From: Buttiauxella gaviniae
GTDB lineage: Bacteria > Pseudomonadota > Gammaproteobacteria > Enterobacterales > Enterobacteriaceae
Assembly: GCF_040786275.1 (NCBI RefSeq)
Contig: NZ_JBFMVT010000002.1
Location: 3,038,001 to 3,102,000, forward strand
Length of the DNA stretch: 64,000 bases
Direction: 5' to 3'
The translations under genes and the position numbers were made by a program. Below, piece by piece: positions 1 to 64,000 of this stretch. Each line of letters begins with the position of its first letter. Within the stretch, counting starts at the first letter, position 1. The notes below the pieces were generated by a model. That model searched no databases and was not told the DNA's origin. It saw only the letters and a program-made list of their open reading frames with translations.

Positions 1-908
1 AACGCTGCCAGACGTTTTCTCGCGCCCAATGCCAGGATGACGCCCGCCAATTTGTGGCCGGAAAGGCGATGAATATAGCCGCACGCCAGGCGATTCCTGA
101 GCAGGAAAAATTTATGGAAATGGTGGCGCATGCCGCCGCCGCTACCTCTAAACCGGATATCGATAAAGTGGTGCTTTCGCGCCTGATTGATATCGAAACG
201 GATGCACCAGTCGATCTTGATGCGCTGCTCAACCGCCTGATTAGCCAGAATCCAACCAGCTATAACTTCCATGTTCCCCTGCCGGACGGCGGCGCGTTAG
301 TCGGCGCCAGCCCGGAATTACTGCTACGCAAATCGGGCAAGAACTTTAGTTCTTTACCGCTGGCAGGCTCGGCGCGACGCGACAAAGACAACATCCAGCG
401 TGACAGTGAAATCGGTGCACAACTCCTGCGCTCAACTAAAGATCGCCATGAACACGGCCTGGTGACGCAGGCGATGCAAACCGTATTGCAGCCGCACAGC
501 CAGTCTTTAGTGCTTTCTGATACGCCAGAACTGATCACCACCCCGACGCTATGGCATCTCGCCACGCCAATCTATGGGCAGATTAAAGACCCGCAGGAGA
601 ATGCGCTTTCGCTTGCCTGCTTGTTGCATCCAACCCCTGCGCTGAGCGGCTTCCCGCATGATGTAGCACGAAAACTCATTGCTGAACTGGAGCCATTTGA
701 CCGCGAACTGTTTGGCGGCATTGTCGGCTGGTGTGACGCGGAAGGTAACGGCGAGTGGGTGGTGACGATTCGCTGCGCCCGCGTTGGCGGAAAGCACGTT
801 CGCCTGTTCGCCGGAGCGGGCATCGTGCCGGCCTCATCACCGGAATCAGAGTGGCGCGAAACTGGGGTAAAACTCTCTACCATGCTTAACGTATTGGGAC
901 TTAATTAA
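1..908 (+). CDS. entC: Isochorismate synthase EntC (5' end cut by window edge)
   Basis: Converts chorismate to isochorismate, the first committed step of 2,3-dihydroxybenzoate and enterobactin synthesis in the cytoplasm. The reading frame is open from base 3 and lacks its start, so about 300 C-terminal residues of a roughly 390-residue protein are present. Chorismate-binding family signatures are visible, such as [42 protein letters not shown] and the C-terminal [18 protein letters not shown]. They match E. coli EntC closely. The stop codon overlaps the entE start by one base (TAATG), which indicates translational coupling. The Fur-controlled promoter must lie upstream, outside the window. 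Confidence 0.97.
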
Positions 909-2524
909 TGGCGATTCAATTCACCCGTTGGCCGGAGAGCCTGGCCGCACGCTATCGCGAAAAAGGTTACTGGGCAGATTTGCCGCTGACCGACATTCTT
1001 ACGCGCCATGCCCATAACGACTCGCTTGCGCTGATAGAAGGCGAGCGGCATTACAGCTACCGCGAGCTGGAAATGGCCTCGACGCGCCTGGCCTGCGCAT
1101 TACAGCGCCGTGGCCTGCGTAATGGCGAAACCGCGCTGGTGCAGTTGGGTAACGTTGCGGAGCTGTATATCACGCTGTTTGCGCTGCTGAAAATTGGCGT
1201 TGCGCCGGTTAATGCGCTATTCAGCCATCAGCGCACCGAAATGGAAGCCTACGCAAAACAGATAGAACCGGTGGTTCTCATCGCCGATCGCAAACACAAT
1301 TTGTTCGCCCATGATGACTTCCTTGATGCGCTGTGCCAGCAAAATCCCTCCCTGCGCATGGCGGTATTGCTTAACGAAAGCGACCGCGAGCGTTCGCTGA
1401 GCGCCATGATCAACGAGCCGGAAGATAATTTTGTCGCCACCCCGAGTGCTGCCGATGAAGTCGCGTTCTTCCAGCTTTCCGGGGGCAGCACCGGCACGCC
1501 AAAACTCATTCCGCGCACCCATAACGACTACTACTACAGCATTCGCCGCAGCGTCGAAATCTGCCGCTTTGATACCCATACGCGTTTTCTGTGCGCTATC
1601 CCTGCGGCGCACAACTACGCCCTGAGTTCGCCGGGTTCGCTGGGGGTATTTTACGGCGGTGGCCGTGTAGTGCTGGCGAACGACCCGAGCGCCACGCTCT
1701 ATTTCCCACTTATCGAACGCCACCAGATTAACGTCACCGCGCTGGTGCCGCCTGCCGTCAGCCTGTGGCTACAGGCGATTGGCGAGTGGGGCAGCAATCA
1801 CTCCCTTGAATCGCTGGAACTGTTGCAAGTCGGCGGCGCGCGCCTGAGCGAAGCCCTGGCGGCACGCATTCCGGCCGAAATTGGCTGCCAGCTCCAGCAG
1901 GTTTTTGGCATGGCGGAAGGGCTGGTGAACTACACACGTCTTGACGACGACAACGAACACATCTTCAAAACCCAGGGCAAACCGATGTGCCCGGACGACG
2001 AAGTTTGGGTTGCCGATGAATACGGGAATCCGCTGCCAGCGGGTGAAGTCGGCCGCCTGATGACGCGCGGGCCTTACACCTTCCGGGGTTACTACCGCAG
2101 CCCGGAACACAACGCCCAGGCCTTTGATGCCAAAGGTTTTTACTGTTCTGGCGATCTGATTTCTATTGCCGAAGACGGCTACATCACGGTGCAAGGGCGC
2201 GAAAAAGATCAGATCAACCGCGGGGGGGAAAAGATTGCCGCCGAGGAGATCGAAAACCTGCTGTTGCGCCATGAAGAGATCGTGCATGCCGCGCTCGTTT
2301 CCATGGAAGACACCCTACTGGGGGAGAAAAGCTGCGCGTTTATTGTAGGTAGCCGCCCGTTCCGCGCTGTGGAAATTCGCCGCTATTTGCGTGAGCTGGG
2401 CATCGCCGATTTCAAACTGCCGGATCGCATTGAAATTGTTGAAAGCCTGCCGCTTACCGCCGTGGGCAAAGTGGACAAAAAACGTTTGCGCCAGTTGATT
2501 GCTGATAAGCAACTGGCTTCCTGA
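908..2524 (+). CDS. entE: 2,3-dihydroxybenzoate-AMP ligase EntE
   Basis: Adenylates 2,3-dihydroxybenzoate and loads it onto the aryl carrier domain of EntB. The 538-residue protein belongs to the ANL adenylating superfamily. It has the phosphate-loop [13 protein letters not shown] near residues 191-203, the hinge segment [14 protein letters not shown] near residue 430, and the C-terminal catalytic-lysine segment [11 protein letters not shown]. Length matches E. coli EntE (536). The start ATG overlaps the entC stop, and entB follows after 14 bases, consistent with one iron-regulated operon. Confidence 0.97.
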
Positions 2525-2538
2525 TTGACGGAGAAATT

Positions 2539-3399
2539 ATGGCTATTCCAAAACTGAACGCATACACCTTACCGACGGCTGCTGACATCCCGGAAAGCAA
2601 AGTGCAATGGGCTTTTGAGCCAGAGCGCGCCGCCTTGTTAATCCATGATATGCAGGAATATTTTATCGATTTTTGGGGTGATAATTGCCCGATGATCCAG
2701 CAGGTCATCGATAATATTGCCTCCCTGCGTCAGTACTGCAAAGCAAACGGTATTCCTGTTTATTACACGGCGCAGCCGAACAATCAGAGCGATGAAGATC
2801 GCGCCCTGCTAAATGACATGTGGGGCCCTGGGTTAAACAAACATCCTGAGCGCCAGAAAGTGGTCGCCGCCCTGGCACCGGACGAGCACGACACCGTGCT
2901 GACCAAATGGCGCTACAGCGCGTTTATCCGCTCGCCGCTGGAACAATCTCTGAAAGAAACCGGGCGCAACCAACTGATTATCTGCGGTGTGTACGCCCAC
3001 ATCGGCTGCATGACCACGGCAACCGACGCGTTTATGCGTGATATCAAACCGTTTATAGTGGCCGACGCGCTGGCGGATTTCAGCCGAGAAGAGCACATGA
3101 TGGCGCTGAAATACACCGCCGGGCGCTCCGGGCGCGTGGTGATGACTCGCGATTTACTGCCGGAAGCTGCCCCGCAAAACAAACAGCAACTGCGTGAGTT
3201 AGTGCTGCCGTTGCTCGATGAATCCGACATTCCTGAAGACGACGAAAACCTGATTGATTACGGCCTGGATTCGGTGCGCATGATGGCGCTTGCGGCGAAA
3301 TGGCGCAAAATCCACGCGGACATCGACTTTGTGATGCTAGCGAAAAATCCGACTATCGATGCCTGGTGGGCGCTGCTCTCAAGGGACGTTCAGGCATGA
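2539..3399 (+). CDS. entB: Bifunctional isochorismatase / aryl carrier protein EntB
   Basis: The N-terminal domain hydrolyses isochorismate to 2,3-dihydro-2,3-dihydroxybenzoate. The C-terminal aryl carrier domain holds dihydroxybenzoate for the EntF synthetase. The 286 residues show the isochorismatase core (LLIHDMQEYF near 33-42; GVYAHIGCMTTA near 150-161) followed by a carrier domain with phosphopantetheine attachment Ser245 in YGLDSVRMMAL. A GGAGAAATT ribosome site precedes the ATG. The stop overlaps the entA start as ATGA. Confidence 0.97.
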   Translation: MAIPKLNAYTLPTAADIPESKVQWAFEPERAALLIHDMQEYFIDFWGDNCPMIQQVIDNIASLRQYCKANGIPVYYTAQPNNQSDEDRALLNDMWGPGLNKHPERQKVVAALAPDEHDTVLTKWRYSAFIRSPLEQSLKETGRNQLIICGVYAHIGCMTTATDAFMRDIKPFIVADALADFSREEHMMALKYTAGRSGRVVMTRDLLPEAAPQNKQQLRELVLPLLDESDIPEDDENLIDYGLDSVRMMALAAKWRKIHADIDFVMLAKNPTIDAWWALLSRDVQA

Positions 3400-4148
3400 A
3401 AAATGAATTTACCGGCAAACGCGTCTGGGTGACAGGCGCGGGAAAAGGTATCGGCTATTACACCGCGCTTGCGTTCAGTGAGGCAGGGGCGAAGGTCATT
3501 GGTTTCGATCTGGCGTTTCCGCTGGAAAATTATCCTTTCGTGACCGAAGCCCTGAACGTGGCGGATGCCGGGGAAGTTGCAGCCGTCACGCAGCGTATTT
3601 TAAGCGATGAACCGCAACTGGACGTGCTGGTTAACGCGGCAGGCATTTTGCGCATGGGCGCAACAGATGCGCTTGCGCTGCAAGACTGGCAGGATACTTT
3701 TGCGGTTAACGTTGGTGGGGCGTTCAATCTGTTCCGCGCGGTGATGCCGCAATTGCGCGCGCAGAGTAGCGGGGCGATTGTGACAGTTGCTTCCGACGCC
3801 GCACACACGCCGCGTACGGGCATGTCCGCTTACGGGGCATCAAAAGCGGCGCTGAAAAGCCTGGCTTTAACCGTTGGTCTGGAATTAGCGCCGTTCGGCG
3901 TGCGCTGTAACGTGGTTTCACCGGGGTCAACCGATACCGATATGCAGCGTACGCTCTGGAAAACGCCGGATGCGGAACAGCAGCGTATTAAGGGGTTCCC
4001 GGAACAATTCAAACTGGGCATTCCGCTGGGCAAAATCGCCCGTCCGCAGGAGATCGCCAGCACCATTCTGTTCCTCGCCTCACAACACGCCAGCCACATC
4101 ACTTTGCAGGATATTGTGATTGATGGCGGCGCTACGCTTGGAGCCTGA
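3396..4148 (+). CDS. entA: 2,3-dihydro-2,3-dihydroxybenzoate dehydrogenase EntA
   Basis: NAD-dependent short-chain dehydrogenase that makes 2,3-dihydroxybenzoate, the last step before activation by EntE. The start used is MKNEFTGKRVWVTG, overlapping the entB stop (ATGA). An in-frame start farther upstream would add 32 residues that only re-read entB and was rejected. The 250-residue product has the Rossmann motif TGAGKGIG (13-20), NAAG at about 80-83 and the catalytic YGASK (Tyr146, Lys150). Length equals the family norm (248 in E. coli). Confidence 0.96.
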   Translation: MKNEFTGKRVWVTGAGKGIGYYTALAFSEAGAKVIGFDLAFPLENYPFVTEALNVADAGEVAAVTQRILSDEPQLDVLVNAAGILRMGATDALALQDWQDTFAVNVGGAFNLFRAVMPQLRAQSSGAIVTVASDAAHTPRTGMSAYGASKAALKSLALTVGLELAPFGVRCNVVSPGSTDTDMQRTLWKTPDAEQQRIKGFPEQFKLGIPLGKIARPQEIASTILFLASQHASHITLQDIVIDGGATLGA

Positions 4149-4565
4149 ATGCGTATCTGGAAAAGAGAGTTAACGCTTGAGGCGTTAAACAAAACCAGCG
4201 AGGGAACGCTGGTTGGGCACCTCGGCATTATCTACACGCATCTGGACGATGACAGTCTGGAAGCGGAAATGCCGGTGGATCATCGCACTCATCAGCCGTT
4301 TGGTTTATTGCACGGTGGGGCATCGGTGGTGCTGGCGGAAACGCTGGGCTCGATGGCGAGTTTTCTGACGACGACAGAAGGGCAGTGCGTGGTGGGAACG
4401 GAAATTAATGCCAGCCATCATCGCGCCGTGGCGTCGGGTACGGTGCGCGGAGTGTGCAAACCGCTGCATCTTGGTAAGACATCTCAGGTCTGGGAAATTG
4501 CCATTTTTGATGCGCGCGGCAAGCGCTGCTGTACCAGTCGTTTGACGACGGCGACGCTGGGGTAA
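4149..4565 (+). CDS. entH: Enterobactin proofreading thioesterase EntH (YbdB)
   Basis: Hotdog-fold thioesterase that clears wrongly charged acyl groups from the EntB carrier domain. The 138-residue protein shows the family motif [14 protein letters not shown], with His55 and Glu64 at the positions of the E. coli catalytic residues. The start codon directly follows the entA stop (TGAATG), so it is the last gene of the operon. A G/C-rich palindromic repeat follows within 10 bases and may limit readthrough into cstA. Confidence 0.95.
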
Positions 4566-4571
4566 CCCCAC

Positions 4572-4646
4572 CCCCACCCAGCCTCCCCCTTGCCAGGCGG
4601 AGGAGCTAACTGCTCCCTCCCCTGAAAAGGGGAGGGCTGGGTGGGG
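4572..4646 (+). repeat. Palindromic G/C-rich intergenic repeat, copy 1
   Basis: Outer arms CCCCACCCAGCC (4572-4583) and GGCTGGGTGGGG (4635-4646) are perfectly complementary. An inner hairpin CCCTCCCCT/AGGGGAGGG lies inside them. Nearly the same sequence in the same orientation recurs at 6958-7034, and its left half recurs inverted near 38665-38705. It is a dispersed non-coding element. In RNA it would form a strong hairpin between entH and cstA. Confidence 0.85.
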
Positions 4647-4812
4647 TCCGGTTCGTAGATACCCCCCCGCAAAGTGATCCCCTTAACAAGCTGATGTAAA
4701 GACCTGGTCAAACCACTCCATTCTGCTGTTTCAATATTGTTAAATCTGCAGCCTTGTTCTAGAACAAAACGGTAACACCCTCTGCTTCTGGCCTGACACA
4801 TGGAAAACAATT

Positions 4813-6918
4813 ATGAATAACCCAGGGAAACACCTTGTCTGGGCGGTGCTTGCACTGATCGGTGCATTCGCGCTCGGCTACATCGCACTTAATCGTGGTG
4901 AACAGATAAACGCGTTGTGGATTGTGGTGGCCTCAATCTGCGTTTACCTGATCGCGTATCGTTACTATGGCCTGTTTATCGCTAAACGTGTCTTAACCGT
5001 TGATGCCACGCGTATGACGCCCGCCGTGCGCCATAACGACGGGCTTGATTACGTTCCAACCGACAAGAAAGTGTTGTTCGGTCACCATTTTGCCGCGATT
5101 GCTGGTGCAGGGCCGCTTGTGGGGCCGGTGCTTGCTGCGCAAATGGGGTATTTGCCTGGCATGCTCTGGCTACTGGCGGGGGTGGTTTTGGCCGGTGCGG
5201 TACAAGATTTTATGGTGCTGTTTGTCTCAACCCGTCGCGACGGACGCTCGCTGGGCGAACTGGTGAAAGAAGAGATGGGCAACACCGCGGGCGTTATCGC
5301 GCTGGTGGCCTGTTTTATGATCATGGTGATCATCCTTGCGGTGTTGGCGATGATCGTGGTGAAAGCCCTGACCCATAGCCCGTGGGGAACCTACACCGTC
5401 GCGTTCACCATTCCGCTGGCGCTGTTTATGGGCGTCTACATCCGCTATCTGCGCCCAGGGCGCATCGGTGAAGTGTCGGTCATCGGGCTGGTGATGTTGG
5501 TGTTCGCTATTATCTCTGGTGGATGGGTGGCGGAAAGCCCAACCTGGGCGCCGTACTTTGACTACACCGGCGTGCAACTGACGTGGATGCTGGTGGGCTA
5601 TGGATTTGTCGCCGCGGTACTGCCGGTCTGGCTGCTACTGGCGCCGCGTGATTACCTCTCAACCTTCCTGAAAATCGGCACCATTATTGGGCTGGCGATC
5701 GGTATTTTGATCATGCGCCCAACCCTGCAAATGCCGTCCCTGACCAAATTTATCGATGGTAGCGGCCCGGTGTGGAGCGGCGATCTGTTCCCGTTCCTGT
5801 TTATCACCATCGCCTGTGGCGCGGTTTCTGGCTTCCATGCCCTGATTGCCTCCGGCACTACACCGAAAATGCTGGCTAACGAAAACCAGGCCTGTTTCAT
5901 CGGCTACGGCGGCATGTTGATGGAGTCGTTTGTGGCGATTATGGCGCTGGTTGCGGCCTGCGTTATCGACCCGGGCGTCTACTTCGCGATGAACAGCCCG
6001 ATGGCGGTTCTGGCTCCGGCTGGCACTACCGACGTTGTGGTTTCGGCGGCAAGCGTGGTCAGCAGTTGGGGCTTCCAGATAACGCCTGAAACGTTAACCA
6101 ACATTGCTAACGAAGTGGGAGAGCAGAGCATTATCTCCCGTGCGGGCGGCGCCCCAACCCTTGCGGTGGGTATGGCGTACATTCTGCACGGCGCGCTGGG
6201 CGGCCTGATGGATGTCTCATTCTGGTATCACTTTGCCATTCTGTTTGAGGCGCTGTTTATCCTGACAGCGGTGGATGCCGGGACGCGTGCCGCACGCTTC
6301 ATGCTGCAAGATTTGCTCGGCGTTATCTCACCGGGGCTTAAACGCACCGACTCGCTACCGGCGAACTTACTGGCAACCGCGCTTTGCGTAATGGCGTGGG
6401 GTTACTTCCTGCACCAGGGCGTTGTTGACCCACTCGGTGGGATCAACACCTTATGGCCGCTGTTTGGTATCGCCAACCAAATGCTGGCGGGCATGGCGCT
6501 GATGCTTTGCGCGGTGGTTCTGTTCAAAATGAAGAGACAAAAATACGCCTGGGTGGCGCTGGTGCCAACGGCCTGGCTGCTGATCTGTACCCTGACAGCA
6601 GGCTGGCAAAAAGCGTTCAGCGCGGATGCGAAAGTGGGCTTCCTGGCTATCGCGAATAAATTCCAGGCGATGATCGACAGCGGCAATATTCCTGCGCAAT
6701 ACACCAAATCGCAGCTTTCTCAGCTAGTGTTTAATAACCGTCTGGATGCCGGGCTGACCATCTTCTTCATGGTGGTTGTGGTGGTGATTGGTCTGTTCGC
6801 GATTAAAACGGCGCTTAAAGCGCTGAAATCGGACAATCCAACCGCGAAGGAAACCCCTTACGAGAAAATGCCTGAAAACTACGAAGATATAGTGGCGCAG
6901 GCGAAGAGCGTGCATTAA
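4813..6918 (+). CDS. cstA: Pyruvate/peptide transporter CstA (carbon starvation protein A)
   Basis: Inner-membrane carrier induced by carbon starvation; in E. coli it takes up pyruvate and has been linked to peptide use. The 701 residues equal E. coli CstA in length. Many hydrophobic membrane segments are visible, with the family-typical stretches GHHFAAIAGAGPLVGPV near residues 95-111, PRDYLSTFLK, and ASGTTPKML. The ATG is preceded by GGAAAACAATT, a weak ribosome site; in E. coli this leader is controlled by CsrA and transcription by CRP. The gene is bracketed by two copies of a palindromic repeat. ybdD and a COG0523 GTPase follow, the usual partners of CstA-family transporters. Confidence 0.96.
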   Translation: MNNPGKHLVWAVLALIGAFALGYIALNRGEQINALWIVVASICVYLIAYRYYGLFIAKRVLTVDATRMTPAVRHNDGLDYVPTDKKVLFGHHFAAIAGAGPLVGPVLAAQMGYLPGMLWLLAGVVLAGAVQDFMVLFVSTRRDGRSLGELVKEEMGNTAGVIALVACFMIMVIILAVLAMIVVKALTHSPWGTYTVAFTIPLALFMGVYIRYLRPGRIGEVSVIGLVMLVFAIISGGWVAESPTWAPYFDYTGVQLTWMLVGYGFVAAVLPVWLLLAPRDYLSTFLKIGTIIGLAIGILIMRPTLQMPSLTKFIDGSGPVWSGDLFPFLFITIACGAVSGFHALIASGTTPKMLANENQACFIGYGGMLMESFVAIMALVAACVIDPGVYFAMNSPMAVLAPAGTTDVVVSAASVVSSWGFQITPETLTNIANEVGEQSIISRAGGAPTLAVGMAYILHGALGGLMDVSFWYHFAILFEALFILTAVDAGTRAARFMLQDLLGVISPGLKRTDSLPANLLATALCVMAWGYFLHQGVVDPLGGINTLWPLFGIANQMLAGMALMLCAVVLFKMKRQKYAWVALVPTAWLLICTLTAGWQKAFSADAKVGFLAIANKFQAMIDSGNIPAQYTKSQLSQLVFNNRLDAGLTIFFMVVVVVIGLFAIKTALKALKSDNPTAKETPYEKMPENYEDIVAQAKSVH

Positions 6919-6957
6919 TCGGTAGCTGTAGCTGGGAATTAGGGCCGGCTTAAATGA

Positions 6958-7034
6958 CCCCCACCCAACCTCCCCCTTGTCAGGGGGAGGAGCAAATACT
7001 CCCTCCCCTGGAAAGGGGAGGGCTGGGGTGGGGT
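6958..7034 (+). repeat. Palindromic G/C-rich intergenic repeat, copy 2
   Basis: Near-identical to the 4572-4646 element and in the same orientation: a C-rich left arm, GGGGGAGGAGCAAATACTCC, then GGGGAGGGCTGGGGTGGGG. It fills most of the 149-base gap between cstA and ybdD and would form a hairpin in the cstA-ybdD transcript, where it could affect expression of the downstream genes. Confidence 0.85.
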
Positions 7035-7067
7035 CTGTCTGAACCCAAACTAAACACTGGAGTCACC

Positions 7068-7265
7068 ATGTTCGACACTCTCGCAAAAGCCGGAAAATAC
7101 CTCGGGCAGGCCGCAAAACTGATGGTCGGCGTGCCGGATTACGACAACTACGTGCAGCATATGCGGCTGACTCACCCTGAGCAGATGCCGATGACGTACG
7201 AAGAGTTTTTCCGCGAGCGTCAGGATGCGCGCTACGGCGGCAAAGGCGGCGCTCGCTGCTGTTAA
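7068..7265 (+). CDS. ybdD: YbdD/YjiX family small protein (CstA partner)
   Basis: Small protein of 65 residues, the exact length of E. coli YbdD, ending in the family signature [19 protein letters not shown]. It is encoded directly after CstA/BtsT-type transporters in enterobacteria and is thought to act with them; its biochemical role is not settled. The start [13 protein letters not shown] follows a GGAG site. An in-frame start farther upstream would translate the palindromic repeat and was rejected. Confidence 0.93.
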
Positions 7266-7280
7266 TCTAAGGAATCTGAC

Positions 7281-8303
7281 ATGAATCAAGCGGTATCTGT
7301 CACTTTGTTAACCGGTTTTCTTGGCTCAGGCAAAACCACGCTTCTTAACTATTTTCTCGCACATTCCGACAATCAGCCCGTCGCCATTCTTGAAAACGAA
7401 TTTGGTGCGGTTAACATCGACGGTGCGCTGCTCAGAGGCGGGGAAAACGTCAACGTTGTGGAACTCAGTAACGGTTGCGTGTGTTGCAGCGTGCGCGGGG
7501 AATTTACCGCCGCACTCAGAGAAATGCTCGAACAACGCGCAGCAGGCCAGCTAAATTTTGAGCGCTTAATCGTTGAAACCACCGGCCTTGCTGACCCCGC
7601 ACCCATCGTCCAAACCTTTTTTGTTGATGAACATTTGCGAGACGCATTGCGCCTGGATGCGGTCATCGCTCTGGCAGATGCGGAGCATATTTCTCGCCAG
7701 TTGGACGAACATGCCGTTGCGGCATCGCAGCTTGGTTTTGCCGATCGAATCTTGCTAACCAAGGCCGATCGTGTAGACGAAGAAACAAAACAGCAGGCGC
7801 TGGAACGGATCCATCGAATCAACAGCAAAGCGGATCTTTTTGAGATCGTGAACGGGGAGTGCCCGGCGGATCTCTGGCTCGATCAGAATGCTTTTGAACT
7901 CACCGATACTATCGACCTGGCGGCGGGTTTACGTGTGATCCGGGCGGATAACAACCATCCCGTCAGTTTTCAGCCCTTCCGAAAAGCCTCGGCAAAACGC
8001 TCCTGGGACGATGCGATTCAGGCGCATGTTTTCGACGCCGGAATGCTGGACGTGAAAAAAATTGGGGCGTTTATGGAAAGCGCAATCGCGCGTTTTGGTA
8101 ATGACATGCTGCGCTACAAAGGCGTGCTGGCGATTGCCGACCATCCGCAGCGCCTTATCGTACAAGGCGTGCATAAAGTGGTGGGGTTTGATTACGGCTC
8201 GGCGTGGCATCCCTCTGAATCACGCGTTTCCCGGCTGGTGATCATTGGCCGCTACTTGCCGATTGACGAGCTGCGCCGGGAATTTGCTGCAACGGCAATT
8301 TGA
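7281..8303 (+). CDS. YjiA-like P-loop GTPase of the COG0523 (CobW/HypB) family
   Basis: Cytoplasmic GTPase of the metal-chaperone-like COG0523 family, 340 residues. The P-loop GFLGSGKTT is at 12-20, and the metal-binding GCVCC motif of the family is at 65-69. ETTGLADPAP and the guanine-specificity motif LTKAD follow. A C-terminal CobW domain contains LRYKGVLAI. In E. coli the homologue yjiA follows yjiX downstream of the CstA paralogue BtsT; here the GTPase follows ybdD after 15 bases, so transporter, small protein and GTPase form one unit. It is longer than E. coli YjiA (318), so no symbol is assigned. The metal and client protein are unknown. Confidence 0.88.
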   Translation: MNQAVSVTLLTGFLGSGKTTLLNYFLAHSDNQPVAILENEFGAVNIDGALLRGGENVNVVELSNGCVCCSVRGEFTAALREMLEQRAAGQLNFERLIVETTGLADPAPIVQTFFVDEHLRDALRLDAVIALADAEHISRQLDEHAVAASQLGFADRILLTKADRVDEETKQQALERIHRINSKADLFEIVNGECPADLWLDQNAFELTDTIDLAAGLRVIRADNNHPVSFQPFRKASAKRSWDDAIQAHVFDAGMLDVKKIGAFMESAIARFGNDMLRYKGVLAIADHPQRLIVQGVHKVVGFDYGSAWHPSESRVSRLVIIGRYLPIDELRREFAATAI

Positions 8304-8307
8304 TTGA

Positions 8308-8323
8308 TGTGATCTCAAACACG
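8308..8323 (+). promoter_or_regulatory. Possible CRP site upstream of ivbL-ilvBN
   Basis: TGTGATCTCAAACACG has a perfect left half-site TGTGA and 3 of 5 matches in the right half. E. coli ilvBN is CRP-activated, which makes the site plausible. It overlaps the region just after the GTPase stop. Confidence 0.35.
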
Positions 8324-8420
8324 TTTTTTATTTCTCATGCATAAAGCGGTTGTGCGAAACGAAACAGTGTGTTTGTATAAATTTCGACGTAAAAACGCGT
8401 AACTCATATTCAGGACCCAA

Positions 8421-8519
8421 ATGACTACATTCACTCGCAACACTGGCCTACTACTAACCGCGCTACCAGCCGCGGTGGTCGTCGTGCGTGTGGTGGTGGT
8501 CGTCGGCAATGCGCCGTAG
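8421..8519 (+). CDS. ivbL: ilvBN operon leader peptide IvbL
   Basis: A 32-codon open frame encodes a peptide whose C-terminal half matches the E. coli IvbL leader: AAVVVVRVVVVVGNAP, with nine valine codons in ten positions. The N-terminal half carries a run of leucine codons (GLLLTALP). Ribosome stalling on these codons when charged Val-tRNA or Leu-tRNA is scarce would prevent formation of the attenuator at 8544-8582 and allow ilvBN transcription. An AGGACCCAA site precedes the ATG. Confidence 0.95.
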   Translation: MTTFTRNTGLLLTALPAAVVVVRVVVVVGNAP

Positions 8520-8543
8520 GGTCTGAATCAACGCATCGATTCC

Positions 8544-8582
8544 AAAACCCCGCCGGCGCAAACCGGGCGGGGTTTCTTGTTT
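8544..8582 (+). terminator. ilvBN attenuator (intrinsic terminator)
   Basis: AAACCCCGCC pairs with GGGCGGGGTTT across a GC-rich loop, followed by a T-rich tract (CTTGTTTTAG). It lies between the ivbL stop and the ilvB start, where an attenuator is expected. Confidence 0.85.
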
Positions 8583-8630
8583 TAGTCCCTCCGGCCAAAA
8601 GCGAAACGGCATAAGAAGAAGGACTGGAGC

Positions 8631-10319
8631 ATGGCAATCTCGGAAAACCCACCGCAAGCACACCGTATTACGGGGGCGCAGTTAATTCTGCAACTGCTTG
8701 AGCAGCATGGCATTACCACCATCAGCGGTATTCCCGGTGGCACGGTTCTCCCGCTCTACAACGCACTCAGCCAAAGCAAAAAGATCCGCCATATTCTGGC
8801 GCGCCACGAACAGGGCGCGGGCTTTATGGCGCAGGGCATGGCTCGTACGCAGGGTAAAGCGGCGGTCTGTATTGCCTGTAGCGGTCCTGGGGCAACAAAC
8901 CTGGTAACTGCCATCGCCGACGCGCGTCTCGACTCCATTCCGCTGGTGTGCATTACCGGCCAGGTGCCTAAATCAATGATTGGCACCGATGCGTTCCAGG
9001 AAGTCGACACCTACGGCATCTCCATTCCCATCACCAAACACAACTACCTGGTCCGCGATATTAGTGAGCTGCCGCAGGTTATTTGCGACGCGTTCCGCAT
9101 TGCCGAGTCTGGCCGCCCAGGCCCGGTATGGATTGATATTCCAAAAGATGTGCAAACCGCTGAAATCGACATCAGCGAACTGCCGCCCGTTTCTGCACTG
9201 ACACCTGCGCCACAATTTGACGCCCAACAAATTGCCGATGCTGCCGCCATGATTAACCAGGCGCAGCGCCCGGTGCTGTACCTCGGCGGCGGGGTTATCA
9301 ATGCTCACGCCAACGCTCGTGTTCTGGCTGAAAAAGCCAACCTGCCAACGACCATGACGCTGATGGCGCTCGGCACCATTCCCGCTAAACACCCGCTGTC
9401 ACTGGGTATGCTGGGTATGCACGGCGCACGTAGTACTAACTTTATTTTGCATGAAGTCGATTTGCTGATTGTTCTGGGGGCACGTTTTGACGACCGGGCG
9501 ATCGGTAAAACCGAAGAATTTTGCCCGAATGCGAAAATTATTCATGTCGATATCGACCGCGCTGAGCTGGGTAAAATCAAGCAGGCCCATATCGCTATTC
9601 GCGGTGATGTCGGCGAAGTTCTCGAACAGTTACTGCCAAAAATCGACGCCCAGCCACGCGCAGCCTGGCTGCAACAGGTGGCGGGTTTGCAGCAAGAATT
9701 CCCGTTCAGCATGCCTGGCGTTGACGATCCTTTAACCCCGTACGGTTTGATTCGCGCAACGGCCGAATGCGTGGATGACAGCGCGATTATCACCACCGAT
9801 GTGGGCCAGCATCAAATGTGGGTCGCGCAAGCATATCCGCTGAACCGCCCGCGCCAGTGGCTGACATCGGGTGGGCTGGGCACCATGGGCTTCGGGCTGC
9901 CCGCGGCTGTAGGGGCCGCTCTGGCAGAACCGAATCGCAAAGTGCTCTGTTTTACCGGCGACGGCAGCATCCTGATGAACATTCAGGAAATGGCGACCGC
10001 GGCGGAACATAATCTGGATGTAAAAATCATCCTCCTGAACAACCAGGCGCTGGGGCTGGTGCATCAGCAACAAACGCTGTTCTATCAACAAAATGTCTTT
10101 GCAGCGACCTACTCCGGGCAGACGAATTTCCTGAAAATTGCCGAAGGTTTTGGCCTGGAAACCTGCGATCTGAATGGTGCAGAAAACCCGCAGGCGGCGC
10201 TGCAAGAAGCGATTTCACGCCCTGGCCCTTGCCTGATTCACGTGCGCATTGACGCCGGTGAAAAAGTATTCCCGATGGTGCCACCAGGCGCTGCCAACAT
10301 TGAGATGATTGGAGAGTAA
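8631..10319 (+). CDS. ilvB: Acetolactate synthase I, large catalytic subunit IlvB
   Basis: Thiamine diphosphate and FAD enzyme that condenses two pyruvates to acetolactate, or pyruvate with 2-oxobutyrate, for valine, leucine and isoleucine synthesis. The 562 residues carry the three domains of the family. The catalytic glutamate is in ARHEQGAGFMAQG (about residues 59-71). The thiamine-diphosphate/magnesium motif GDGSILMN..EMATAAEHNLDVKIILLNNQ is near residues 443-475. It matches isozyme I by length and by pairing with a short IlvN subunit. It is translated 111 bases after the ivbL stop and 3 bases before ilvN. Confidence 0.97.
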   Translation: MAISENPPQAHRITGAQLILQLLEQHGITTISGIPGGTVLPLYNALSQSKKIRHILARHEQGAGFMAQGMARTQGKAAVCIACSGPGATNLVTAIADARLDSIPLVCITGQVPKSMIGTDAFQEVDTYGISIPITKHNYLVRDISELPQVICDAFRIAESGRPGPVWIDIPKDVQTAEIDISELPPVSALTPAPQFDAQQIADAAAMINQAQRPVLYLGGGVINAHANARVLAEKANLPTTMTLMALGTIPAKHPLSLGMLGMHGARSTNFILHEVDLLIVLGARFDDRAIGKTEEFCPNAKIIHVDIDRAELGKIKQAHIAIRGDVGEVLEQLLPKIDAQPRAAWLQQVAGLQQEFPFSMPGVDDPLTPYGLIRATAECVDDSAIITTDVGQHQMWVAQAYPLNRPRQWLTSGGLGTMGFGLPAAVGAALAEPNRKVLCFTGDGSILMNIQEMATAAEHNLDVKIILLNNQALGLVHQQQTLFYQQNVFAATYSGQTNFLKIAEGFGLETCDLNGAENPQAALQEAISRPGPCLIHVRIDAGEKVFPMVPPGAANIEMIGE

Positions 10320-10322
10320 TCC

Positions 10323-10604
10323 ATGCAACAACTAACCGTTATTCTGGAACTTACGGTGCGCAACCATCCGGGCGTGATGTCTCACATTTGTGGCCTGTTT
10401 GCCCGCCGCGCATTTAACGTAGAGGGCATTCTCTGCCTTCCATTACCCCAGGGCGACCAGAGCCGCATCTGGCTACAGGTGGCCGACGACCAGCGTCTTG
10501 AACAAATGATCAGCCAAATCGACAAACTCGAAGATGTGGTGCAAATCAAGCGCGATGCCGATGGGGCGGGGGTATTCGGGAAGCTGACGGCGTTGGTTCA
10601 ATAG
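10323..10604 (+). CDS. ilvN: Acetolactate synthase I, small regulatory subunit IlvN
   Basis: Regulatory ACT-domain subunit of 93 residues that activates IlvB and confers valine inhibition. Opening [33 protein letters not shown] is the ACT fold signature; for isozyme I the subunit is short, as here. It starts 3 bases after the ilvB stop, indicating coupled translation. A perfect 11-bp hairpin follows. Confidence 0.96.
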
Positions 10605-10616
10605 AGAATATGTGAT

Positions 10617-10651
10617 GGTGGATAAACGGCCTGGTTTATCCACCTCATTTG
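10617..10651 (+). terminator. Terminator-like hairpin after ilvN
   Basis: GGTGGATAAAC (10617-10627) pairs perfectly with GTTTATCCACC (10634-10644) around a six-base loop, followed by TCATTTGT. It probably ends the ilvBN transcript; the T tract is short. Confidence 0.7.
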
Positions 10652-10826
10652 TAATGTCTGACGCACTCTTTCCTGCAACGTTTCTTCATTTTTTCACAAT
10701 TCTGAAAGCATCTCGCAAAACAATAAGTTGATTAAAAAAAAGACATTCCATTTTCAGGAATTCAGGGTAGATTTGCCTGCGTAGCGATAAAACGCATAAA
10801 AAGTGAGCTTGGCGGATGCGTTCCTG

Positions 10827-10860
10827 TGGCATATGCTATGGCATAGGCCATTCAATGCCA
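10827..10860 (+). promoter_or_regulatory. Candidate VapB operator
   Basis: Directly upstream of vapB, TGGCAT occurs twice (10827 and 10839) and its complement ATGCCA once (10855), making overlapping inverted repeats. VapB-type antitoxins usually autoregulate by binding such repeats. Function is inferred from position only. Confidence 0.45.
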
Positions 10861-10869
10861 GGAGGGATT

Positions 10870-11133
10870 ATGGAACGTATCGCAAAGCTTTTTAAAAACG
10901 GCAGGAACCAGGCGGTGAGGTTGCCCGTGGAGTTTGAGTTTGATACCGACAGGGTTTATATCCGTAAAGACAAGGAGGGAAACGTGATTCTTTCGAAAAA
11001 CCCAGCTAAACCAGAAGGATGGGACAATGTTTTCGCTTTAGTGAAGAAAGCGAAAGTCCCTGAGACATTCCTTGATGAACAGGAACGTAACCAGGGTATT
11101 GAGCAGCGAGATCCCTTTGCAGGAATGGACTGA
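10870..11133 (+). CDS. vapB: VapB-family antitoxin
   Basis: Antitoxin of a type II toxin-antitoxin module, 87 residues. The N-terminal AbrB/MazE-like DNA-binding swapped hairpin is visible (RIAKLFKNGRNQAVRLPVEF). The acidic C-terminal tail would wrap VapC. The ATG at 10870 follows an AGGAGGGATT ribosome site; longer in-frame versions have no such site. The toxin gene begins two bases after the stop. The pair lies between ilvBN and osmC, an insertion relative to E. coli. Confidence 0.92.
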   Translation: MERIAKLFKNGRNQAVRLPVEFEFDTDRVYIRKDKEGNVILSKNPAKPEGWDNVFALVKKAKVPETFLDEQERNQGIEQRDPFAGMD

Positions 11134-11135
11134 TC

Positions 11136-11525
11136 ATGTACATGCTTGATACCAATACGGTGAGCTATCTTTTCCGTCAGCACCCTAAAGTGATGGAAAA
11201 TCTCGCCCAAACGCGGCCTTTGGAAGTCTGCATTTCAAGTGTTACGCAAGCCGAGTTGTTGTATGGCGTGGCTAAGCGTCAGAGCAAGAAGTTAAATGCC
11301 GCAGTGCAAAGTTTTCTGGAAACAGTCTCGGTCTATCCGTGGGATAGCGAAGCGGCAAAAAGCTACGGCCAGTTACGAGCCGCGATGGAAAAGAAAGGCA
11401 AAGTGATGGGGCATCTTGATCAGCTTATTGCGGCACATGCCCTAAGCCGAAACGCGACACTTATCACCAGCGATCGTGCCTTCACTATGGTAACGCGTTT
11501 GCGAGTCGAGGACTGGACGCACTAG
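11136..11525 (+). CDS. vapC: VapC-family PIN-domain ribonuclease toxin
   Basis: PIN-domain RNase; enteric VapC toxins cleave initiator tRNA in the anticodon stem, which is family knowledge and not shown here. The 129 residues carry the acidic metal-binding set: Asp5 (YMLDTNTVSYL), Glu40 (SSVTQAELLYG), Asp95 (GHLDQLIAAHAL) and Asp113 (ITSDRAF). All four are present, so the toxin looks intact. It follows vapB by two bases. Confidence 0.93.
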   Translation: MYMLDTNTVSYLFRQHPKVMENLAQTRPLEVCISSVTQAELLYGVAKRQSKKLNAAVQSFLETVSVYPWDSEAAKSYGQLRAAMEKKGKVMGHLDQLIAAHALSRNATLITSDRAFTMVTRLRVEDWTH

Positions 11526-11688
11526 CTTAGCTTTTGAAGCTGCACTCCATGTGTTCGGTAGGGTGCAGACGATGTGCATCGATTTATTCATTTTATTTTT
11601 TTCGCCACAAGGATTGTTCTGAGTTGCCAGGCAAGCCCGTATTCAACTTCTATACTTGATGTTCGTGTCAATAAATAGGAGCGATTAC

Positions 11689-12117
11689 ATGACCATTCAT
11701 AAGAAAGGACAGGCTCACTGGGAAGGTGACATTAAACGCGGCAAAGGGACTGTTTCCACCGAGAGTGGCGCGTTAAAAGAACAGCCTTATGGTTTTAACA
11801 CGCGTTTTGAAGGTGTTCCTGGCACCAATCCTGAAGAGTTAATCGGTGCGGCACACGCAGCTTGCTTCTCAATGGCGCTCTCGCTAATGCTTGGCGAAGA
11901 GGGCTACACGGCGGAAAGTATCGATACCACAGCCGATGTCTCGCTGGATAAGACTGACGGTGGTTTTGCTATTACCAAAATTGCGCTAACCAGTAACGTT
12001 AAAGTTCCGAATGCGGATAGCGCGGCGTTCGATAAAATTATTCAGAAAGCCAAAGCCGGTTGCCCGGTATCGCAACTGCTTAAAGCTGAAATTACCCTCG
12101 ACTACAAACTCAACTAA
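11689..12117 (+). CDS. osmC: Peroxiredoxin OsmC (osmotically inducible hydroperoxide reductase)
   Basis: Reduces organic hydroperoxides through a Cys pair. The 142-residue product matches E. coli OsmC almost residue for residue at its start (MTIHKKGQAHWEGDIKRGKG). It keeps both catalytic cysteines, Cys59 in AAHAACFSM and Cys125 in AKAGCPVSQ. Start chosen at 11689, eight bases after an AGGAG site; an earlier ATG adds 11 residues absent from the family. In E. coli it is controlled by RpoS and RcsB. Confidence 0.96.
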   Translation: MTIHKKGQAHWEGDIKRGKGTVSTESGALKEQPYGFNTRFEGVPGTNPEELIGAAHAACFSMALSLMLGEEGYTAESIDTTADVSLDKTDGGFAITKIALTSNVKVPNADSAAFDKIIQKAKAGCPVSQLLKAEITLDYKLN

Positions 12118-12194
12118 TCCCATTCCCCGGCAAACGCTGTCTCCGGTGCATTCCGGCGGCAGCGCTGCGCCTTTGACAGGGTAATCCTGGCTGG

Positions 12195-13376
12195 TCAGAA
12201 GCCTGATGCCATGGCCTGCGGGGAAAGCATCTCTTTCAGCCCTTCGCGTACCAGCAACTCAGGGCTGATGTCCGCAATAGATTTCGCGCCGGTTAGCGTC
12301 ATCGCAACGCGCATCTCTTTTTCGATTAAGTTCAGCAGATGGGTAACGCCGGCCTGGCCATGAGTGGCCAGAGCGTACAGATAAGCGCGGCCCAGCAGGC
12401 AGGTGTCGGCGCCGAGCGCAATCATGCGTACCACATCCAGCCCGTTGCGAATGCCACTGTCGGCAAGAATAGCGATATCGCCTTTCACCGCGTCGGCAAT
12501 GGCGGGCAGGGCGCGGCACGATGACAGCACGCCATCAAGCTGGCGACCACCGTGGTTTGACACCACAATTCCATCCGCCCCAAAACGCACCGCATCTTTA
12601 GCATCTTCCGGGTCGAGAATGCCTTTGATGATCATCGGGCCATCCCAGAATTCGCGAATCCACTCCAGATCGCTCCATGAAATCGACGGGTCAAAGTTAT
12701 TCGCCAGCCAGCCAATATAATCTTCAAGCCCTGTCGGTTTTCCGAGATAGGTAGAGATATTGCCTAAATCATGCGGGCGACCGTTCAGACCCACGTCCCA
12801 GGCCCACTGTGGATGCGTGACTGCCTGCCAGTAGCGGCGCAGCGCGGCATGTTGCCCGCTCATGCCAGAGTGCGCGTCACGATAACGCGCCCCCGGCGTA
12901 GGCATATCGACGGTAAACACAAGCGTCGAGCAACCCGCCGCTTTGGCGCGCTCAAGCGCGTTGCGCATAAAACCACGGTCTTTCAGCACATAAAGCTGGA
13001 ACCACATCGGGCGGTCAATCACAGGCGCAACTTCTTCGATAGGGCAGACGGAAACGGTGGAAAGCGTAAACGGAATGCCTTTTGCCGCCGCCGCTTTGGC
13101 CGCCTGAACTTCACCCCGTCTGGCGTACATTCCGCATAAACCGACCGGAGCCAGGGCTACGGGCATCGATAGCGTTTCATTAAACAGTTTGGTTTCAAGG
13201 CTTAGAGCGGACATATTTTTTAGCACCCGCTGCTTCAACGCCACCTGCGCCAGGTCATCAACGTTGCGGCGCAACGTATGTTCGGCATAAGCCCCGCCGT
13301 CAATATAATGGAACAGGAAGGGCGGCAGAATGCGTTGGGCGGCGGCGCGGTAATCAGTTGCGGCAGAAATAATCAT
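12195..13376 (-). CDS. lldD: L-lactate dehydrogenase LldD (FMN-dependent, quinone-linked)
   Basis: Membrane-associated flavoenzyme oxidising L-lactate to pyruvate and passing electrons to quinone. The 393 residues show the 2-hydroxyacid oxidase fold, with the substrate and flavin site motif [12 protein letters not shown] holding the catalytic His and Arg near residues 273-284, and [12 protein letters not shown] following. Length is close to E. coli LldD (396). Its start overlaps the lldR stop by one base, last gene of lldPRD. Confidence 0.96.
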
Positions 13377-14161
13377 TAATTTTTATCCCTTGTTACGTCG
13401 GTATCTTCATCGGGCAGGCGGCAGATTCGTGCCTGCCTGGCTTCGTCTTCATGCAGGGTTTTAATGGTGGAATGGACAAACCCGAGGTGTGTTTTTGCCG
13501 CGCGACGCGCGCGCTCCGGGTCGCCTGCCAGAATGGCCTGCAACAGTTCATTATGCTGTTCGGTGAGTCCCGCAAAAATCGCGGGGACGGTGTACATGCG
13601 CTGGCGGCTGTGCATAACAGAAGATTGCAGCAGGTCGAAAAAACCGCGCATCGTCTGGAGCAGCACGATGTTGTGCGAGGCTTCGGCGATGGCGAGGTGA
13701 AAACGCACATCGGCCTGAGCCGCCAGATCCGGGTCGTCGCTCTCTTTGAACTTTACGGTGGCATCAAAGCAGGCGATCAGCTTCTCTTTATCCGCAGGCG
13801 TAGCGCGCATTGCGGCGTACCAGGCGGTGCTGGCTTCAATCGCATGCCGCGCCTCTAAAATGTCGTAACGATAGTTGGGATCGTCTTCCACCAGGGTTTT
13901 CAGCGGTTGCACGATGCGTTGTTCAGACCAGGCCTGAACCTCATACCGCACAAACGTACCGTCGCCTCGGCGGCTTATTAACACGCCTTCGCTGATCAGT
14001 TTTTGAATGGCTTCGCGAATAGATGAGCGCGAAACGCCCATCTCAGCAGCAAGCTGGCGTTCGGCGGGCAAGCGCATACCCGCCTCCAGTTTAAGCTCGC
14101 TAATCAGGGCTTTTACGCGCTCGACCAGATGGTCGGCCAGGCGTGGCTGCGTGGTCATCAA
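13376..14161 (-). CDS. lldR: L-lactate-responsive regulator LldR (GntR/FadR family)
   Basis: Transcription factor that represses lldPRD without L-lactate and activates it with lactate. The 261-residue protein has an N-terminal winged helix ([37 protein letters not shown], about 14-50) and a C-terminal FadR-type all-helical ligand domain. Its start overlaps the lldP stop by four bases. Two palindromes fitting its known operator lie upstream of lldP. Confidence 0.95.
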
Positions 14162-15813
14162 GGAATCATCCAGGTCAGAACGTAAGCCTGAAGTGTGGTA
14201 ATCACGCCCACCATGCAGGTGAAAATCAGACTATGTTTCACGGTGAAACGGAACAGATCCGACTCTTTCCCCACCAGCCCAACGGCGGCGCAGGCGATGG
14301 CGATAGACTGTGGCGAAATCATTTTGCCCGTCACGCCACCCGTGGTATTCGCTGCGACCAGCAGCAAATCAGACACGCCAATTTGTTGCGCGGTCGTCGC
14401 CTGGAGTGCGGCAAAAAGCGCATTTGACGAGGTATCAGACCCGGTGAGGAACACGCCCAGCCAGCCGAGGAAGGGAGAGAAGAAGGTAAACGCGTGGCCG
14501 GTGTGAGCCAGCGCCAGGGCAAGTGTTGCCGACAATCCGGAGTAGTTAGAAATAAAGGCGAAGGCCAACACCATGCCGATGGAGTAAATCGGCAGCGCCA
14601 GTTCTTTCAGCGTTTCCCCGAATGTCTCGATGGCCGCCTTCGGCTTCATGCGCAGGTAAACAATGGAAATCAGTGCGGCGACCAGAATTGCGGTACCGGT
14701 GGCAGAGAACCAGTCAAATTTATAGACCGCCGCATAGGCCATGCTTTGCGCTACAACCGGCGGCATTTTAGCGACCATTTTATCGAGGAACGGTACGGAA
14801 ACGTTAAATACCCAATCGGCCAGCGCACCGCCTGGAGCAAACAGTGCTTTAAACGGTGGAATGCTCCAGAGAGTGACGGTCGCGGTCAGGAAGATAAACG
14901 GCATCCAGGCGCGAACCACCTGGCCTAATGTGTAGTTTGTACGGGCCAGTGTTTGGTCGGTTACTGATGCGCCAACGTCGCCAAAGCGGAAGATGCGAAC
15001 CGGCTTCCAGATGCGTAAAAAAGCGGTCAAACAAACCAGAGAAACCAGCGAGGAGATAATATCGGGCAGTTCCGGGCCTAAGAAGTTAGAACTGAGGAAC
15101 TGCGCAATCGCAAAAGAACCACCGGCAACCATCACCGCAGGCCACGTCTCTTTAATCCCGCGCCAGCCATCCATAATCGCCATAATCCAGAACAGCACGA
15201 TAATCGTCAGGAAAGGCAACTGGCGACCCACCATCTGGCCGATTTCAAAACTGTCCAGGCCGGTGACCTGGCCCGCCACAATAATCGGAATACCCATCGC
15301 GCCAAAGGCAACCGGCGCGGTGTTCACAATCAGGCAAAGACCTGCGGCGTAGAGGGGGTTAAAGCCGAGGCCAACCAGTAATGCGGCGGTGATTGCAACC
15401 GGCGCTCCAAACCCTGCGGCCCCTTCCAGAAACGCGCCGAAAGAGAAACCGACAATCAGCATTTGCAGCCGTTGGTCTGGCGTAATGGACAGAATTGATG
15501 AGCGGATAATGTCGAACTGCCCGGTTTTTACCGAGATTTTATAGACGAAGACGGCGGCGATGATGATCCAAGCGATCGGCCATAAACCGTAGAAGAAACC
15601 ATAAACCACCGACGATAACGCGCGATCGAAGGGCATGCGGTAAAAAAAGAGTGCCACTAACAGTGCGAGCCCAACGGTAATGGTTGCGGCAGTGTAGCCC
15701 TTCATGCGCAGTTTAATGAGTGCGAAAAAGAAGAAAATAATCGGAATAGCGGCGATGAGGCTTGATAGCCAGATGTTACCTGCGGGGTTGTAGACTTGTT
15801 GCCAGACTTGCAT
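14158..15813 (-). CDS. lldP: L-lactate permease LldP
   Basis: Inner-membrane proton symporter for L-lactate, also carrying glycolate and D-lactate in E. coli. The 551 residues contain twelve or more hydrophobic segments and the conserved [16 protein letters not shown] motif of the LctP family near residue 128. It is the first gene of the operon. The start lies about 45 bases from the nearer LldR operator. Confidence 0.96.
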
Positions 15814-15858
15814 GCAGGACTCTCCAGAACGTGATGTGCTTATTATTATTTCGCCAAA

Positions 15859-15871
15859 TTGGTCGGACCAA
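15859..15871 (-). promoter_or_regulatory. LldR operator proximal to lldP
   Basis: TTGGTCGGACCAA is a perfect palindrome 46 bases upstream of the lldP start codon. It fits the E. coli LldR operator near the transcription start. Confidence 0.8.
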
Positions 15872-15902
15872 CTCTGCGATGTAGGGTAATTGAGCTTTAA
15901 TG

Positions 15903-15918
15903 GTTAACTTTGTGTTAA
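15903..15918 (+). promoter_or_regulatory. ArcA-type direct repeat in the lldP promoter
   Basis: GTTAACTTTGTGTTAA contains two GTTAA elements exactly 11 bases apart, the ArcA-P recognition pattern. lldPRD is repressed by ArcA in E. coli. The site lies between the two LldR palindromes. Confidence 0.6.
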
Positions 15919-15982
15919 TTGATGGCAATATTTATGTTGTTTTTTTTGCCGTTATGCACAAAGTGGTCACGTTTTTGGTGGG

Positions 15983-15997
15983 ATTGGTAGGACCAAT
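15983..15997 (-). promoter_or_regulatory. LldR operator distal to lldP
   Basis: ATTGGTAGGACCAAT is a palindrome with a three-base centre. Its centre is 125 bases from the proximal operator, close to the spacing of the two E. coli LldR operators thought to form a DNA loop. Confidence 0.8.
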
Positions 15998-16024
15998 GGG
16001 AGAGAGGGGGATATCAATCATGAA

Positions 16025-16058
16025 CACTAACCCTCTCCCGAAAGGGAGAGGGTTAGTG
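16025..16058 (+). terminator. Perfect 15-bp hairpin after the PepSY gene
   Basis: CACTAACCCTCTCCC (16025-16039) and GGGAGAGGGTTAGTG (16044-16058) are fully complementary around a GAAA loop. It lies 3' of the minus-strand PepSY gene and upstream of the lldP promoter. It may end the PepSY transcript, or may be a dispersed palindromic repeat; there is no clear T tract. Confidence 0.6.
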
Positions 16059-16070
16059 TGAAGGGGAAAA

Positions 16071-17447
16071 CTAAGACACCTGCGGCTTCAACGCCATCAA
16101 CCGCCAGCGCCCAACATCCGCAGCAATAAACATCACCAGGCTCACGCCCATCACCGGTAGGCACCAGCCGAGCACGGCGCTTATCAACAGCACGGCAACA
16201 CGCCAGAACATCGGCAGCGCAAGCCAGGCCGCGCTTAGCGTTTGCACGGGACTGGCCGATATGGCAGGCCGCCGCAGCCACCACATCCGGTAACCAAGGA
16301 TGATCATCGCACATAAACCCAGGCCGAACGCCGCGAGCAATAGCTGATTCGGTAGCCCGAACAGCACCCCCATGTGCGCATCAATTCCCCAGCGAGTGAG
16401 TTTGGCTACCATCGAGAAATCAACAAAATACGTACGGTCGATAACCTTGAAACCATTGGGATCGATCGCAACGGTATCGACATGCGTTGGCCAGGCGCGA
16501 TCAATTTCCGTCACCGTCCAGGCTTTATCCGCTGAACGAGGAGGACGAATCTCGGTTTTACTCGACTCGAGCCCGGCTGTGCGAGCGGCATTTAATACGC
16601 GATCCCATGCGTTGTTATCTGTTTCAGGCATCGTCATGCCAGGCATCATGGCGTGATGTTCGGCGTGCGTGTCGTGGTGCGGGTGGCCGGTTTGCGGCGC
16701 AAGCGCCGTATTTACCTGTGGCGTCAACCAGCCCAGGGAGCTACGCATTTTATCAATATTACTGCCTGCCCATTGTGACCAGCTCAGGCCAGTTGCCGAG
16801 AAAAACAGCAAGCCAAGCAGCAACGTGGCACCCAAAGTGATATGCCAGTGTCGGGCTTTTCTTTGCGGGGTTTTTCGTACTTTTCGCACTCTTTTTGGGC
16901 GTGATGTTAGCCAGAGCACCACTCCACCCAGAGCGGCTACCCATAGCCAGGATGCCGCAAGTTCGCTGTAGATCCTGCCTGCATTTCCCAGCAGTAACCC
17001 GCGGTGGAACTGGTCAATCCAGGTGCGCAGCGGCAGCACGCCGCTGGTGCCGTAAACCGTCATGTCGCCCTGAATGTTCAGTGTCGAAGGCGAGACAAAA
17101 ATGGCTCGGGATTCGGATTCACCCAGCTTGGAATCGACAAACTGCACACGTGTTGTATCCCCAGGTTGAGGCGCAGGGCGTACCGCATAAATACGCGCAT
17201 CTTCGCCAATATAGCGCTGGGCCGCCGCTATTTGGTGTGAAAGCGAATGAGCAGCGCCATTTTCCTGAGTGTGTAAAGCATCGTGATAAAGCGCATTTTC
17301 AATTTGCGGCGTCAACACATACAACGTGCCGGTAAGCGCAGCGATGAAAATAAATGGCCCGACGAACAGCCCCACGTAAAAATGCAGGCGACGCAAAAGC
17401 GTCAGCAGCGCGCCACGAAGGGCGAGCTGAGAGTGATTCACAGACAT
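16071..17447 (-). CDS. PepSY-associated transmembrane protein with a His/Met-rich segment
   Basis: Inner-membrane protein of 458 residues in the PepSY_TM family, some members of which are ferric or cupric reductase-like. Membrane segments are visible near residues 25-45, 163-180, 203-220, 370-392 and 415-440. A PepSY-like periplasmic region lies between the first two. A hydrophilic loop at about 254-276 is very rich in His and Met (HPHHDTHAEHHAMMPGMTMP), which suggests copper or other soft-metal binding. It follows a DUF2946 gene by 40 bases on the same strand. The exact substrate is unknown. Confidence 0.8.
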   Translation of the reverse strand: MSVNHSQLALRGALLTLLRRLHFYVGLFVGPFIFIAALTGTLYVLTPQIENALYHDALHTQENGAAHSLSHQIAAAQRYIGEDARIYAVRPAPQPGDTTRVQFVDSKLGESESRAIFVSPSTLNIQGDMTVYGTSGVLPLRTWIDQFHRGLLLGNAGRIYSELAASWLWVAALGGVVLWLTSRPKRVRKVRKTPQRKARHWHITLGATLLLGLLFFSATGLSWSQWAGSNIDKMRSSLGWLTPQVNTALAPQTGHPHHDTHAEHHAMMPGMTMPETDNNAWDRVLNAARTAGLESSKTEIRPPRSADKAWTVTEIDRAWPTHVDTVAIDPNGFKVIDRTYFVDFSMVAKLTRWGIDAHMGVLFGLPNQLLLAAFGLGLCAMIILGYRMWWLRRPAISASPVQTLSAAWLALPMFWRVAVLLISAVLGWCLPVMGVSLVMFIAADVGRWRLMALKPQVS

Positions 17448-17487
17448 GATTATCCTCTGAAAGCTGTGACGTTAAATGTTGTTTTTA

Positions 17488-17955
17488 TTAACGAGACGGC
17501 TTGACAGGCGGGGCGCGGGGCTGTGATTTGGCATCAATATGTTGAGCCAGAAGTGGGGGAATAATCGGCGGCGGCGGTGCGCGTGAAATTCGCCACTGCA
17601 GCCAGATAAAAGGGATGAAAAGCCAGATGATAAGCGGAATGTGTAGCAGCAGTTGGCAGTATCCGCAGGCGATATCGTCCATCACCGAGGCACCCATACC
17701 CGGCATCAGGTACGTGGACGCGGGCATCTCCATCGACCCCATATCCATTACTACGTGATGATGAGCGTGGCTGCTTATCTCTGTCACACGCGGGTGCTCC
17801 AGTGATTTTGAAATCACCGGGGCGATAAACAACATCAGCATCGCCAGCAGGGCGATCGCCGAAGGCCATGTATGGCGTGACAGAGAAAAAAGGGATGACA
17901 ATCGTGCAATCCAACGCGCTAAAAATGAGATGCGCGATTGTACACTTTTGGGCAT
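17488..17955 (-). CDS. DUF2946 family membrane protein, His/Met-rich
   Basis: Protein of 155 residues. A basic N-terminus and hydrophobic segment (about 30-50) are followed by an exported His/Met-rich stretch (HAHHHVVMDMGSMEMP, about 63-78, then MPGMGASVMDD). The family's CGYC motif is at 97-100, a second membrane segment at about 103-120, and a proline-rich tail ends it. DUF2946 genes commonly pair with PepSY proteins or TonB receptors in copper contexts. Function is inferred only. Confidence 0.75.
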   Translation of the reverse strand: MPKSVQSRISFLARWIARLSSLFSLSRHTWPSAIALLAMLMLFIAPVISKSLEHPRVTEISSHAHHHVVMDMGSMEMPASTYLMPGMGASVMDDIACGYCQLLLHIPLIIWLFIPFIWLQWRISRAPPPPIIPPLLAQHIDAKSQPRAPPVKPSR

Positions 17956-17995
17956 AAATTGTGGGAGTTACTCACGTGCGGCCTGAATAAAAGGT

Positions 17996-18083
17996 GGCGG
18001 GTGGCACTTCGTTTACCCGCCCTACATCAACGTTGTAGCCGTGACGTTGAAGTCGGGTGGTGTTGCCGTTTACCCAACCTACA
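17996..18083 (+). repeat. REP-like palindromic units
   Basis: Two related units: GGCGGGT with ACCCGCC (17996-18021), and TCGGGTGG with a TTACCCAACCTAC end (18053-18083). They share the core 'GGGTGG...TTACCC..CCTAC' with units near 32144, 38608 and 25023. They sit in the gap between DUF2946 and the alcohol dehydrogenase gene. Confidence 0.65.
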
Positions 18084-18131
18084 AACAGCCATTGTAAGGG
18101 GGATAAGCGACAGCACCATCCACTGATTTCA

Positions 18132-19187
18132 CTACGCTCTGAGCGTCGACATATCAATCACAAAACGGTATTTCACATCGCTTTTCAGCATCCGCTCGTA
18201 GGCTTCGTTGATCTCCTGCATATCGATCATTTCAATATCAGAAACAATGCCGTGTTCGCCGCAGAAATCGAGCATCTCCTGGGTCTCTTTAATCCCCCCA
18301 ATACAGGAACCGGCAACCGAACGGCGGCCTAGAATCATCGGCAGGGTACTGACTGGCGGTTCAATATTTCCCAGCAGGCCGACGTAAACCAGCGTTCCGT
18401 CAAGCGTGAGCGTTGGCATATACGGGTTGATATCGTGATCGTAAGGCACGGTGTCGATAATCAATTCAAATTGATTGTGTACCGCGGCCATTTGCGCGTC
18501 ATCGGTTGACAGCACAATATGGTGCGCCCCTAAACGGCGAGCGTCTTCCTCTTTACTGGCCGAACGGGTGAACAGCGTCACTTCTGCGCCGAGCGCATTA
18601 GCCAGTTTTAGCGCCATATGGCCCAGGCCACCGAGCCCGATAACCGCCACTTTACTGCCTTTTCCCACATTCCAGTGGCGCAGCGGCGACCAGGTCGTAA
18701 TGCCCGCGCACAGCAGCGGTGCCGCACCTTTCAAATCCATCCCTTCCGGCATCTTCAGCACAAAATCTTCAGAGGCGACAATCGCCTGAGAATAGCCGCC
18801 GTAGGTGGGTTGATGATCGTGACGATCGACACCGTTGTAAGTCTGGACGTTACCTTCTTCGCAATACTGCTCAAGGCCTTCTTTACACGGATGGCAGGTG
18901 CGACACGAGTCCACCATACAACCGATTCCCGCGTAATCTCCCGGCTTAAATTTGGTGACGTTACTGCCTACAGAAGCCACGCGGCCAACCACTTCATGCC
19001 CCGGCACCAGGGGATAGGTGCTAAACCCCCAGTCATTACGAGCCTGATGTAAATCCGAGTGGCACACGCCGCAATACATCACTTCAATGACCACATCATC
19101 AGGACGCGCTTCGCGTCGCATAAATTCGAATGGAGCAAGTGGAACTTCTGCGGACTGTGCCGCATAACCGAGTACTTTCATCGTCAT
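18132..19187 (-). CDS. Zinc-dependent NAD(P) alcohol/aldehyde dehydrogenase (YahK-like)
   Basis: Medium-chain dehydrogenase of 351 residues, most like E. coli YahK, an NADPH-dependent aldehyde reductase. Catalytic zinc ligands are visible (Cys39 in YCGVCHSDLH, His64 in VPGHE). The structural zinc set is Cys95, Cys98, Cys101 and Cys109. The Rossmann motif GLGGLGHMALKLA lies near residue 178. The C-terminus EMLDFCGEHGIVSDIEMI is diagnostic of this subgroup. It lies downstream of a cupin gene by 22 bases, and both are divergent from a LysR gene, which probably controls them. Confidence 0.85.
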   Translation of the reverse strand: MTMKVLGYAAQSAEVPLAPFEFMRREARPDDVVIEVMYCGVCHSDLHQARNDWGFSTYPLVPGHEVVGRVASVGSNVTKFKPGDYAGIGCMVDSCRTCHPCKEGLEQYCEEGNVQTYNGVDRHDHQPTYGGYSQAIVASEDFVLKMPEGMDLKGAAPLLCAGITTWSPLRHWNVGKGSKVAVIGLGGLGHMALKLANALGAEVTLFTRSASKEEDARRLGAHHIVLSTDDAQMAAVHNQFELIIDTVPYDHDINPYMPTLTLDGTLVYVGLLGNIEPPVSTLPMILGRRSVAGSCIGGIKETQEMLDFCGEHGIVSDIEMIDMQEINEAYERMLKSDVKYRFVIDMSTLRA

Positions 19188-19209
19188 GTCTGTTCTCCGG
19201 ATTGAGTGG

Positions 19210-19617
19210 CTATTTTTTGTATTGATCGTCGCTTACGTGTTCCAGCCATTCGACCGGGCTGCCATTGAGGGATTCAGCAATCGCGATATGCGTCATGGCA
19301 TTGTCGGGCGTGGCGCCGTGCCAGTGTTTTACGCCCTCAGGTATCCACACAATATCACCTTGATTCATGTCGTGAATCTGCCCACCCCACTCCTGTAGCC
19401 AGCCGTGACCGTGCGTGATAATCAGCGTTTGCCCCAGCGGATGGGTATGCCAGGCCGTGCGAGCGCCTGGTTCAAATGTGACGGTTGCACCGCCGGTGCG
19501 TGCAGGTGGCGTGGTCTGGAAAGGTGCATCAATACGGACTCTGCCGGTGAAGTAGCTTTCCGGACCTGACTGAGACGGCTGAGAGCCTGCCTTGATGATT
19601 TTCATTTTCTCTTCCAT
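19210..19617 (-). CDS. Cupin domain protein
   Basis: Small cupin of 135 residues. The first metal-binding cupin motif is seen in [21 protein letters not shown], the second in [16 protein letters not shown]. The start was placed at 19617 because a GGAGG site lies just upstream; a longer in-frame version has no such site. Its partner genes (YahK-type dehydrogenase, divergent LysR regulator) suggest an aldehyde or quinone stress-type function, but none can be assigned. Confidence 0.8.
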
Positions 19618-19815
19618 TTTTCCTCCGCTCCGGCGAATGAAGCCGGGCTTAACATGGACAGCACAAGACTGAAGTATAGGAAACTGAGCGCGGCTGGCAG
19701 GTTTGCCAGGCAAGATAGTGTATTTCTGTTGTCGGTTTCGGCGAGAAGAGTACCGCTTGAGCCGCAAGGCGATTAGCCTGGTAAATGTGAAAGGAGCTAT
19801 GAACCGCGCTCATAA

Positions 19816-20760
<945 letters not shown>

Positions 20761-20949
20761 ATGTGTATGGTGGCTGCCTCAGTGTTTGAATTGAGGCAAT
20801 GTTGAAAGTATGCCGAAAACCCTTTTTTTAGCAGATATTGTAATTTATTGATTTTTAAAGCATTAAATAAACTGACAATAAAAAGGGTCTAACAGAATGA
20901 TTATCGACTTTGCCGCTGTTAATCAAAGAGTTATCGCGGTATCTTTCCT

Positions 20950-21157
20950 GTGCACTGCCGTACAGGCAGCTTAGAAAAAGAAGAAGTCGCGGGAAGCATC
21001 TGCATTCCGCGTGCACTGCCGTACAGGCAGCTTAGAAACGCTCCCAATAAACGTAGAACCGGCAAAGCAGGTGCACTGCCGCACAGGCAGCCTGGAATTT
21101 TGCAGACTGGATGAGTGATGAGTAAAAAAGTGCACTGCCGCAAAGGCAGCATAAAAC
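20950..21157 (+). CRISPR. Small orphan CRISPR array with subtype I-F-type repeats
   Basis: Four 28-base repeats start at 20950, 21011, 21071 and 21130, separated by spacers of 33, 32 and 31 bases that differ from each other. Repeats 1 and 2 are identical and begin GTGCACTGCCGTACAGGCAG, with the CTGCC/GGCAG stem typical of I-F repeats, and end CTTAGAAA. Repeats 3 and 4 are degenerate at their 3' ends, so the array is probably read left to right with the leader at 20761-20949. No cas gene is visible anywhere in the window. Confidence 0.87.
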
Positions 21158-21211
21158 GCCTGCATCCAGTCCGAATCTGAAGCGCTGACCGTGCAAATTA
21201 TGAAGGTAAAA

Positions 21212-21246
21212 TCTGTTTCCTCTCTCGTGATGAAAGAGGAAACAGA
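21212..21246 (-). terminator. Inverted repeat at the 3' end of the LuxR-type gene
   Basis: TCTGTTTCCTCT and AGAGGAAACAGA form a perfect 12-bp stem with an 11-base loop. It is placed directly after the stop of the minus-strand regulator, so it probably ends that transcript; no long T tract follows. Confidence 0.55.
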
Positions 21247-21249
21247 CTA

Positions 21250-21816
21250 TCAGTGATGTTGGATAAGAGGATGAATTGACAAATTGCGAAGGTAATATTC
21301 ATTAAAGTTCGAAAAACCACTTTTTTTAATGGCGACCTGCTTATGATGGCTTACGGTTTTAATCGAGATGCCGAGTTTAGCGGCGATACTTCTTTGCGGC
21401 ATTCCTTCCAGCAGTAAGGTGACGACTTCAAATTCACGATGTGAATGTGTATTTCGGTAGTAGAACTGAGAGTTTAGAGATGAAACTTTTTCATTACATC
21501 TCATTAATATTTTTTGTAATTCAGTGAGGGTAATTGTTGGGGGGATAAGAACGCCAGACGGAGAGAGGTTATTTGTTTTTAGAATATAAAACACTTGTTT
21601 TTCAGCGATGTAATAGTTAACGGTATTTGGCGCGCCTTCTTGCTCTTTAAGTTGTGATAACAGGAGGTGCAACTTATTATTAGGGATATGCTTAACAGAG
21701 AACTTAACGTTTGGCTGGGAGAACGTCTGTAATAGTGTTTCGATACCGGGTAACAAATAGCTGTTGTCGCTTAGGATATAAATGTTTTTCTTCAAACAAC
21801 TTGATATTACGTTCAC
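21250..21816 (-). CDS. LuxR-type helix-turn-helix regulator
   Basis: Protein of 188 residues. The C-terminal third is a LuxR/FixJ DNA-binding domain (FEVVTLLLEGMPQRSIAAKLGISIKTVSHHKQVAIKK). The N-terminal part resembles a degenerate receiver or ligand domain without an obvious phosphorylation site. Codon use is AT-rich compared with neighbours, as is the 225-base upstream gap, which suggests horizontal acquisition. This type of orphan regulator often controls fimbriae or stress genes in enterobacteria; no target is evident here. Confidence 0.75.
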   Translation of the reverse strand: MNVISSCLKKNIYILSDNSYLLPGIETLLQTFSQPNVKFSVKHIPNNKLHLLLSQLKEQEGAPNTVNYYIAEKQVFYILKTNNLSPSGVLIPPTITLTELQKILMRCNEKVSSLNSQFYYRNTHSHREFEVVTLLLEGMPQRSIAAKLGISIKTVSHHKQVAIKKSGFSNFNEYYLRNLSIHPLIQHH

Positions 21817-22041
21817 GCTATAAATCCTTTTAAAAATATGCGGATGATAAAATATTAGGTTTGTTCACTTTGAAGAATCGAAAAGATTCGCAGGAGACTT
21901 TATCATGTATTTTTATTAAAGGAATGACTTGAGGGATAAGCACAAATTAATGAGTAATTAACTTGTGCTTACTATCTATATAAATCAACTGCCTTGTTTA
22001 AAGCGGATGCGGCTAAATGTATTAAACTGGAAAAAATAAAT

Positions 22042-23160
22042 TCACTCTCTGGCCCAAATATCACAATGTTCCCGCACAAGCTCGGTCAAAAGCCCCCCTT
22101 TGTCGATAAATTGGCGAATGCGGCGGGTGTCGCTGTCGTTATTACGCGTATACCCTTCAATGGCTTCTAAAGCCGATGTCGCCTGAAGCTGCGCTGCATA
22201 CGGCGCAAGGGTGTCGAGCAGGGGCAAAATATCTTCTGCAAGGGTGCGCTGTTCGCTGGTGCGAACATCCGTCAGGACGCCTTCGAGCCCAAACCGGCAG
22301 GCCTGGAAACGGTTAAAACGATAAAGGAGATAATCTTCAGAGCGCGGCACAAAAGGGCGTTCGGTAAGCAGCCAGTGAGCCAGCGCCTGAATAAAACCGG
22401 CGATATTTATCGCACGTGAAAGGGTGAGTGGCGTGTCCATCACGCGCACTTCGACGGTGCCGAATTTCGGGCTGGGGCGAATATCCCAGTGCAGATCTTT
22501 CATTGATTGCACAATGCTGCTCGACTCCAGGCGCTGGTACATCCATTTAAACTCGTTCCAGTCGCTAACAAAGGGTGCCGGGCCGTTATCCGGAAAGGCC
22601 GAGAAAATATTCAGACGCGAGGAGGCGTACGTCGTGTCTCCGCCCTGGATATAGGGCGATGAGGCCGAAAGCGCGATGACATGCGGCACAAATCGCGATA
22701 AACCGTGCATTAAATAGATGGCGTCCTCTTCATTTTCACACCCCACATGCACATGCTGGCCAAATACCGTGGCCTGTTTCATCAAATAACCGAAAAGCTC
22801 AAGCGTCTGTTTATACCGCTCGCTCTGGCAAATTTCCTGGCGCTGCCATTTTTGAAACGGATGGGTGCCGCCGCCGCAAATGGCCAGATGGTGTTGGTTC
22901 GCCGAGTGCAAAACGTGCTGACGCAAAGTAGAAAGCTGGGCATGAGCCTCAGTGATAGTCGGGCATACGCCCGTTGCGATTTCCAGCATGCTTTCAGTGA
23001 TGTCATGTTTGACTTCGCCTTCTGTCACTGCGCCTTTCAGGGAGTCAATTAGCAGGGATGAATCCTGGCTGAGGTCGTAGGAAGGAGGGCTGATTATTTG
23101 CAGCTCCAGCTCAATACCGAGCGTATACGGGTCAGAATGAACAAATTCAGTTAATGGCAT
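22042..23160 (-). CDS. ybdK: Carboxylate-amine ligase YbdK (glutamate-cysteine ligase type 2)
   Basis: ATP-dependent ligase with weak gamma-glutamylcysteine ligase activity in E. coli; physiological role unclear. The 372 residues equal the E. coli length, with family motifs [11 protein letters not shown] (13-23), CGGGTHPF (94-101), FGQHVHVG (132-139) and [13 protein letters not shown]. Divergent from the mechanosensitive channel gene, as in the E. coli ybd region. Confidence 0.93.
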
Positions 23161-23388
23161 ACTGGATTCTCTCTTATGTATCTGGAGTCTGAATTGAGTA
23201 TAGCCAGACGCGGGAAAAGCACGCTCTCTTTAAAAGGTTTTTACACCTTTATTAAGATAAGAATTATCCATGCCTGATGAATGCAATAAAAATAATGTAA
23301 AGAATGTTCAACTAATTAAAAAGTGCTCTTGCGGTTGCAGATGGAATCATCAGCCAGCATTATAGGCGTTGGATTAGAAGGAGCTATT

Positions 23389-25020
<1,632 letters not shown>

Positions 25021-25022
25021 TC

Positions 25023-25052
25023 GTAGGTCGGTTAAGCGCAGCGCCAACCGAC
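25023..25052 (+). repeat. REP-like palindrome abutting the ERIC array
   Basis: GTAGGTCGGTTAAGCGCAGC followed by GCCAACCGAC forms an imperfect hairpin of the same family as the 32191-32221 unit. It directly replaces the rest of the truncated fourth ERIC copy. Confidence 0.65.
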
Positions 25053-25088
25053 AAAAATGGAACGGTATTCCCATCCTACAACTGAACC

Positions 25089-25343
25089 TCACACATCCCT
25101 TTCAATGGAAAACCAGCGCCGCCAGATAAAACGAATCACGAAATATTCAATGGCACCCAACGCCAGGAACCACAGGCAGAAAATAATGGTGTAGAGCTGG
25201 TTCATATCCAGCAAATGGAACATCTTGATGAGTTTTTGCGCAAGGTCAATTGTCAGCGCAGGGGCGGGGAGTAGCAGGCAGGAAAAGAAGGCCAGCAGCA
25301 AGATGCCGCCAGCACTCATCAGGGTTTCGAGAGGGTGTTTCAT
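25089..25343 (-). CDS. ybdJ: YbdJ family inner-membrane protein (DUF1158)
   Basis: Protein of 84 residues with two membrane segments (about 8-30 and 50-70), ending RFIWRRWFSIERDV. It matches E. coli YbdJ (82 residues) along its whole length (MKHPLETLMSAGGILLLAFF). Function is unknown. It lies close to ybdK and the ybdG-type channel as in the E. coli ybd region. Confidence 0.9.
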   Translation of the reverse strand: MKHPLETLMSAGGILLLAFFSCLLLPAPALTIDLAQKLIKMFHLLDMNQLYTIIFCLWFLALGAIEYFVIRFIWRRWFSIERDV

Positions 25344-25458
25344 GCAGTTGTTACCCCGGACTCAATCGTTGAGTTAAAAAACATATTGTCCGGGAAAATA
25401 TCTGCTGATTCAAATCCCTGCTTTCCCGAACGCAATCCGGGAAAGCAGGGCAGGAGAA

Positions 25459-26115
25459 TTACAGCCCTTCGGTACTCTCTTTCTTCGCTTCTTTGGCAAG
25501 AACCGATTGATACCAGCGCGGATGGTGTTTCTGCGCCCAGCGGCGGCTAACTTTGCCGACGATCATGCCTTTAATCGAGCCTTTTACCCAGAACGCCATG
25601 TACATATGCACCATAATCGCGAGGAGCAAAACGATGGCGGATGTGGCGTGGATAAGCAGGCCGTAACGCACAATCTGAATCGGGAAGAACCCGGCAAAGT
25701 ACGGGCGCCAGATAACAATCCCGCTCACCAGCAGCACAGAAATCATGCTCATGATGGTCCAGAACATCATCTTCTGCCCGGCGTTATATTTGCCCACCTT
25801 CGCCACTTTATGCTCGTTGCCTTTGAGCACCTCGACAATGCCTTTCACCCACGGAATATCGTGTTTGTCAGGAATGTTGTGGTGCACAAAGCGCACAAAC
25901 ATAAACATCAGCATCATAAAGATCGCCACGCCGAAGAACGGGTGCAAAATACGCCCCATCTGCGGGGTGCCGAAGGTTTCCGTCAGCCATTGCAGCGTTG
26001 GGAAGAACAGCGCGATGCCGGAGAGCGACACCAGGAAGAAGCAAATGACCACCGTCCAGTGACAGGCGCGGTCGATAAACTTCGTTCTGACAATCATCTT
26101 GCTCTGCTTAGTCAT
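25459..26115 (-). CDS. fdnI: Formate dehydrogenase-N cytochrome b556 subunit FdnI
   Basis: Inner-membrane di-haem cytochrome that passes electrons from formate to menaquinone. The start is [20 protein letters not shown], overlapping the fdnH stop by eight bases; an in-frame extension upstream only re-reads fdnH. The 218 residues include four membrane segments and the haem-ligand histidines ([34 protein letters not shown]). Residue identity follows FdnI rather than FdoI. Confidence 0.95.
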
Positions 26116-26992
26116 GATGTTCCTCCTCGTCTTCATCCACCTCTTCGTTCGGCCCGATGCCAATGTAATGGAAAATCAGACCGGCGAAGGTGGCGATGAA
26201 ACCTGCCGCCGACAACGGTTTGAGGATCCCTTTCCACAGGCTGACTGATGTATCAATTTTCGGGTCTTTCGGCAGATTGTGGTACAGCCCCGGCTGGTCG
26301 GCGTGGTGCAGAACATACATCACGTGCGTGCCGCCAACGCCTTCCGGGTTGTAGAGCCCCGCGTGCGCATAGCCGCGCTTTTGCAGCGTCGCCACGCGCT
26401 GGTCAGCCAACTCCAGCATGGCCTTCTTGGTGCCAAAGTGAATCGCACCGGTCGGGCAGGTTTTCACGCAGGCAGGCTCCTGGCCTACGCTTACGCGATC
26501 GACACAAAGCGTGCATTTGTAGACGCGGTTATCGTCTTTATTCAGGCGCGGAACGTTGAACGGGCAACCGGCGATACAGTAGCCGCAGCCAATACAATGT
26601 TCCGACTGAAAATCGACGATGCCGTTAGCGTACTGAATGATCGCTCCGGCAGACGGGCATGCCTTCAGGCAGCCCGGATCTTCGCAGTGCATACAGCCGT
26701 CTTTACGAATGAGCCACTCCAGCTTGCCGTTCTGAGTGGTTTCGCTAAAGCGCATAACTGTCCAGGATTTGGCGCTGAGATCGGTGGGGTTGTCGTACAC
26801 CCCCACACAATGTCCCACCTCATCACGGATGTCATTCCACTCGGAACAGGCGACCTGACAGGCTTTGCAGCCAATACAGCTTGAGACGTCAATCAGCTTC
26901 GCGACTTCATCTTTGTAGTCGCGAGCCTGCGGCGGCGGCGTAAAACCGTTAGTAGCCGAACGCTTAATAATATCCTGAGATTGCATGGACAT
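26108..26992 (-). CDS. fdnH: Formate dehydrogenase-N iron-sulfur subunit FdnH
   Basis: Carries four [4Fe-4S] clusters between FdnG and FdnI on the periplasmic face. The 294 residues hold four Cys clusters ([55 protein letters not shown]). One C-terminal membrane helix (about 255-280) anchors the protein. It lies 11 bases after fdnG, within fdnGHI. Confidence 0.96.
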
Positions 26993-27003
26993 GAGTTCGC
27001 TCC

Positions 27004-30000
27004 TTACGCCTTCTCAATGTTAACCAGAAACGCCTTAAACTCCGGCGTCTGTGAGTTGGCATCGCCTACGGCAGGCGTCAGCGTATTGGCCAGATAGCCC
27101 TTCTGCGTCTTCCCTTCAAAGCCCCAGTGCAGCGGAATACCGATGGTTTCCACCTGCTGACCATTGACGTTTAGCGTCCGGATACGCGGGGTGACTACCG
27201 CTTTGGCACGAATAAAGCCGCGTTTATTGCTGACTTTGACGGTATCACCGGTGGTGATGCCTTTCGCTTTTGCCAACCCTTCGCTTATCTCCACAAACTG
27301 TTCCGGCTGCGCAATGGCGTTAAGCCGTGCGTGTTTGGTCCAGGTGTGGAAGTGTTCCGTCAGGCGGTAAGTTGTCCCCACATAAGGGAATTCCTTATGC
27401 GTACCCAGGCGCTTCGCGTCGGCTTCAAATATGCGAACGACCGGGTTCGACACCACGTTCGGGTGCAGCGGGTTCGTCCCCAGCGGCGTTTCATACGGCT
27501 CGTAGTGCTCAGGGAACGGCCCTTCTGCCAGCTTATTAAGCGCGAACAGACGCCCCAAACCTTCCTGCTGCATGATGAACGGCCCAACGTTCGCTTCCGG
27601 CGGCGAATTGTTGAAGTCAGGAATGTCGTAGCCAACCCATTTTTGCCCGTTCCACTCAATAAGCGGACGTTTTGGATCCCACGGTTTACCTTTCGTGTCA
27701 GCAGACGCGCGGTTATACAGCACGCGGCGGTTCATCGGCCATGCCCAGCCCCAGCCAAGAGTGGTGCCCAACCCAGACGGGTCCGCGTTATCGCGGTTCG
27801 CCATGCGGTTGCCATTCTCAGTCCAGCTTCCGGCGTAAATCCAGCAGCCCGAAGAGGTGGTGCCGTCGTCACGCATTTGAGCGAAGGAGTCCAGAAGCTC
27901 GCCTTTCTTACGCAGCAGGTTGCCTTTATCGTCGTACAAATCCGCCAGCGCATAACCGTTGTTTTCTTTCGCCACTTCTTCCGCAGAAGGGTGGAAGAAC
28001 TGGTCATAGTGCCAGCTCATATTCATCAGCGGCTCGATGCCCTTGCCGCCTTCCTGGCGGTAAAGCTCGCGCAGTTGATGGAGCAGGCCAGCCAGGATTT
28101 GCCCGTCGGTACGCGCTTCGCCCGGTGCATCCGCACCTTTCCAGTGCCACTGCATCCAACGGCCAGAGTTGACAATACAGCCGTCTTCTTCGGCAAAGCA
28201 GGTGGACGGCAGGCGGAAGACCTCGGTCTGAATGCTCGCGGAATCCACATCGTTCATCTCGCCGTGGTTCTGCCAGAAATTAGAGGTTTCTGTGACCAGC
28301 GGATCGATAACCACCATGTATTTCAGCTTGCTGAGGGAGGCGACCAGCTTGTTCTTATCCGGCGTGGAGGCGATCGGGTTAAAGCCCTGGCAGATATAAC
28401 CATTCACTTTGCCCCGATGCATCATGTCGAAGTAGCGCAGCACGTCGTAAGGCTGATCCCACTTCGGCAGCCAGTCGTAGCCCCACTGGTTCTCAAGGGT
28501 CGCCGCATCGCCGTAGAGATGCTTCATCAGGCTAACGAAGAACTTTGGATAGTTGCTCCAGTAGTTAACCTGCCCAGGCACCACGGTTTTTGGCGTATTG
28601 GCGTCGAGATAACTTTGCAGATCGACATGCTTCTCGTTCGGCAGAGCCAGATAACCCGGAAGCGTGGTCGCCAGCGGGCCGATATCGGTCATGCCTTGCA
28701 CGTTGGAGTGGCCGCGAAGCGCGTTAACGCCGCCGCCAGGCATGCCCATATTCCCGAGCAGCAACTGGATCATCGCCATGGTACGGATGTTCTGCGCGCC
28801 CACGGTGTGGTGAGTCCAGCCCAGCGCATAAAGGAAGCTGGTGGTGCGATCAACCGCACTGGTGGAGGCCAGCACTTCGCAGACTTTCAGGAAATCTTCC
28901 CGCGGCGTACCGCAGATATTTTCCACCACGTCCGGCGTGTAACGGGAAACGTGCTCTTTCAGCAGATTCCAGACGCAGCGCGGGTGGGTAAAGGTGTCAT
29001 CGCGAAGCGGAACGCCTTCACTATCAAACTGGTAGTTCCAGCTTGTTTTGTCGTACTGGCGAGTCTCGGCGTCAAATCCGCTAAACAGGCCATCGTCAAA
29101 GCTGAAATCGTCCCGTACCAGCAGGCTGGCATTGGTGTAGTGCTTAACGTATTCAGCGTTAATTTTATTGTTGTTAATCAAATACAGAATCACGCCCAGC
29201 AGGAACGTAATATCGGTGCCCGAACGGATAGGGGCATAAACATCTGCAATTGAAGCGGTACGGGTAAAGCGCGGATCGACAACGACAATTTTCGCATCGT
29301 TGTTTTTTTGCGCTTCCAGCGCCCAGCGGAAACCTACGGGATGAGCTTCTGCCGCATTACCGCCCATCACGACGATAACGTTGGCATTTTTCATGTCGAT
29401 CCAGTGGTTCGTCATGGCACCGCGACCAAATGTTGGAGCAAGACTTGCTACCGTTGGTCCGTGTCAGACGCGCGCCTGGTTATCTACGCCAAGAATCCCT
29501 AGTGCCCGAACAAATTTGTTGGTCAGTGCGCCGTTTTCGTTACTGGCAGCCGAGGCGCAAAGCATTCCGGTCGTCAGCCAGCGGTTCACCGTGACGTTAT
29601 GTTCGTTTTTCTCAACAAAGTTTGCGTCGCGGTCGTCTTTCATCAGGCGGGCGATGCGCGTTAAGGCATCATTCCAACTGATGCGTTGCCACTTATCAGA
29701 ACCTGGTGCGCGATATTCCGGGTAAGTCAGGCGGCTTTCGCTGTGGATGTAATCGAGCGAACCTGCGCCTTTCGGGCAAAGTGCCCCGCGGCTTACCGGA
29801 TGATCCGGGTCACCTTCGATGTGGAAAATACTGGATTTAACATTGCCTGAGCCGTCTCCGGCCATGCTGTACATTAATAAACCGCACCCAACGGCACAGT
29901 AGGTACACGTATTACGAGTCTCTTTGGCACGCAGCAATTTATAATTGCGCGTTTCCGCGAGCGCCATTTTCGGCGCAAAACCAAGAACCGCTACCGTTGT

Positions 30001-30054
30001 CCCTGCCATCCCGCCTGCACAGATTTTAAAAAACTTTCTGCGGCTGACGTTCAT
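27004..30054 (-). CDS. fdnG: Formate dehydrogenase-N catalytic subunit FdnG (selenoprotein, Tat-exported)
   Basis: Periplasmic molybdopterin enzyme oxidising formate with nitrate as final acceptor. The 1016-residue product needs readthrough of an in-frame TGA at 29464-29466, residue 197, in the context DNQARV[13 protein letters not shown]; this matches Sec196 of E. coli FdnG. Conventional gene calling splits it into two frames. The N-terminus has the twin-arginine signal SRRKFFK (about 4-10) followed by a hydrophobic stretch and an ALA cleavage site. A [4Fe-4S] motif [11 protein letters not shown] follows. Start chosen at 30054. Total length fits the family (1015). Confidence 0.97.
29425..29466 (-). 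promoter_or_regulatory. fdnG selenocysteine codon and SECIS hairpin
   Basis: Immediately downstream of the UGA codon, the coding strand reads GGTAGCAAGTCTTGCTCC (29435-29452), which folds into a stem with the apical AAGUCU loop. This fits the bacterial SECIS bound by SelB. The spacing of about 14 bases from UGA to the stem is within the known range. Confidence 0.8.
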
Positions 30055-30116
30055 CCTAACCTCACTGTTATGACGTATGAATGGCGGCGAAAATAGCAAC
30101 TGAAGCAGAAGGGTTA

Positions 30117-30130
30117 TTGAGTAAAATCAA
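30117..30130 (-). promoter_or_regulatory. FNR box upstream of fdnG
   Basis: TTGAGTAAAATCAA matches the FNR consensus TTGATnnnnATCAA at 9 of 10 fixed positions and lies 63 bases before the fdnG start. A nearby dyad CCTACACTTAATGAGTAGG (30154-30172) resembles a NarL/NarP site but is one base short of the 7-2-7 pattern. Anaerobic FNR and nitrate-NarL control is known for E. coli fdnGHI. Confidence 0.65.
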
Positions 30131-30305
30131 TTCGCTAAGGATTGAGTAGTGAACCTACACTTAATGAGTAGGAGGCGGGGAAAGACCAATAACCATAAAG
30201 AGTATATGAATATAGGCTTAACACCGGGCCGCTAACTTGCTATAAAAATTCGTCAAAATAATAAGCCTTATGGCAAACACCACACCATCATAATCAGGAC
30301 CCACT

Positions 30306-31205
30306 ATGTTAAAGATTCCCAATACCCAGGTCATTTACGCCATGAGCCGCGAAAACGCGCCGGTGGCGACGGTTTCGAGCAATACCGATGTCAGCTTCGC
30401 GACCTGCGACTGTTTTTCTGACCAGATACAGACCGCAGAAGCCGTCTTTAATCAGCTCGACTGGCAGCGTATTAACCCGGCAACCGGCCCGGTATTTGTT
30501 CAGGACGCTAAACCTGGCGACGTGCTGAAAGTAGAAATTAAAAGCATCACGCTGCGCGGCGATCGGGCTGTAATGGTCACGGCTCCGCAACTGGGTGTTA
30601 TTGGGGATGAACTGACCGAACCGCGTATTTTAGTGGTGCCGATTGATAACGGCAAAGCGCAACTTCCCGGCGGCGTGCGCGTGGCGATTAACCCGATGAT
30701 CGGCGTGATTGGCGTGGCGCCGGCGGGGGATGCGATCTCTTGCGGTACGCCTGACAGCCACGGCGGAAACATGGACTGCAAAATGATTACGGCGGGCAGT
30801 ACGCTCTATTTGCCGGTTAACGTCGAAGGGGCGCTGTTTGCGCTGGGCGATCTGCACGCCGCAATGGGCGATGGCGAAGTGTCGGTGTGCGGCCTGGAAG
30901 TGGCGGGGGATGTGGTGGTGAACCTCAGCGTGATTAAAAACCGCGCTCTGCCAACGCCAATGCTCGAAAACGACGACACCCTTTTTACTCTGGCATCCGC
31001 CTTAACGCTGGATGACGCCGCAGCCCTGGCAACGCGGAATATGGCGCACTTTATTGCCGACAATACCGATGTCTCTTTGCCTGACGCCATCAACTTACTG
31101 AGCATCGCGGGTGATTTGCAGATTTGCCAGGTGGTCGACCCGCTGAAAACCTGCCGTTTCGCGCTGCCAAAAAGCGTGGCGCAGCAGTTGAAGCTAAAGA
31201 TTTAA
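30306..31205 (+). CDS. Acetamidase/formamidase family amidohydrolase
   Basis: Enzymes of this FmdA/AmdA family hydrolyse short amides to the acid and ammonia. The 299-residue protein shows family motifs PVFVQDAKPGDVLKVEI (62-78), GTPDSHGGNMDCK (147-159) and GDLHAAMGDGEVSVCGLE (186-203). It is convergent with yahB; the stop codons overlap in a shared TTAA. Its position on the far side of the regulator suggests that it belongs to the yah cluster, hydrolysing an amide product, but this is inference. No signal peptide is seen. Confidence 0.85.
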   Translation: MLKIPNTQVIYAMSRENAPVATVSSNTDVSFATCDCFSDQIQTAEAVFNQLDWQRINPATGPVFVQDAKPGDVLKVEIKSITLRGDRAVMVTAPQLGVIGDELTEPRILVVPIDNGKAQLPGGVRVAINPMIGVIGVAPAGDAISCGTPDSHGGNMDCKMITAGSTLYLPVNVEGALFALGDLHAAMGDGEVSVCGLEVAGDVVVNLSVIKNRALPTPMLENDDTLFTLASALTLDDAAALATRNMAHFIADNTDVSLPDAINLLSIAGDLQICQVVDPLKTCRFALPKSVAQQLKLKI

Positions 31206-32131
31206 TCGCGGTGCAATAAATCCCCGTAAATTTCAGCCAGCAGCCCGCCCACGGCGAACTGTTTTTTAATCCACTGGGTGACTTGCCCGGTGGCGGCGTG
31301 TTGGGTTGCCAGCAACATGCGTGAATCCTGGCGCGGGTTGTTAATCTGACGGGTAACCAGCAGCCCACTCTCCTGGGCTTCGCGCACCATATAACTCGGC
31401 AAAAAACCCACGCCTTCCCCCAGAATCTGGCACTGGCACTTGGTGTTAAAATCCGGCACCAGAATTGCCTCCTGCCCGTGCAGCAACCAGCCTACCTTTT
31501 TGTTGAGCGTCAGCGCCGTGTCTTCCACCATGATATTGGGATACAGACGCAGTTGGCTTTCGGAAATCGGCTCCGGCATAAACGCCAGCGGATGCGTGGG
31601 GGCGATGGCAAACTCCCAGCGAATCGCGCCAATTTCGGTGTAATCAATCCCGCCCCCGTCGAGCAGCGTATCCGGCGCGCCAATCGCAATATTTGCCTGA
31701 TTATTGATAATCGCGTCCCACACGCCGTTGTACACCTCGGTGGTGATGGTGATCAGGCAGGTGGGAAACTGTTTTTTGAGAATTTGCAGCAGTTTTGCGG
31801 TGTGGCGCGGGGTGTAAAGCAACTGATTAATGCAGATGCGCACCTTCACCTCAATACCTTGTGAAATGGTATCGACGCCGCGTTTGATGGCATGGAAATC
31901 GTTCAGCAGCTCCGTCGCCTTGCGATAGAAATAGTAGCCGGATTCCGTCAGTTCAATGCTGCGGGTATTGCGCACGAAGAGAACCACATCGAGATAAGTT
32001 TCGATCCGCTTGATGGTGTAGCTGATGGCCGATGTGGTCACGCCCAGCTCCACCGCGGCTTTGCTAAAACTGGCGTAACGGGCAGCGGTAGTAAATGCCT
32101 GGAGGTTTTCTTCGGTGAAGATGGAGTTCAT
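31202..32131 (-). CDS. yahB: LysR-family regulator YahB
   Basis: Regulator of 309 residues closely matching E. coli YahB (NSIFTEENL start, YTPRHTAKLLQILKKQFPTC, NNQANIAIGAPDTLLDGGG). The N-terminal helix-turn-helix (ASFSKAAVELGVTTSAISYTIKRIE) is followed by an effector domain. It is divergent from yahDEFG and convergent with the amidase gene. Targets are probably both sides. The ligand is unknown. Confidence 0.9.
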   Translation of the reverse strand: MNSIFTEENLQAFTTAARYASFSKAAVELGVTTSAISYTIKRIETYLDVVLFVRNTRSIELTESGYYFYRKATELLNDFHAIKRGVDTISQGIEVKVRICINQLLYTPRHTAKLLQILKKQFPTCLITITTEVYNGVWDAIINNQANIAIGAPDTLLDGGGIDYTEIGAIRWEFAIAPTHPLAFMPEPISESQLRLYPNIMVEDTALTLNKKVGWLLHGQEAILVPDFNTKCQCQILGEGVGFLPSYMVREAQESGLLVTRQINNPRQDSRMLLATQHAATGQVTQWIKKQFAVGGLLAEIYGDLLHRD

Positions 32132-32143
32132 TTTTTACCTCTT

Positions 32144-32221
32144 GTCGGGTGGCGCTAGCGCTTACCCGACCTACGGCCAGGTAACGGTTTGTAGGTCGGG
32201 TAAGCGTAAGCGCCACCCGAC
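32144..32221 (+). repeat. Inverted pair of REP-like palindromes
   Basis: GTCGGGTGGCGCTAGCGCTT..CCGAC (32144-32170) faces GTAGGTCGGGTAAGCGTAAG..CCGAC (32191-32221), giving a BIME-like pair that can fold as one large cruciform. It begins 12 bases upstream of the yahB start codon. The remainder of the 432-base yahB-yahD gap (to 32563) holds the yahD promoter region and no gene. Confidence 0.75.
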
Positions 32222-32296
32222 GCCGCATTGTTGAATGTATTTGTAATTCTTATGATCCCAGCCGCAGTCTTGAACCATATTTAACACTGCTGTTAC

Positions 32297-32320
32297 AAGT
32301 GATTTGAAGAGTATCACACT
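32297..32320 (+). promoter_or_regulatory. Candidate YahB operator
   Basis: AAGTGAT and ATCACaCTT form a dyad around nine bases in the divergent yahB/yahD gap. It fits a LysR-type site in shape and location only. Confidence 0.4.
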
Positions 32321-32563
32321 TCTTGAATCTGCTTTTACCCGCTATCGACAAGGGCTGGTGGCTATCCTGCCAGTCGGGACTAAAGTGCGGTGAAAACGGT
32401 TTTATCCCAGGTAAAAGATTGCGCTGACCCACATTTTTCTCACATTGTTGAGATTTGTTCAACAATGCTGTCATTAACGATGAATGATTTTTAAACGGAT
32501 GTTAAAGCGCTCAGAGTGTTGCTATTCTCAATTTATCGGAAATAGCATCAGGAGAATCGGGAA

Positions 32564-33169
32564 ATGTCTCAGAATGAATTAACCACAGAATTTCTAAACG
32601 CCGCCGAACAGGGCAACCTGGACGGGCTAAAAAATTGTCTGGCAAAAGGCGTGGATATTAACGCCACAAATCGCCAGCAAAGAACGGCGATTACTCTTGC
32701 CAGCCTGAATAAAAAATATGACTGCGTGGAATATTTAATTGCTGCCGGAGCCGATATTAATAAACAGGATCAAACCTGTTTTAACCCTTTCTTATTAAGC
32801 TGCCTGAATAACGATTTAACGCTGCTGCGCCTGATATTACCGGCTAACCCAGACCTGAATGTATTATCTCGCTTCGGTGGAGTAGGCATTACTCCCGCGA
32901 GCGAAAAAGGCCATGTCGAAATTGTGCGTGAATTACTGACGCGCACCGAAATTAACGTCAACCACACCAATTTTGTCGGCTGGACGCCGCTGCTCGAAGC
33001 CATTGTATTGAACGACGGCGGCGCGAAACAGCAAGAGATCGTCAAGCTGCTGCTGGAGCACGGTGCCAACCCGCAAATGACCGACAAATACGGCAAATCA
33101 CCGCTGACATTAGCCCGTGAAAAAGGCTACCACGAGATCGCCGAACTGTTAGTTAACGCCGGGGCTTAA
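32564..33169 (+). CDS. yahD: Ankyrin-repeat protein YahD
   Basis: Protein of 201 residues made of about five ankyrin repeats (for example GNLDGLKNCLAKGVDINATN, YDCVEYLIAAGADINKQ, KHGH-type GHVEIVRELLTR, QEIVKLLLEHGANPQM). Same length as E. coli YahD. Ankyrin repeats mediate protein contacts; the partner is not known but the gene is the first of the yahDEFG run. An AGGAG site lies 14 bases before the ATG. The next gene is in the same frame just past its stop. Confidence 0.9.
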   Translation: MSQNELTTEFLNAAEQGNLDGLKNCLAKGVDINATNRQQRTAITLASLNKKYDCVEYLIAAGADINKQDQTCFNPFLLSCLNNDLTLLRLILPANPDLNVLSRFGGVGITPASEKGHVEIVRELLTRTEINVNHTNFVGWTPLLEAIVLNDGGAKQQEIVKLLLEHGANPQMTDKYGKSPLTLAREKGYHEIAELLVNAGA

Positions 33170-33184
33170 ACCAGGAGACGCACT

Positions 33185-34105
33185 ATCGCCAGCCATTTCT
33201 CGCGGCAGTGCCTCTTTGCTCAAACGGCAGACATCACCTTTTTAGAACCCGATTTACAAGGTGATAGAACCGGTTATGTTGAACAGGTGTTTTCCAGGGC
33301 GGTCAATATCCACCTCCCTGAAAGGCAACAGATATTCACTTTGCTGAGTACCGACTGTGACAACGGGCCGAATAGCTGCCGTTTAGCACTTGAGCAGTGT
33401 CAGAATCTCTTCCGGCCCGGTGAACGGGTTAGTTTTCACGGCAACGGCATTGATATTGGTCCCGATAAACGCATCGATTTTTCTCGCTGCCTATATTGGC
33501 AACCCGATGCCCTTTATTTAACGAAAGCGCGAAGAGCAGAAACCGACTGGCAAAGTCTGGCGCAAATTATCCGCTCAAACGTAAAAGAAAGTTCATCATT
33601 ATTTTATTTTCACGGCGAGAATATTTTTTATCAGGAAATGAGTCGCCAGCTACAACACCATCGCGTTCAACTTGTTTACGCGTTGAATACGGGTGATGGC
33701 GCGGCTATTGAAAATGAAATTACGGGATTGCTGGGCCTGGGCATTGGCCTGACGCCTTCCGGTGATGATTATCTCGCGGGGCTGTGCGCGTTTTTATTTA
33801 TTGCCGGGCACCCGATGCGTAAATATCGCCAGATTTTTAAATCTGTGCTTGAGCGAGAGAAAAATAAAACCACGCTGCTCAGTGTTATTACGCTGCGTGA
33901 AGCAATTAACCAGCGTTACCGGGAAACGCTTTACGCTTTTATTCAGCAAATAGTCAGCGGCGATGCAGGAAATATTCAGAAATTTATTCACGAAATTAAA
34001 AAAATAGGGTCGAGTTCCGGGTGCGACATGCTTTGCGGCATGGCGGATGCCTTCGCTTTGACCCGAACTGACGGAGGAAATTATGTCGACCAGGATTGTG
34101 ATTAA
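33185..34105 (+). CDS. yahE: DUF2877 protein YahE, probable non-canonical ATC start
   Basis: DUF2877 protein; in E. coli the family member YlbF (AllH) is a required part of the oxamate carbamoyltransferase. Family landmarks are STDCDNGPNSCRLA and GLGIGLTPSGDDYLAGL. The frame is open from just after the yahD stop, but contains no ATG, GTG or TTG before GTG 33287. An AGGAG site at 33173-33177 sits seven bases before ATC 33185, giving 306 residues. Starting at GTG 33287 gives 272 residues and no ribosome site. The stop lies 23 bases inside yahF, so the genes are coupled. Start confidence is only moderate. Confidence 0.75.
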   Translation: MASHFSRQCLFAQTADITFLEPDLQGDRTGYVEQVFSRAVNIHLPERQQIFTLLSTDCDNGPNSCRLALEQCQNLFRPGERVSFHGNGIDIGPDKRIDFSRCLYWQPDALYLTKARRAETDWQSLAQIIRSNVKESSSLFYFHGENIFYQEMSRQLQHHRVQLVYALNTGDGAAIENEITGLLGLGIGLTPSGDDYLAGLCAFLFIAGHPMRKYRQIFKSVLEREKNKTTLLSVITLREAINQRYRETLYAFIQQIVSGDAGNIQKFIHEIKKIGSSSGCDMLCGMADAFALTRTDGGNYVDQDCD

Positions 34106-35633
34106 AAAGAATACCTATTTTGATTCTGTCTCCCTGATGTCCATTTCAACCAAAGCGAACCAGCTTGAAGGCGTGGAACAGGCGTTTGTTGCCATGGCAA
34201 CGGAGATGAACAAAGGGGTGTTGAAAAACCTCGGCCTGTTAAATGACGAGCTGGAACAGGCTAAAAACGGCGACCTGATGATTGTCATCAAAGGCGCGAG
34301 CGATGCGGCGAACGAAGCTACCCTTGAAGCCATCGAAGGTTTATTTACCCGTAAAGACAGCGGCAATTCACGCCACGAAGCGCGTTACGCCACGCTTGCC
34401 AGCGCCCATCACAATATCCCTGAAAGCAATCTCGCGGTGATTTCCGTCAACGGTGCGTTTGCCGCGCGTGAAGCCCGCCAGGCGCTGGAAAACGATCTGA
34501 ACGTGATGCTCTTTTCCGACAACGTTTCACTTGATGACGAACTGGCACTCAAGCAACTCGCCCACAGCAAAGGTTTGCTGATGATGGGGCCGGACTGCGG
34601 TACGGCGATCATTAACGGGGCAGGGCTGTGCTTTGCAAACGCGGTGCGTCGTGGGTCTATCGGCATTGTGGGCGCATCCGGCACCGGCAGCCAGGAACTC
34701 AGCGTGCGCATCCATGAATTTGGCGGCGGTGTTTCCCAGCTTATCGGGACCGGCGGGCGGGATTTAAGCGAAAAAATTGGCGGCATCATGATGCTCGACG
34801 CCATTCAAATGCTGGAAGATGACCCGCAAACCGAAGTGATTGCGCTTATCTCCAAACCGCCTGCACAGGCCGTGGCGGAAAAAGTGCTGGCACGTGCGCA
34901 AGCCTGCCGCAAGCCGGTGGTGGTCTGCTTCCTTGGAACAGGGGAAACGCGTCAAGATGAGCCTGGTTTGCAGTTTGCCCGCGCCACTAAAGAGGCGGCG
35001 CTAAAAGCCGTTTTACTCACCGGGATTAAAAAAGAGTCTCTGGATTTACATCCGCTCAACTGGCCGCTTATCGAAGAAGTTCGCGCTCGCCTGAAACCCG
35101 AACAGAAGTATATCCGCGCACTGTTCTGCGGCGGCACGCTATGCGACGAAGCCATGTTTGCGGCGCTGGAAAAATACCCGGACGTGTACAGCAATATTCA
35201 GCCCAACCCGGAATACCGCCTCAACGATGTCAACGTCAGCATCGCCCACACTTTCCTGGATTTTGGCGACGACGATTTCACCAACGGCAAACCGCACCCG
35301 ATGATCGACCCCACCAACCGCATCAGCCGCCTGCTCCAGGAGGCGCGTGACCCGGAAGTGGGCGTTATCGTGATGGATTTCGTGCTCGGCTACGGCTCCC
35401 ATGAAAACCCGGTCGGCGTGATGATCGACGCCATTAAAGAAGCCAAAGCGATTGCCGCCCAGGATGGCCGCCACCTGGAAATGTTGGGCTACGTGCTCGG
35501 CACAGATTTAGACACGCCTTCGCTTGAAAAACAGTGCCAGATGCTGACTGACGCGGGCGTTATCTGGGCCAGTAGCAGTACTAACACCGGTTTGTTGGCG
35601 CGTGAGTTTGTCTGCAAGGAGAAAGCACAATGA
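34083..35633 (+). CDS. yahF: FdrA-family acyl-CoA synthetase-like protein YahF
   Basis: FdrA-like protein with succinyl-CoA synthetase folds. The E. coli paralogue FdrA is now AllF, a subunit of the oxamate carbamoyltransferase. The 516 residues (E. coli YahF 515) show the nucleotide-binding signature GIVGASGTGSQELSVRIHEFGGGVSQLIGTGG near 198-228 and the C-terminal FDDDDF..GKPHPMIDPTNR-type motif (FGDDDFTNGKPHPMIDPTNR). The ATG follows GGAGGAAATT. It overlaps yahE by 23 bases and yahG by four (ATGA). Confidence 0.9.
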   Translation: MSTRIVIKKNTYFDSVSLMSISTKANQLEGVEQAFVAMATEMNKGVLKNLGLLNDELEQAKNGDLMIVIKGASDAANEATLEAIEGLFTRKDSGNSRHEARYATLASAHHNIPESNLAVISVNGAFAAREARQALENDLNVMLFSDNVSLDDELALKQLAHSKGLLMMGPDCGTAIINGAGLCFANAVRRGSIGIVGASGTGSQELSVRIHEFGGGVSQLIGTGGRDLSEKIGGIMMLDAIQMLEDDPQTEVIALISKPPAQAVAEKVLARAQACRKPVVVCFLGTGETRQDEPGLQFARATKEAALKAVLLTGIKKESLDLHPLNWPLIEEVRARLKPEQKYIRALFCGGTLCDEAMFAALEKYPDVYSNIQPNPEYRLNDVNVSIAHTFLDFGDDDFTNGKPHPMIDPTNRISRLLQEARDPEVGVIVMDFVLGYGSHENPVGVMIDAIKEAKAIAAQDGRHLEMLGYVLGTDLDTPSLEKQCQMLTDAGVIWASSSTNTGLLAREFVCKEKAQ

Positions 35634-37042
35634 GTTTATTCACCCAACCGCTGAATGTGATTAACGTCGGTATCGCGATGTTTAGCGATGATTTGAAAAA
35701 GCAGAGCGTTCCCGTCACCCAACTGGACTGGACGCCGCCGGGGCAGGGTAATTTAGCGGTGGTCGCGGCGCTGGATGCGATTGCGGCTCCGGCGCTTGCC
35801 GAAAAAGTGGCTGCGGCGAACAAGCTGGCCGTTGAACGCATTATCCAGTCTCAGCCGGTGCTGGTGGGTTATGACCAGGCGATTAACGTGGTGCCAGGTA
35901 TGACGCGCAACACGATTTTGCACGCGGGCCCCCCGGTTAGCTGGGAAAACATGTGCGGCGCCATGAAAGGGGCGGTTACCGGTGCGCTGGTGTTTGAAGG
36001 GTTGGCGGCGAATCTGGATGAAGCGGCAGCGCTTGCGGCTTCGGGGGAAATCATCTTCTCGCCGTGCCACGAACACGACTGCGTAGGTTCCATGGCGGGC
36101 GTGACTTCCGCCTCCATGTTCATGCATATCGTCGAGAACAAAACTTACGGCAACCGCGCTTACACCAACCTCAGCGAGCAGATGGCGAAGATCCTGCGCA
36201 TGGGCGCAAACGACCAAAGCGTGATTGACCGCCTCATCTGGATGCGCGATGTGCTCGGCCCGATGTTACGTGACGCGATGAAACTGGCGGGGGAAATCGA
36301 CCTGCGTCTGATGCTGGCGCAGGCGCTGCACATGGGCGACGAGTGCCATAACCGCAACAACGCGGGCACTACGCTGCTGATTCAGGCGCTGACGCCGTGG
36401 ATTATCCAGACCCCCTTCACCGTGGCGCAGCAAAAAGAGGTGTTCGATTTTGTCGCCAGCAGCGACTACTTCTCCGGCCCAACGTGGATGGCAATGTGCA
36501 AAGCGGCGATGGACGCGGCGCACGGCATTGAGTACAGCACCGTGGTGACCACCATGGCGCGTAACGGCGTGGAATTTGGCCTGCGCGTGAGCGGCCTGCC
36601 AGGCCACTGGTTTACCGGCCCTGCGCAGCAGGTGATCGGCCCGATGTTTGCAGGTTACAAACCGGCAGATTCCGGGCTGGATATCGGTGACAGCGCGATT
36701 ACCGAAACCTACGGTATCGGCGGGTTTGCCATGGCGACGGCTCCGGCGATTGTGGCCCTGGTCGGCGGAACCGTAGATGAAGCTATCGACTTCTCGCGTC
36801 AGATGCGTGAGATAACGCTCGGCGAAAACCCGAACGTCACCATTCCGCTGCTGTCGTTTATGGGCATTCCCACCGCCATTGACATCACGCGCGTGGGCGA
36901 CAGCGGCATTCTGCCGGTGATCAACACCGCCATTGCCCACAAAGATGCGGGTATCGGCATGATTGGCGCGGGGATTGTCCATCCGCCGTTTGAATGTTTT
37001 GAGAAGGCTCTGCTCGCCTTTGGTGAGCGTTACTCTTTCTAA
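35630..37042 (+). CDS. yahG: DUF1116 protein YahG
   Basis: DUF1116 protein of 470 residues (E. coli YahG 472). The E. coli paralogue YlbE (AllG) is a subunit of the oxamate carbamoyltransferase, so YahF and YahG, with YahE, probably form the analogous carbamoyl-transfer complex. Conserved runs include FSPCHEHDCVGSMAGVTSASM, MGDECHNRNNAGT and AMCKAAMDAAHGIEYSTVVT. It starts within the yahF stop (ATGA), and the permease follows after 11 bases. Confidence 0.9.
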   Translation: MSLFTQPLNVINVGIAMFSDDLKKQSVPVTQLDWTPPGQGNLAVVAALDAIAAPALAEKVAAANKLAVERIIQSQPVLVGYDQAINVVPGMTRNTILHAGPPVSWENMCGAMKGAVTGALVFEGLAANLDEAAALAASGEIIFSPCHEHDCVGSMAGVTSASMFMHIVENKTYGNRAYTNLSEQMAKILRMGANDQSVIDRLIWMRDVLGPMLRDAMKLAGEIDLRLMLAQALHMGDECHNRNNAGTTLLIQALTPWIIQTPFTVAQQKEVFDFVASSDYFSGPTWMAMCKAAMDAAHGIEYSTVVTTMARNGVEFGLRVSGLPGHWFTGPAQQVIGPMFAGYKPADSGLDIGDSAITETYGIGGFAMATAPAIVALVGGTVDEAIDFSRQMREITLGENPNVTIPLLSFMGIPTAIDITRVGDSGILPVINTAIAHKDAGIGMIGAGIVHPPFECFEKALLAFGERYSF

Positions 37043-37053
37043 GGGAAACACCG

Positions 37054-38601
37054 ATGACAAACATTAAGCTTGAGTGGAAACGCGGTGACTGGGCGGCCTA
37101 TTTCGGGTTGATGACCAATAACCTGACTAACTTGCTGACCATGATGGGGTTGCTCATTTTTGTGGTGGGCATTCCGACGGAGATTGTTTACGGGCGTATT
37201 GCGCCAGCCTTCGGGCTGGCGGTGCTGGTGGCGAGCGTGTGTTACGCCTGGTTTGGTTTGCAACTGGCAAAAGAGACCGGGCGCAAAGACGTGACCGCGC
37301 TGCCTTCCGGGCCAAGTGCGCCATCGATCTTTACCGTTACCTTTTTGGTATTGATGCCGGTTTACCAGCAAACGGGCGATGCCGAGTTTGCCATTCAGAT
37401 TGGCCTGGTGTGGTGCTTTGTTGAAGCGATGATTCTGGTGGGCGGTTCGTTCCTGGGCGAAACCATCCGCAAGATGATCCCGCGTACCGTTCTGCTTTCC
37501 TGTTTGTCCGGTTTAGGGCTGCTGTTGCTGGCGATGAACCCGATGTTGCAGGCCTTTGAAGCGCCGACGGTTTCATTCATCGTTCTGCTGCTGATCTTCA
37601 TTAACTGGTTTGGCAAAAAGCCGATGTTCGCGCGCATTCCTACCGGTTTATTGCTGCTGATTGCCGGTACGGCGCTGGCGTGGATTTCCGGCCTGCAAAG
37701 CCCGGAGGCCATTAAAGCCTCGATGTCCTCCTTCGGCTTTAACCCGCCAGCCATTCATGTCGACAGCTTCCTGCAAGGCCTGCCGCACGCGCTGCCTTAC
37801 CTGGCATCGGCGGTTCCGCTGGGGCTTGCGAACTACATTTTTGACCTGGAAAACATTGAGAGCGCCCACGCGGCGGGCGACGAATACAACACTCGCAAAG
37901 TGATGCTGACCAACGGTCTGGCCTCCACGCTGGGCTGCCTGATGGGGAACCCGTTCCCGGTCACGGTGTACGTCGGTCACGCGGGCTGGAAAGCGATGGG
38001 GGCGAGTATCGGCTATACGCTGGCGTCGGGGGTAACGATGTTTATCGTGCCGCTGTTCGGGCTTGGGGCATTCATGCTCGCCATTATTCCGATGACCGCC
38101 ATCGTGCCGATTCTGGTGTTTATCGGCGTGGTGACCGCCAACCAGGTGGTGCGCGAAACGCCGAAGATAGAGGTGCCGGTGATCTTCATCTGCCTGTTCC
38201 CGTGGATCGCCAACTGGGCGTTGACCATGGTGAATAGCGTGATGGCGGCGGCAGGCACTTCGGCTGCGAAAATCGGCCCGGAAGCGCTGGCGGGCAAAGG
38301 CGTGTTTTATCAGGGGCTGGTGCATTTGGGCAACGGCGCACCGCTCGCCAGTATGTTGTGGGGCTGCGTGGCGATCTTCGCGATTATCAATAAGCCGTTG
38401 CGCGGCGCGGTTGCGGCGGCAGTGGGCGCGTTGCTGGCGCTGTTCGGCGTGATTCACGCCCCGATGGTGGGCTTTGCCCAGGGCAGTTCGCTGATGTTCG
38501 TCACCGCATATTTGATGATGGGCGCGATGTTTGTGGTGAAGCATGTGCTCGACAGGCGCGAGGCGGCTTCTGCAGGCGTGGCTCCGGTTTCTGAGAGTTA
38601 A
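37054..38601 (+). CDS. NCS2-like (xanthine/uracil family) permease
   Basis: Inner-membrane protein of 515 residues with about 12 to 14 hydrophobic segments. It belongs to the xanthine/uracil/vitamin C permease superfamily by overall pattern (for example DVTALPSGPSAPSIFTVTF and GCLMGNPFPVTVYVGHAGWKAMG). It lies between yahG and yahI; in E. coli K-12 this position has no transporter, only a short doubtful frame. It probably imports the cluster's substrate, a purine or pyrimidine-like or ureide compound, by inference from family and position. Confidence 0.82.
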   Translation: MTNIKLEWKRGDWAAYFGLMTNNLTNLLTMMGLLIFVVGIPTEIVYGRIAPAFGLAVLVASVCYAWFGLQLAKETGRKDVTALPSGPSAPSIFTVTFLVLMPVYQQTGDAEFAIQIGLVWCFVEAMILVGGSFLGETIRKMIPRTVLLSCLSGLGLLLLAMNPMLQAFEAPTVSFIVLLLIFINWFGKKPMFARIPTGLLLLIAGTALAWISGLQSPEAIKASMSSFGFNPPAIHVDSFLQGLPHALPYLASAVPLGLANYIFDLENIESAHAAGDEYNTRKVMLTNGLASTLGCLMGNPFPVTVYVGHAGWKAMGASIGYTLASGVTMFIVPLFGLGAFMLAIIPMTAIVPILVFIGVVTANQVVRETPKIEVPVIFICLFPWIANWALTMVNSVMAAAGTSAAKIGPEALAGKGVFYQGLVHLGNGAPLASMLWGCVAIFAIINKPLRGAVAAAVGALLALFGVIHAPMVGFAQGSSLMFVTAYLMMGAMFVVKHVLDRREAASAGVAPVSES

Positions 38602-38607
38602 AGGCGC

Positions 38608-38760
38608 GGCGGATGGCGCGTTGCTTATCCGCCCTACAAAAGCAAAAGAATCGTAGGGTGGGGTATTAGCTCCTCCCCCTGGCAAGGGGGAGGCTGGGTG
38701 GGGGGCATTTTCCCGACACTGGCAGAATCGTAGGGTGGATAAGCGTTAGCGCCATCCACC
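38608..38760 (+). repeat. Cluster of three palindromic repeats
   Basis: Unit 1 GGCGGATGGCGC..TTATCCGCC (38608-38633); unit 2, an inverted half copy of the 4572-type element with hairpin CCTCCCCCT/AGGGGGAGG (38672-38693); unit 3 GTAGGGTGGATAAGCGTTAG..ATCCACC (38730-38760). They fill the 191-base gap between the permease and yahI, which otherwise holds only the yahI ribosome site. Confidence 0.75.
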
Positions 38761-38792
38761 GGGGTTCTCCTCCCTTTAAGGAAGGAATCAAC

Positions 38793-39743
38793 ATGAAACA
38801 ACTCGTGGTCGTGGCGATTGGCGGCAACAGCATCATCAAAGATAACGCCAGCCAATCTGTTGAACATCAGCAAAACGCCGTGAAAGAAGTGGCGCAAACG
38901 GTGCTGGAAATGCTCTCGTCGGATTACGACATCGTACTGACCCACGGCAACGGCCCGCAGGTCGGGCTGGATTTACGCCGCGCAGAAATCGCCCATGAAA
39001 AAGAGGGGCTGCCCCTTACGCCGCTGGCGAACTGCGTGGCAGACACGCAAGGGGGCATCGGCTATTTAATTCAGCAGGCGCTCAATAACCAGTTGGGCAA
39101 ACGCGGGGATAAAAAAGCGGTCACCGTGATTACGCAGGTGGAAGTGGATAAACACGATCCCGGCTTTACGCATCCGACCAAACCGATTGGCGCGTTCTTC
39201 AGCCTGGAGCAGTGCGATGCCCTGAAAGTGGCCCATCCAGACTGGCACTTCGTCGAAGATTCCGGGCGCGGTTATCGCCGTGTGGTGGCATCCCCGGAGC
39301 CGATTCGCATTGTTGAAGCCGATGCGATAAGCGCACTCATCAAACAGGGCTTTGTGGTGATTGGCGCAGGCGGCGGGGGGATTCCGGTCATTCGCACCGC
39401 GCAGGGCGACTACCAGAGCGTGGATGCGGTTATCGACAAAGATCTTTCCACCGCGCTGCTGGCCCGGGAAGTGAAGGCCGATATTCTGGTGATCACCACC
39501 GGCGTGGAAAAAGTGTGCGTTAACTTTGGCAAACCGGAACAGCGAGCGCTCGATGAGGTGACGGTCGAGCAAATGGCGCGTTTTAGCGAAGAAGGGCATT
39601 TCCCGCCGGGTAGCATGCTGCCGAAAATCACCGCAAGCCTTGCGTTCCTGCGCAGCGGCGGCAAGCGCGTGATTATCACCACGCCGGAACAATTACCTGC
39701 CGCCCTTAGGGGCGAAACCGGCACTCATATTATTAATGGTTAA
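38793..39743 (+). CDS. yahI: Catabolic carbamate kinase YahI
   Basis: Transfers phosphate from carbamoyl phosphate to ADP, giving ATP, ammonia and carbon dioxide. The 316 residues match E. coli YahI in length. The amino-acid kinase fold shows AIGGNSI (8-14), LTHGNGPQVG (49-58) and VIGAGGGGIPV. Together with YahFG it would harvest energy from a carbamoylated substrate. A GAAGGAATCAAC site precedes the ATG. yahJ follows after 15 bases. Confidence 0.93.
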   Translation: MKQLVVVAIGGNSIIKDNASQSVEHQQNAVKEVAQTVLEMLSSDYDIVLTHGNGPQVGLDLRRAEIAHEKEGLPLTPLANCVADTQGGIGYLIQQALNNQLGKRGDKKAVTVITQVEVDKHDPGFTHPTKPIGAFFSLEQCDALKVAHPDWHFVEDSGRGYRRVVASPEPIRIVEADAISALIKQGFVVIGAGGGGIPVIRTAQGDYQSVDAVIDKDLSTALLAREVKADILVITTGVEKVCVNFGKPEQRALDEVTVEQMARFSEEGHFPPGSMLPKITASLAFLRSGGKRVIITTPEQLPAALRGETGTHIING

Positions 39744-39758
39744 GCGTGGGAGAGAAGA

Positions 39759-41147
39759 ATGAATAATGCAGAAAAAAGCCGCCGTGAATTTTTAAGCGGC
39801 GGGGGCAAAGTGGCCGCGGCTTGCGCACTCTTTGGCGCGACGGGGTCGATGGCGTATGCTGCGAAATCGACACCTCTTAACTGTGAGGCAGAAAATCACA
39901 TGAGCGCCATAAAAGAGTCGCACTACTACCTCGACAACGTTCTGCTGGAAGCGGGTTTTGTGCGCGACGGGCAAACTATTGTCGGCACGCAAACCGAGCT
40001 GAAAACGCTGGAAATCAAAGACGGTAAAATTGCGGCGTTGCTCGCAAATAAACAACACCCTGACGGCACGCTGGCCCATTACGATGCTGCCGGGAAACTA
40101 CTGTTGCCCGCGATGCGCGACATGCACATCCACCTCGATAAAACCTTTTACGGCGGCCCGTGGCGTGTGCATAACCGCCCGGCGGGCACCACCATTCTGG
40201 ACATGATTGCCCTGGAGCAAAAACTGCTCCCGGAACTGCAACCGGTCACGCAGGAGCGTGCGGAAAAGCTGATTGATTTGATTCAGTCGAAAGGCTCGAC
40301 TATTGCCCGCAGCCACTGCAACGTTGAGCCCGTTTCCGGGCTAAAAAACCTCGAAAACCTGCAAGCGGTGTTAGAGCGCCGAAAAGCCGGGTTTAGCTGC
40401 GAAATCGTGGCGTTTCCGCAGCACGGTTTGCTCCATTCCAACTCCGTACAACTGATGCGGGATGCGATGCAAGCGGGCGCTCACTACGTCGGCGGGCTTG
40501 ACCCGACGAACGTGGACGGCGCGATGGAAAAATCCTTAGACACCATGTTCCAGATAGCCATCGACTATAAAAAAGGCGTCGATATTCATCTGCATGAAAC
40601 CAGCCCGGCAGGCATTGCCGCGGTGAATTATATGGTTGAAACGGTGGAGAAAACCCCGGAGCTGAAAGGCAAACTCACCATCAGCCACGCCTTTGCACTG
40701 GCTATGATGAACGAGCAGCAGGTGGATGAAATTGCCACCCGCATGGCGGCGCAGCAAATTACTATTGCCTCGACGGTGCCGATTGGCACCATGCACATGC
40801 CGCTCAAACAGTTGCAAGAGAAGGGCGTGTTTGTGATGACCGGCACCGACAGTGTTATCGACCACTGGTCGCCGTATGGCCTGGGCGACATGCTGGAAAA
40901 AGCTAACCTGTATGCGCAGCTCTATGTCCGCGTCAGCGAATTGAACCTTTCCCGCTCGCTGGCGATTGCCACCGGGAACGTGCTGCCGCTTAACGATAAA
41001 GGTGAGCGCGTGTGGCCAAAAGTGCAGGATGAGGCGAGTTTCGTGCTGGTGGACGCTTCCTGTTCCGCCGAAGCCGTGGCGCGAATTTCCCCACGCACCG
41101 CGACATTCCATCAGGGGAACCTGGTTTGGGGCGCGCTTAGCGTGTAG
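39759..41147 (+). CDS. yahJ: Tat-exported amidohydrolase YahJ (deaminase-like)
   Basis: Metal-dependent amidohydrolase of the cytosine-deaminase-like group, 462 residues (E. coli YahJ 460). A twin-arginine signal is visible: SRREFL at 7-12, a hydrophobic stretch to about 33 and AYA before the expected cleavage at about 34. The metal-binding HxH pair is His123 and His125 (DMHIHLDKTF). Later ligands are in HLHET and HWSPYG. It would act on a ring substrate in the periplasm before uptake. The substrate is not known. Confidence 0.9.
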   Translation: MNNAEKSRREFLSGGGKVAAACALFGATGSMAYAAKSTPLNCEAENHMSAIKESHYYLDNVLLEAGFVRDGQTIVGTQTELKTLEIKDGKIAALLANKQHPDGTLAHYDAAGKLLLPAMRDMHIHLDKTFYGGPWRVHNRPAGTTILDMIALEQKLLPELQPVTQERAEKLIDLIQSKGSTIARSHCNVEPVSGLKNLENLQAVLERRKAGFSCEIVAFPQHGLLHSNSVQLMRDAMQAGAHYVGGLDPTNVDGAMEKSLDTMFQIAIDYKKGVDIHLHETSPAGIAAVNYMVETVEKTPELKGKLTISHAFALAMMNEQQVDEIATRMAAQQITIASTVPIGTMHMPLKQLQEKGVFVMTGTDSVIDHWSPYGLGDMLEKANLYAQLYVRVSELNLSRSLAIATGNVLPLNDKGERVWPKVQDEASFVLVDASCSAEAVARISPRTATFHQGNLVWGALSV

Positions 41148-41152
41148 TTAAT

Positions 41153-41187
41153 AAAACCCTGCATAATCTGACTATGCAGGGTTTTTT
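41153..41187 (+). terminator. Terminator after yahJ
   Basis: AAAACCCTGCATA pairs with TATGCAGGGTTTTTT around a short loop, with a six-T run. It ends the yah operon. Confidence 0.9.
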
Positions 41188-41286
41188 ACCGGATAAAAGT
41201 TTAGTTTCATTCATTAAATTATTAACGTAAAAAACCTCTCCGTAATAAATATCACTCCTGCCAGATTTATTTTCCAGAATGTTTTC

Positions 41287-41323
41287 ATTATATCAATATT
41301 TTATATAATTAATGTTGGATGAT
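41287..41323 (+). promoter_or_regulatory. Shared 37-bp motif, copy A (before first MFS carrier)
   Basis: Begins ATTATATCAATATTTT and ends GTTGGATGAT. It is 31 of 37 identical to 42910-42946. It lies 86 bases upstream of the carrier start. It is a candidate binding site for the LysR regulator at 44378-45292. Confidence 0.65.
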
Positions 41324-41408
41324 AACTGAAAATAAACAATCATAATCAATTTCGCAACACTAATAAAAATACTCATTACCCTACAAACCTCACAGAGGAT
41401 CTCCTCTT

Positions 41409-42719
41409 ATGTCTACAGAACTCGAAGCTCGGGTGCTGCGAAAAATTACGCTTCGTATCATTCCCTTTATCATGTTGCTCTATTTTATTGCTTTTCTGGA
41501 TAGGGTAAATATCGGCTTTGCGGCATTAACGATGAACCAGGAATTAGGCTTTTCCCCAACGGTTTTTGGAATCGGGGCGGGGATATTTTTCCTGGGTTAT
41601 TTTCTGTTTGAAGTCCCCTCCAACCTCATTCTTAATAAAGTGGGCGCGAGGATTTGGATTGCTCGCGTGATGATTACATGGGGCCTGGTTTCTGGCGGCA
41701 TGGCTTTTGTGCAGGGCACCACCAGTTTCTATATTCTGCGTTTTTTACTTGGCGTTGCCGAAGCGGGATTTTTCCCCGGCATCATTCTCTATTTAAGTTT
41801 TTGGTTTCCCATGAAACGCCGCGCCCAGGTAACGGCAATCTTTATGGCGGCAGCTCCGTTATCGACGGCGCTTGGCTCGCCTATTTCCGGCGCTCTGCTG
41901 GAGTTACACGGTTTTCTTGGCTGGTCAGGATGGAAATGGATGTTTGTGCTGGAGGCGATTCCTGCGGTAATCCTGGGCTGCGTAGTCTTGTTCTGGCTAA
42001 CAGACCGGCCTGAAAAAGCGAAGTGGTTAACGGATGAAGAGCGTAACTGGCTTAGCCAGACCATGGCGGCTGAACAGAGTTCAAAGGCGGGCGCAGCCCA
42101 TGCCAGCGTCTGGAAAGGTTTGGCTGATAAGCGCGTGATTGCGCTCTCGCTGGTCTATTTCGGAACTTCCGCAGGTTTATATACGCTTGGCATCTGGTCG
42201 CCGCAAATTATCAAAGCGTTTGGTATGAGTTCCTTGCAGGTCGGGCTTTTGAATGCCATTCCTGCGGTGATCGCCGTGGTGGCTATGGTGCTCTGGGCGC
42301 GGCATTCGGATAAAAAAGTGGAGCGTACCTGGCATATTATTGCAGCCTGTATGCTGGCGGCGGTGGGGTTGGTTTATGCCGGAATGGTGACCACCGTTGT
42401 CACCGCGATTATCGCCTTAACGCTTGTGAACGTAGGGATTAGCGCCTCAAAACCGCCGCTTTGGAGCATGCCGACTATGTTTTTGTCCGGCTCTGCGGCA
42501 GCAGCGGGTATTGCCACCATAAACTCGATTGGTAATTTGGGGGGCTTCGTCGGCCCGGTGATGATTGGCGTCATTAAAGAGCATACCGGCAGTTTTACCG
42601 GCGGGTTACTGTTTGTCGCGGCGCTTTTATGCCTGTCATCGATTCTGGTTTGGGTGCTTTCCAGAAGTACCAGCCAGAATAAAGACGCTTACCAGCCAAC
42701 GCGTTCTAAATCGTCCTGA
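41409..42719 (+). CDS. MFS transporter, anion:cation symporter family (tartrate-type), first copy
   Basis: Major facilitator of 436 residues with 12 membrane segments. The opening ITLRIIPFIMLLYFIAFLDRVNIGFAAL is the family signature for carboxylate carriers (TtuB-like). Downstream neighbours (tartrate dehydrogenase, glycerate kinase) point to tartrate or a related hydroxydicarboxylate. A paralogue lies 325 bases further on, with similar sequence throughout. Each has its own upstream motif, so each may have its own promoter. Confidence 0.88.
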   Translation: MSTELEARVLRKITLRIIPFIMLLYFIAFLDRVNIGFAALTMNQELGFSPTVFGIGAGIFFLGYFLFEVPSNLILNKVGARIWIARVMITWGLVSGGMAFVQGTTSFYILRFLLGVAEAGFFPGIILYLSFWFPMKRRAQVTAIFMAAAPLSTALGSPISGALLELHGFLGWSGWKWMFVLEAIPAVILGCVVLFWLTDRPEKAKWLTDEERNWLSQTMAAEQSSKAGAAHASVWKGLADKRVIALSLVYFGTSAGLYTLGIWSPQIIKAFGMSSLQVGLLNAIPAVIAVVAMVLWARHSDKKVERTWHIIAACMLAAVGLVYAGMVTTVVTAIIALTLVNVGISASKPPLWSMPTMFLSGSAAAAGIATINSIGNLGGFVGPVMIGVIKEHTGSFTGGLLFVAALLCLSSILVWVLSRSTSQNKDAYQPTRSKSS

Positions 42720-42727
42720 TGTCGTAA

Positions 42728-42748
42728 CGGCTACCTGAGCGGTAGCCG
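42728..42748 (+). terminator. Hairpin after the first MFS carrier
   Basis: CGGCTACC and GGTAGCCG form a perfect 8-bp stem with a TGAGC loop, eight bases after the stop, followed by CTTAATAATTT. The 325-base gap to the second carrier also holds shared motif copy B; no gene is visible. Confidence 0.65.
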
Positions 42749-42909
42749 CTTAATAATTTCTGCTTATTTGAAATGCATCACAAATATCACATCTGCGCTT
42801 AGTCACTTTATTAGCTATTTTCTGATCAGAAAAATCGCATAGCTGATGTTCCCCTCCCGCCACGCGCTTGTTGTTCTATGATTGATTCACGTTCATTTCT
42901 GATAAAACG

Positions 42910-42946
42910 ATTATAGCAATTTTTTATACAATCACGGTTGGATGAT
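42910..42946 (+). promoter_or_regulatory. Shared 37-bp motif, copy B (before second MFS carrier)
   Basis: Begins ATTATAGCAATTTTTT and ends GTTGGATGAT. It lies 98 bases before the second carrier start. Its position and near identity to copy A suggest a common regulator. Confidence 0.65.
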
Positions 42947-43044
42947 GGCCGCTATTGAAGGGTGCATATTTTATTTACCGGACTGGAGTGTTTATACCGG
43001 TATAAAAGGCGACTAATGATTTATTAAAATAATGGAACCTGGCT

Positions 43045-44340
43045 ATGACGCATTCAATAGAACACCTCACCCTTAAAAAGATTACCTGGCGAATTGTCCC
43101 TTTTGTGATGTTCGCTTATTTCATTGCTTTTTTTGACAGAATCAATATTGGTTTTGCCGCATTAACCATGAATGAAGACTTAGGATTTTCCTCAACGGTA
43201 TTTGGTATCGGCGCGGGAATGTTTTTCATCGGGTATTTTCTCACCGATATTCCTTCAAATATTATTTTGCAAAAAGTTGGTCCGAGAATTTGGCTTGCAC
43301 GAATTATGATCAGTTGGGGTGCGATTGCCGCTTGCATGATGTTTGTGGAAACCGCAACCGGATTCTATATTTTGCGGTTTTTGTTAGGCGTGGCAGAAGC
43401 GGGATTTTTCTCCGGTATCATTCTCTACCTGAGCACTTGGTTTCCCATTAAACGCCGGGCGCAGGTGATTGCCTTTTTCATGGCAGCGGCACCCATTTCG
43501 TCAATGTTGGGCTCACCTCTGGCCGGAACGATTTTAAGTTTGCACGGCGCATTCGGTCTGAAAGGCTGGCAGCTTATGTTTATGCTGGATGCAGCAGCGG
43601 CTATTTTGCTGGGTATTTTCACCTTCTTTTATTTAAACGATAAACCGGAAAAAAACCGCTGGCTCTCGCAGAAAGAGACTGACTGGCTTATTGCGACGCT
43701 TGCCCAGGAGCGCAGCGGCCAGGGAGAACAGGTGAAAAGCAGCATCTGGAAAGGATTGACCGACCCACGCGTATTAACCCTTGCCGTTGTCTATTTCGGC
43801 ACCTCTGCGGGGCTCTATTCGCTGAATATTTGGTCTCCGCAATTTATTAAATCTTTTGGCCTGACCACCTTCCAGATTGGTTTTGTGAATGCTATTCCGG
43901 CAGCGCTCTCGATCATTGCCATGATTCTTTGGGCAAGGCATTCGGATAAAACCAAAGAGAGAACGTGGCATGTGGTGAGTGCCTGTTTACTGGCCTGTGT
44001 CGGGTTTATTGTTGCGGGTTCGGTGCATTCTCTGCCGCTGGCTATTTTCGCGCTGATTCTGGCGAACATCGGTATTTCGTCGTGTAAACCGCCGCTCTGG
44101 AGTATTCCATCCCTCTTTTTAAATGGCCCGGCGGCAGCGGCGGGCCTTGCGGCAATCAACTCAATCGGGAATTTGGGTGGATTTGCGGGGCCTGCGGTTA
44201 TTGGCTGGCTGAAAGAAACTACCGGTGATTTCTCGCTGGCACTCTATTGCGTGGCGGGTATGCTGATGATCTCCGCGTTACTGACGCTCTCAATTGAGAT
44301 CAATCGCAAACGGAAGGCGTTGAAAAACTCTCTCGCGTGA
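43045..44340 (+). CDS. MFS transporter, anion:cation symporter family, second copy
   Basis: Major facilitator of 431 residues, a clear paralogue of the 41409-42719 protein (ITWRIVPFVMFAYFIAFFDRINIGFAALTMNEDLGFS; GVAEAGFFSGIILYLSTWFP). Twelve membrane segments are expected. The gene ends 38 bases before the convergent LysR gene, with a bidirectional hairpin between them. It may carry a stereoisomer of tartrate or a related acid, as the two copies are not identical. Confidence 0.88.
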   Translation: MTHSIEHLTLKKITWRIVPFVMFAYFIAFFDRINIGFAALTMNEDLGFSSTVFGIGAGMFFIGYFLTDIPSNIILQKVGPRIWLARIMISWGAIAACMMFVETATGFYILRFLLGVAEAGFFSGIILYLSTWFPIKRRAQVIAFFMAAAPISSMLGSPLAGTILSLHGAFGLKGWQLMFMLDAAAAILLGIFTFFYLNDKPEKNRWLSQKETDWLIATLAQERSGQGEQVKSSIWKGLTDPRVLTLAVVYFGTSAGLYSLNIWSPQFIKSFGLTTFQIGFVNAIPAALSIIAMILWARHSDKTKERTWHVVSACLLACVGFIVAGSVHSLPLAIFALILANIGISSCKPPLWSIPSLFLNGPAAAAGLAAINSIGNLGGFAGPAVIGWLKETTGDFSLALYCVAGMLMISALLTLSIEINRKRKALKNSLA

Positions 44341-44353
44341 TGTAAATCCAGAC

Positions 44354-44379
44354 AAAGCGCCAGCGTAGCGGCGCTTTTT
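44354..44379 (+). terminator. Hairpin between the second carrier and the LysR gene
   Basis: AAAGCGCC and GGCGCTTTTT form a stem with a T run on the plus strand. It overlaps the last bases of the convergent LysR gene. Confidence 0.8.
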
Positions 44380-45292
44380 AATATTGCTGAGCAATGACCT
44401 CTAATTCCTGCATCACCACTTTCATCATATTGTCGCGCGTTTCATCCCGGGAATCTTTTACCCAAACGGCGGAGAGCGGTAATTTAGTTCTGATTGTTTG
44501 ATACTCTTTTGCCAACGGAATGAATTTCACATTCATGGCAGACATTCGGGCAACCCACTTCGGCATAATTGCCGCACCCAATTCGGCGGCGACCATATTA
44601 ATAATCGTCTGTTTTTCATCGGCAATTTTTACCAGTTGCGGTTTAAAACTGGCGCAGTCAAATAAACTCATGGTGAGATCATAGCTGTGAGGGCGAACTC
44701 TCCTTTCAGGAACAATCAGCGGAACATTCATTAGATCGTCGACGTATATTTCATTACGCTGCGAGAGGCGGTGTTTATCCGATATGGCTAAAACGACATC
44801 TTCATAGAAAAGAAACTGATTTTCCAGGGCGTCATCCATATGTTCCGTTGGGCGCATAAAAATCACATCCAGGCGGCCAGATTTTAATTTTGGTAATAAT
44901 TTGGAGCTTTTATCTTCGACGATTTGAATATCTACGTCAGGCCAACTATCGCGGAAAACATGTAAAACGTGAGGGACTAAACTGACCACCGCGCTATCGA
45001 TGGCACCGATGCGTAAACGCCCGGCGTTTTGCCGCGCCAGCTTCCTGAAGCGCTGTTGCAGGTGGTCTGCTCGCTCGACGATTTCACGCGCCTCCTCAAG
45101 AAAAAGTGCGCCGTGTGGAGTGAGGGAAACATTGCGTGTTGAGCGCGAAAGTAGCCGCGTTCCGAGATCTTCTTCGAGTAATTTGATGTAGCGCCCAAGT
45201 GCGGAAGGCAGCATATCCAGCCGCTGTGCCGCATGCCCAAAATGCAGTTCTTCGGCGACGGCGATAAAACATCGAAGCTGATTAAGTTCCAC
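44378..45292 (-). CDS. LysR-family regulator (probable tartrate operon regulator)
   Basis: Regulator of 304 residues with a standard N-terminal HTH (FIAVAEELHFGHAAQRLDMLPSALGRYIKLLEEDLGTRLLSR) and an effector domain. The HFGHAAQRL type is common in regulators of aromatic and carboxylic acid pathways. It is divergent from the tartrate dehydrogenase gene with 245 bases between, which hold motif copy C. It is the likely controller of the carriers and ttuC/ttuD-like genes, as TtuA is in Agrobacterium vitis. Confidence 0.85.
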   Translation of the reverse strand: MELNQLRCFIAVAEELHFGHAAQRLDMLPSALGRYIKLLEEDLGTRLLSRSTRNVSLTPHGALFLEEAREIVERADHLQQRFRKLARQNAGRLRIGAIDSAVVSLVPHVLHVFRDSWPDVDIQIVEDKSSKLLPKLKSGRLDVIFMRPTEHMDDALENQFLFYEDVVLAISDKHRLSQRNEIYVDDLMNVPLIVPERRVRPHSYDLTMSLFDCASFKPQLVKIADEKQTIINMVAAELGAAIMPKWVARMSAMNVKFIPLAKEYQTIRTKLPLSAVWVKDSRDETRDNMMKVVMQELEVIAQQY

Positions 45293-45306
45293 ACACTCCC
45301 CTTAGG

Positions 45307-45343
45307 ATTATATCAATTTTTTGCATAAACGGATGCGAGTGAT
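45307..45343 (+). promoter_or_regulatory. Shared motif, copy C (LysR/dehydrogenase divergent gap)
   Basis: ATTATATCAATTTTTT (first 16 bases) is nearly identical to copies A and B; the right part is less alike but keeps a GGATG and the final TGAT. It lies 15 bases upstream of the LysR gene, the position of an autoregulatory LysR site. Confidence 0.6.
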
Positions 45344-45537
45344 ACTAATGACTTTCTATGCATAATGATAGTTGTCCGGCGTCAATCATTAATTGGAATC
45401 CATAATAATGTGACGCACCTAAAATAATTAGAATATAAACCTGCATATGGCTATTTTTGAAAAACAGGCATCATTAAACCTTTTTTGATGCACCAAAAAT
45501 CGACTGAAAAATATAATCCTTATACGGAGTCTTACCT

Positions 45538-46605
45538 ATGCGTAACTACAAAATTGCTGCTATTCCTGCTGACGGTATTGGTACTGAAGTTATTTCCGCC
45601 GGTGTGAGTGTTCTTGAGTGCCTGCAAAAAAAGGTTGGTGATCTCTCTTTCCAGATTGAACATTTTGACTGGGGTTCAGATTATTACAAAAAGAATGGCG
45701 TAATGATGCCAGAAGACGGTCTGGAGAAATTAAAAGCCTTCGACGCTATTTATTTTGGTGCCGTTGGGGCTCCGGATGTACCTGACCATATAACGCTGTG
45801 GGGTTTGCGTCTGCCTATTTGCCAGGGCTTTGACCAATACGCCAACGTGCGCCCAACTAAAATTATGCCGGGTATTCAATCGCCGCTGCGTAATGCCGGG
45901 CCGGGCGATCTCGACTGGGTTATCGTGCGTGAAAACTCGGAAGGGGAATATTCAGGGCACGGTGGCCGTGCACACCGAGGATTACCGGAAGAAGTGGGCA
46001 CCGAAGTGGCTATTTTCACCCGCGCCGGGGTCACGCGGATTATGCGTTATGCCTTTAAATTGGCGCAGTCTCGGCCACGTAAGTTATTGACGGTAGTAAC
46101 AAAGTCGAACGCCCAACGTCATGGCATGGTGATGTGGGATGAAATTGCCGCAGAAGTGGCGAAAGAATTTCCTGATGTGAGCTGGGATAAAATGCTGGTT
46201 GATGCCATGACCGTGCGTATGACCTTGCATCCGCAATCGCTGGACACCATCGTGGCGACCAACCTTCATGCCGATATTCTCTCTGATTTGGCCGGAGCGC
46301 TTGCCGGTAGCCTCGGCGTGGCACCCACCGCCAATATTGACCCTGAACGCCGCTTCCCATCAATGTTTGAACCGATTCACGGTTCTGCGTTTGATATTAC
46401 CGGCAAAGGTATTGCCAACCCGGTTGCCAGTTTCTGGACTGCCGCGCAAATGCTCGATCACCTTGGGGAACATGAAGCCTCGGCGCTGCTGATGTCGGCA
46501 GTGGAAGAGGTGTGCGCAACGGGGATCAAAACGCCGGATGTCGGCGGCAAAGCGACCACCCGGGATGTTACCGATGCGGTGATCTCCGCCATCATGAAGC
46601 GCTAA
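45538..46605 (+). CDS. Tartrate dehydrogenase / D-malate dehydrogenase (TtuC/DmlA family)
   Basis: NAD and divalent-metal enzyme of the isocitrate/isopropylmalate dehydrogenase superfamily, 355 residues. Signatures: IPADGIGTEV (8-17), VRENSEGEYSGHGGR (near 130-144), and DILSDLAGALAGSLGVAPTANI (metal and cofactor site). Homologues oxidise (+)-tartrate, meso-tartrate or D-malate; tartrate is favoured here because a glycerate kinase gene follows by 16 bases. The final substrate range cannot be read from sequence. Confidence 0.88.
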   Translation: MRNYKIAAIPADGIGTEVISAGVSVLECLQKKVGDLSFQIEHFDWGSDYYKKNGVMMPEDGLEKLKAFDAIYFGAVGAPDVPDHITLWGLRLPICQGFDQYANVRPTKIMPGIQSPLRNAGPGDLDWVIVRENSEGEYSGHGGRAHRGLPEEVGTEVAIFTRAGVTRIMRYAFKLAQSRPRKLLTVVTKSNAQRHGMVMWDEIAAEVAKEFPDVSWDKMLVDAMTVRMTLHPQSLDTIVATNLHADILSDLAGALAGSLGVAPTANIDPERRFPSMFEPIHGSAFDITGKGIANPVASFWTAAQMLDHLGEHEASALLMSAVEEVCATGIKTPDVGGKATTRDVTDAVISAIMKR

Positions 46606-46621
46606 ATATAAGGGGGAAAGG

Positions 46622-47893
46622 ATGGCAACGTGGACTAACAAAACGGCGCAGGCGGTACTGCTCGAAATGTTCAATGCGGCAATCAAAAGTGCCGATCCTC
46701 ATGCGGCGTTGATGGATGCGTTGCCGGAAAAACCCAAAGGACGTTGTATCGTTGTGGGGGCGGGAAAGGCTTCCGCTGCCATGGCAGCGGCTCTTGAAGC
46801 CGCATGGCCTGATGTGGCGCTTTCGGGTGTGGTGGTGACGCGTTACGGGCATGCGGTGCCGACTCGTCAAATCCGCATTATTGAAGCAGCGCATCCGGTT
46901 TCGGATTCCATGAGCGAAGTCGCCTCGATGCTGATTCTGGAGTCCGTTAAAAATCTGACCCCTGATGATTTAGTGATCGCTTTGATTTCCGGCGGAGGCT
47001 CTGCGTTAATGGCGCTGCCGCGCACTGGAATTACCCTCGCAGATAAGCAAGCGGTGAATAAGGCGCTGCTACGAAGCGGCGCGACAATCCAGGAGATGAA
47101 TGCGGTACGTAAACATTTCTCGGACATTAAAGGGGGGAGGCTTGCGCTGGCAGCACTTCCGGCAAAAGTTGTAACACTGGTGATCAGTGATGTGCCGGGT
47201 GATAACCCAGAAGATATTGCTTCCGGGCCAACGGTGCCGGATAGCAGTACGCTGGAGCAAGTGAGGGTGATTCTTAGCCGCTACCACATTGATCTCCCTG
47301 AGCATGTTTCGCGAGTGCTCTGTGAAAGAAGAGCGACGGTGAGTGCGGCAGATATTCAGGCGGATGTGCGCATGATCGCCACCCCTTCAAAAGCGTTACA
47401 GAGCGCGGCGGCTATTGCAGAACGAATGGGCATTACGCCGCTTATTCTCGGAGATGCCCTGGAGGGAGAAAGTGCGCAGCTTGGCATTATGATGGCGGGA
47501 ATAGCGCGCTCAGTTAAACATCACGGGCTACCGGTTAAAACGCCTGCGGTACTCCTTTCTGGCGGCGAAACCACCGTCACCATTGGGAAGGGGTCTGCGA
47601 AGCGCGGTGGGCGGAACACGGAGTTTTTATTGAGTCTGGCAAATACTCTAGCTGGTGAAGAGCAAATTTGGGCGATGGCCGGAGATAGCGACGGTATCGA
47701 TGGCACCGAAGATGCAGCAGGGGCTTTTGTCTGCCCGGACTCATTGTTTCGTGCGCGGGAACGGGAAATAAATGCGAAACAGATGCTGGATGAACACGAT
47801 AGTTACACATTCTTTGCGATGCTCAATGACCTTATTAAAACCGGCCCGACGCTGACTAACGTCAATGATATTCGCGCTATTTTGATTGTTTAA
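46622..47893 (+). CDS. MOFRL-family glycerate 2-kinase / TtuD-type protein
   Basis: Protein of 423 residues with the GckA/TtuD N-terminal domain (VVGAGKASAAMAAALE; LISGGGSALMALP) and the C-terminal MOFRL domain (KRGGRNTEFLLSLA; MAGDSDGIDGTEDAAGAF). Family members phosphorylate D-glycerate at C2; older annotations call TtuD a hydroxypyruvate reductase. It would feed glycerate from tartrate breakdown into glycolysis as 2-phosphoglycerate. It starts 16 bases after the dehydrogenase with a GGGGGAAAGG site. Confidence 0.88.
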   Translation: MATWTNKTAQAVLLEMFNAAIKSADPHAALMDALPEKPKGRCIVVGAGKASAAMAAALEAAWPDVALSGVVVTRYGHAVPTRQIRIIEAAHPVSDSMSEVASMLILESVKNLTPDDLVIALISGGGSALMALPRTGITLADKQAVNKALLRSGATIQEMNAVRKHFSDIKGGRLALAALPAKVVTLVISDVPGDNPEDIASGPTVPDSSTLEQVRVILSRYHIDLPEHVSRVLCERRATVSAADIQADVRMIATPSKALQSAAAIAERMGITPLILGDALEGESAQLGIMMAGIARSVKHHGLPVKTPAVLLSGGETTVTIGKGSAKRGGRNTEFLLSLANTLAGEEQIWAMAGDSDGIDGTEDAAGAFVCPDSLFRAREREINAKQMLDEHDSYTFFAMLNDLIKTGPTLTNVNDIRAILIV

Positions 47894-47954
47894 AAAAGAG
47901 ATTTTGCTCGAATCTTTTTTCTGGAAAGACGTGTCTGAAATTAATTTCTTATAA

Positions 47955-47981
47955 AAAAGGGCAACCTAAAGTTGCCCTTTT
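47955..47981. terminator. Bidirectional terminator
   Basis: AAAAGGGCAAC and GTTGCCCTTTT form a perfect 11-bp stem with A and T runs on both sides. It serves the glycerate kinase gene (plus) and the BhsA-like gene (minus), which converge here. Confidence 0.9.
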
Positions 47982-47999
47982 CTTTAAATCAGTATGGAC

Positions 48000-48278
48000 T
48001 TATTTTTTCTTGTAAACGTCTGCGGTGCCATGGATTTTATTTTCGGTGTCTGCGGAAGTCACAACGTAGAATTGACCGCCCAGTTCGTCAGCTTTTTTGG
48101 AAAGCTCTTCTTTGGCATCACTCGGTGCAGTTTCACCGGAGGTAGTAATGGTGCCAATTTTCACGTACTGATCTTTATGGTCATTTAATGCTTCCTTAGT
48201 CAATAATTCAGCCGATACCGCACCGAAAGAGACTGCACCCAAAGTTAACGCAACCAAAATACCCTTAGCTATCTTCAT
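48000..48278 (-). CDS. BhsA/McbA/YdgH (DUF1471) family periplasmic stress protein
   Basis: Small secreted protein of 92 residues. A cleavable signal peptide is visible (MKIAKGILVALTLGAVSFGAVSA). The mature part is the DUF1471 fold, with VKIGTITTSGETAPSDAKEELSKKADELGG and YVVTSADTENKIHGTADVYKK. Family members are induced by acid, peroxide or chlorine stress. Start chosen at MKIAKG because a GAGGT site lies six bases upstream; an ATG four codons earlier overlaps that site. Confidence 0.85.
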   Translation of the reverse strand: MKIAKGILVALTLGAVSFGAVSAELLTKEALNDHKDQYVKIGTITTSGETAPSDAKEELSKKADELGGQFYVVTSADTENKIHGTADVYKKK

Positions 48279-48392
48279 GACGTACCTCATTTTTGATAAT
48301 GGAAGATCACGTGTTTTCCCTACTTTAAGACTATGGTTCAGAAATACGATTCTTGCCAGGCAGTTACAGCGTAATCAATAATTATTCTTTCA

Positions 48393-48516
48393 ATACCCGT
48401 CATACTTCAAGTTGCCTGTGCGTTGGCTTTCCTCACTCACCCCCGTCACTTACTGGAGTAAGCTCCAGGGATTCACTGCGTCACCGCCTGCCTGCAACTC
48501 GAATTATTTTGGGTAT
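48393..48516 (+). repeat. Single ERIC (IRU) element
   Basis: A complete 124-base element from ATACCCGTCATACTTCAAGT to AATTATTTTGGGTAT. The core CACTTACTGGAGTAAGCTCC followed by AGGGATTCAC matches the classical ERIC consensus better than the tandem array copies. It occupies the 374-base gap between the BhsA-like gene and ydhS; the rest of the gap holds promoter-like A/T-rich sequence and no gene. Confidence 0.93.
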
Positions 48517-48652
48517 ACATTTAAATTTTGAAGCCGGGTTTTCACCTTCGGCTATAATTTTTTAATCGCTATTTTTTCGATTTTTAGCTTTTGGTGAGCC
48601 TGATTCCGGGCGTACGAATGGACGATAAGAAGATAACGCTGGATGAGAATTG

Positions 48653-50263
48653 ATGAAAAAAATTGCTATTATTGGCGCAGGCCCAACGGGTATTTATACG
48701 TTTTTCTCCCTTCTAAAGAATCAGATACCGCTTTCCATTTCTCTCTATGAGCAGGCTCGTGAAGCGGGTGTCGGCATGCCTTACAGCAATGAAGAAAACT
48801 CGCGAATGATGCTGGCGAATATTGCCAGCATTGAAATCCCACCGATTTTTTTGACTTACATCGACTGGCTGCGAAACCAGAGTGAAAGCCATCTGGCGCG
48901 TTATGGCGTAGATCGCGATTCCTTGCATGTTCGCCAGTTTCTGCCGCGCATTCTTCTGGGCGAATATTTCCGCGACCAGTTTCTGGAATTGGTTGAACAG
49001 GCTAAAAAACAAGGCTTTGAGGTTGAGGTTCACGAATCATGCAAGGTTACCGATCTGGAAATTGCTTCCGGGCAGGTAAAGCTGTGGGCCGAAGGAAAAT
49101 CGCTTGCGCAGGCGTTTGATCTCGCGGTCATCGCGACGGGGCACGTGTGGCCTGATGAGGATCCTTCCGTTCGCACCTTCTTTCCAAGCCCGTGGTCAGG
49201 GCTGATGGAAGCGAAGATTCCGGCATGTCAGATTGGCATTTTGGGCACCTCTTTGAGCGCGATTGATGCTGCCATGGCGGTGGTGGTGCAGCACGGCACG
49301 TTTACGGAATCTGAAGATAAACAGATTCAGTTCCATCTTGATGAGGGGCAGGAGAAACTTAACATTACGCTTATGTCCCGGTCAGGCATTCTGCCGGAGG
49401 CGGATTTTTACTGCCCGATTCCGTATGAACCTTTGAATATTGCAACGGAAGATGCAGTCGAGAATGAAATTGCGGCGGGGTCTGACGGGTTACTGGACCG
49501 GGTTTTCAAACTCATCGTCAAAGAGATAGAGAGCGTTGACCCCGGCTGGAGCGAACGCATCTCTCTTCGCTCATTAGACGCGGACAGCTTCCCCGAAGCC
49601 TGGTTTGCCGACCGTAAAGAAAACGATCCCTTCCGCTGGGCTGAATCCAATCTTATTGAAGTTGAACGCAATAAACGTGACCGGCGAACCGTTCCCTGGC
49701 GCTACTCGATTCTGCGTTTGCATGAAGTGGTTCAGGAAATCGTTCCTCACCTTAATGAGCAGGATGCTAAACGCTTTAATGCGGGCCTCGCCCGCGTATT
49801 TATCGATAATTATGCGGCGATTCCCTCGCACTCTATTCGTCGATTGCTGGCATTACGTGAGGCCGGAATTATCAATATTGCCGCCCTGGGGACGGAATAT
49901 AAAATGGAGGTAAAAGAGCGCCAGACGGTAATATTCTCCCAGGGAGAGCGTTATGAATACGAGGTTTTTATTGATGCCCGTGGGCAAAAACCTTTAAAGA
50001 CAAAAGATCTGCCGTTCCCGACATTACGCAAACAGCTTGAGACGACAGGGGAAGATATTCCCGATGTCGGGAAAGATTACACGCTGATGGCACCAGCCTG
50101 TGCCCGGGGCCGCATTGCGTTTGGTGCATTGCCGTATCTTATGCACGATCAGCCTTTCGTTCAGGGGCTGACGGTTTGCGCAGATATTGGCGAGGCGATT
50201 GCCAACGCTATCGTCGAGCCCGCATCCCATGTACGCAAAAGAGTGCCGTTTATAGAATTATGA
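48653..50263 (+). CDS. ydhS: FAD/NAD(P)-binding protein YdhS
   Basis: Putative oxidoreductase of 536 residues, near-identical in layout to E. coli YdhS (534). The N-terminal FAD motif is KKIAIIGAGPTGIYTFFSLL (2-21); the second dinucleotide motif region ATGHVWPDE lies near 160. Conserved runs include GMPYSNEENSRMMLANIASIEIPPIF and MHDQPFVQGLT. Substrate is unknown. The ATG is used rather than the preceding TTG. Confidence 0.9.
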   Translation: MKKIAIIGAGPTGIYTFFSLLKNQIPLSISLYEQAREAGVGMPYSNEENSRMMLANIASIEIPPIFLTYIDWLRNQSESHLARYGVDRDSLHVRQFLPRILLGEYFRDQFLELVEQAKKQGFEVEVHESCKVTDLEIASGQVKLWAEGKSLAQAFDLAVIATGHVWPDEDPSVRTFFPSPWSGLMEAKIPACQIGILGTSLSAIDAAMAVVVQHGTFTESEDKQIQFHLDEGQEKLNITLMSRSGILPEADFYCPIPYEPLNIATEDAVENEIAAGSDGLLDRVFKLIVKEIESVDPGWSERISLRSLDADSFPEAWFADRKENDPFRWAESNLIEVERNKRDRRTVPWRYSILRLHEVVQEIVPHLNEQDAKRFNAGLARVFIDNYAAIPSHSIRRLLALREAGIINIAALGTEYKMEVKERQTVIFSQGERYEYEVFIDARGQKPLKTKDLPFPTLRKQLETTGEDIPDVGKDYTLMAPACARGRIAFGALPYLMHDQPFVQGLTVCADIGEAIANAIVEPASHVRKRVPFIEL

Positions 50264-50270
50264 CGTAAAT

Positions 50271-50309
50271 AAATCCCTCTCCGTCAGCTTGAGTGCGGAG
50301 AGGGATTTT
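50271..50309. terminator. Bidirectional terminator after ydhS
   Basis: AAATCCCTCTCCG and CGGAGAGGGATTT form a perfect 13-bp stem around a 12-base loop, with T tract on both strands. It lies between the convergent ydhS and epimerase genes. Confidence 0.9.
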
Positions 50310-50335
50310 CTGCGATTTATATTTTACCGTTCGGC

Positions 50336-51235
50336 CTAACTGCCCGTGGTTCTTAATACGTCGTCGACAAAACTTTTTGCTCGCGGAATATCATGCTCAT
50401 CGACATGTTCAATAATGAGCGGAAGATTCGGGTGCTTTTGCGCTAACCGTTTTAAATAGAGTGGGTAATTTAACGATCCTAATCCGGCGGCGGGTAACTC
50501 CACCGAGCCCGCCCCACGGAAGCTATTATGTTCGGCGGCACCGCCGCCAAATTTTTCTGCAACCGCATCGGTTCTTTTGCAGTCTTTGGCATGGGCGATT
50601 TTAATTTTGCTTTCCAGCACGTTGAAAATGCTGTGCAGCGTTTCATCGATGGCGTCTATGTTTTTATCATCATAATAATTGGTCGGATCCAGGGCCAGAC
50701 CTAATCCAGGGTGTTCAATCTCGCTCATCAGGCGAGCCACCTGGCTTACGGAGCCGATGATATTATTCACGTAGTTTTCAACCAGGAATACCGCGTTATG
50801 TTCGTAGGCGAAGGTCGCTAACTCCTGGGCGATGGCTTTAAATTCCTGGTAGGCCTCTTCGGTGCTGTTTTTCGGATCATAAAGCCAGTCGCTGTCGGTG
50901 TTATAGGTGCCCGTTTCACTGATGACATACGGCGTGCCAAAATCGCGGGCGTGGGCCAGAATCTCCTTCACCGCCGCAATGTTTTCTTCCCGTTTAACCG
51001 GGTCGGGGTGAACCAGGTTGGTATAAGCGGAAATTGCCACGATGGGCAAAGAGGCCTTGCGAAATGCATCCCGCACCTGATGCGCTTTCTCTTTAGTTAT
51101 TTTCCCGCGACGGAGATCAACGTCGGTAAATTCAAGATCCAACTGCACGCATCCCATGCCTGCCTGTTTAATTTTATTGATGGTTTCGTTGAGGGAATAA
51201 GGGTAATAACCTGTAAAAATACCGACGTTAATCAT
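50336..51235 (-). CDS. Sugar phosphate isomerase/epimerase (AP endonuclease 2-like TIM barrel)
   Basis: Cytoplasmic TIM-barrel protein of 299 residues in the xylose isomerase-like superfamily, which interconverts keto-sugars or isomerises inosose-like compounds. Conserved metal-site elements are visible: FLVENYVNN (Glu), GLALDPTNYYDD (Asp), KIAHAKDCKR and IIEHVDEHD. Start chosen at MINVGIFTGYYP after a GGAG site. The gene overlaps the upstream Gfo/Idh gene by four bases (ATGA), so they form one unit; inositol-type or unusual hexose pathways use such pairs. Confidence 0.82.
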   Translation of the reverse strand: MINVGIFTGYYPYSLNETINKIKQAGMGCVQLDLEFTDVDLRRGKITKEKAHQVRDAFRKASLPIVAISAYTNLVHPDPVKREENIAAVKEILAHARDFGTPYVISETGTYNTDSDWLYDPKNSTEEAYQEFKAIAQELATFAYEHNAVFLVENYVNNIIGSVSQVARLMSEIEHPGLGLALDPTNYYDDKNIDAIDETLHSIFNVLESKIKIAHAKDCKRTDAVAEKFGGGAAEHNSFRGAGSVELPAAGLGSLNYPLYLKRLAQKHPNLPLIIEHVDEHDIPRAKSFVDDVLRTTGS

Positions 51236-52362
51236 TTTGTATTCTCCGGTAATATTTCGTTGAGATAGACGGTTCTCTCTTCCTGAATTGAGACATAGCA
51301 AGCCTCAATGCAGGCCAAGGTACTGAGGTTATCTTGGGCGCTAATTAATGGAGGGCAGTTATCTTCAATCGCACACATTAAATTTGCCATGGTGCCAATA
51401 AAAGCATCCGGGAACCACTGTCTCTCCCAGCGCGGCGTGACCCAAAGCCCTGGGTTATCCCGAGATGCCAGTTTAAGGGTACTACCACAATATTCAGGTT
51501 CGCGGCGATGCCAGCCGAAATCCCCTTCCGCCAGGCCGTCGGTGCCTTCTACTCGCCAGTTTATATAGTTGTTTTTCGCACAGGGCGCTCCTGGCCACGC
51601 CCACACATCGTCCAGGCTTGTGGCAATAAGGCCATTTGCGTACTGGAAGGTGTATTGGGTGATGCCATCGGTGTGCGCAAATTTCGTTCGCGGGTCAGTT
51701 CGGCAAAGTGCGGTAATTTTTAGCGGGTTACCGAATAAAAAGCGGAAGGCGTCAATATGGTGGATAGCCATGGCGTACAGTTCCAGCTTTTTATAATCCT
51801 GTAAGAAAATCTGCCAGTCCGGAATAGCGCGCATATCAATGGAGGCGATAACGGGGTTGCCGATCAGTTGCTTCTCAATAATATATTTCAACGCGCGGAT
51901 AGACGGGTCATAGCGCATATTTGAGTTGACCGCGATGGGAATGCCACTCTCTTTGCTAAGGCGCACAATTTCTTGCCCATCTTCTAACGACATCGCCAGC
52001 GGTTTTTGGCAAAGAATACCTTTGATGTGTCTTGCGGGTGAATCAGGGGAGCAGATAAAACGCACAATTTCGAGCTGAACATGAGGCGGGACGGCAATAT
52101 CAATAATCTCTATCTGCGGATCGCAGACCATCTCTTGCCATGTCGCATAGACCTTATTTATGCCAAATATTTCCGCAAGACGCTGGCTGTGGCTCGGCTC
52201 TCTGGACGTAATCCCGTATGTTGTAAAACCTGCTTTTTGGTAGGCGACCAGATGGCAATGTTCCACAATAAAACCGGCGCCAATGATGCCAATTTTATAA
52301 TGAGAATGTTTGGGCAGTGTGGGTCGGGTGGCATGCTCTAATTGCTGTAATAACGTGTCCAT
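51232..52362 (-). CDS. Gfo/Idh/MocA family NAD(P)-dependent oxidoreductase
   Basis: Sugar or cyclitol dehydrogenase of 376 residues. The N-terminal Rossmann fold starts YKIGIIGAGFIVEHCHLVAY (22-41). The family EKP motif is CQKPLAMS here, keeping the catalytic lysine but with Gln in place of Glu. An expected active-site histidine is in AIHHIDAFRFLFG. It is first of a two-gene unit, with its own 251-base upstream gap, separate from the main operon. Confidence 0.85.
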   Translation of the reverse strand: MDTLLQQLEHATRPTLPKHSHYKIGIIGAGFIVEHCHLVAYQKAGFTTYGITSREPSHSQRLAEIFGINKVYATWQEMVCDPQIEIIDIAVPPHVQLEIVRFICSPDSPARHIKGILCQKPLAMSLEDGQEIVRLSKESGIPIAVNSNMRYDPSIRALKYIIEKQLIGNPVIASIDMRAIPDWQIFLQDYKKLELYAMAIHHIDAFRFLFGNPLKITALCRTDPRTKFAHTDGITQYTFQYANGLIATSLDDVWAWPGAPCAKNNYINWRVEGTDGLAEGDFGWHRREPEYCGSTLKLASRDNPGLWVTPRWERQWFPDAFIGTMANLMCAIEDNCPPLISAQDNLSTLACIEACYVSIQEERTVYLNEILPENTK

Positions 52363-52551
52363 AGTACCCCAGAGAGTATTGAAAGTAAAAGAAGATGAAT
52401 TGACTTTAGTCCGCCGGGCTAAAGAGTGTCATAGGTAAAATTCTCTACAATATGGATGCGAATCTCATGGCTTGCGTTATGTGAGTAAGCTCAAAAATTA
52501 AGCAGTCATGGCGGCAGTTGAGAAGGGTAGAAATATAACGAGAGCGGGTTT

Positions 52552-52576
52552 GCCTGCGCCCGAAAAGGCGCAAGGC
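52552..52576 (-). terminator. Hairpin after the aldolase operon
   Basis: GCCTGCGCC and GGCGCAAGGC form a stem with one mismatch around CGAAAA, 37 bases past the stop of the last operon gene. The 251-base gap 52363-52613 otherwise holds only the promoter region for the Gfo/Idh unit. Confidence 0.55.
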
Positions 52577-52613
52577 GTAAGCGGTGGGGAGGACTAATCA
52601 AGATGGTAGATGT

Positions 52614-53531
52614 CTATGCCTTATTACCGATGACTCCGGCGCGCAGCAGAATATTTTTAATTTCCACTTTCATCTCTTCCGTTAAAGGTGAGGCGGGTGG
52701 GAGAGAATGTACCTGTATATTTAAACCGGTTAGCTGCAAGGCATATTTCACGGCGTTATAGAAGGGCAAGTCCATACTATAAAGAGGTGGAATCCAGGAG
52801 AGGGACTGCTGAAGTTCCACTGCCTGGGCAAACTCTTGCTTGCGATAAGCCTTCAGAATCCCACAGGTAAGGTGTGGCGCGAAGTTCGCGCTGGCCGGAA
52901 TACAGCCATCTCCGCCAAGAATCAGGGTGCCCAGCAGGTATTCATCGTAGCCTGCGAAAATGGCGAAGTCAGGGCGATGCGGTTTTACCGCATGAATCGT
53001 TTCGCGGATATGCGACAGAGTATCAACGGTATCTTTGAGGCCAACAATATTCGGGCAGCTTAATGCCAGCTCACGAATGATATGGACCGGGATCTGCTGG
53101 CCGGTTAACGCCGGGAAATTGTAGAGAAGAATCGGCAACTCAAGGGCGCTGGCGATGGTTTTGTAATGGTTTAGCAGGTTGGCTTCGCTGAGCGGGTTAT
53201 ACCAGGGGTTAACCACTACCACGCCGCTTGCGCCCGTGCGTTGGGCATGCAGGCCAGCGTCAATGGTTTGCTGCGTGCCGGAGTGCGCAATGCCAATCAA
53301 CACGGGTTTTCTGCCCCCCACCTGGCGTATGCAGAACTCGGTAACTTGCTTACGCTGCGCCTCAGACATATGGGCGAACTCCCCGGCGCTGCCGAGGAAA
53401 AACAGACCGTCTACCGGGGAAGAGATCAAATGCTCAATAAGCGTCGCCTGTGCTGCGCCATCAAATACGCCATGGGCATCAAACAGCGTTGGAACCGGGG
53501 GGATAACGCCACTAAAACGAGGTTTATTCAT
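52614..53531 (-). CDS. DHDPS/NAL-family class I aldolase
   Basis: Pyruvate-dependent Schiff-base aldolase of 305 residues. The fold is seen from FLGSAGEFAHMS (46-57), and the active-site pair Tyr137 (LLYNFPALTG) and Lys166 (NIVGLKDTVD) is present. In sugar-acid pathways such enzymes split 2-keto-3-deoxy acids to pyruvate and an aldehyde. That matches the dehydratase gene upstream in the operon. It is the last gene of the eight-gene run, 24 bases after the carrier. Confidence 0.87.
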   Translation of the reverse strand: MNKPRFSGVIPPVPTLFDAHGVFDGAAQATLIEHLISSPVDGLFFLGSAGEFAHMSEAQRKQVTEFCIRQVGGRKPVLIGIAHSGTQQTIDAGLHAQRTGASGVVVVNPWYNPLSEANLLNHYKTIASALELPILLYNFPALTGQQIPVHIIRELALSCPNIVGLKDTVDTLSHIRETIHAVKPHRPDFAIFAGYDEYLLGTLILGGDGCIPASANFAPHLTCGILKAYRKQEFAQAVELQQSLSWIPPLYSMDLPFYNAVKYALQLTGLNIQVHSLPPASPLTEEMKVEIKNILLRAGVIGNKA

Positions 53532-53555
53532 AATTTTCTCCAGCAGGATAATCGG

Positions 53556-54860
53556 TTATTTAACGGATTTTATCGGTAAGACAAAAAATGAAGAGGCAAA
53601 AACAAAGATGATGGCGGCAATAAATAACGTTGAGTAATCATTATTAAATACCGACAGTAGCCACGCGGAAAGAATAGGGCTGAACGATTGCGGTAATACG
53701 GTGGCGATAGTCAGAATACCCATATCTTTACCGGCCTGTTTGCCGCCGCCGGGTAATACTTGCGTCATCAATGCCATATCAATGGAGGTATAAGCCCCGT
53801 AGCCCAAACCCAGAATTGCCGCGTAGTAATACATGCCGTTTAATGTAGGCACGAATAACGGAATCATCAAGCCAATTGCCATCAGAATGCTGGAGGCGAA
53901 CACAAAGATTTTACGGCGCTGGTATTTATCGGAAAGATAACCGGAAACCAGGCCAGAAAATAGCAAGGTGACTAAGGTAATAATGGAGATAGTGCCAATC
54001 GCGTAGTTGGAATCTTTAACGCTTAATCCAATATAGTCCTGAAGGATATACAGTTGGTAAGTCACTACCCCCTGATAACCGAGAAACATGGCGAAGCGGC
54101 CAAAGAATGCCCAGCCAAAATCTGGATATTGACGCGGGCTTACCCAAAAACTTTTGAAGAAGGTTCCCCATTTAAACGATTCCACTTCCAGCGTTCGGGT
54201 GGAGGGTTCACGGTTGATAAGCACAAATGCCACGCAGCACGCGATGATGGCAAGCCCGAACACCAGATAACCTAATTGCAGATTCCATGCGAGATAACCG
54301 GCGACAATGATCCCCACCGTACCGCCTGCGGTGGAGCCCGCACCCACAAAGCCTGAAGCGATACCACGGTTTTCAGGCCGGAAGCGGTCGGCAACCACCG
54401 TGGCTAAGGGGCCATTCATGCAGTTGAGCGAAACGGCCGCCATCAACCAAAATACGGCAATTCCCGCGACGGTAGTCACCATCGAAATCCCAAAAATCGC
54501 CAGCCCGCCGATGAGCGCCCCGCCGACAATCCACGGTGAACGCCGCCCCCAGGTGGAACGGCAGCGGTCAGATAATGCCCCGGCAATCGGCTGCGCGAAT
54601 ATCGTAAATAACAACGCCGATGTCATAACAATAGCCAGATTATTGGCTTTGTTTGCCGGATCTATTTGCGCGATATGGTTAGGTAATAAAACCGAAATTA
54701 CCCCGCAATAAAGCGCCAGTAAAACGAAGAAATTAGTAAATAACGACGCAAGGAGTATTTTCTTTTTTCTCCCTGAAACCAGTAAGGTATTTTCTGATGT
54801 TTTATCGCGAAACTGGCTGCCTGCAGTAGTAGGGTGCAGGGCATTGCTATTATCAGACAT
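53556..54860 (-). CDS. MFS sugar transporter (SLC45/GPH-like)
   Basis: Inner-membrane carrier of 434 residues with about 12 membrane segments. The loop LSDRCRSTWGRRSPWIVGGALIG between segments 2 and 3 is typical of sugar symporters such as sucrose and glucuronide carriers. It lies 69 bases after the amidohydrolase gene and is the only transporter in the operon, so it probably imports the pathway sugar. Confidence 0.85.
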   Translation of the reverse strand: MSDNSNALHPTTAGSQFRDKTSENTLLVSGRKKKILLASLFTNFFVLLALYCGVISVLLPNHIAQIDPANKANNLAIVMTSALLFTIFAQPIAGALSDRCRSTWGRRSPWIVGGALIGGLAIFGISMVTTVAGIAVFWLMAAVSLNCMNGPLATVVADRFRPENRGIASGFVGAGSTAGGTVGIIVAGYLAWNLQLGYLVFGLAIIACCVAFVLINREPSTRTLEVESFKWGTFFKSFWVSPRQYPDFGWAFFGRFAMFLGYQGVVTYQLYILQDYIGLSVKDSNYAIGTISIITLVTLLFSGLVSGYLSDKYQRRKIFVFASSILMAIGLMIPLFVPTLNGMYYYAAILGLGYGAYTSIDMALMTQVLPGGGKQAGKDMGILTIATVLPQSFSPILSAWLLSVFNNDYSTLFIAAIIFVFASSFFVLPIKSVK

Positions 54861-54929
54861 GCTTATTTCCTCAATTATTATTTTCAGCAGGGTGTAGCGA
54901 AATAAACGACATCCAAACCTTATTTGTGA

Positions 54930-55790
54930 TTATCCTCCTGAACCTGATAAATAAACCTCACGGGTATTTCCGGCCATAATGGCGTGTTTGTCACACGCGG
55001 GCAGATCCGTAATGGCTTTTTCAACGCACTGTTTCCAGCGTGAGTAGCCGCCAGCGAGATTGATAACGGGCCAGTCGCCTCCAAATAGACAGCGGCCTGC
55101 GCCGAAACAGGCGATTGCGTGCTGGATCCACGGGGCGAGTTGCTCATCTTGCCAGGTTTGCCAGTCTGCTTCCGTAGGCAGACCTGAAATTTTGCAGTAC
55201 AGAGAAGGGAACGAGGCAAGGGTAGCCAATGCGTTTTGCCAGGCGTCCCGGCCGTTGTGGGCAACATCCGGTTTTCCCATGTGATCTAACACCACTCGCG
55301 CAGTCGGTTGCTGTGTAAACAGCCAGCTTAAAAGGTGATAAACAGCAGGCAATTGCTGTGCCCGGACACATAAATCGAGAACAAAACCGGCTTCTGCCGC
55401 CGCCAGCAGACCCGCGCGGTAATGGGCATCATAAAAAAGCGCGAGCGGCTCATTCTGAAGTGAGCGGCGAATCCCCACCACGCGGGGCATGGCGCGTAAC
55501 TGGTGCAGCAGGGGAATCACCGATTCGCCCTTTTCCAGCGGTGCCCAGGCTACGATACCGGCGATGGGAAAAGGGGAATGGGCGGCTTGCTGGTTAATCC
55601 AGTTCACCTCATCTAACACCTGATTTTCCGCGCAGTCGGCCTGAACAACGATAGCCGCGTTCGGGATTTCCCCTTGGGCTGCAAAATGCTCGGGCAGATG
55701 CGCATGGTTAAGCTGTGGAACATCGCGAAGCCAGGCGTAGTCCAGCCGCCGCGGGTCCCACAGATGCAGATGGCTGTCTACCAGCGTCAT
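54930..55790 (-). CDS. Amidohydrolase-2 family sugar lactonase
   Basis: TIM-barrel hydrolase of 286 residues starting VDSHLHLWDPRRLDYAWL, with the family His pair at about 6 and 8. It closely fits the L-fucono-1,5-lactonase/L-rhamnonolactonase group (VLDHMGKPDV; CLFGGDWPVINL). In this operon it would open the lactone made by the aldo-keto reductase. Its start overlaps the aldo-keto reductase stop (ATGA). Confidence 0.85.
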   Translation of the reverse strand: MTLVDSHLHLWDPRRLDYAWLRDVPQLNHAHLPEHFAAQGEIPNAAIVVQADCAENQVLDEVNWINQQAAHSPFPIAGIVAWAPLEKGESVIPLLHQLRAMPRVVGIRRSLQNEPLALFYDAHYRAGLLAAAEAGFVLDLCVRAQQLPAVYHLLSWLFTQQPTARVVLDHMGKPDVAHNGRDAWQNALATLASFPSLYCKISGLPTEADWQTWQDEQLAPWIQHAIACFGAGRCLFGGDWPVINLAGGYSRWKQCVEKAITDLPACDKHAIMAGNTREVYLSGSGG

Positions 55791-56737
55791 TTTTGGGCTT
55801 TTCCCCCGTTGCCGGGCAGCACGTCCCAGCCCAGATTGAGCACGGGTGCCAGCAGGGCATCTATTTTCTCAAGCAATGCGCCGTCCAGCGGCCGATCGCT
55901 CCAGCGCACATTATCCAGCATGTTTTCCTGGCTGGCGGTACCGATAACGGTGGAGGCGATGCCTTGTTCAGCGGCGGTCGTCAGAGCAAACTGCAGCGCC
56001 ACCTGCGAAATAGGGGTGCCTTCGCGATCGCACAAATCAGAGACGGCGCGGCAGGCGTTCTGTACCTCCTGATGCGCCGGATGCCAGGCCGGTGCGCCAC
56101 TGCGGGTCAGCAACCCCATCGACAGCGGCGAGGCATTGAGCACGCCGATTCCGGCCTGGTTTAGCCGCCTTGCCACTGCCCCCAGGCGGCGATCCTGTAG
56201 CGTCCAGGTGCAGTAAGCCATCACGGTGTCGACTTTCTGCTCAATCGCCAGCTTTTCCAGGAATGCGAGGTCGTAACCGGTAATGCCGACGTGCCGCACA
56301 ACACCGCTCTTTTGCAGTTCACGCAGCGTGGGAAGCGCCTCCTCAACCACCTGGCGTAAGTCGCCATATTCAACGTCATGGCACTGGATTATGTCGATAT
56401 AGTCTGTGCCAAGACGCGCCAGGCTTTCATCCACGCTGCGTAGCGTTGCCTCCCGGGAAAAATCCCATTGGCTATCGCCGTAGCGCCCGACTTTGGTTGC
56501 AAGGGTATAACTTTTGCGTGCTACCCCTTTTAGCGCGATGCCCAGGGCCGTTTCCGCTTTGGTTAAACCGTAATAAGGCGCGACATCAAAATAGTTAACC
56601 TCATGCGTAAGCGCCGCTGCCACGGTTTCATCGGCTTGGTGCTGCGAGACGGGGTGATAAATGCTGCCCAACGATGCGGCACCCATCGCCAGAACGGGAA
56701 CCTGAATGCCTGTGCGCCCTAAAGCTACTGTTTTCAT
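55787..56737 (-). CDS. Aldo-keto reductase, L-fucose/D-threo-aldose dehydrogenase type
   Basis: Oxidises an aldose to its lactone in related pathways. The 316 residues retain the catalytic tetrad: Asp51 and Tyr56 (YFDVAPYYG), Lys82 (ATKVGR) and His120 (IIQCHDVEYG). The FDVAPYYGL-TKAETALG block is typical of the sugar dehydrogenase subgroup rather than reductive AKRs. It starts 15 bases after the dehydratase gene. Confidence 0.87.
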   Translation of the reverse strand: MKTVALGRTGIQVPVLAMGAASLGSIYHPVSQHQADETVAAALTHEVNYFDVAPYYGLTKAETALGIALKGVARKSYTLATKVGRYGDSQWDFSREATLRSVDESLARLGTDYIDIIQCHDVEYGDLRQVVEEALPTLRELQKSGVVRHVGITGYDLAFLEKLAIEQKVDTVMAYCTWTLQDRRLGAVARRLNQAGIGVLNASPLSMGLLTRSGAPAWHPAHQEVQNACRAVSDLCDREGTPISQVALQFALTTAAEQGIASTVIGTASQENMLDNVRWSDRPLDGALLEKIDALLAPVLNLGWDVLPGNGGKAQK

Positions 56738-56752
56738 TTTCCTGTTCCCTGG

Positions 56753-57910
56753 TTATTCATGATGTTGTGTGGATCTAAGGGATAAACGCAGCCCGGCCCG
56801 AGCAGGGCGAACGTGAGGCCCTTGCGGTGTGGCCCAACTCCCTTCGTTGAGGTGGTGAGTCAGCGCATTTTCATCCACGGTGATCCCGAGCCCCGGTGCT
56901 TCGCCCAGGATAATTCCGCCATTTTCGATGCGCTGATCGACGTGCAGCCCAAGCGGGAAATCCAGGTCCTGAACTTCACAGCTCAAATGGTTGGGAATCG
57001 CCGCCGCTGCGTGGGCGACAGGGTTGGCGTTATAGCCGACGGGGCTTACCGGTAAATTGAACGCGTGAGCAAGATTGGCGACGCGCAGGAAATGGCTGAT
57101 TCCCCAACACATCCCGGCCTGCAAGACATCCACAGCCTGTTCGCGTAGCAGCGGTTGAAATTGTTCGATGCCGGTCAGATTTTCCCCGGTGGCGACGGCG
57201 CAGTTTGTTTGCTGGCGAATGAGCGCGTGACCGGCGGCGTCCCAGCGTCTGACGGGTTCTTCAATCCAGCTCAGATCGAGCGTTTCTTCCAGGCGTCGCA
57301 CGTAGCGCACGGCCTGTTTGGCGCTCATAGATTCATTTACATCAATCATGATTGCCGGGGAGGGGGAGTTGCACAGGTACACTTCCCGTACCGCACGCAA
57401 ACGCTCAATATCCTGCTCAACGTCGAGGCCGCCTTTAAGTTTGAAAGCGCTAAAGCCGCGTTCTGCAAAACGGCGATGCAAATTCACTAACTCGCTAAGA
57501 GATAAGGGGAAATCCAGCCCAGAGGCGTAGCCGGGCACAAACGGCGAGCGAGCCCCCAACAGCCGCCAAAGTGGCTGGTTTGCCAGTTTGGCTTTCAGAT
57601 CCCACAGCGCCATATCGACCACGCCAATCGCCCCGAAAACAGAGCCCGCATGGCCGCTTTTAAAAACCCACGACTGCATTCGGTCATAAAGGGCGGTGAC
57701 GGCACGCGGATCTTCCCCTTCAATTGCCGGGAAAATACGCGCGATATCCGCGTGCCCGCCCAGCCCGACTCCGCAAACGCCTTCATCCGTTTCCAGGATG
57801 AGCAGGGGAACTTCCGTCACACCCGAATCAACGGTGCCATTAATATCGCCGATGGGTCGCCCCCAGCGATGCAACGTTTTTAGCGAACGCCAGCCTGTGA
57901 TTTTCATCAT
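56753..57910 (-). CDS. Enolase-superfamily sugar-acid dehydratase, His-Asp dyad absent
   Basis: Mandelate racemase/muconate lactonizing family protein of 385 residues. It keeps the KxK motif (Lys157, Lys159 in SAFKLKGG) and metal ligands Asp190 (IMIDVNES), Glu217 (WIEEPV) and Glu243 (ATGENLTG). The dehydratase subgroup normally has an Asp in a PD motif and a His in an SPHG-like motif; here these are Ala265 (VLQAGMCWG) and Val291 (PVSPVGYN). Metal binding looks intact, but proton transfer must differ, or the enzyme is an epimerase or racemase. The gene lies nine bases after the mutarotase. Confidence 0.85.
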   Translation of the reverse strand: MMKITGWRSLKTLHRWGRPIGDINGTVDSGVTEVPLLILETDEGVCGVGLGGHADIARIFPAIEGEDPRAVTALYDRMQSWVFKSGHAGSVFGAIGVVDMALWDLKAKLANQPLWRLLGARSPFVPGYASGLDFPLSLSELVNLHRRFAERGFSAFKLKGGLDVEQDIERLRAVREVYLCNSPSPAIMIDVNESMSAKQAVRYVRRLEETLDLSWIEEPVRRWDAAGHALIRQQTNCAVATGENLTGIEQFQPLLREQAVDVLQAGMCWGISHFLRVANLAHAFNLPVSPVGYNANPVAHAAAAIPNHLSCEVQDLDFPLGLHVDQRIENGGIILGEAPGLGITVDENALTHHLNEGSWATPQGPHVRPARAGLRLSLRSTQHHE

Positions 57911-57919
57911 TCCTCCCTG

Positions 57920-58420
57920 TCAGTTAAGTTCTGGAACGACGTTGTCGCGAATACGCTGGCGTCTTGCGACATAGGCGGGAAGCGGGGCTACACCCGATTG
58001 TTCGGTAAACCAGGCAAACGGATCGGTGCTGGCAACCAGCGCGAAATTAGCCCAGGGGTTGAATGAGCCGGAGCGGATAATCACTTTTGCCCGATGGGCA
58101 ATATCGTGACACAGCGTTTCGTGGCTGGCGGTGTGAAACTCTGCGCCGGAGCCGGTATAAATTGACTGCACATCACGGTAAAGCTGCGGATGGCAATCGC
58201 GCACTTCGCTGGCAAAATGCACCTCTTCGGCAAAAATCTCCTGGCGAAGGACGCGCAAAATCTCCAGCACATCGACCTGGCCTGGCCAGAATCCTAAATC
58301 AATACGTTTTGCCTGGGGGGCAATCGGGAAGCCCGCGTCCGTCACTAAGACGATGTCGGTATGGCCTAAGGTGGCTAATGCAGCGGCGAGTTCAGGGTGT
58401 AAGATTCTATCGGGTCTCAT
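57920..58420 (-). CDS. RbsD/FucU-family sugar mutarotase
   Basis: Interconverts sugar anomers (pyranose/furanose and alpha/beta). The 166 residues include LGHTDIVLVTDAGFPI and the C-terminal RSGSFNPWANFALVAST block. It is longer than RbsD (139) and FucU (140) by about 25 C-terminal residues (DPFAWFTEQSGVAPLPAYVARRQRI). Start chosen at MRPDRILHP; a longer in-frame version overlaps the kinase gene. It sits five bases after the kinase and nine before the dehydratase. Confidence 0.83.
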   Translation of the reverse strand: MRPDRILHPELAAALATLGHTDIVLVTDAGFPIAPQAKRIDLGFWPGQVDVLEILRVLRQEIFAEEVHFASEVRDCHPQLYRDVQSIYTGSGAEFHTASHETLCHDIAHRAKVIIRSGSFNPWANFALVASTDPFAWFTEQSGVAPLPAYVARRQRIRDNVVPELN

Positions 58421-58425
58421 TTTTT

Positions 58426-59355
58426 TTATTCCTCTGCGACGAGCATGTTTTTCATAAAGGCATCGATTTCTGCGCGATGGCGATAGGAGGGCACCGTCTC
58501 CCAATGGGTACAGCACAGCGCCGCGGTGGCGTTTGCCAGTAACACGGCGTCGCTGATGGATTGGCCTTCATCCAGCGCCACCGCTAAAGCCGCGTTAAAG
58601 CTGTCACCTGCGCCATTGCTGTCGACAACGTCGACTTTACAGGGCGGGATTTCCTGCGTGTCGTTATGGCTGAAAACGGCAGAACCGGCGTCCCCCAGCG
58701 TCATCACAACATACTGGCAGCCCGTTTCGAGCAAGAGATCGGCGATTTCACGGTTGCTGCGTGCATCATCGGGTGCGAGCCCAAGTGCGACGCGTGCTTC
58801 GGTTTCATTGGGGGTCAGGTAATCAATGGCGCTGAGATCGACCCCGCGTAAATTGCGGGCCGGGGCAGGATTAAGAATCGTCACTTTCCCCAACGCTTTG
58901 GCTTTGCGTAAGCCGTAGAGTGCGGTATCCAGCGGGATTTCAAGCTGTGCAAGAGCGACACCGGCGCGTTTAAGCTCAGGCAAGGCCTGATCCACCAGGG
59001 CGGGAGTAAAGAGTTTGTTGGCCCCCATATCCACGACAATGATATTGCGTGCGTCCTTATCTTTAATGATGAGCCCGGCACCGGTAGGCAACGCTTTTGT
59101 GATGGTAAGCGACTGAATATTGATGCCTTCCTGCTGCATCAGGCTGACAAATTCGTGCCCGAAAGCGTCATCTCCTACGACGCCTGCATAAAAAACATCA
59201 GCCCCAAGCCGTGCCGCCTGAACGGCCATATCGGAGCCTTTGCCACCCCAGGTCTGGCGAAAATCGTCGCCAATGAGCGTTTCACCCGCCAGGGGAATGC
59301 GGTCAGCGGTCATAACCAGTGCTTTCGCGTAGCTACCGAGAATAAATACACTCAT
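58426..59355 (-). CDS. PfkB-family carbohydrate kinase (ribokinase-like)
   Basis: ATP-dependent sugar kinase of 309 residues. N-terminal MSVFILGSYAKALVMTADRIPLAGETLIG and the GGKGSDMAVQAARLGADVFYAGVVGDDAFG block mark the family. The catalytic Asp is in DSNGAGDSFNAAL. Start chosen at MSVFIL after an AACGGAG site; in-frame extension upstream lacks family similarity. It would phosphorylate a sugar for the DeoC-like aldolase encoded just upstream. Confidence 0.87.
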   Translation of the reverse strand: MSVFILGSYAKALVMTADRIPLAGETLIGDDFRQTWGGKGSDMAVQAARLGADVFYAGVVGDDAFGHEFVSLMQQEGINIQSLTITKALPTGAGLIIKDKDARNIIVVDMGANKLFTPALVDQALPELKRAGVALAQLEIPLDTALYGLRKAKALGKVTILNPAPARNLRGVDLSAIDYLTPNETEARVALGLAPDDARSNREIADLLLETGCQYVVMTLGDAGSAVFSHNDTQEIPPCKVDVVDSNGAGDSFNAALAVALDEGQSISDAVLLANATAALCCTHWETVPSYRHRAEIDAFMKNMLVAEE

Positions 59356-59427
59356 CACATACTCCGTTAACTGTGCTGTCTGTTTTATTGAAAATGCCGC
59401 CGCCATAAGAGTGACGGCATCCGTCGA

Positions 59428-60129
59428 TCAATAAGCGTTGATGTCCCCTGTCAGGCCTTTCACTAATTCCGGGCCGGAACTGGTGCCGACCAGCTCTGCG
59501 CCAGCCATAAACATCTCTTTCATTTTTTCCAGCGTGTTGACTTTACCGGAAACTTTTACCCGGCAGGGGGCCTGAATATTGGCTTTGAGAAGTCGAACAT
59601 CTTCGGCGGTTGCCGCGCATCCCCCTTTGCCCCAGCCGCTGGACTGTTTCACCCAGTCAATGCCCGCTTCGTAGGCATAACGGGTGGCTTTGATCTTCAT
59701 TGCCTCTTCAGTAATGAAGCCAAATTCCAGCATCGCTTTAACTTTCATGCCCAAGTCATGTGCAATGTGGGTAACTTGTTTTAGTTCATTGAAGTAAAGG
59801 TCATCCAGGCCGCCGAGTAAAAAACCTGGGTTAGGAGGGAAATCGAACTCGTCCGCCCCTTCTTTTACCAGCTCGCGTATCACGGCGACTTTCATGGCGG
59901 TGGTGTCGTTGGCCTGCGGGAAGTTAACGGTGGTGGCAACCCGGACGCCGCTGCCTTTCAGGACGTCTTTTGCAACGGAAACCCAACAAGGGGCAATCAT
60001 TGCTGCGTCAAATTGATACTCCATGCAAATATTCAGGTGCTGGATAAGCCCTTCGCGCGTCAAATCCGGACTGACGTTAGTAAACTGGATGGCACTCGCT
60101 ACCTGACGGGGATCGTTAAAATCAATCAT
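59428..60129 (-). CDS. DeoC-family class I aldolase
   Basis: Deoxyribose-phosphate aldolase-like enzyme of 233 residues, first gene of the operon. Schiff-base Lys161 (WVKQSSGWGKGG), the second active-site lysine (Lys192 in CRVKVSGKV) and the acidic residue Asp96 (DEFDFPPNPG) correspond to the deoC catalytic residues. The FPPNPGFLLGG sequence differs from deoC enzymes of nucleoside catabolism, so the substrate is probably another phosphorylated sugar. It is divergent from the AraC gene. Confidence 0.87.
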   Translation of the reverse strand: MIDFNDPRQVASAIQFTNVSPDLTREGLIQHLNICMEYQFDAAMIAPCWVSVAKDVLKGSGVRVATTVNFPQANDTTAMKVAVIRELVKEGADEFDFPPNPGFLLGGLDDLYFNELKQVTHIAHDLGMKVKAMLEFGFITEEAMKIKATRYAYEAGIDWVKQSSGWGKGGCAATAEDVRLLKANIQAPCRVKVSGKVNTLEKMKEMFMAGAELVGTSSGPELVKGLTGDINAY

Positions 60130-60267
60130 CTACCTTTACTCCTATTGGCTAAGTTAACGCACGACTATTTATGTGGTGAATATGACGTTTACTTTAGGCA
60201 GCGATGGCGGAGAGCGTAATAGCTGGAATTCCATGCGATATGGACAGAATTTCCATGTCAACAAAGT

Positions 60268-60283
60268 TGTGAGCTTGTTCAAA
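60268..60283 (+). promoter_or_regulatory. CRP-like site in the deoC-family/AraC divergent gap
   Basis: TGTGAGCTTGTTCAAA matches the CRP consensus TGTGA-N6-TCACA at 9 of 10 fixed positions. It lies 138 bases upstream of the operon's first start codon and 103 before the AraC start, and suggests catabolite control. The 256-base gap holds no gene. Confidence 0.5.
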
Positions 60284-60385
60284 AATCTATCAGTGCTATA
60301 ACGACATTTCATGTTTTTGCCGCATCGCCATGCCACGATGAACTAAGGTGTGTGGAGCGTTTTGGGGCTCAAACGGGGATCTGTC

Positions 60386-61282
60386 ATGGAAAAAATCGCG
60401 CAGCAAACGCAGATTCTGGCGAACTGGTACCGGGAGTCAGATAAGTTTTCGACGCTGATGAATTACCAGATTTTGCGCGCAGGCCATATTCGTACCGCAG
60501 AAAACTTCCGCGTGAGAAGGCAGTCGGTGGTGGGGCATGAGCTGATTTTCTGCCTGAAAGGCAGTGGCTTTGTCCGCCTGGAAAATAGCCTTTATGAAGT
60601 CAACGAAGGCTGCCTGGTCTGGCTCCCCGTCCGCTGGCCGCATGAACATTTCCCCGATAAAAATGACCCATGGGAAATATTATGGCTGCGCATCGATAGC
60701 GAAAAATTAAGTAATATCATGCAGATTCTGGATGTTCCGCAAAATCCGGTATTCCAGTTTGAAAGCCCGGAAAAGGTGACTGAAATTTATCACCATATTT
60801 TCAGCTTAATGAAAAGCCATACCCTGGTGACGGACGCCCATTGCGATGAACTCTGTTCGCGGCTTATTTTCACCTTACTTGAGAATCGCAGCGCCGAAAC
60901 CACAAAGTCTCCGGTTATTACCCATCGCGGCCTCGGGCGATTGATTTATCAGATTCACAGCCATTACAGCGATGACTGGGATATTGAAAAATTTATGCAG
61001 TACTGCCAGGTGAGTAAATCACAACTTTTCCGCTTATTTCAGATGACGTTTAACCAAAGCCCATTGCGCTGGTTAAAAAATTATCGTTTATCCCAGGCGC
61101 GCCGCTTACTGGTTGAAACGCAGGAGTCGATAGGGCGAATTTCAGGCCTGGTGGGGTATAACGATCCGCTGCACTTTTCCAGGGATTTCCACCGTTCGGT
61201 AGGGTTATCCCCCAGCGAGTTTCGCCGCCGGGAGCAACGTCTGGACTGGGAGCAAAATAACTCAGGCGAGGGTTCACGTTGA
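60386..61282 (+). CDS. AraC-family transcriptional regulator
   Basis: Sugar-responsive regulator of 298 residues. The N-terminal half is a cupin-type ligand domain (FCLKGSGFVRLENSLYEVNEGCLVWLPVRWPHEH). The C-terminal AraC domain has two helix-turn-helix units (DIEKFMQYCQVSKSQLFRLFQMTF and ESIGRISGLVGYNDPLHFSRDFHRSVGLSPSEFRR). Start chosen at ATG 60386; a GTG 36 bases upstream is possible. It is divergent from the aldolase/kinase operon and probably activates it. Confidence 0.87.
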   Translation: MEKIAQQTQILANWYRESDKFSTLMNYQILRAGHIRTAENFRVRRQSVVGHELIFCLKGSGFVRLENSLYEVNEGCLVWLPVRWPHEHFPDKNDPWEILWLRIDSEKLSNIMQILDVPQNPVFQFESPEKVTEIYHHIFSLMKSHTLVTDAHCDELCSRLIFTLLENRSAETTKSPVITHRGLGRLIYQIHSHYSDDWDIEKFMQYCQVSKSQLFRLFQMTFNQSPLRWLKNYRLSQARRLLVETQESIGRISGLVGYNDPLHFSRDFHRSVGLSPSEFRRREQRLDWEQNNSGEGSR

Positions 61283-61658
61283 TAATCAATGGCGAGATAT
61301 ATTCTTTTAATTAACGCCCGCCGTCATATTAATTAACAACGAATGTCATTATTTCTCTAATTTTGGGGCGTCGTAACACGCATCAAAAATGCTATTTAAT
61401 GTTTTTTAATATACTGTTTCACTTTGTATCATTTTTGATTATATTCATTGGTTAGTTAGCGTGTTAATTAAAATCTAATAACCGTTTTTGCTGTTTTTTA
61501 AACTATCGCGGAAGAGCTATTGTCCATTAATGGGTATTTATAAACCTCTCCTTGGTTGTGTTTGAATGAAAAAACATTGTTATTAATTATTTAATTAATC
61601 CCAGTATTTATAAAAATAACGATGGTATACCCAAAATTCAAATTCAAGAGAGGAAGCG
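61283..61658. other. A/T-rich gap before the adhesin gene
   Basis: 376 bases with no gene. It is much more A/T-rich than the flanks and contains several T-rich runs, as expected for an H-NS-silenced surface-protein promoter. Near its end, GTATACCCAAAATTC resembles the terminal bases of an ERIC element, but the rest of that element is missing. Confidence 0.5.
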
Positions 61659-64000
61659 GTGAGTCAATTACTCGGTGTCATTAAAGCTGTCATTGGTCAG
61701 GTTTATGTAGTTGAAGCGGATGGCTCACGGCGTCTTTTGAAAGAAGGCGACAGGATCTACAGCGGAGAAGAGATTGTCACGGGCGACAGCGGGGCGGTGA
61801 GTCTCTCTCTGCCGGACGGTAAAACGCTGGATCTCGGGCGAAACAGCCACTGGAGCGAACACGGCTTCAACGCGGTAAATAATGCAGAACATGATACTCA
61901 GGATGTTGCCTCGCTACAGAAATCCATTGCCGATGGCGTTGACCCGACCAAATCCTTAGAAGCCACCGCCGCAGGCAATGAACCGCCGGTAGCTATCGAA
62001 GGCGGCGGCGGGGGGCACACCCTCGTTCAACTGGAATTAACCGGGCAGCATATCGATCCCATCGGCGGATTCACGACCGCCGGGCTAAAGGTATCGACCC
62101 CAGAATTTGTCCAGCCTGAGAATGGTTTGGCCCCTGTTTCCACAGACAGTTCCACTCCTGAACAGCCGTCTTTGACGCCACAGATTCCGCTAACCCCGCA
62201 GGTACCGCAAACACCGCAAATTCCTCAGACACCGCAGACACCGCAGACGCCGCTGATACCGCAGATACCGCAGACGCCGCAAATTCCACAGACACCTCTG
62301 ACGCCGCAGCCGCCGCAGGCAGTTGAGACAGCAGAAAAACCGCTGATCAAAATTGACAACTTTGCGGGTAACGATGGGTTTATTAACAAAAATGAAATAA
62401 CCCACACCCCCATCAGCGGTACCAGCAACCAAAACCACATCACGCTGGTGGTTACGGATAGCCAAAAAAACACAATCACCCTTGATGTGCCCGTTGAGAA
62501 CGGCCGCTGGACTACACAGCCCGATCTCAGTGGTTTAGTGGATGGCGAGATTACCGTGCTGGCAACGGCGACGGATGCTGAAGGCCATACGGCGCAAACT
62601 ACCGCTGACGCACAGATCGACACTGTCGGCCCGCTGGACCACATCACCGTCGATAGCGTGACGCCTGATAATGTCATTAATATCGCCGAATCCCACGAGC
62701 CTGTTATCTCAGTCCACGGCCATGTTTCCGGCGATGCAAAAGTCGGCGATGCGGTTACGGTAACGGTAGACGGCAAGGATTACACCACGCTCGTCACTCC
62801 GATGAGCGACGGGACATTAGGGTACACGGTGGATGTCTCAACCCAGGGGTTACTGGCTAGCCCGGAGATCCACGCGGTTGTCACCTCAACGGACGAGGCG
62901 GGGAACACCACCCAGGCCTCGACGAATCACGCTGTTCATATCGATCTCGACATTCATAACTCCGTCACCATTGGCACCGTTGCGGGAGATGACGTTGTCA
63001 ACCGCACTGAATCTCGTATGCCGACGCTGATTTCGGGTGAAGCCGGAGGCGATGCGAAAGCGGGCGATCCGGTTACCGTCACGGTACAAGGCACGCAATT
63101 CCATGGTGTGGTGATTAACGACAACGGCCAACTGCGTTACGAAATCCCCGTCCCGACCAACTTGCTGCGCGAGGGGGACAATGACGTTGAAGTCCAGTTA
63201 GTCAGCCGTGATGCGGCGGATAACGAAGCCGTTGCGGTGGCGCACCATACCGTCACGCTGGACACCCACGCCGATGCTTCCATCACCGTCGATACCGTTA
63301 CCAACGATAACGTCCTGAATCACGACGAACTGGGTCAGCCGCAGTCGATCACCGGCATCGTGGGCGGTGATGCGCGCGTCGGAGATGCGGTGACGCTTGA
63401 GATCAACGGGCACCAGTACACCGGCCAGGTTGAAATGCAGGGCGGCTCGCTGGGCTACCGCATTCCGATCCCAGCGGGCGCGTTCGGCGACAACAGCCTC
63501 GGCGAAGTCAATGCCCACATGCGGTTTACCGCCAGCATCACCTCCCGTGATGCGGCTGGCAATATGGTCACTGAAACCACCGAACATACGGTACAACTGG
63601 ATAACCATGCCGATAACGGCGTGACCATCCGCGCCGTGGCCGGGGATGATGTGGTCAATCACGACGAATCACAGCACGACACCCTTATCAGCGGCGACGC
63701 CAGCGGTAAAGACGCGAAAGCGGGCGACAAAGTGACGGTGCATGTGCAGGGCCAGGACTTTGAAGGCCGCGTGTATGCCGATGAGCACGGTCACCTGCGC
63801 TATAACGTGGCGGTCACATCCGGCACGCTGAAGGAAGGTGACAACGATGTGCAGGTCACGCTGACCAGCCAGGATAAGGCCGGAAACGAAGCTGTTGCCG
63901 TGGCGCACCATAACGTCGTGCTCGACACCCATGCCGATGCGAGCATCACCATCGATCGTGTGACCAAAGACAACACGCTGAACCGCGAAGAGCTGCAAGG
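61659..64000 (+). CDS. Large LapA-type surface adhesin with retention module (3' end outside window)
   Basis: Giant biofilm adhesin, 780 residues seen and no stop before the window end. The GTG start follows a GAGGAAGC site. The N-terminal retention module covers about 1-145 (SQLLGVIKAVIGQVYVVEADGSRRLLKEGD; SLSLPDGKTLDLGRN). The LapG protease site is the dialanine TAAG at 103-106, followed by EGGGGGHTLVQLELTGQ and GGFTTAGL. Next come a Pro/Gln linker (167-220) and Ig-like repeats of about 111 residues (HTVTLDTHADASITVDTV type). Such proteins stay in the outer-membrane secretion pore until LapG cleaves them; type I secretion genes should lie downstream. Confidence 0.9.
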   Translation, partial: MSQLLGVIKAVIGQVYVVEADGSRRLLKEGDRIYSGEEIVTGDSGAVSLSLPDGKTLDLGRNSHWSEHGFNAVNNAEHDTQDVASLQKSIADGVDPTKSLEATAAGNEPPVAIEGGGGGHTLVQLELTGQHIDPIGGFTTAGLKVSTPEFVQPENGLAPVSTDSSTPEQPSLTPQIPLTPQVPQTPQIPQTPQTPQTPLIPQIPQTPQIPQTPLTPQPPQAVETAEKPLIKIDNFAGNDGFINKNEITHTPISGTSNQNHITLVVTDSQKNTITLDVPVENGRWTTQPDLSGLVDGEITVLATATDAEGHTAQTTADAQIDTVGPLDHITVDSVTPDNVINIAESHEPVISVHGHVSGDAKVGDAVTVTVDGKDYTTLVTPMSDGTLGYTVDVSTQGLLASPEIHAVVTSTDEAGNTTQASTNHAVHIDLDIHNSVTIGTVAGDDVVNRTESRMPTLISGEAGGDAKAGDPVTVTVQGTQFHGVVINDNGQLRYEIPVPTNLLREGDNDVEVQLVSRDAADNEAVAVAHHTVTLDTHADASITVDTVTNDNVLNHDELGQPQSITGIVGGDARVGDAVTLEINGHQYTGQVEMQGGSLGYRIPIPAGAFGDNSLGEVNAHMRFTASITSRDAAGNMVTETTEHTVQLDNHADNGVTIRAVAGDDVVNHDESQHDTLISGDASGKDAKAGDKVTVHVQGQDFEGRVYADEHGHLRYNVAVTSGTLKEGDNDVQVTLTSQDKAGNEAVAVAHHNVVLDTHADASITIDRVTKDNTLNREELQ
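62157..62318 (+). repeat. Pro-Gln-rich tandem repeat in the adhesin linker
   Basis: Encodes short repeats of the pattern PQxPxTPQxPQTP for about 54 residues, with the codon string CCGCAGACGCCG recurring. The near-identical DNA units could vary in number between strains by slipped pairing. Confidence 0.75.

Follow-up and report, generated by a model that had tools for sequence, protein, structure and literature searches.

In the 64,000-nucleotide stretch of Buttiauxella gaviniae DNA analyzed here (the window), two operons share an operator with a third transcription unit elsewhere in the genome, and the sets of sugar enzyme modules joined to the same core genes differ from one related locus to another. 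We tentatively read this arrangement, at close to an even chance, as an accessory sugar regulon, probably horizontally acquired, in which an AraC-type regulator and CRP would govern a mosaic of parallel modules, and we favor parallel routes under a single regulator over the use of a shared sugar or of a shared intermediate. Searches of open-access papers turned up no description of this gene set.

Gene content and organization of the locus

The initial annotation described an eight-gene operon on the minus strand, with gaps of 5 to 72 bases and a divergent AraC gene. All eight frames (52614 to 60129) were found to be intact, with ATG starts, no internal stops and the order claimed, and each of the gene families was matched by Pfam. 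Along the operon, the spacings are, in order, 72, 5, 9, 15, -4, 69 and 24 bases; six of them fit the claimed range, but the akr/lac pair overlaps by 4 bases. Since the longest frames of pfkB and rbsD begin further upstream, the inner ATGs (59355 and 58420) were taken as their starts. The divergent AraC gene was also present, running from an ATG at 60386 (or a GTG at 60350) to 61282. However, these eight genes are part of a larger system, with ten enzyme or carrier genes in two operons in the window and a third unit elsewhere in the genome. The second operon lies downstream (50336 to 52362) and encodes a Gfo/Idh/MocA oxidoreductase and a PF01261 TIM-barrel protein, whose frames overlap by 4 bases. 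For comparison, 12 intact loci were typed by module content. The genes for the AraC, DeoC, PfkB and RbsD-like proteins, found in all 12, are called the constant block, and those for the aldo-keto reductase (AKR), the lactonase and the MFS carrier, usually with the enolase-superfamily enzyme (MLE) and the DHDPS aldolase, are called the oxidative block. The genes in the window are as follows.

60386..61282, plus strand: AraC-family regulator (HTH_18, 77 bits; AraC_binding, 50 bits), in 12/12 intact loci
59428..60129, minus strand: deoC-like class I aldolase, 233 aa, constant block (Pfam DeoC, 31 bits)
58426..59355, minus strand: PfkB/ribokinase-type sugar kinase, 309 aa, constant block (Pfam PfkB, 181 bits)
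57920..58420, minus strand: RbsD-like pyranase/mutarotase, 166 aa, constant block (RbsD_FucU, 98 bits)
56753..57910, minus strand: enolase-superfamily (mandelate racemase-like) protein, presumed sugar-acid dehydratase, 385 aa, oxidative block (MR_MLE_C, 173 bits)
55787..56737, minus strand: AKR, L-galactose/L-fucose dehydrogenase-like, 316 aa, oxidative block (Aldo_ket_red, 173 bits)
54930..55790, minus strand: amidohydrolase-type lactonase (lac), 286 aa, oxidative block (Amidohydro_2, 135 bits)
53556..54860, minus strand: MFS carrier, 434 aa, oxidative block (MFS_1, 161 bits; MFS_2, 51 bits)
52614..53531, minus strand: DHDPS-family aldolase, YagE-like, 305 aa, oxidative block (DHDPS, 240 bits)
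51232..52362, minus strand: Gfo/Idh/MocA oxidoreductase (gfo), 376 aa, second operon (GFO_IDH_MocA, 58 bits)
50336..51235, minus strand: xylose isomerase-like TIM-barrel protein (tim), 299 aa, second operon (AP_endonuc_2, PF01261, 85.5 bits)

A shared operator and the predicted regulon

Two copies of the operator lie in the window, the first of which contains the CRP-like site that had been noted upstream of the eight genes.

60212..60285, minus strand: operator/promoter of the eight-gene operon, with a CRP-like TTTGA-N6-TCACA followed by two direct repeats 21 bases apart
52425..52497, minus strand: second operator copy, before gfo-tim (36.5 bits, E 1.3e-9 over 371,580 bases)

In an ungapped 75-column alignment of 12 loci, the TCACA half of the CRP-like site is the same throughout, and the other half reads TTTGA in seven loci, TATGA in two and TGCCA in three. 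The operator model R1 gives the site of the eight-gene operon 70.1 bits, this site being part of the model's own training set; the copy before gfo-tim, whose repeats are also 21 bases apart, lies outside that set. A third copy is found about 0.47 Mb away, before a lone, 51%-identical MFS gene, and the operators of this unit and of gfo-tim are both of the AraC type and include a CRP-like half-site (E at most 2e-8). Silvania likewise has a copy before gfo (48.8 bits), and the operator is kept both in loci with the oxidative block and in those with Gfo-TIM only. It was not found in three of three same-genus genomes without the cluster; a first look had scored 150 of approximately 2,000 candidates per genome. 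As in an AraC regulon, a divergent AraC gene is thus accompanied by a direct-repeat operator with 21-base spacing and by copies of it at other units. We infer from these sequences that one AraC-type activator, together with CRP, may bind the common operator and control the three transcription units, which defines a testable three-unit regulon.

The kinase-aldolase and oxidative blocks

The constant block resembles a kinase/aldolase route of the deoxyribose type, but its substrate motifs are altered. Its DeoC-like aldolase scores above the curated cutoff for NCBIfam deoC TIGR00126 (151.4 versus 117.3 bits) and retains both lysine motifs, with altered anion-pocket motifs. The SGG[AVI]R motif of deoxyribose-phosphate aldolase, which forms the usual phosphate pocket and is the motif of the five solved DeoC relatives aligned, is replaced by VSGKVN, invariant in 9 of 9 aligned orthologs. 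The kinase falls below the ribokinase TIGR02152 cutoff (269.5 versus 299.65 bits) and is therefore classed as ribokinase-type rather than as a ribokinase, and its sugar-side residues deviate from E. coli ribokinase at sugar-contact positions. The RbsD-like protein matches RbsD, as a near miss against D-ribose pyranase NF008761 (88.4 versus a cutoff of 93 bits), and matches no fucose mutarotase model. Given the changed sugar contacts of the kinase and the altered pocket motif of DeoC, 2-deoxyribose itself may be the wrong substrate.

We propose that the RbsD-like protein would convert the sugar to its furanose form, that the ribokinase-type kinase would phosphorylate its primary hydroxyl, and that the DeoC-type aldolase would then cleave it. 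The likeliest substrate class would be a 2-deoxypentose or a close analogue, yielding acetaldehyde and a triose phosphate. Acetaldehyde as a product is supported by the Zn alcohol dehydrogenase inserted in 5 of the 12 loci; that of Budvicia, the sole one scored, is AdhP-type (560.6 bits versus a cutoff of 344). A point against the reading is that AdhP and FucO accept several small aldehydes. The available part of the account of the deoxyribose pathway (deoK, deoC; PMC6365646) presents the same combination of a sugar kinase and a DeoC-family aldolase. Unlike the pathway outlined there, the constant block includes an RbsD-like pyranase, has altered sugar and phosphate contact motifs, and is linked to oxidative or Gfo-TIM modules.

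The oxidative block, judged by its protein families, resembles a non-phosphorylating pathway of the L-fucose/L-galactose type. A sugar of this series would be turned by the AKR, the lactonase, the enolase-superfamily enzyme and the YagE-like aldolase into a lactone, an acid and a 2-keto-3-deoxy acid in succession, and finally into pyruvate and an aldehyde (lactaldehyde if the sugar is L-fucose). The five best solved relatives of the AKR are L-galactose dehydrogenases (best E 3.6e-84), and the sole NCBIfam match of the lactonase is L-fucono-1,5-lactonase NF052480, at 142 bits, under its cutoff of 400. The nearest solved structure to the DHDPS-family aldolase is YagE (E 1.4e-90), which is not a fuconate-pathway enzyme. 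The assignment of the presumed dehydratase to the enolase superfamily stood (MR_MLE_C), and its KxK and metal-ligand motifs were found. However, its reaction is uncertain, since all 7 aligned orthologs lack His and Asp at the positions of the His/Asp pair, which is catalytic in the mandelate racemase group. The structures of FucD, the Xanthomonas-type L-fuconate dehydratase of the enolase superfamily, match at 87.7 bits, behind 19 others; neither a close relation to FucD nor the His/Asp pair was recovered. Two subfamilies therefore stand out by their active-site motifs, the enolase-superfamily protein against four aligned solved relatives and DeoC against five.

The L-fucose-type reading of this route, already made in the initial annotation, gains support from the AKR relatives, from a lactaldehyde reductase (FucO) gene inserted in the Biostraticola locus (672 bits versus a cutoff of 537; 1 of 12 loci only) and from fucosidase-family neighbors of homologs. 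In Streptomyces, thus in another phylum, GH95 and a GH141-domain protein lie beside the MLE homolog, and in Paenibacillus, GH95 lies near homologs of the AKR and lactonase; in Croceibacterium, the MFS homolog adjoins the MLE homolog. The classical E. coli L-fucose pathway comprises fucI, fucK, fucA and fucO, and a common substrate and lactaldehyde product are possible. Unlike that pathway, the eight genes include no FucK or FucA family member, and the window's genome has no FucI match. FucI is missing in five of six AKR genomes versus none of four Gfo-TIM-only genomes (two-sided p 0.048, post hoc, among genomes related to one another), although Acerihabitans has FucI despite its oxidative block. 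Also on the opposing side, 9 of the 11 genomes searched, that of the window among them, have FucO-family genes above the cutoff.

Non-phosphorylating L-fucose pathways are known from the fum genes of Bifidobacterium, with a 2-keto-3-deoxy-fuconate aldolase (PMC6817895), and, as a variant, from fclABCDE (PMC5583593). In the available parts of these papers, the pathway consists of a mutarotase, a sugar dehydrogenase, a lactone hydrolase, a sugar-acid dehydratase, the 2-keto-3-deoxy-fuconate (KDF) aldolase and a propanediol oxidoreductase, and yields pyruvate and L-lactaldehyde. Every part so listed has a candidate in the Biostraticola locus, with the RbsD-like protein as a possible mutarotase, and the window's operon has candidates for all save the propanediol oxidoreductase; the dehydrogenase, lactonase, dehydratase and KDF-type aldolase families are all in one operon, a correspondence at the gene-family level only. 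Unlike the pathway as presented there, which has a LacI-type regulator, the operon here has an AraC-type one, an AKR of the L-galactose dehydrogenase type, a presumed dehydratase without the His/Asp pair, and a kinase and DeoC.

Differing module sets among related loci

The constant block is accompanied by the oxidative block, by Gfo-TIM or by both: AKR occurs in 8 and Gfo-TIM in 6 of the 12 intact loci, and none is without both AKR and Gfo. Gfo-TIM may be an NAD-dependent sugar oxidation/epimerization or elimination pair, replacing the oxidative block in some genomes. The available part of the levoglucosan work (LgdA-LgdB1-LgdB2-LgdC; PMC7676230) also pairs a Gfo/Idh/MocA oxidoreductase with proteins annotated as sugar phosphate isomerases; unlike the set given there, a single Gfo and a single TIM protein occur here. 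The window's Gfo reaches 57 bits against the levoglucosan dehydrogenase model (cutoff 650).

It had been claimed that two catabolic routes are combined, and the comparison does separate an oxidative from a kinase/DeoC block. However, the latter does not merely continue the former, since in 4 of 12 loci it occurs without the oxidative block, linked there to Gfo-TIM. These four loci also count, unless Gfo-TIM makes an acid, against a serial, branched Entner-Doudoroff-like route, which we consider improbable and in which the 2-keto-3-deoxy acid of the oxidative block would be phosphorylated by PfkB and cleaved by DeoC. The PfkB kinases do include 2-keto-3-deoxygluconate kinases (NF040938, 56 bits, far under the cutoff of 400), and the new lysine in VSGKVN could contact a carboxylate; yet the 12 solved relatives that the kinase has at E 1e-25 all bear the name ribokinase, and an RbsD-type partner suits an aldose.

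Alternatively, a single sugar could be processed by two exchangeable front ends, Gfo-TIM or AKR-lactonase-MLE, toward one intermediate for RbsD, kinase and DeoC, with DHDPS as a non-phosphorylating side exit. At least one front end is present in each of the 12 loci, both locus types are under one operator, and MLE and TIM occur together in the window alone (in the part of the Silvania sequence that was read, TIM occurs but MLE does not). A sugar-porter MFS gene lies between rbsD and gfo in Gfo-TIM-only loci (two by reading, a third from an equal gap, not the fourth), and no second sugar carrier was seen among the frames listed for the stretch in five oxidative-block relatives (L009, L010, L011, L014 and L015). 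The constant block thus has no carrier of its own in those five, which fits a shared substrate better. We nevertheless hold this reading to be on the unlikely side. The mutual exclusion of MLE and TIM (p 0.015 over 12 loci) is not significant over 8 genus-level loci (p 0.14), and the DeoC clade is not known to include a pyruvate aldolase. Moreover, the 2-keto-3-deoxy acid derived from L-fucose lacks the primary hydroxyl that a ribokinase-type enzyme would phosphorylate, which disfavors a hand-over of the intermediate if L-fucose is the sugar. Doubtful as well, in our estimate, is a new phosphorylating route in which two nonhomologous front ends would turn one sugar into the same deoxy intermediate, to be phosphorylated by the kinase and split by a DeoC whose anion pocket has been rebuilt, under one AraC operator.

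Of the 295 family genomes, 5 contain TIM (E 1e-40) and 6 contain AKR (E 1e-45), every time within a locus bearing the constant block, although in these deoC is a fragment in G026 and pfkB is split in G054. This patchy distribution, the decayed copies in G026, G004 and the Sodalis locus, and the absence of DHDPS or MLE from some intact loci would fit a random assembly of mobile sugar genes at a convenient promoter, with metabolically unrelated blocks and some modules dispensable or decaying. Such an assembly seems very unlikely to us, given that DeoC (85 to 96% identity to that of the window in eight relatives) and the operator are conserved and that operator copies precede gfo and the distant MFS gene. 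Under the favored parallel-module reading, the gene set was probably acquired by horizontal transfer. The shared operator and core with two enzyme sets provide a natural module-swapping comparison, which could uncover a new enterobacterial sugar route. By gene-order comparison, the eight-gene set is also found outside the genus: Acerihabitans (L015) has the identical eight genes in identical order, and in three other loci (L010, L012 and L014) the full set of eight is interrupted by one or two inserted genes.

The operon and its operator

The eight genes proposed in the initial annotation were all found intact at the places given, and their family assignments were upheld by Pfam. Their spacings of 72, 5, 9, 15, -4, 69 and 24 bases describe an eight-gene run that is therefore operon-like, with one overlap where only gaps had been claimed. 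The divergent AraC gene and the CRP-like site (TTTGA-N6-TCACA) were also recovered, and a search of positions 48000-64000 of the window against Rfam at gathering scores gave no match. Elsewhere in the window, an open frame of 780 aa (61659-63998) leaves the window and holds 9/27-base repeats at 62181-62318, with no Pfam family over cut-off. At positions 45538-47893 a DUF4147/MOFRL gene, which we take to be glycerate kinase-like, comes after a gene of the isocitrate/isopropylmalate dehydrogenase family.

When the window and 11 other loci were aligned, an ungapped conserved block of about 75 bases appeared upstream of deoC. The TCACA half of the CRP-like site was present in 12/12 of these loci and the TTTGA half in 7/12. 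The putative operator in this block holds two direct repeats, with the consensus sequences AATTCTGTCCAT and AATTCTGCCTAT, 21 bases apart as measured in five sites. A sequence-only model of the operator, built from the 12 deoC-upstream sites, was run over the window and 16 loci. Two further copies, both outside the training set, emerged upstream of gfo (Gfo/Idh/MocA oxidoreductase): that of the window scored 36.5 bits (E 1.3e-9) and that of Silvania 48.8 bits (E 1.9e-13). Genome-wide searches scored 150 of 1,195-2,647 first-look candidates per genome. In the window's own genome (150 of 2,052 scored), matches were obtained at deoC (E 5.4e-19), at C2:2629853 (48 bits, E 4.4e-12) and at gfo (E 1.7e-8), the next match reaching only 13.4 bits. 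The three units are as follows.

52614-60129, minus strand: eight-gene operon
50336-52362: gfo-tim, encoding Gfo and a PF01261 TIM-barrel protein (TIM)
C2:2629853-2631323 (L087:9854-11324): third operator copy and a lone MFS gene, its product 51% identical to the operon's MFS

The copies before gfo and before the distant MFS gene make it very probable that both units belong to the regulon of the eight-gene operon. The eight genes as one closed unit were ruled out, since the operator is common to the second and third unit. Among 13 other genomes searched, with 150 candidates scored in each, the eight cluster-bearing genomes had one strong site apiece, and weak partial matches occurred in genome G004 and, as a second match, in G054. 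No site was found among the 150 candidates scored in each of three same-genus genomes without the cluster, nor among those of G026, where deoC is only a fragment.

Distribution and gene content of related loci

Searching for related loci yielded eight named ones, from Budvicia, Biostraticola, Silvania, 'Enterobacter sp. 10-1', a species of Sodalis, Klebsiella oxytoca, Acerihabitans and Klebsiella spallanzanii. Within the family, a full-length DeoC orthologue (85-100% identity) was present in 9 of 295 genomes, the window's own included, and two further genomes held DeoC fragments only. TIM was found in 5/295 (E 1e-40) and the aldo-keto reductase (AKR) in 6/295 (E 1e-45), one copy having an in-frame stop; every one of these was accompanied in its locus by the constant block (AraC, DeoC, PfkB and RbsD), allowing for a fragmentary deoC in G026 and a split pfkB in G054. 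At E 1e-35, DeoC had no match in the other 368 of 369 genomes sampled from the class, only the window's own matching, and megablast of the operon against 5,426 E. coli genomes gave no match. TIM homologues of 54-56% identity were detected in 6/298 other genomes sampled from the phylum, all of one genus; 30 plasmid records also matched, Sinorhizobium accounting for 25. Four plasmid loci were read (L062-L065, rhizobial and Variovorax), and all encoded Gfo, TIM, a CoA transferase and an SDR; three had a gene annotated as aldose 1-epimerase family, and an enoyl-CoA hydratase was likewise present in three. Thermus gave two matches among the plasmid-borne homologues, and the surroundings of those in Lacticaseibacillus, Roseicitreum, Arthrobacter and Klebsiella pneumoniae were uninformative. 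One Streptomyces locus (L100) is unannotated. Integrase-like frames were recognised by eye near the clusters of three relatives (L011:16596-17903, L014:905-2152 and L046:13844-15097), hinting at a mobile island.

Gene presence was tallied over 12 intact loci, typed by hand and read over about 18-20 kb, so that genes scored as missing may lie elsewhere. AraC, DeoC, PfkB and RbsD were present in all 12; AKR, lactonase and MFS in eight; the enolase-superfamily mandelate racemase-like enzyme (MLE) in seven; the DHDPS-family aldolase, Gfo, TIM and a porin in six each; a Zn alcohol dehydrogenase in five; and FucO in one. Every intact locus had AKR or Gfo, and every one had MLE or TIM. MLE and TIM occurred together in the window alone; Silvania combines AKR, lactonase, Gfo and TIM, with no MLE within the stretch read. 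Mutual exclusion of MLE and TIM gave p 0.015 over the 12 loci (Fisher) and p 0.14 over eight genus-level loci, a collapse that assumes 'Enterobacter sp. 10-1' to be Klebsiella-like, and is therefore suggestive only. Three decayed loci were left out of the tally. Two of them fit the pattern, having MLE and AKR without TIM: L013, with its kinase in two pieces and no lactonase match, and L053, with a truncated deoC and a stop in AKR. The third, L052, consists of remnants with neither MLE/AKR nor TIM. Four loci (L044, L045, L050 and L051) match L010, L009, L013 and L015 in gene content and were not recounted, and L054 has a distant DeoC only. Among the Gfo-TIM-only loci, a sugar-porter-type MFS was seen in L046 by reading and in L047 by TIGR00879 (378 bits, cut-off 238); L048 probably carries one in an equal gap, and L049 is without it.

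Candidate sugar and arrangement of the two routes

The five best solved relatives of AKR are all named L-galactose dehydrogenase, presumably plant enzymes. The sole NCBIfam match of the lactonase, L-fucono-1,5-lactonase, is under cut-off, and the nearest structure to the DHDPS-family aldolase is YagE, named there probable 2-keto-3-deoxy-galactonate aldolase. A gene inserted in the Biostraticola locus scored as lactaldehyde reductase (672 bits, cut-off 537); of the 11 genomes searched, 9 held such genes over the cut-off, that of the window among them, and all copies but one lay outside the cluster. Plasmids of Streptomyces and Croceibacterium carry MLE homologues with 60-63% identity. The Streptomyces homologue (L099:2185-17322) has GH95, a GH141-domain protein and a more distant AKR (34%) as neighbours, and the Croceibacterium one (L098:6952-12441) has a homologue of the operon's MFS, an SDR and an AKR (28%); an L-rhamnose mutarotase gene accompanies each. 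These are possibly fucose-type clusters of other lineages. Paenibacillus has homologues of AKR (42%) and of the lactonase (32%) near GH95. L-fucose isomerase was absent from five of the six AKR genomes in all, the window's among them, and present in all four Gfo-TIM-only genomes; this contrast (p 0.048) is post hoc, the genomes are related, and one has a completeness of 85%. The oxidative set resembles the bifidobacterial fum pathway (PMC6817895, PMC5080750). L-Rhamnose as the favoured substrate was dropped, no specific support being found, although MLE homologues elsewhere lie near genes annotated as L-rhamnose mutarotase.

The initial annotation had two routes acting on one sugar or in succession. 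This interpretation is supported in part; for the relation of the oxidative and kinase-aldolase routes we tentatively prefer parallel modules under one regulator, a reading that could well be right. The oxidative module would handle a sugar of the L-fucose/L-galactose series, and the constant block would provide a separate furanose-kinase-aldolase route. The main rival, a single sugar entering through interchangeable front ends, appears rather unlikely; in its favour are the operator common to the locus types, the module sets that differ between loci, and the constant block having no separate carrier visible. No description of the gene set was found in the open literature using few terms, most subscription papers being outside the scope, and this is therefore weak evidence that the set is new.

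Deviant residues and predicted structures

MLE keeps the KxK lysines and the metal-ligand motifs, and has Gln (or an alignment gap) and Val where solved relatives have Asp and His, which we take to be the mandelate-racemase pair. This deviation was seen in 7/7 orthologues and in both distant homologues. The best PDB match of MLE, 3,6-anhydro-L-galactonate cycloisomerase, was rejected as an assignment, because MLE does not conserve the His at which the two deposited sequences differ. In DeoC the lysine motifs are retained, and VSGKVN stands in place of the SGG[AVI]R of five aligned solved relatives. Compared with E. coli ribokinase, the kinase has YAKA for INAD and GGKGSD for GGKGAN. The functional roles ascribed to these deviant residues of MLE, DeoC and the kinase are putative.

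The predicted structures had a mean pLDDT of 56.2 for TIM, from a two-sequence alignment, and 43.2 for MLE. With the weak TIM model, Foldseek placed UlaE, YcjR, D-tagatose 3-epimerase, DgpB-C and IolE among the best 50 of 302 matches (E 0.001), PF01261-type enzymes, a resemblance too weak to pick a reaction. The DeoC homologues of Halomontanus and Lacticaseibacillus keep SGG. On a Halomontanus rarus plasmid (L101:7989-10281), a haloarchaeal DeoC-ribokinase pair adjoins RbsD, with 37-42% identity to the proteins of the window and two Gfo genes nearby.
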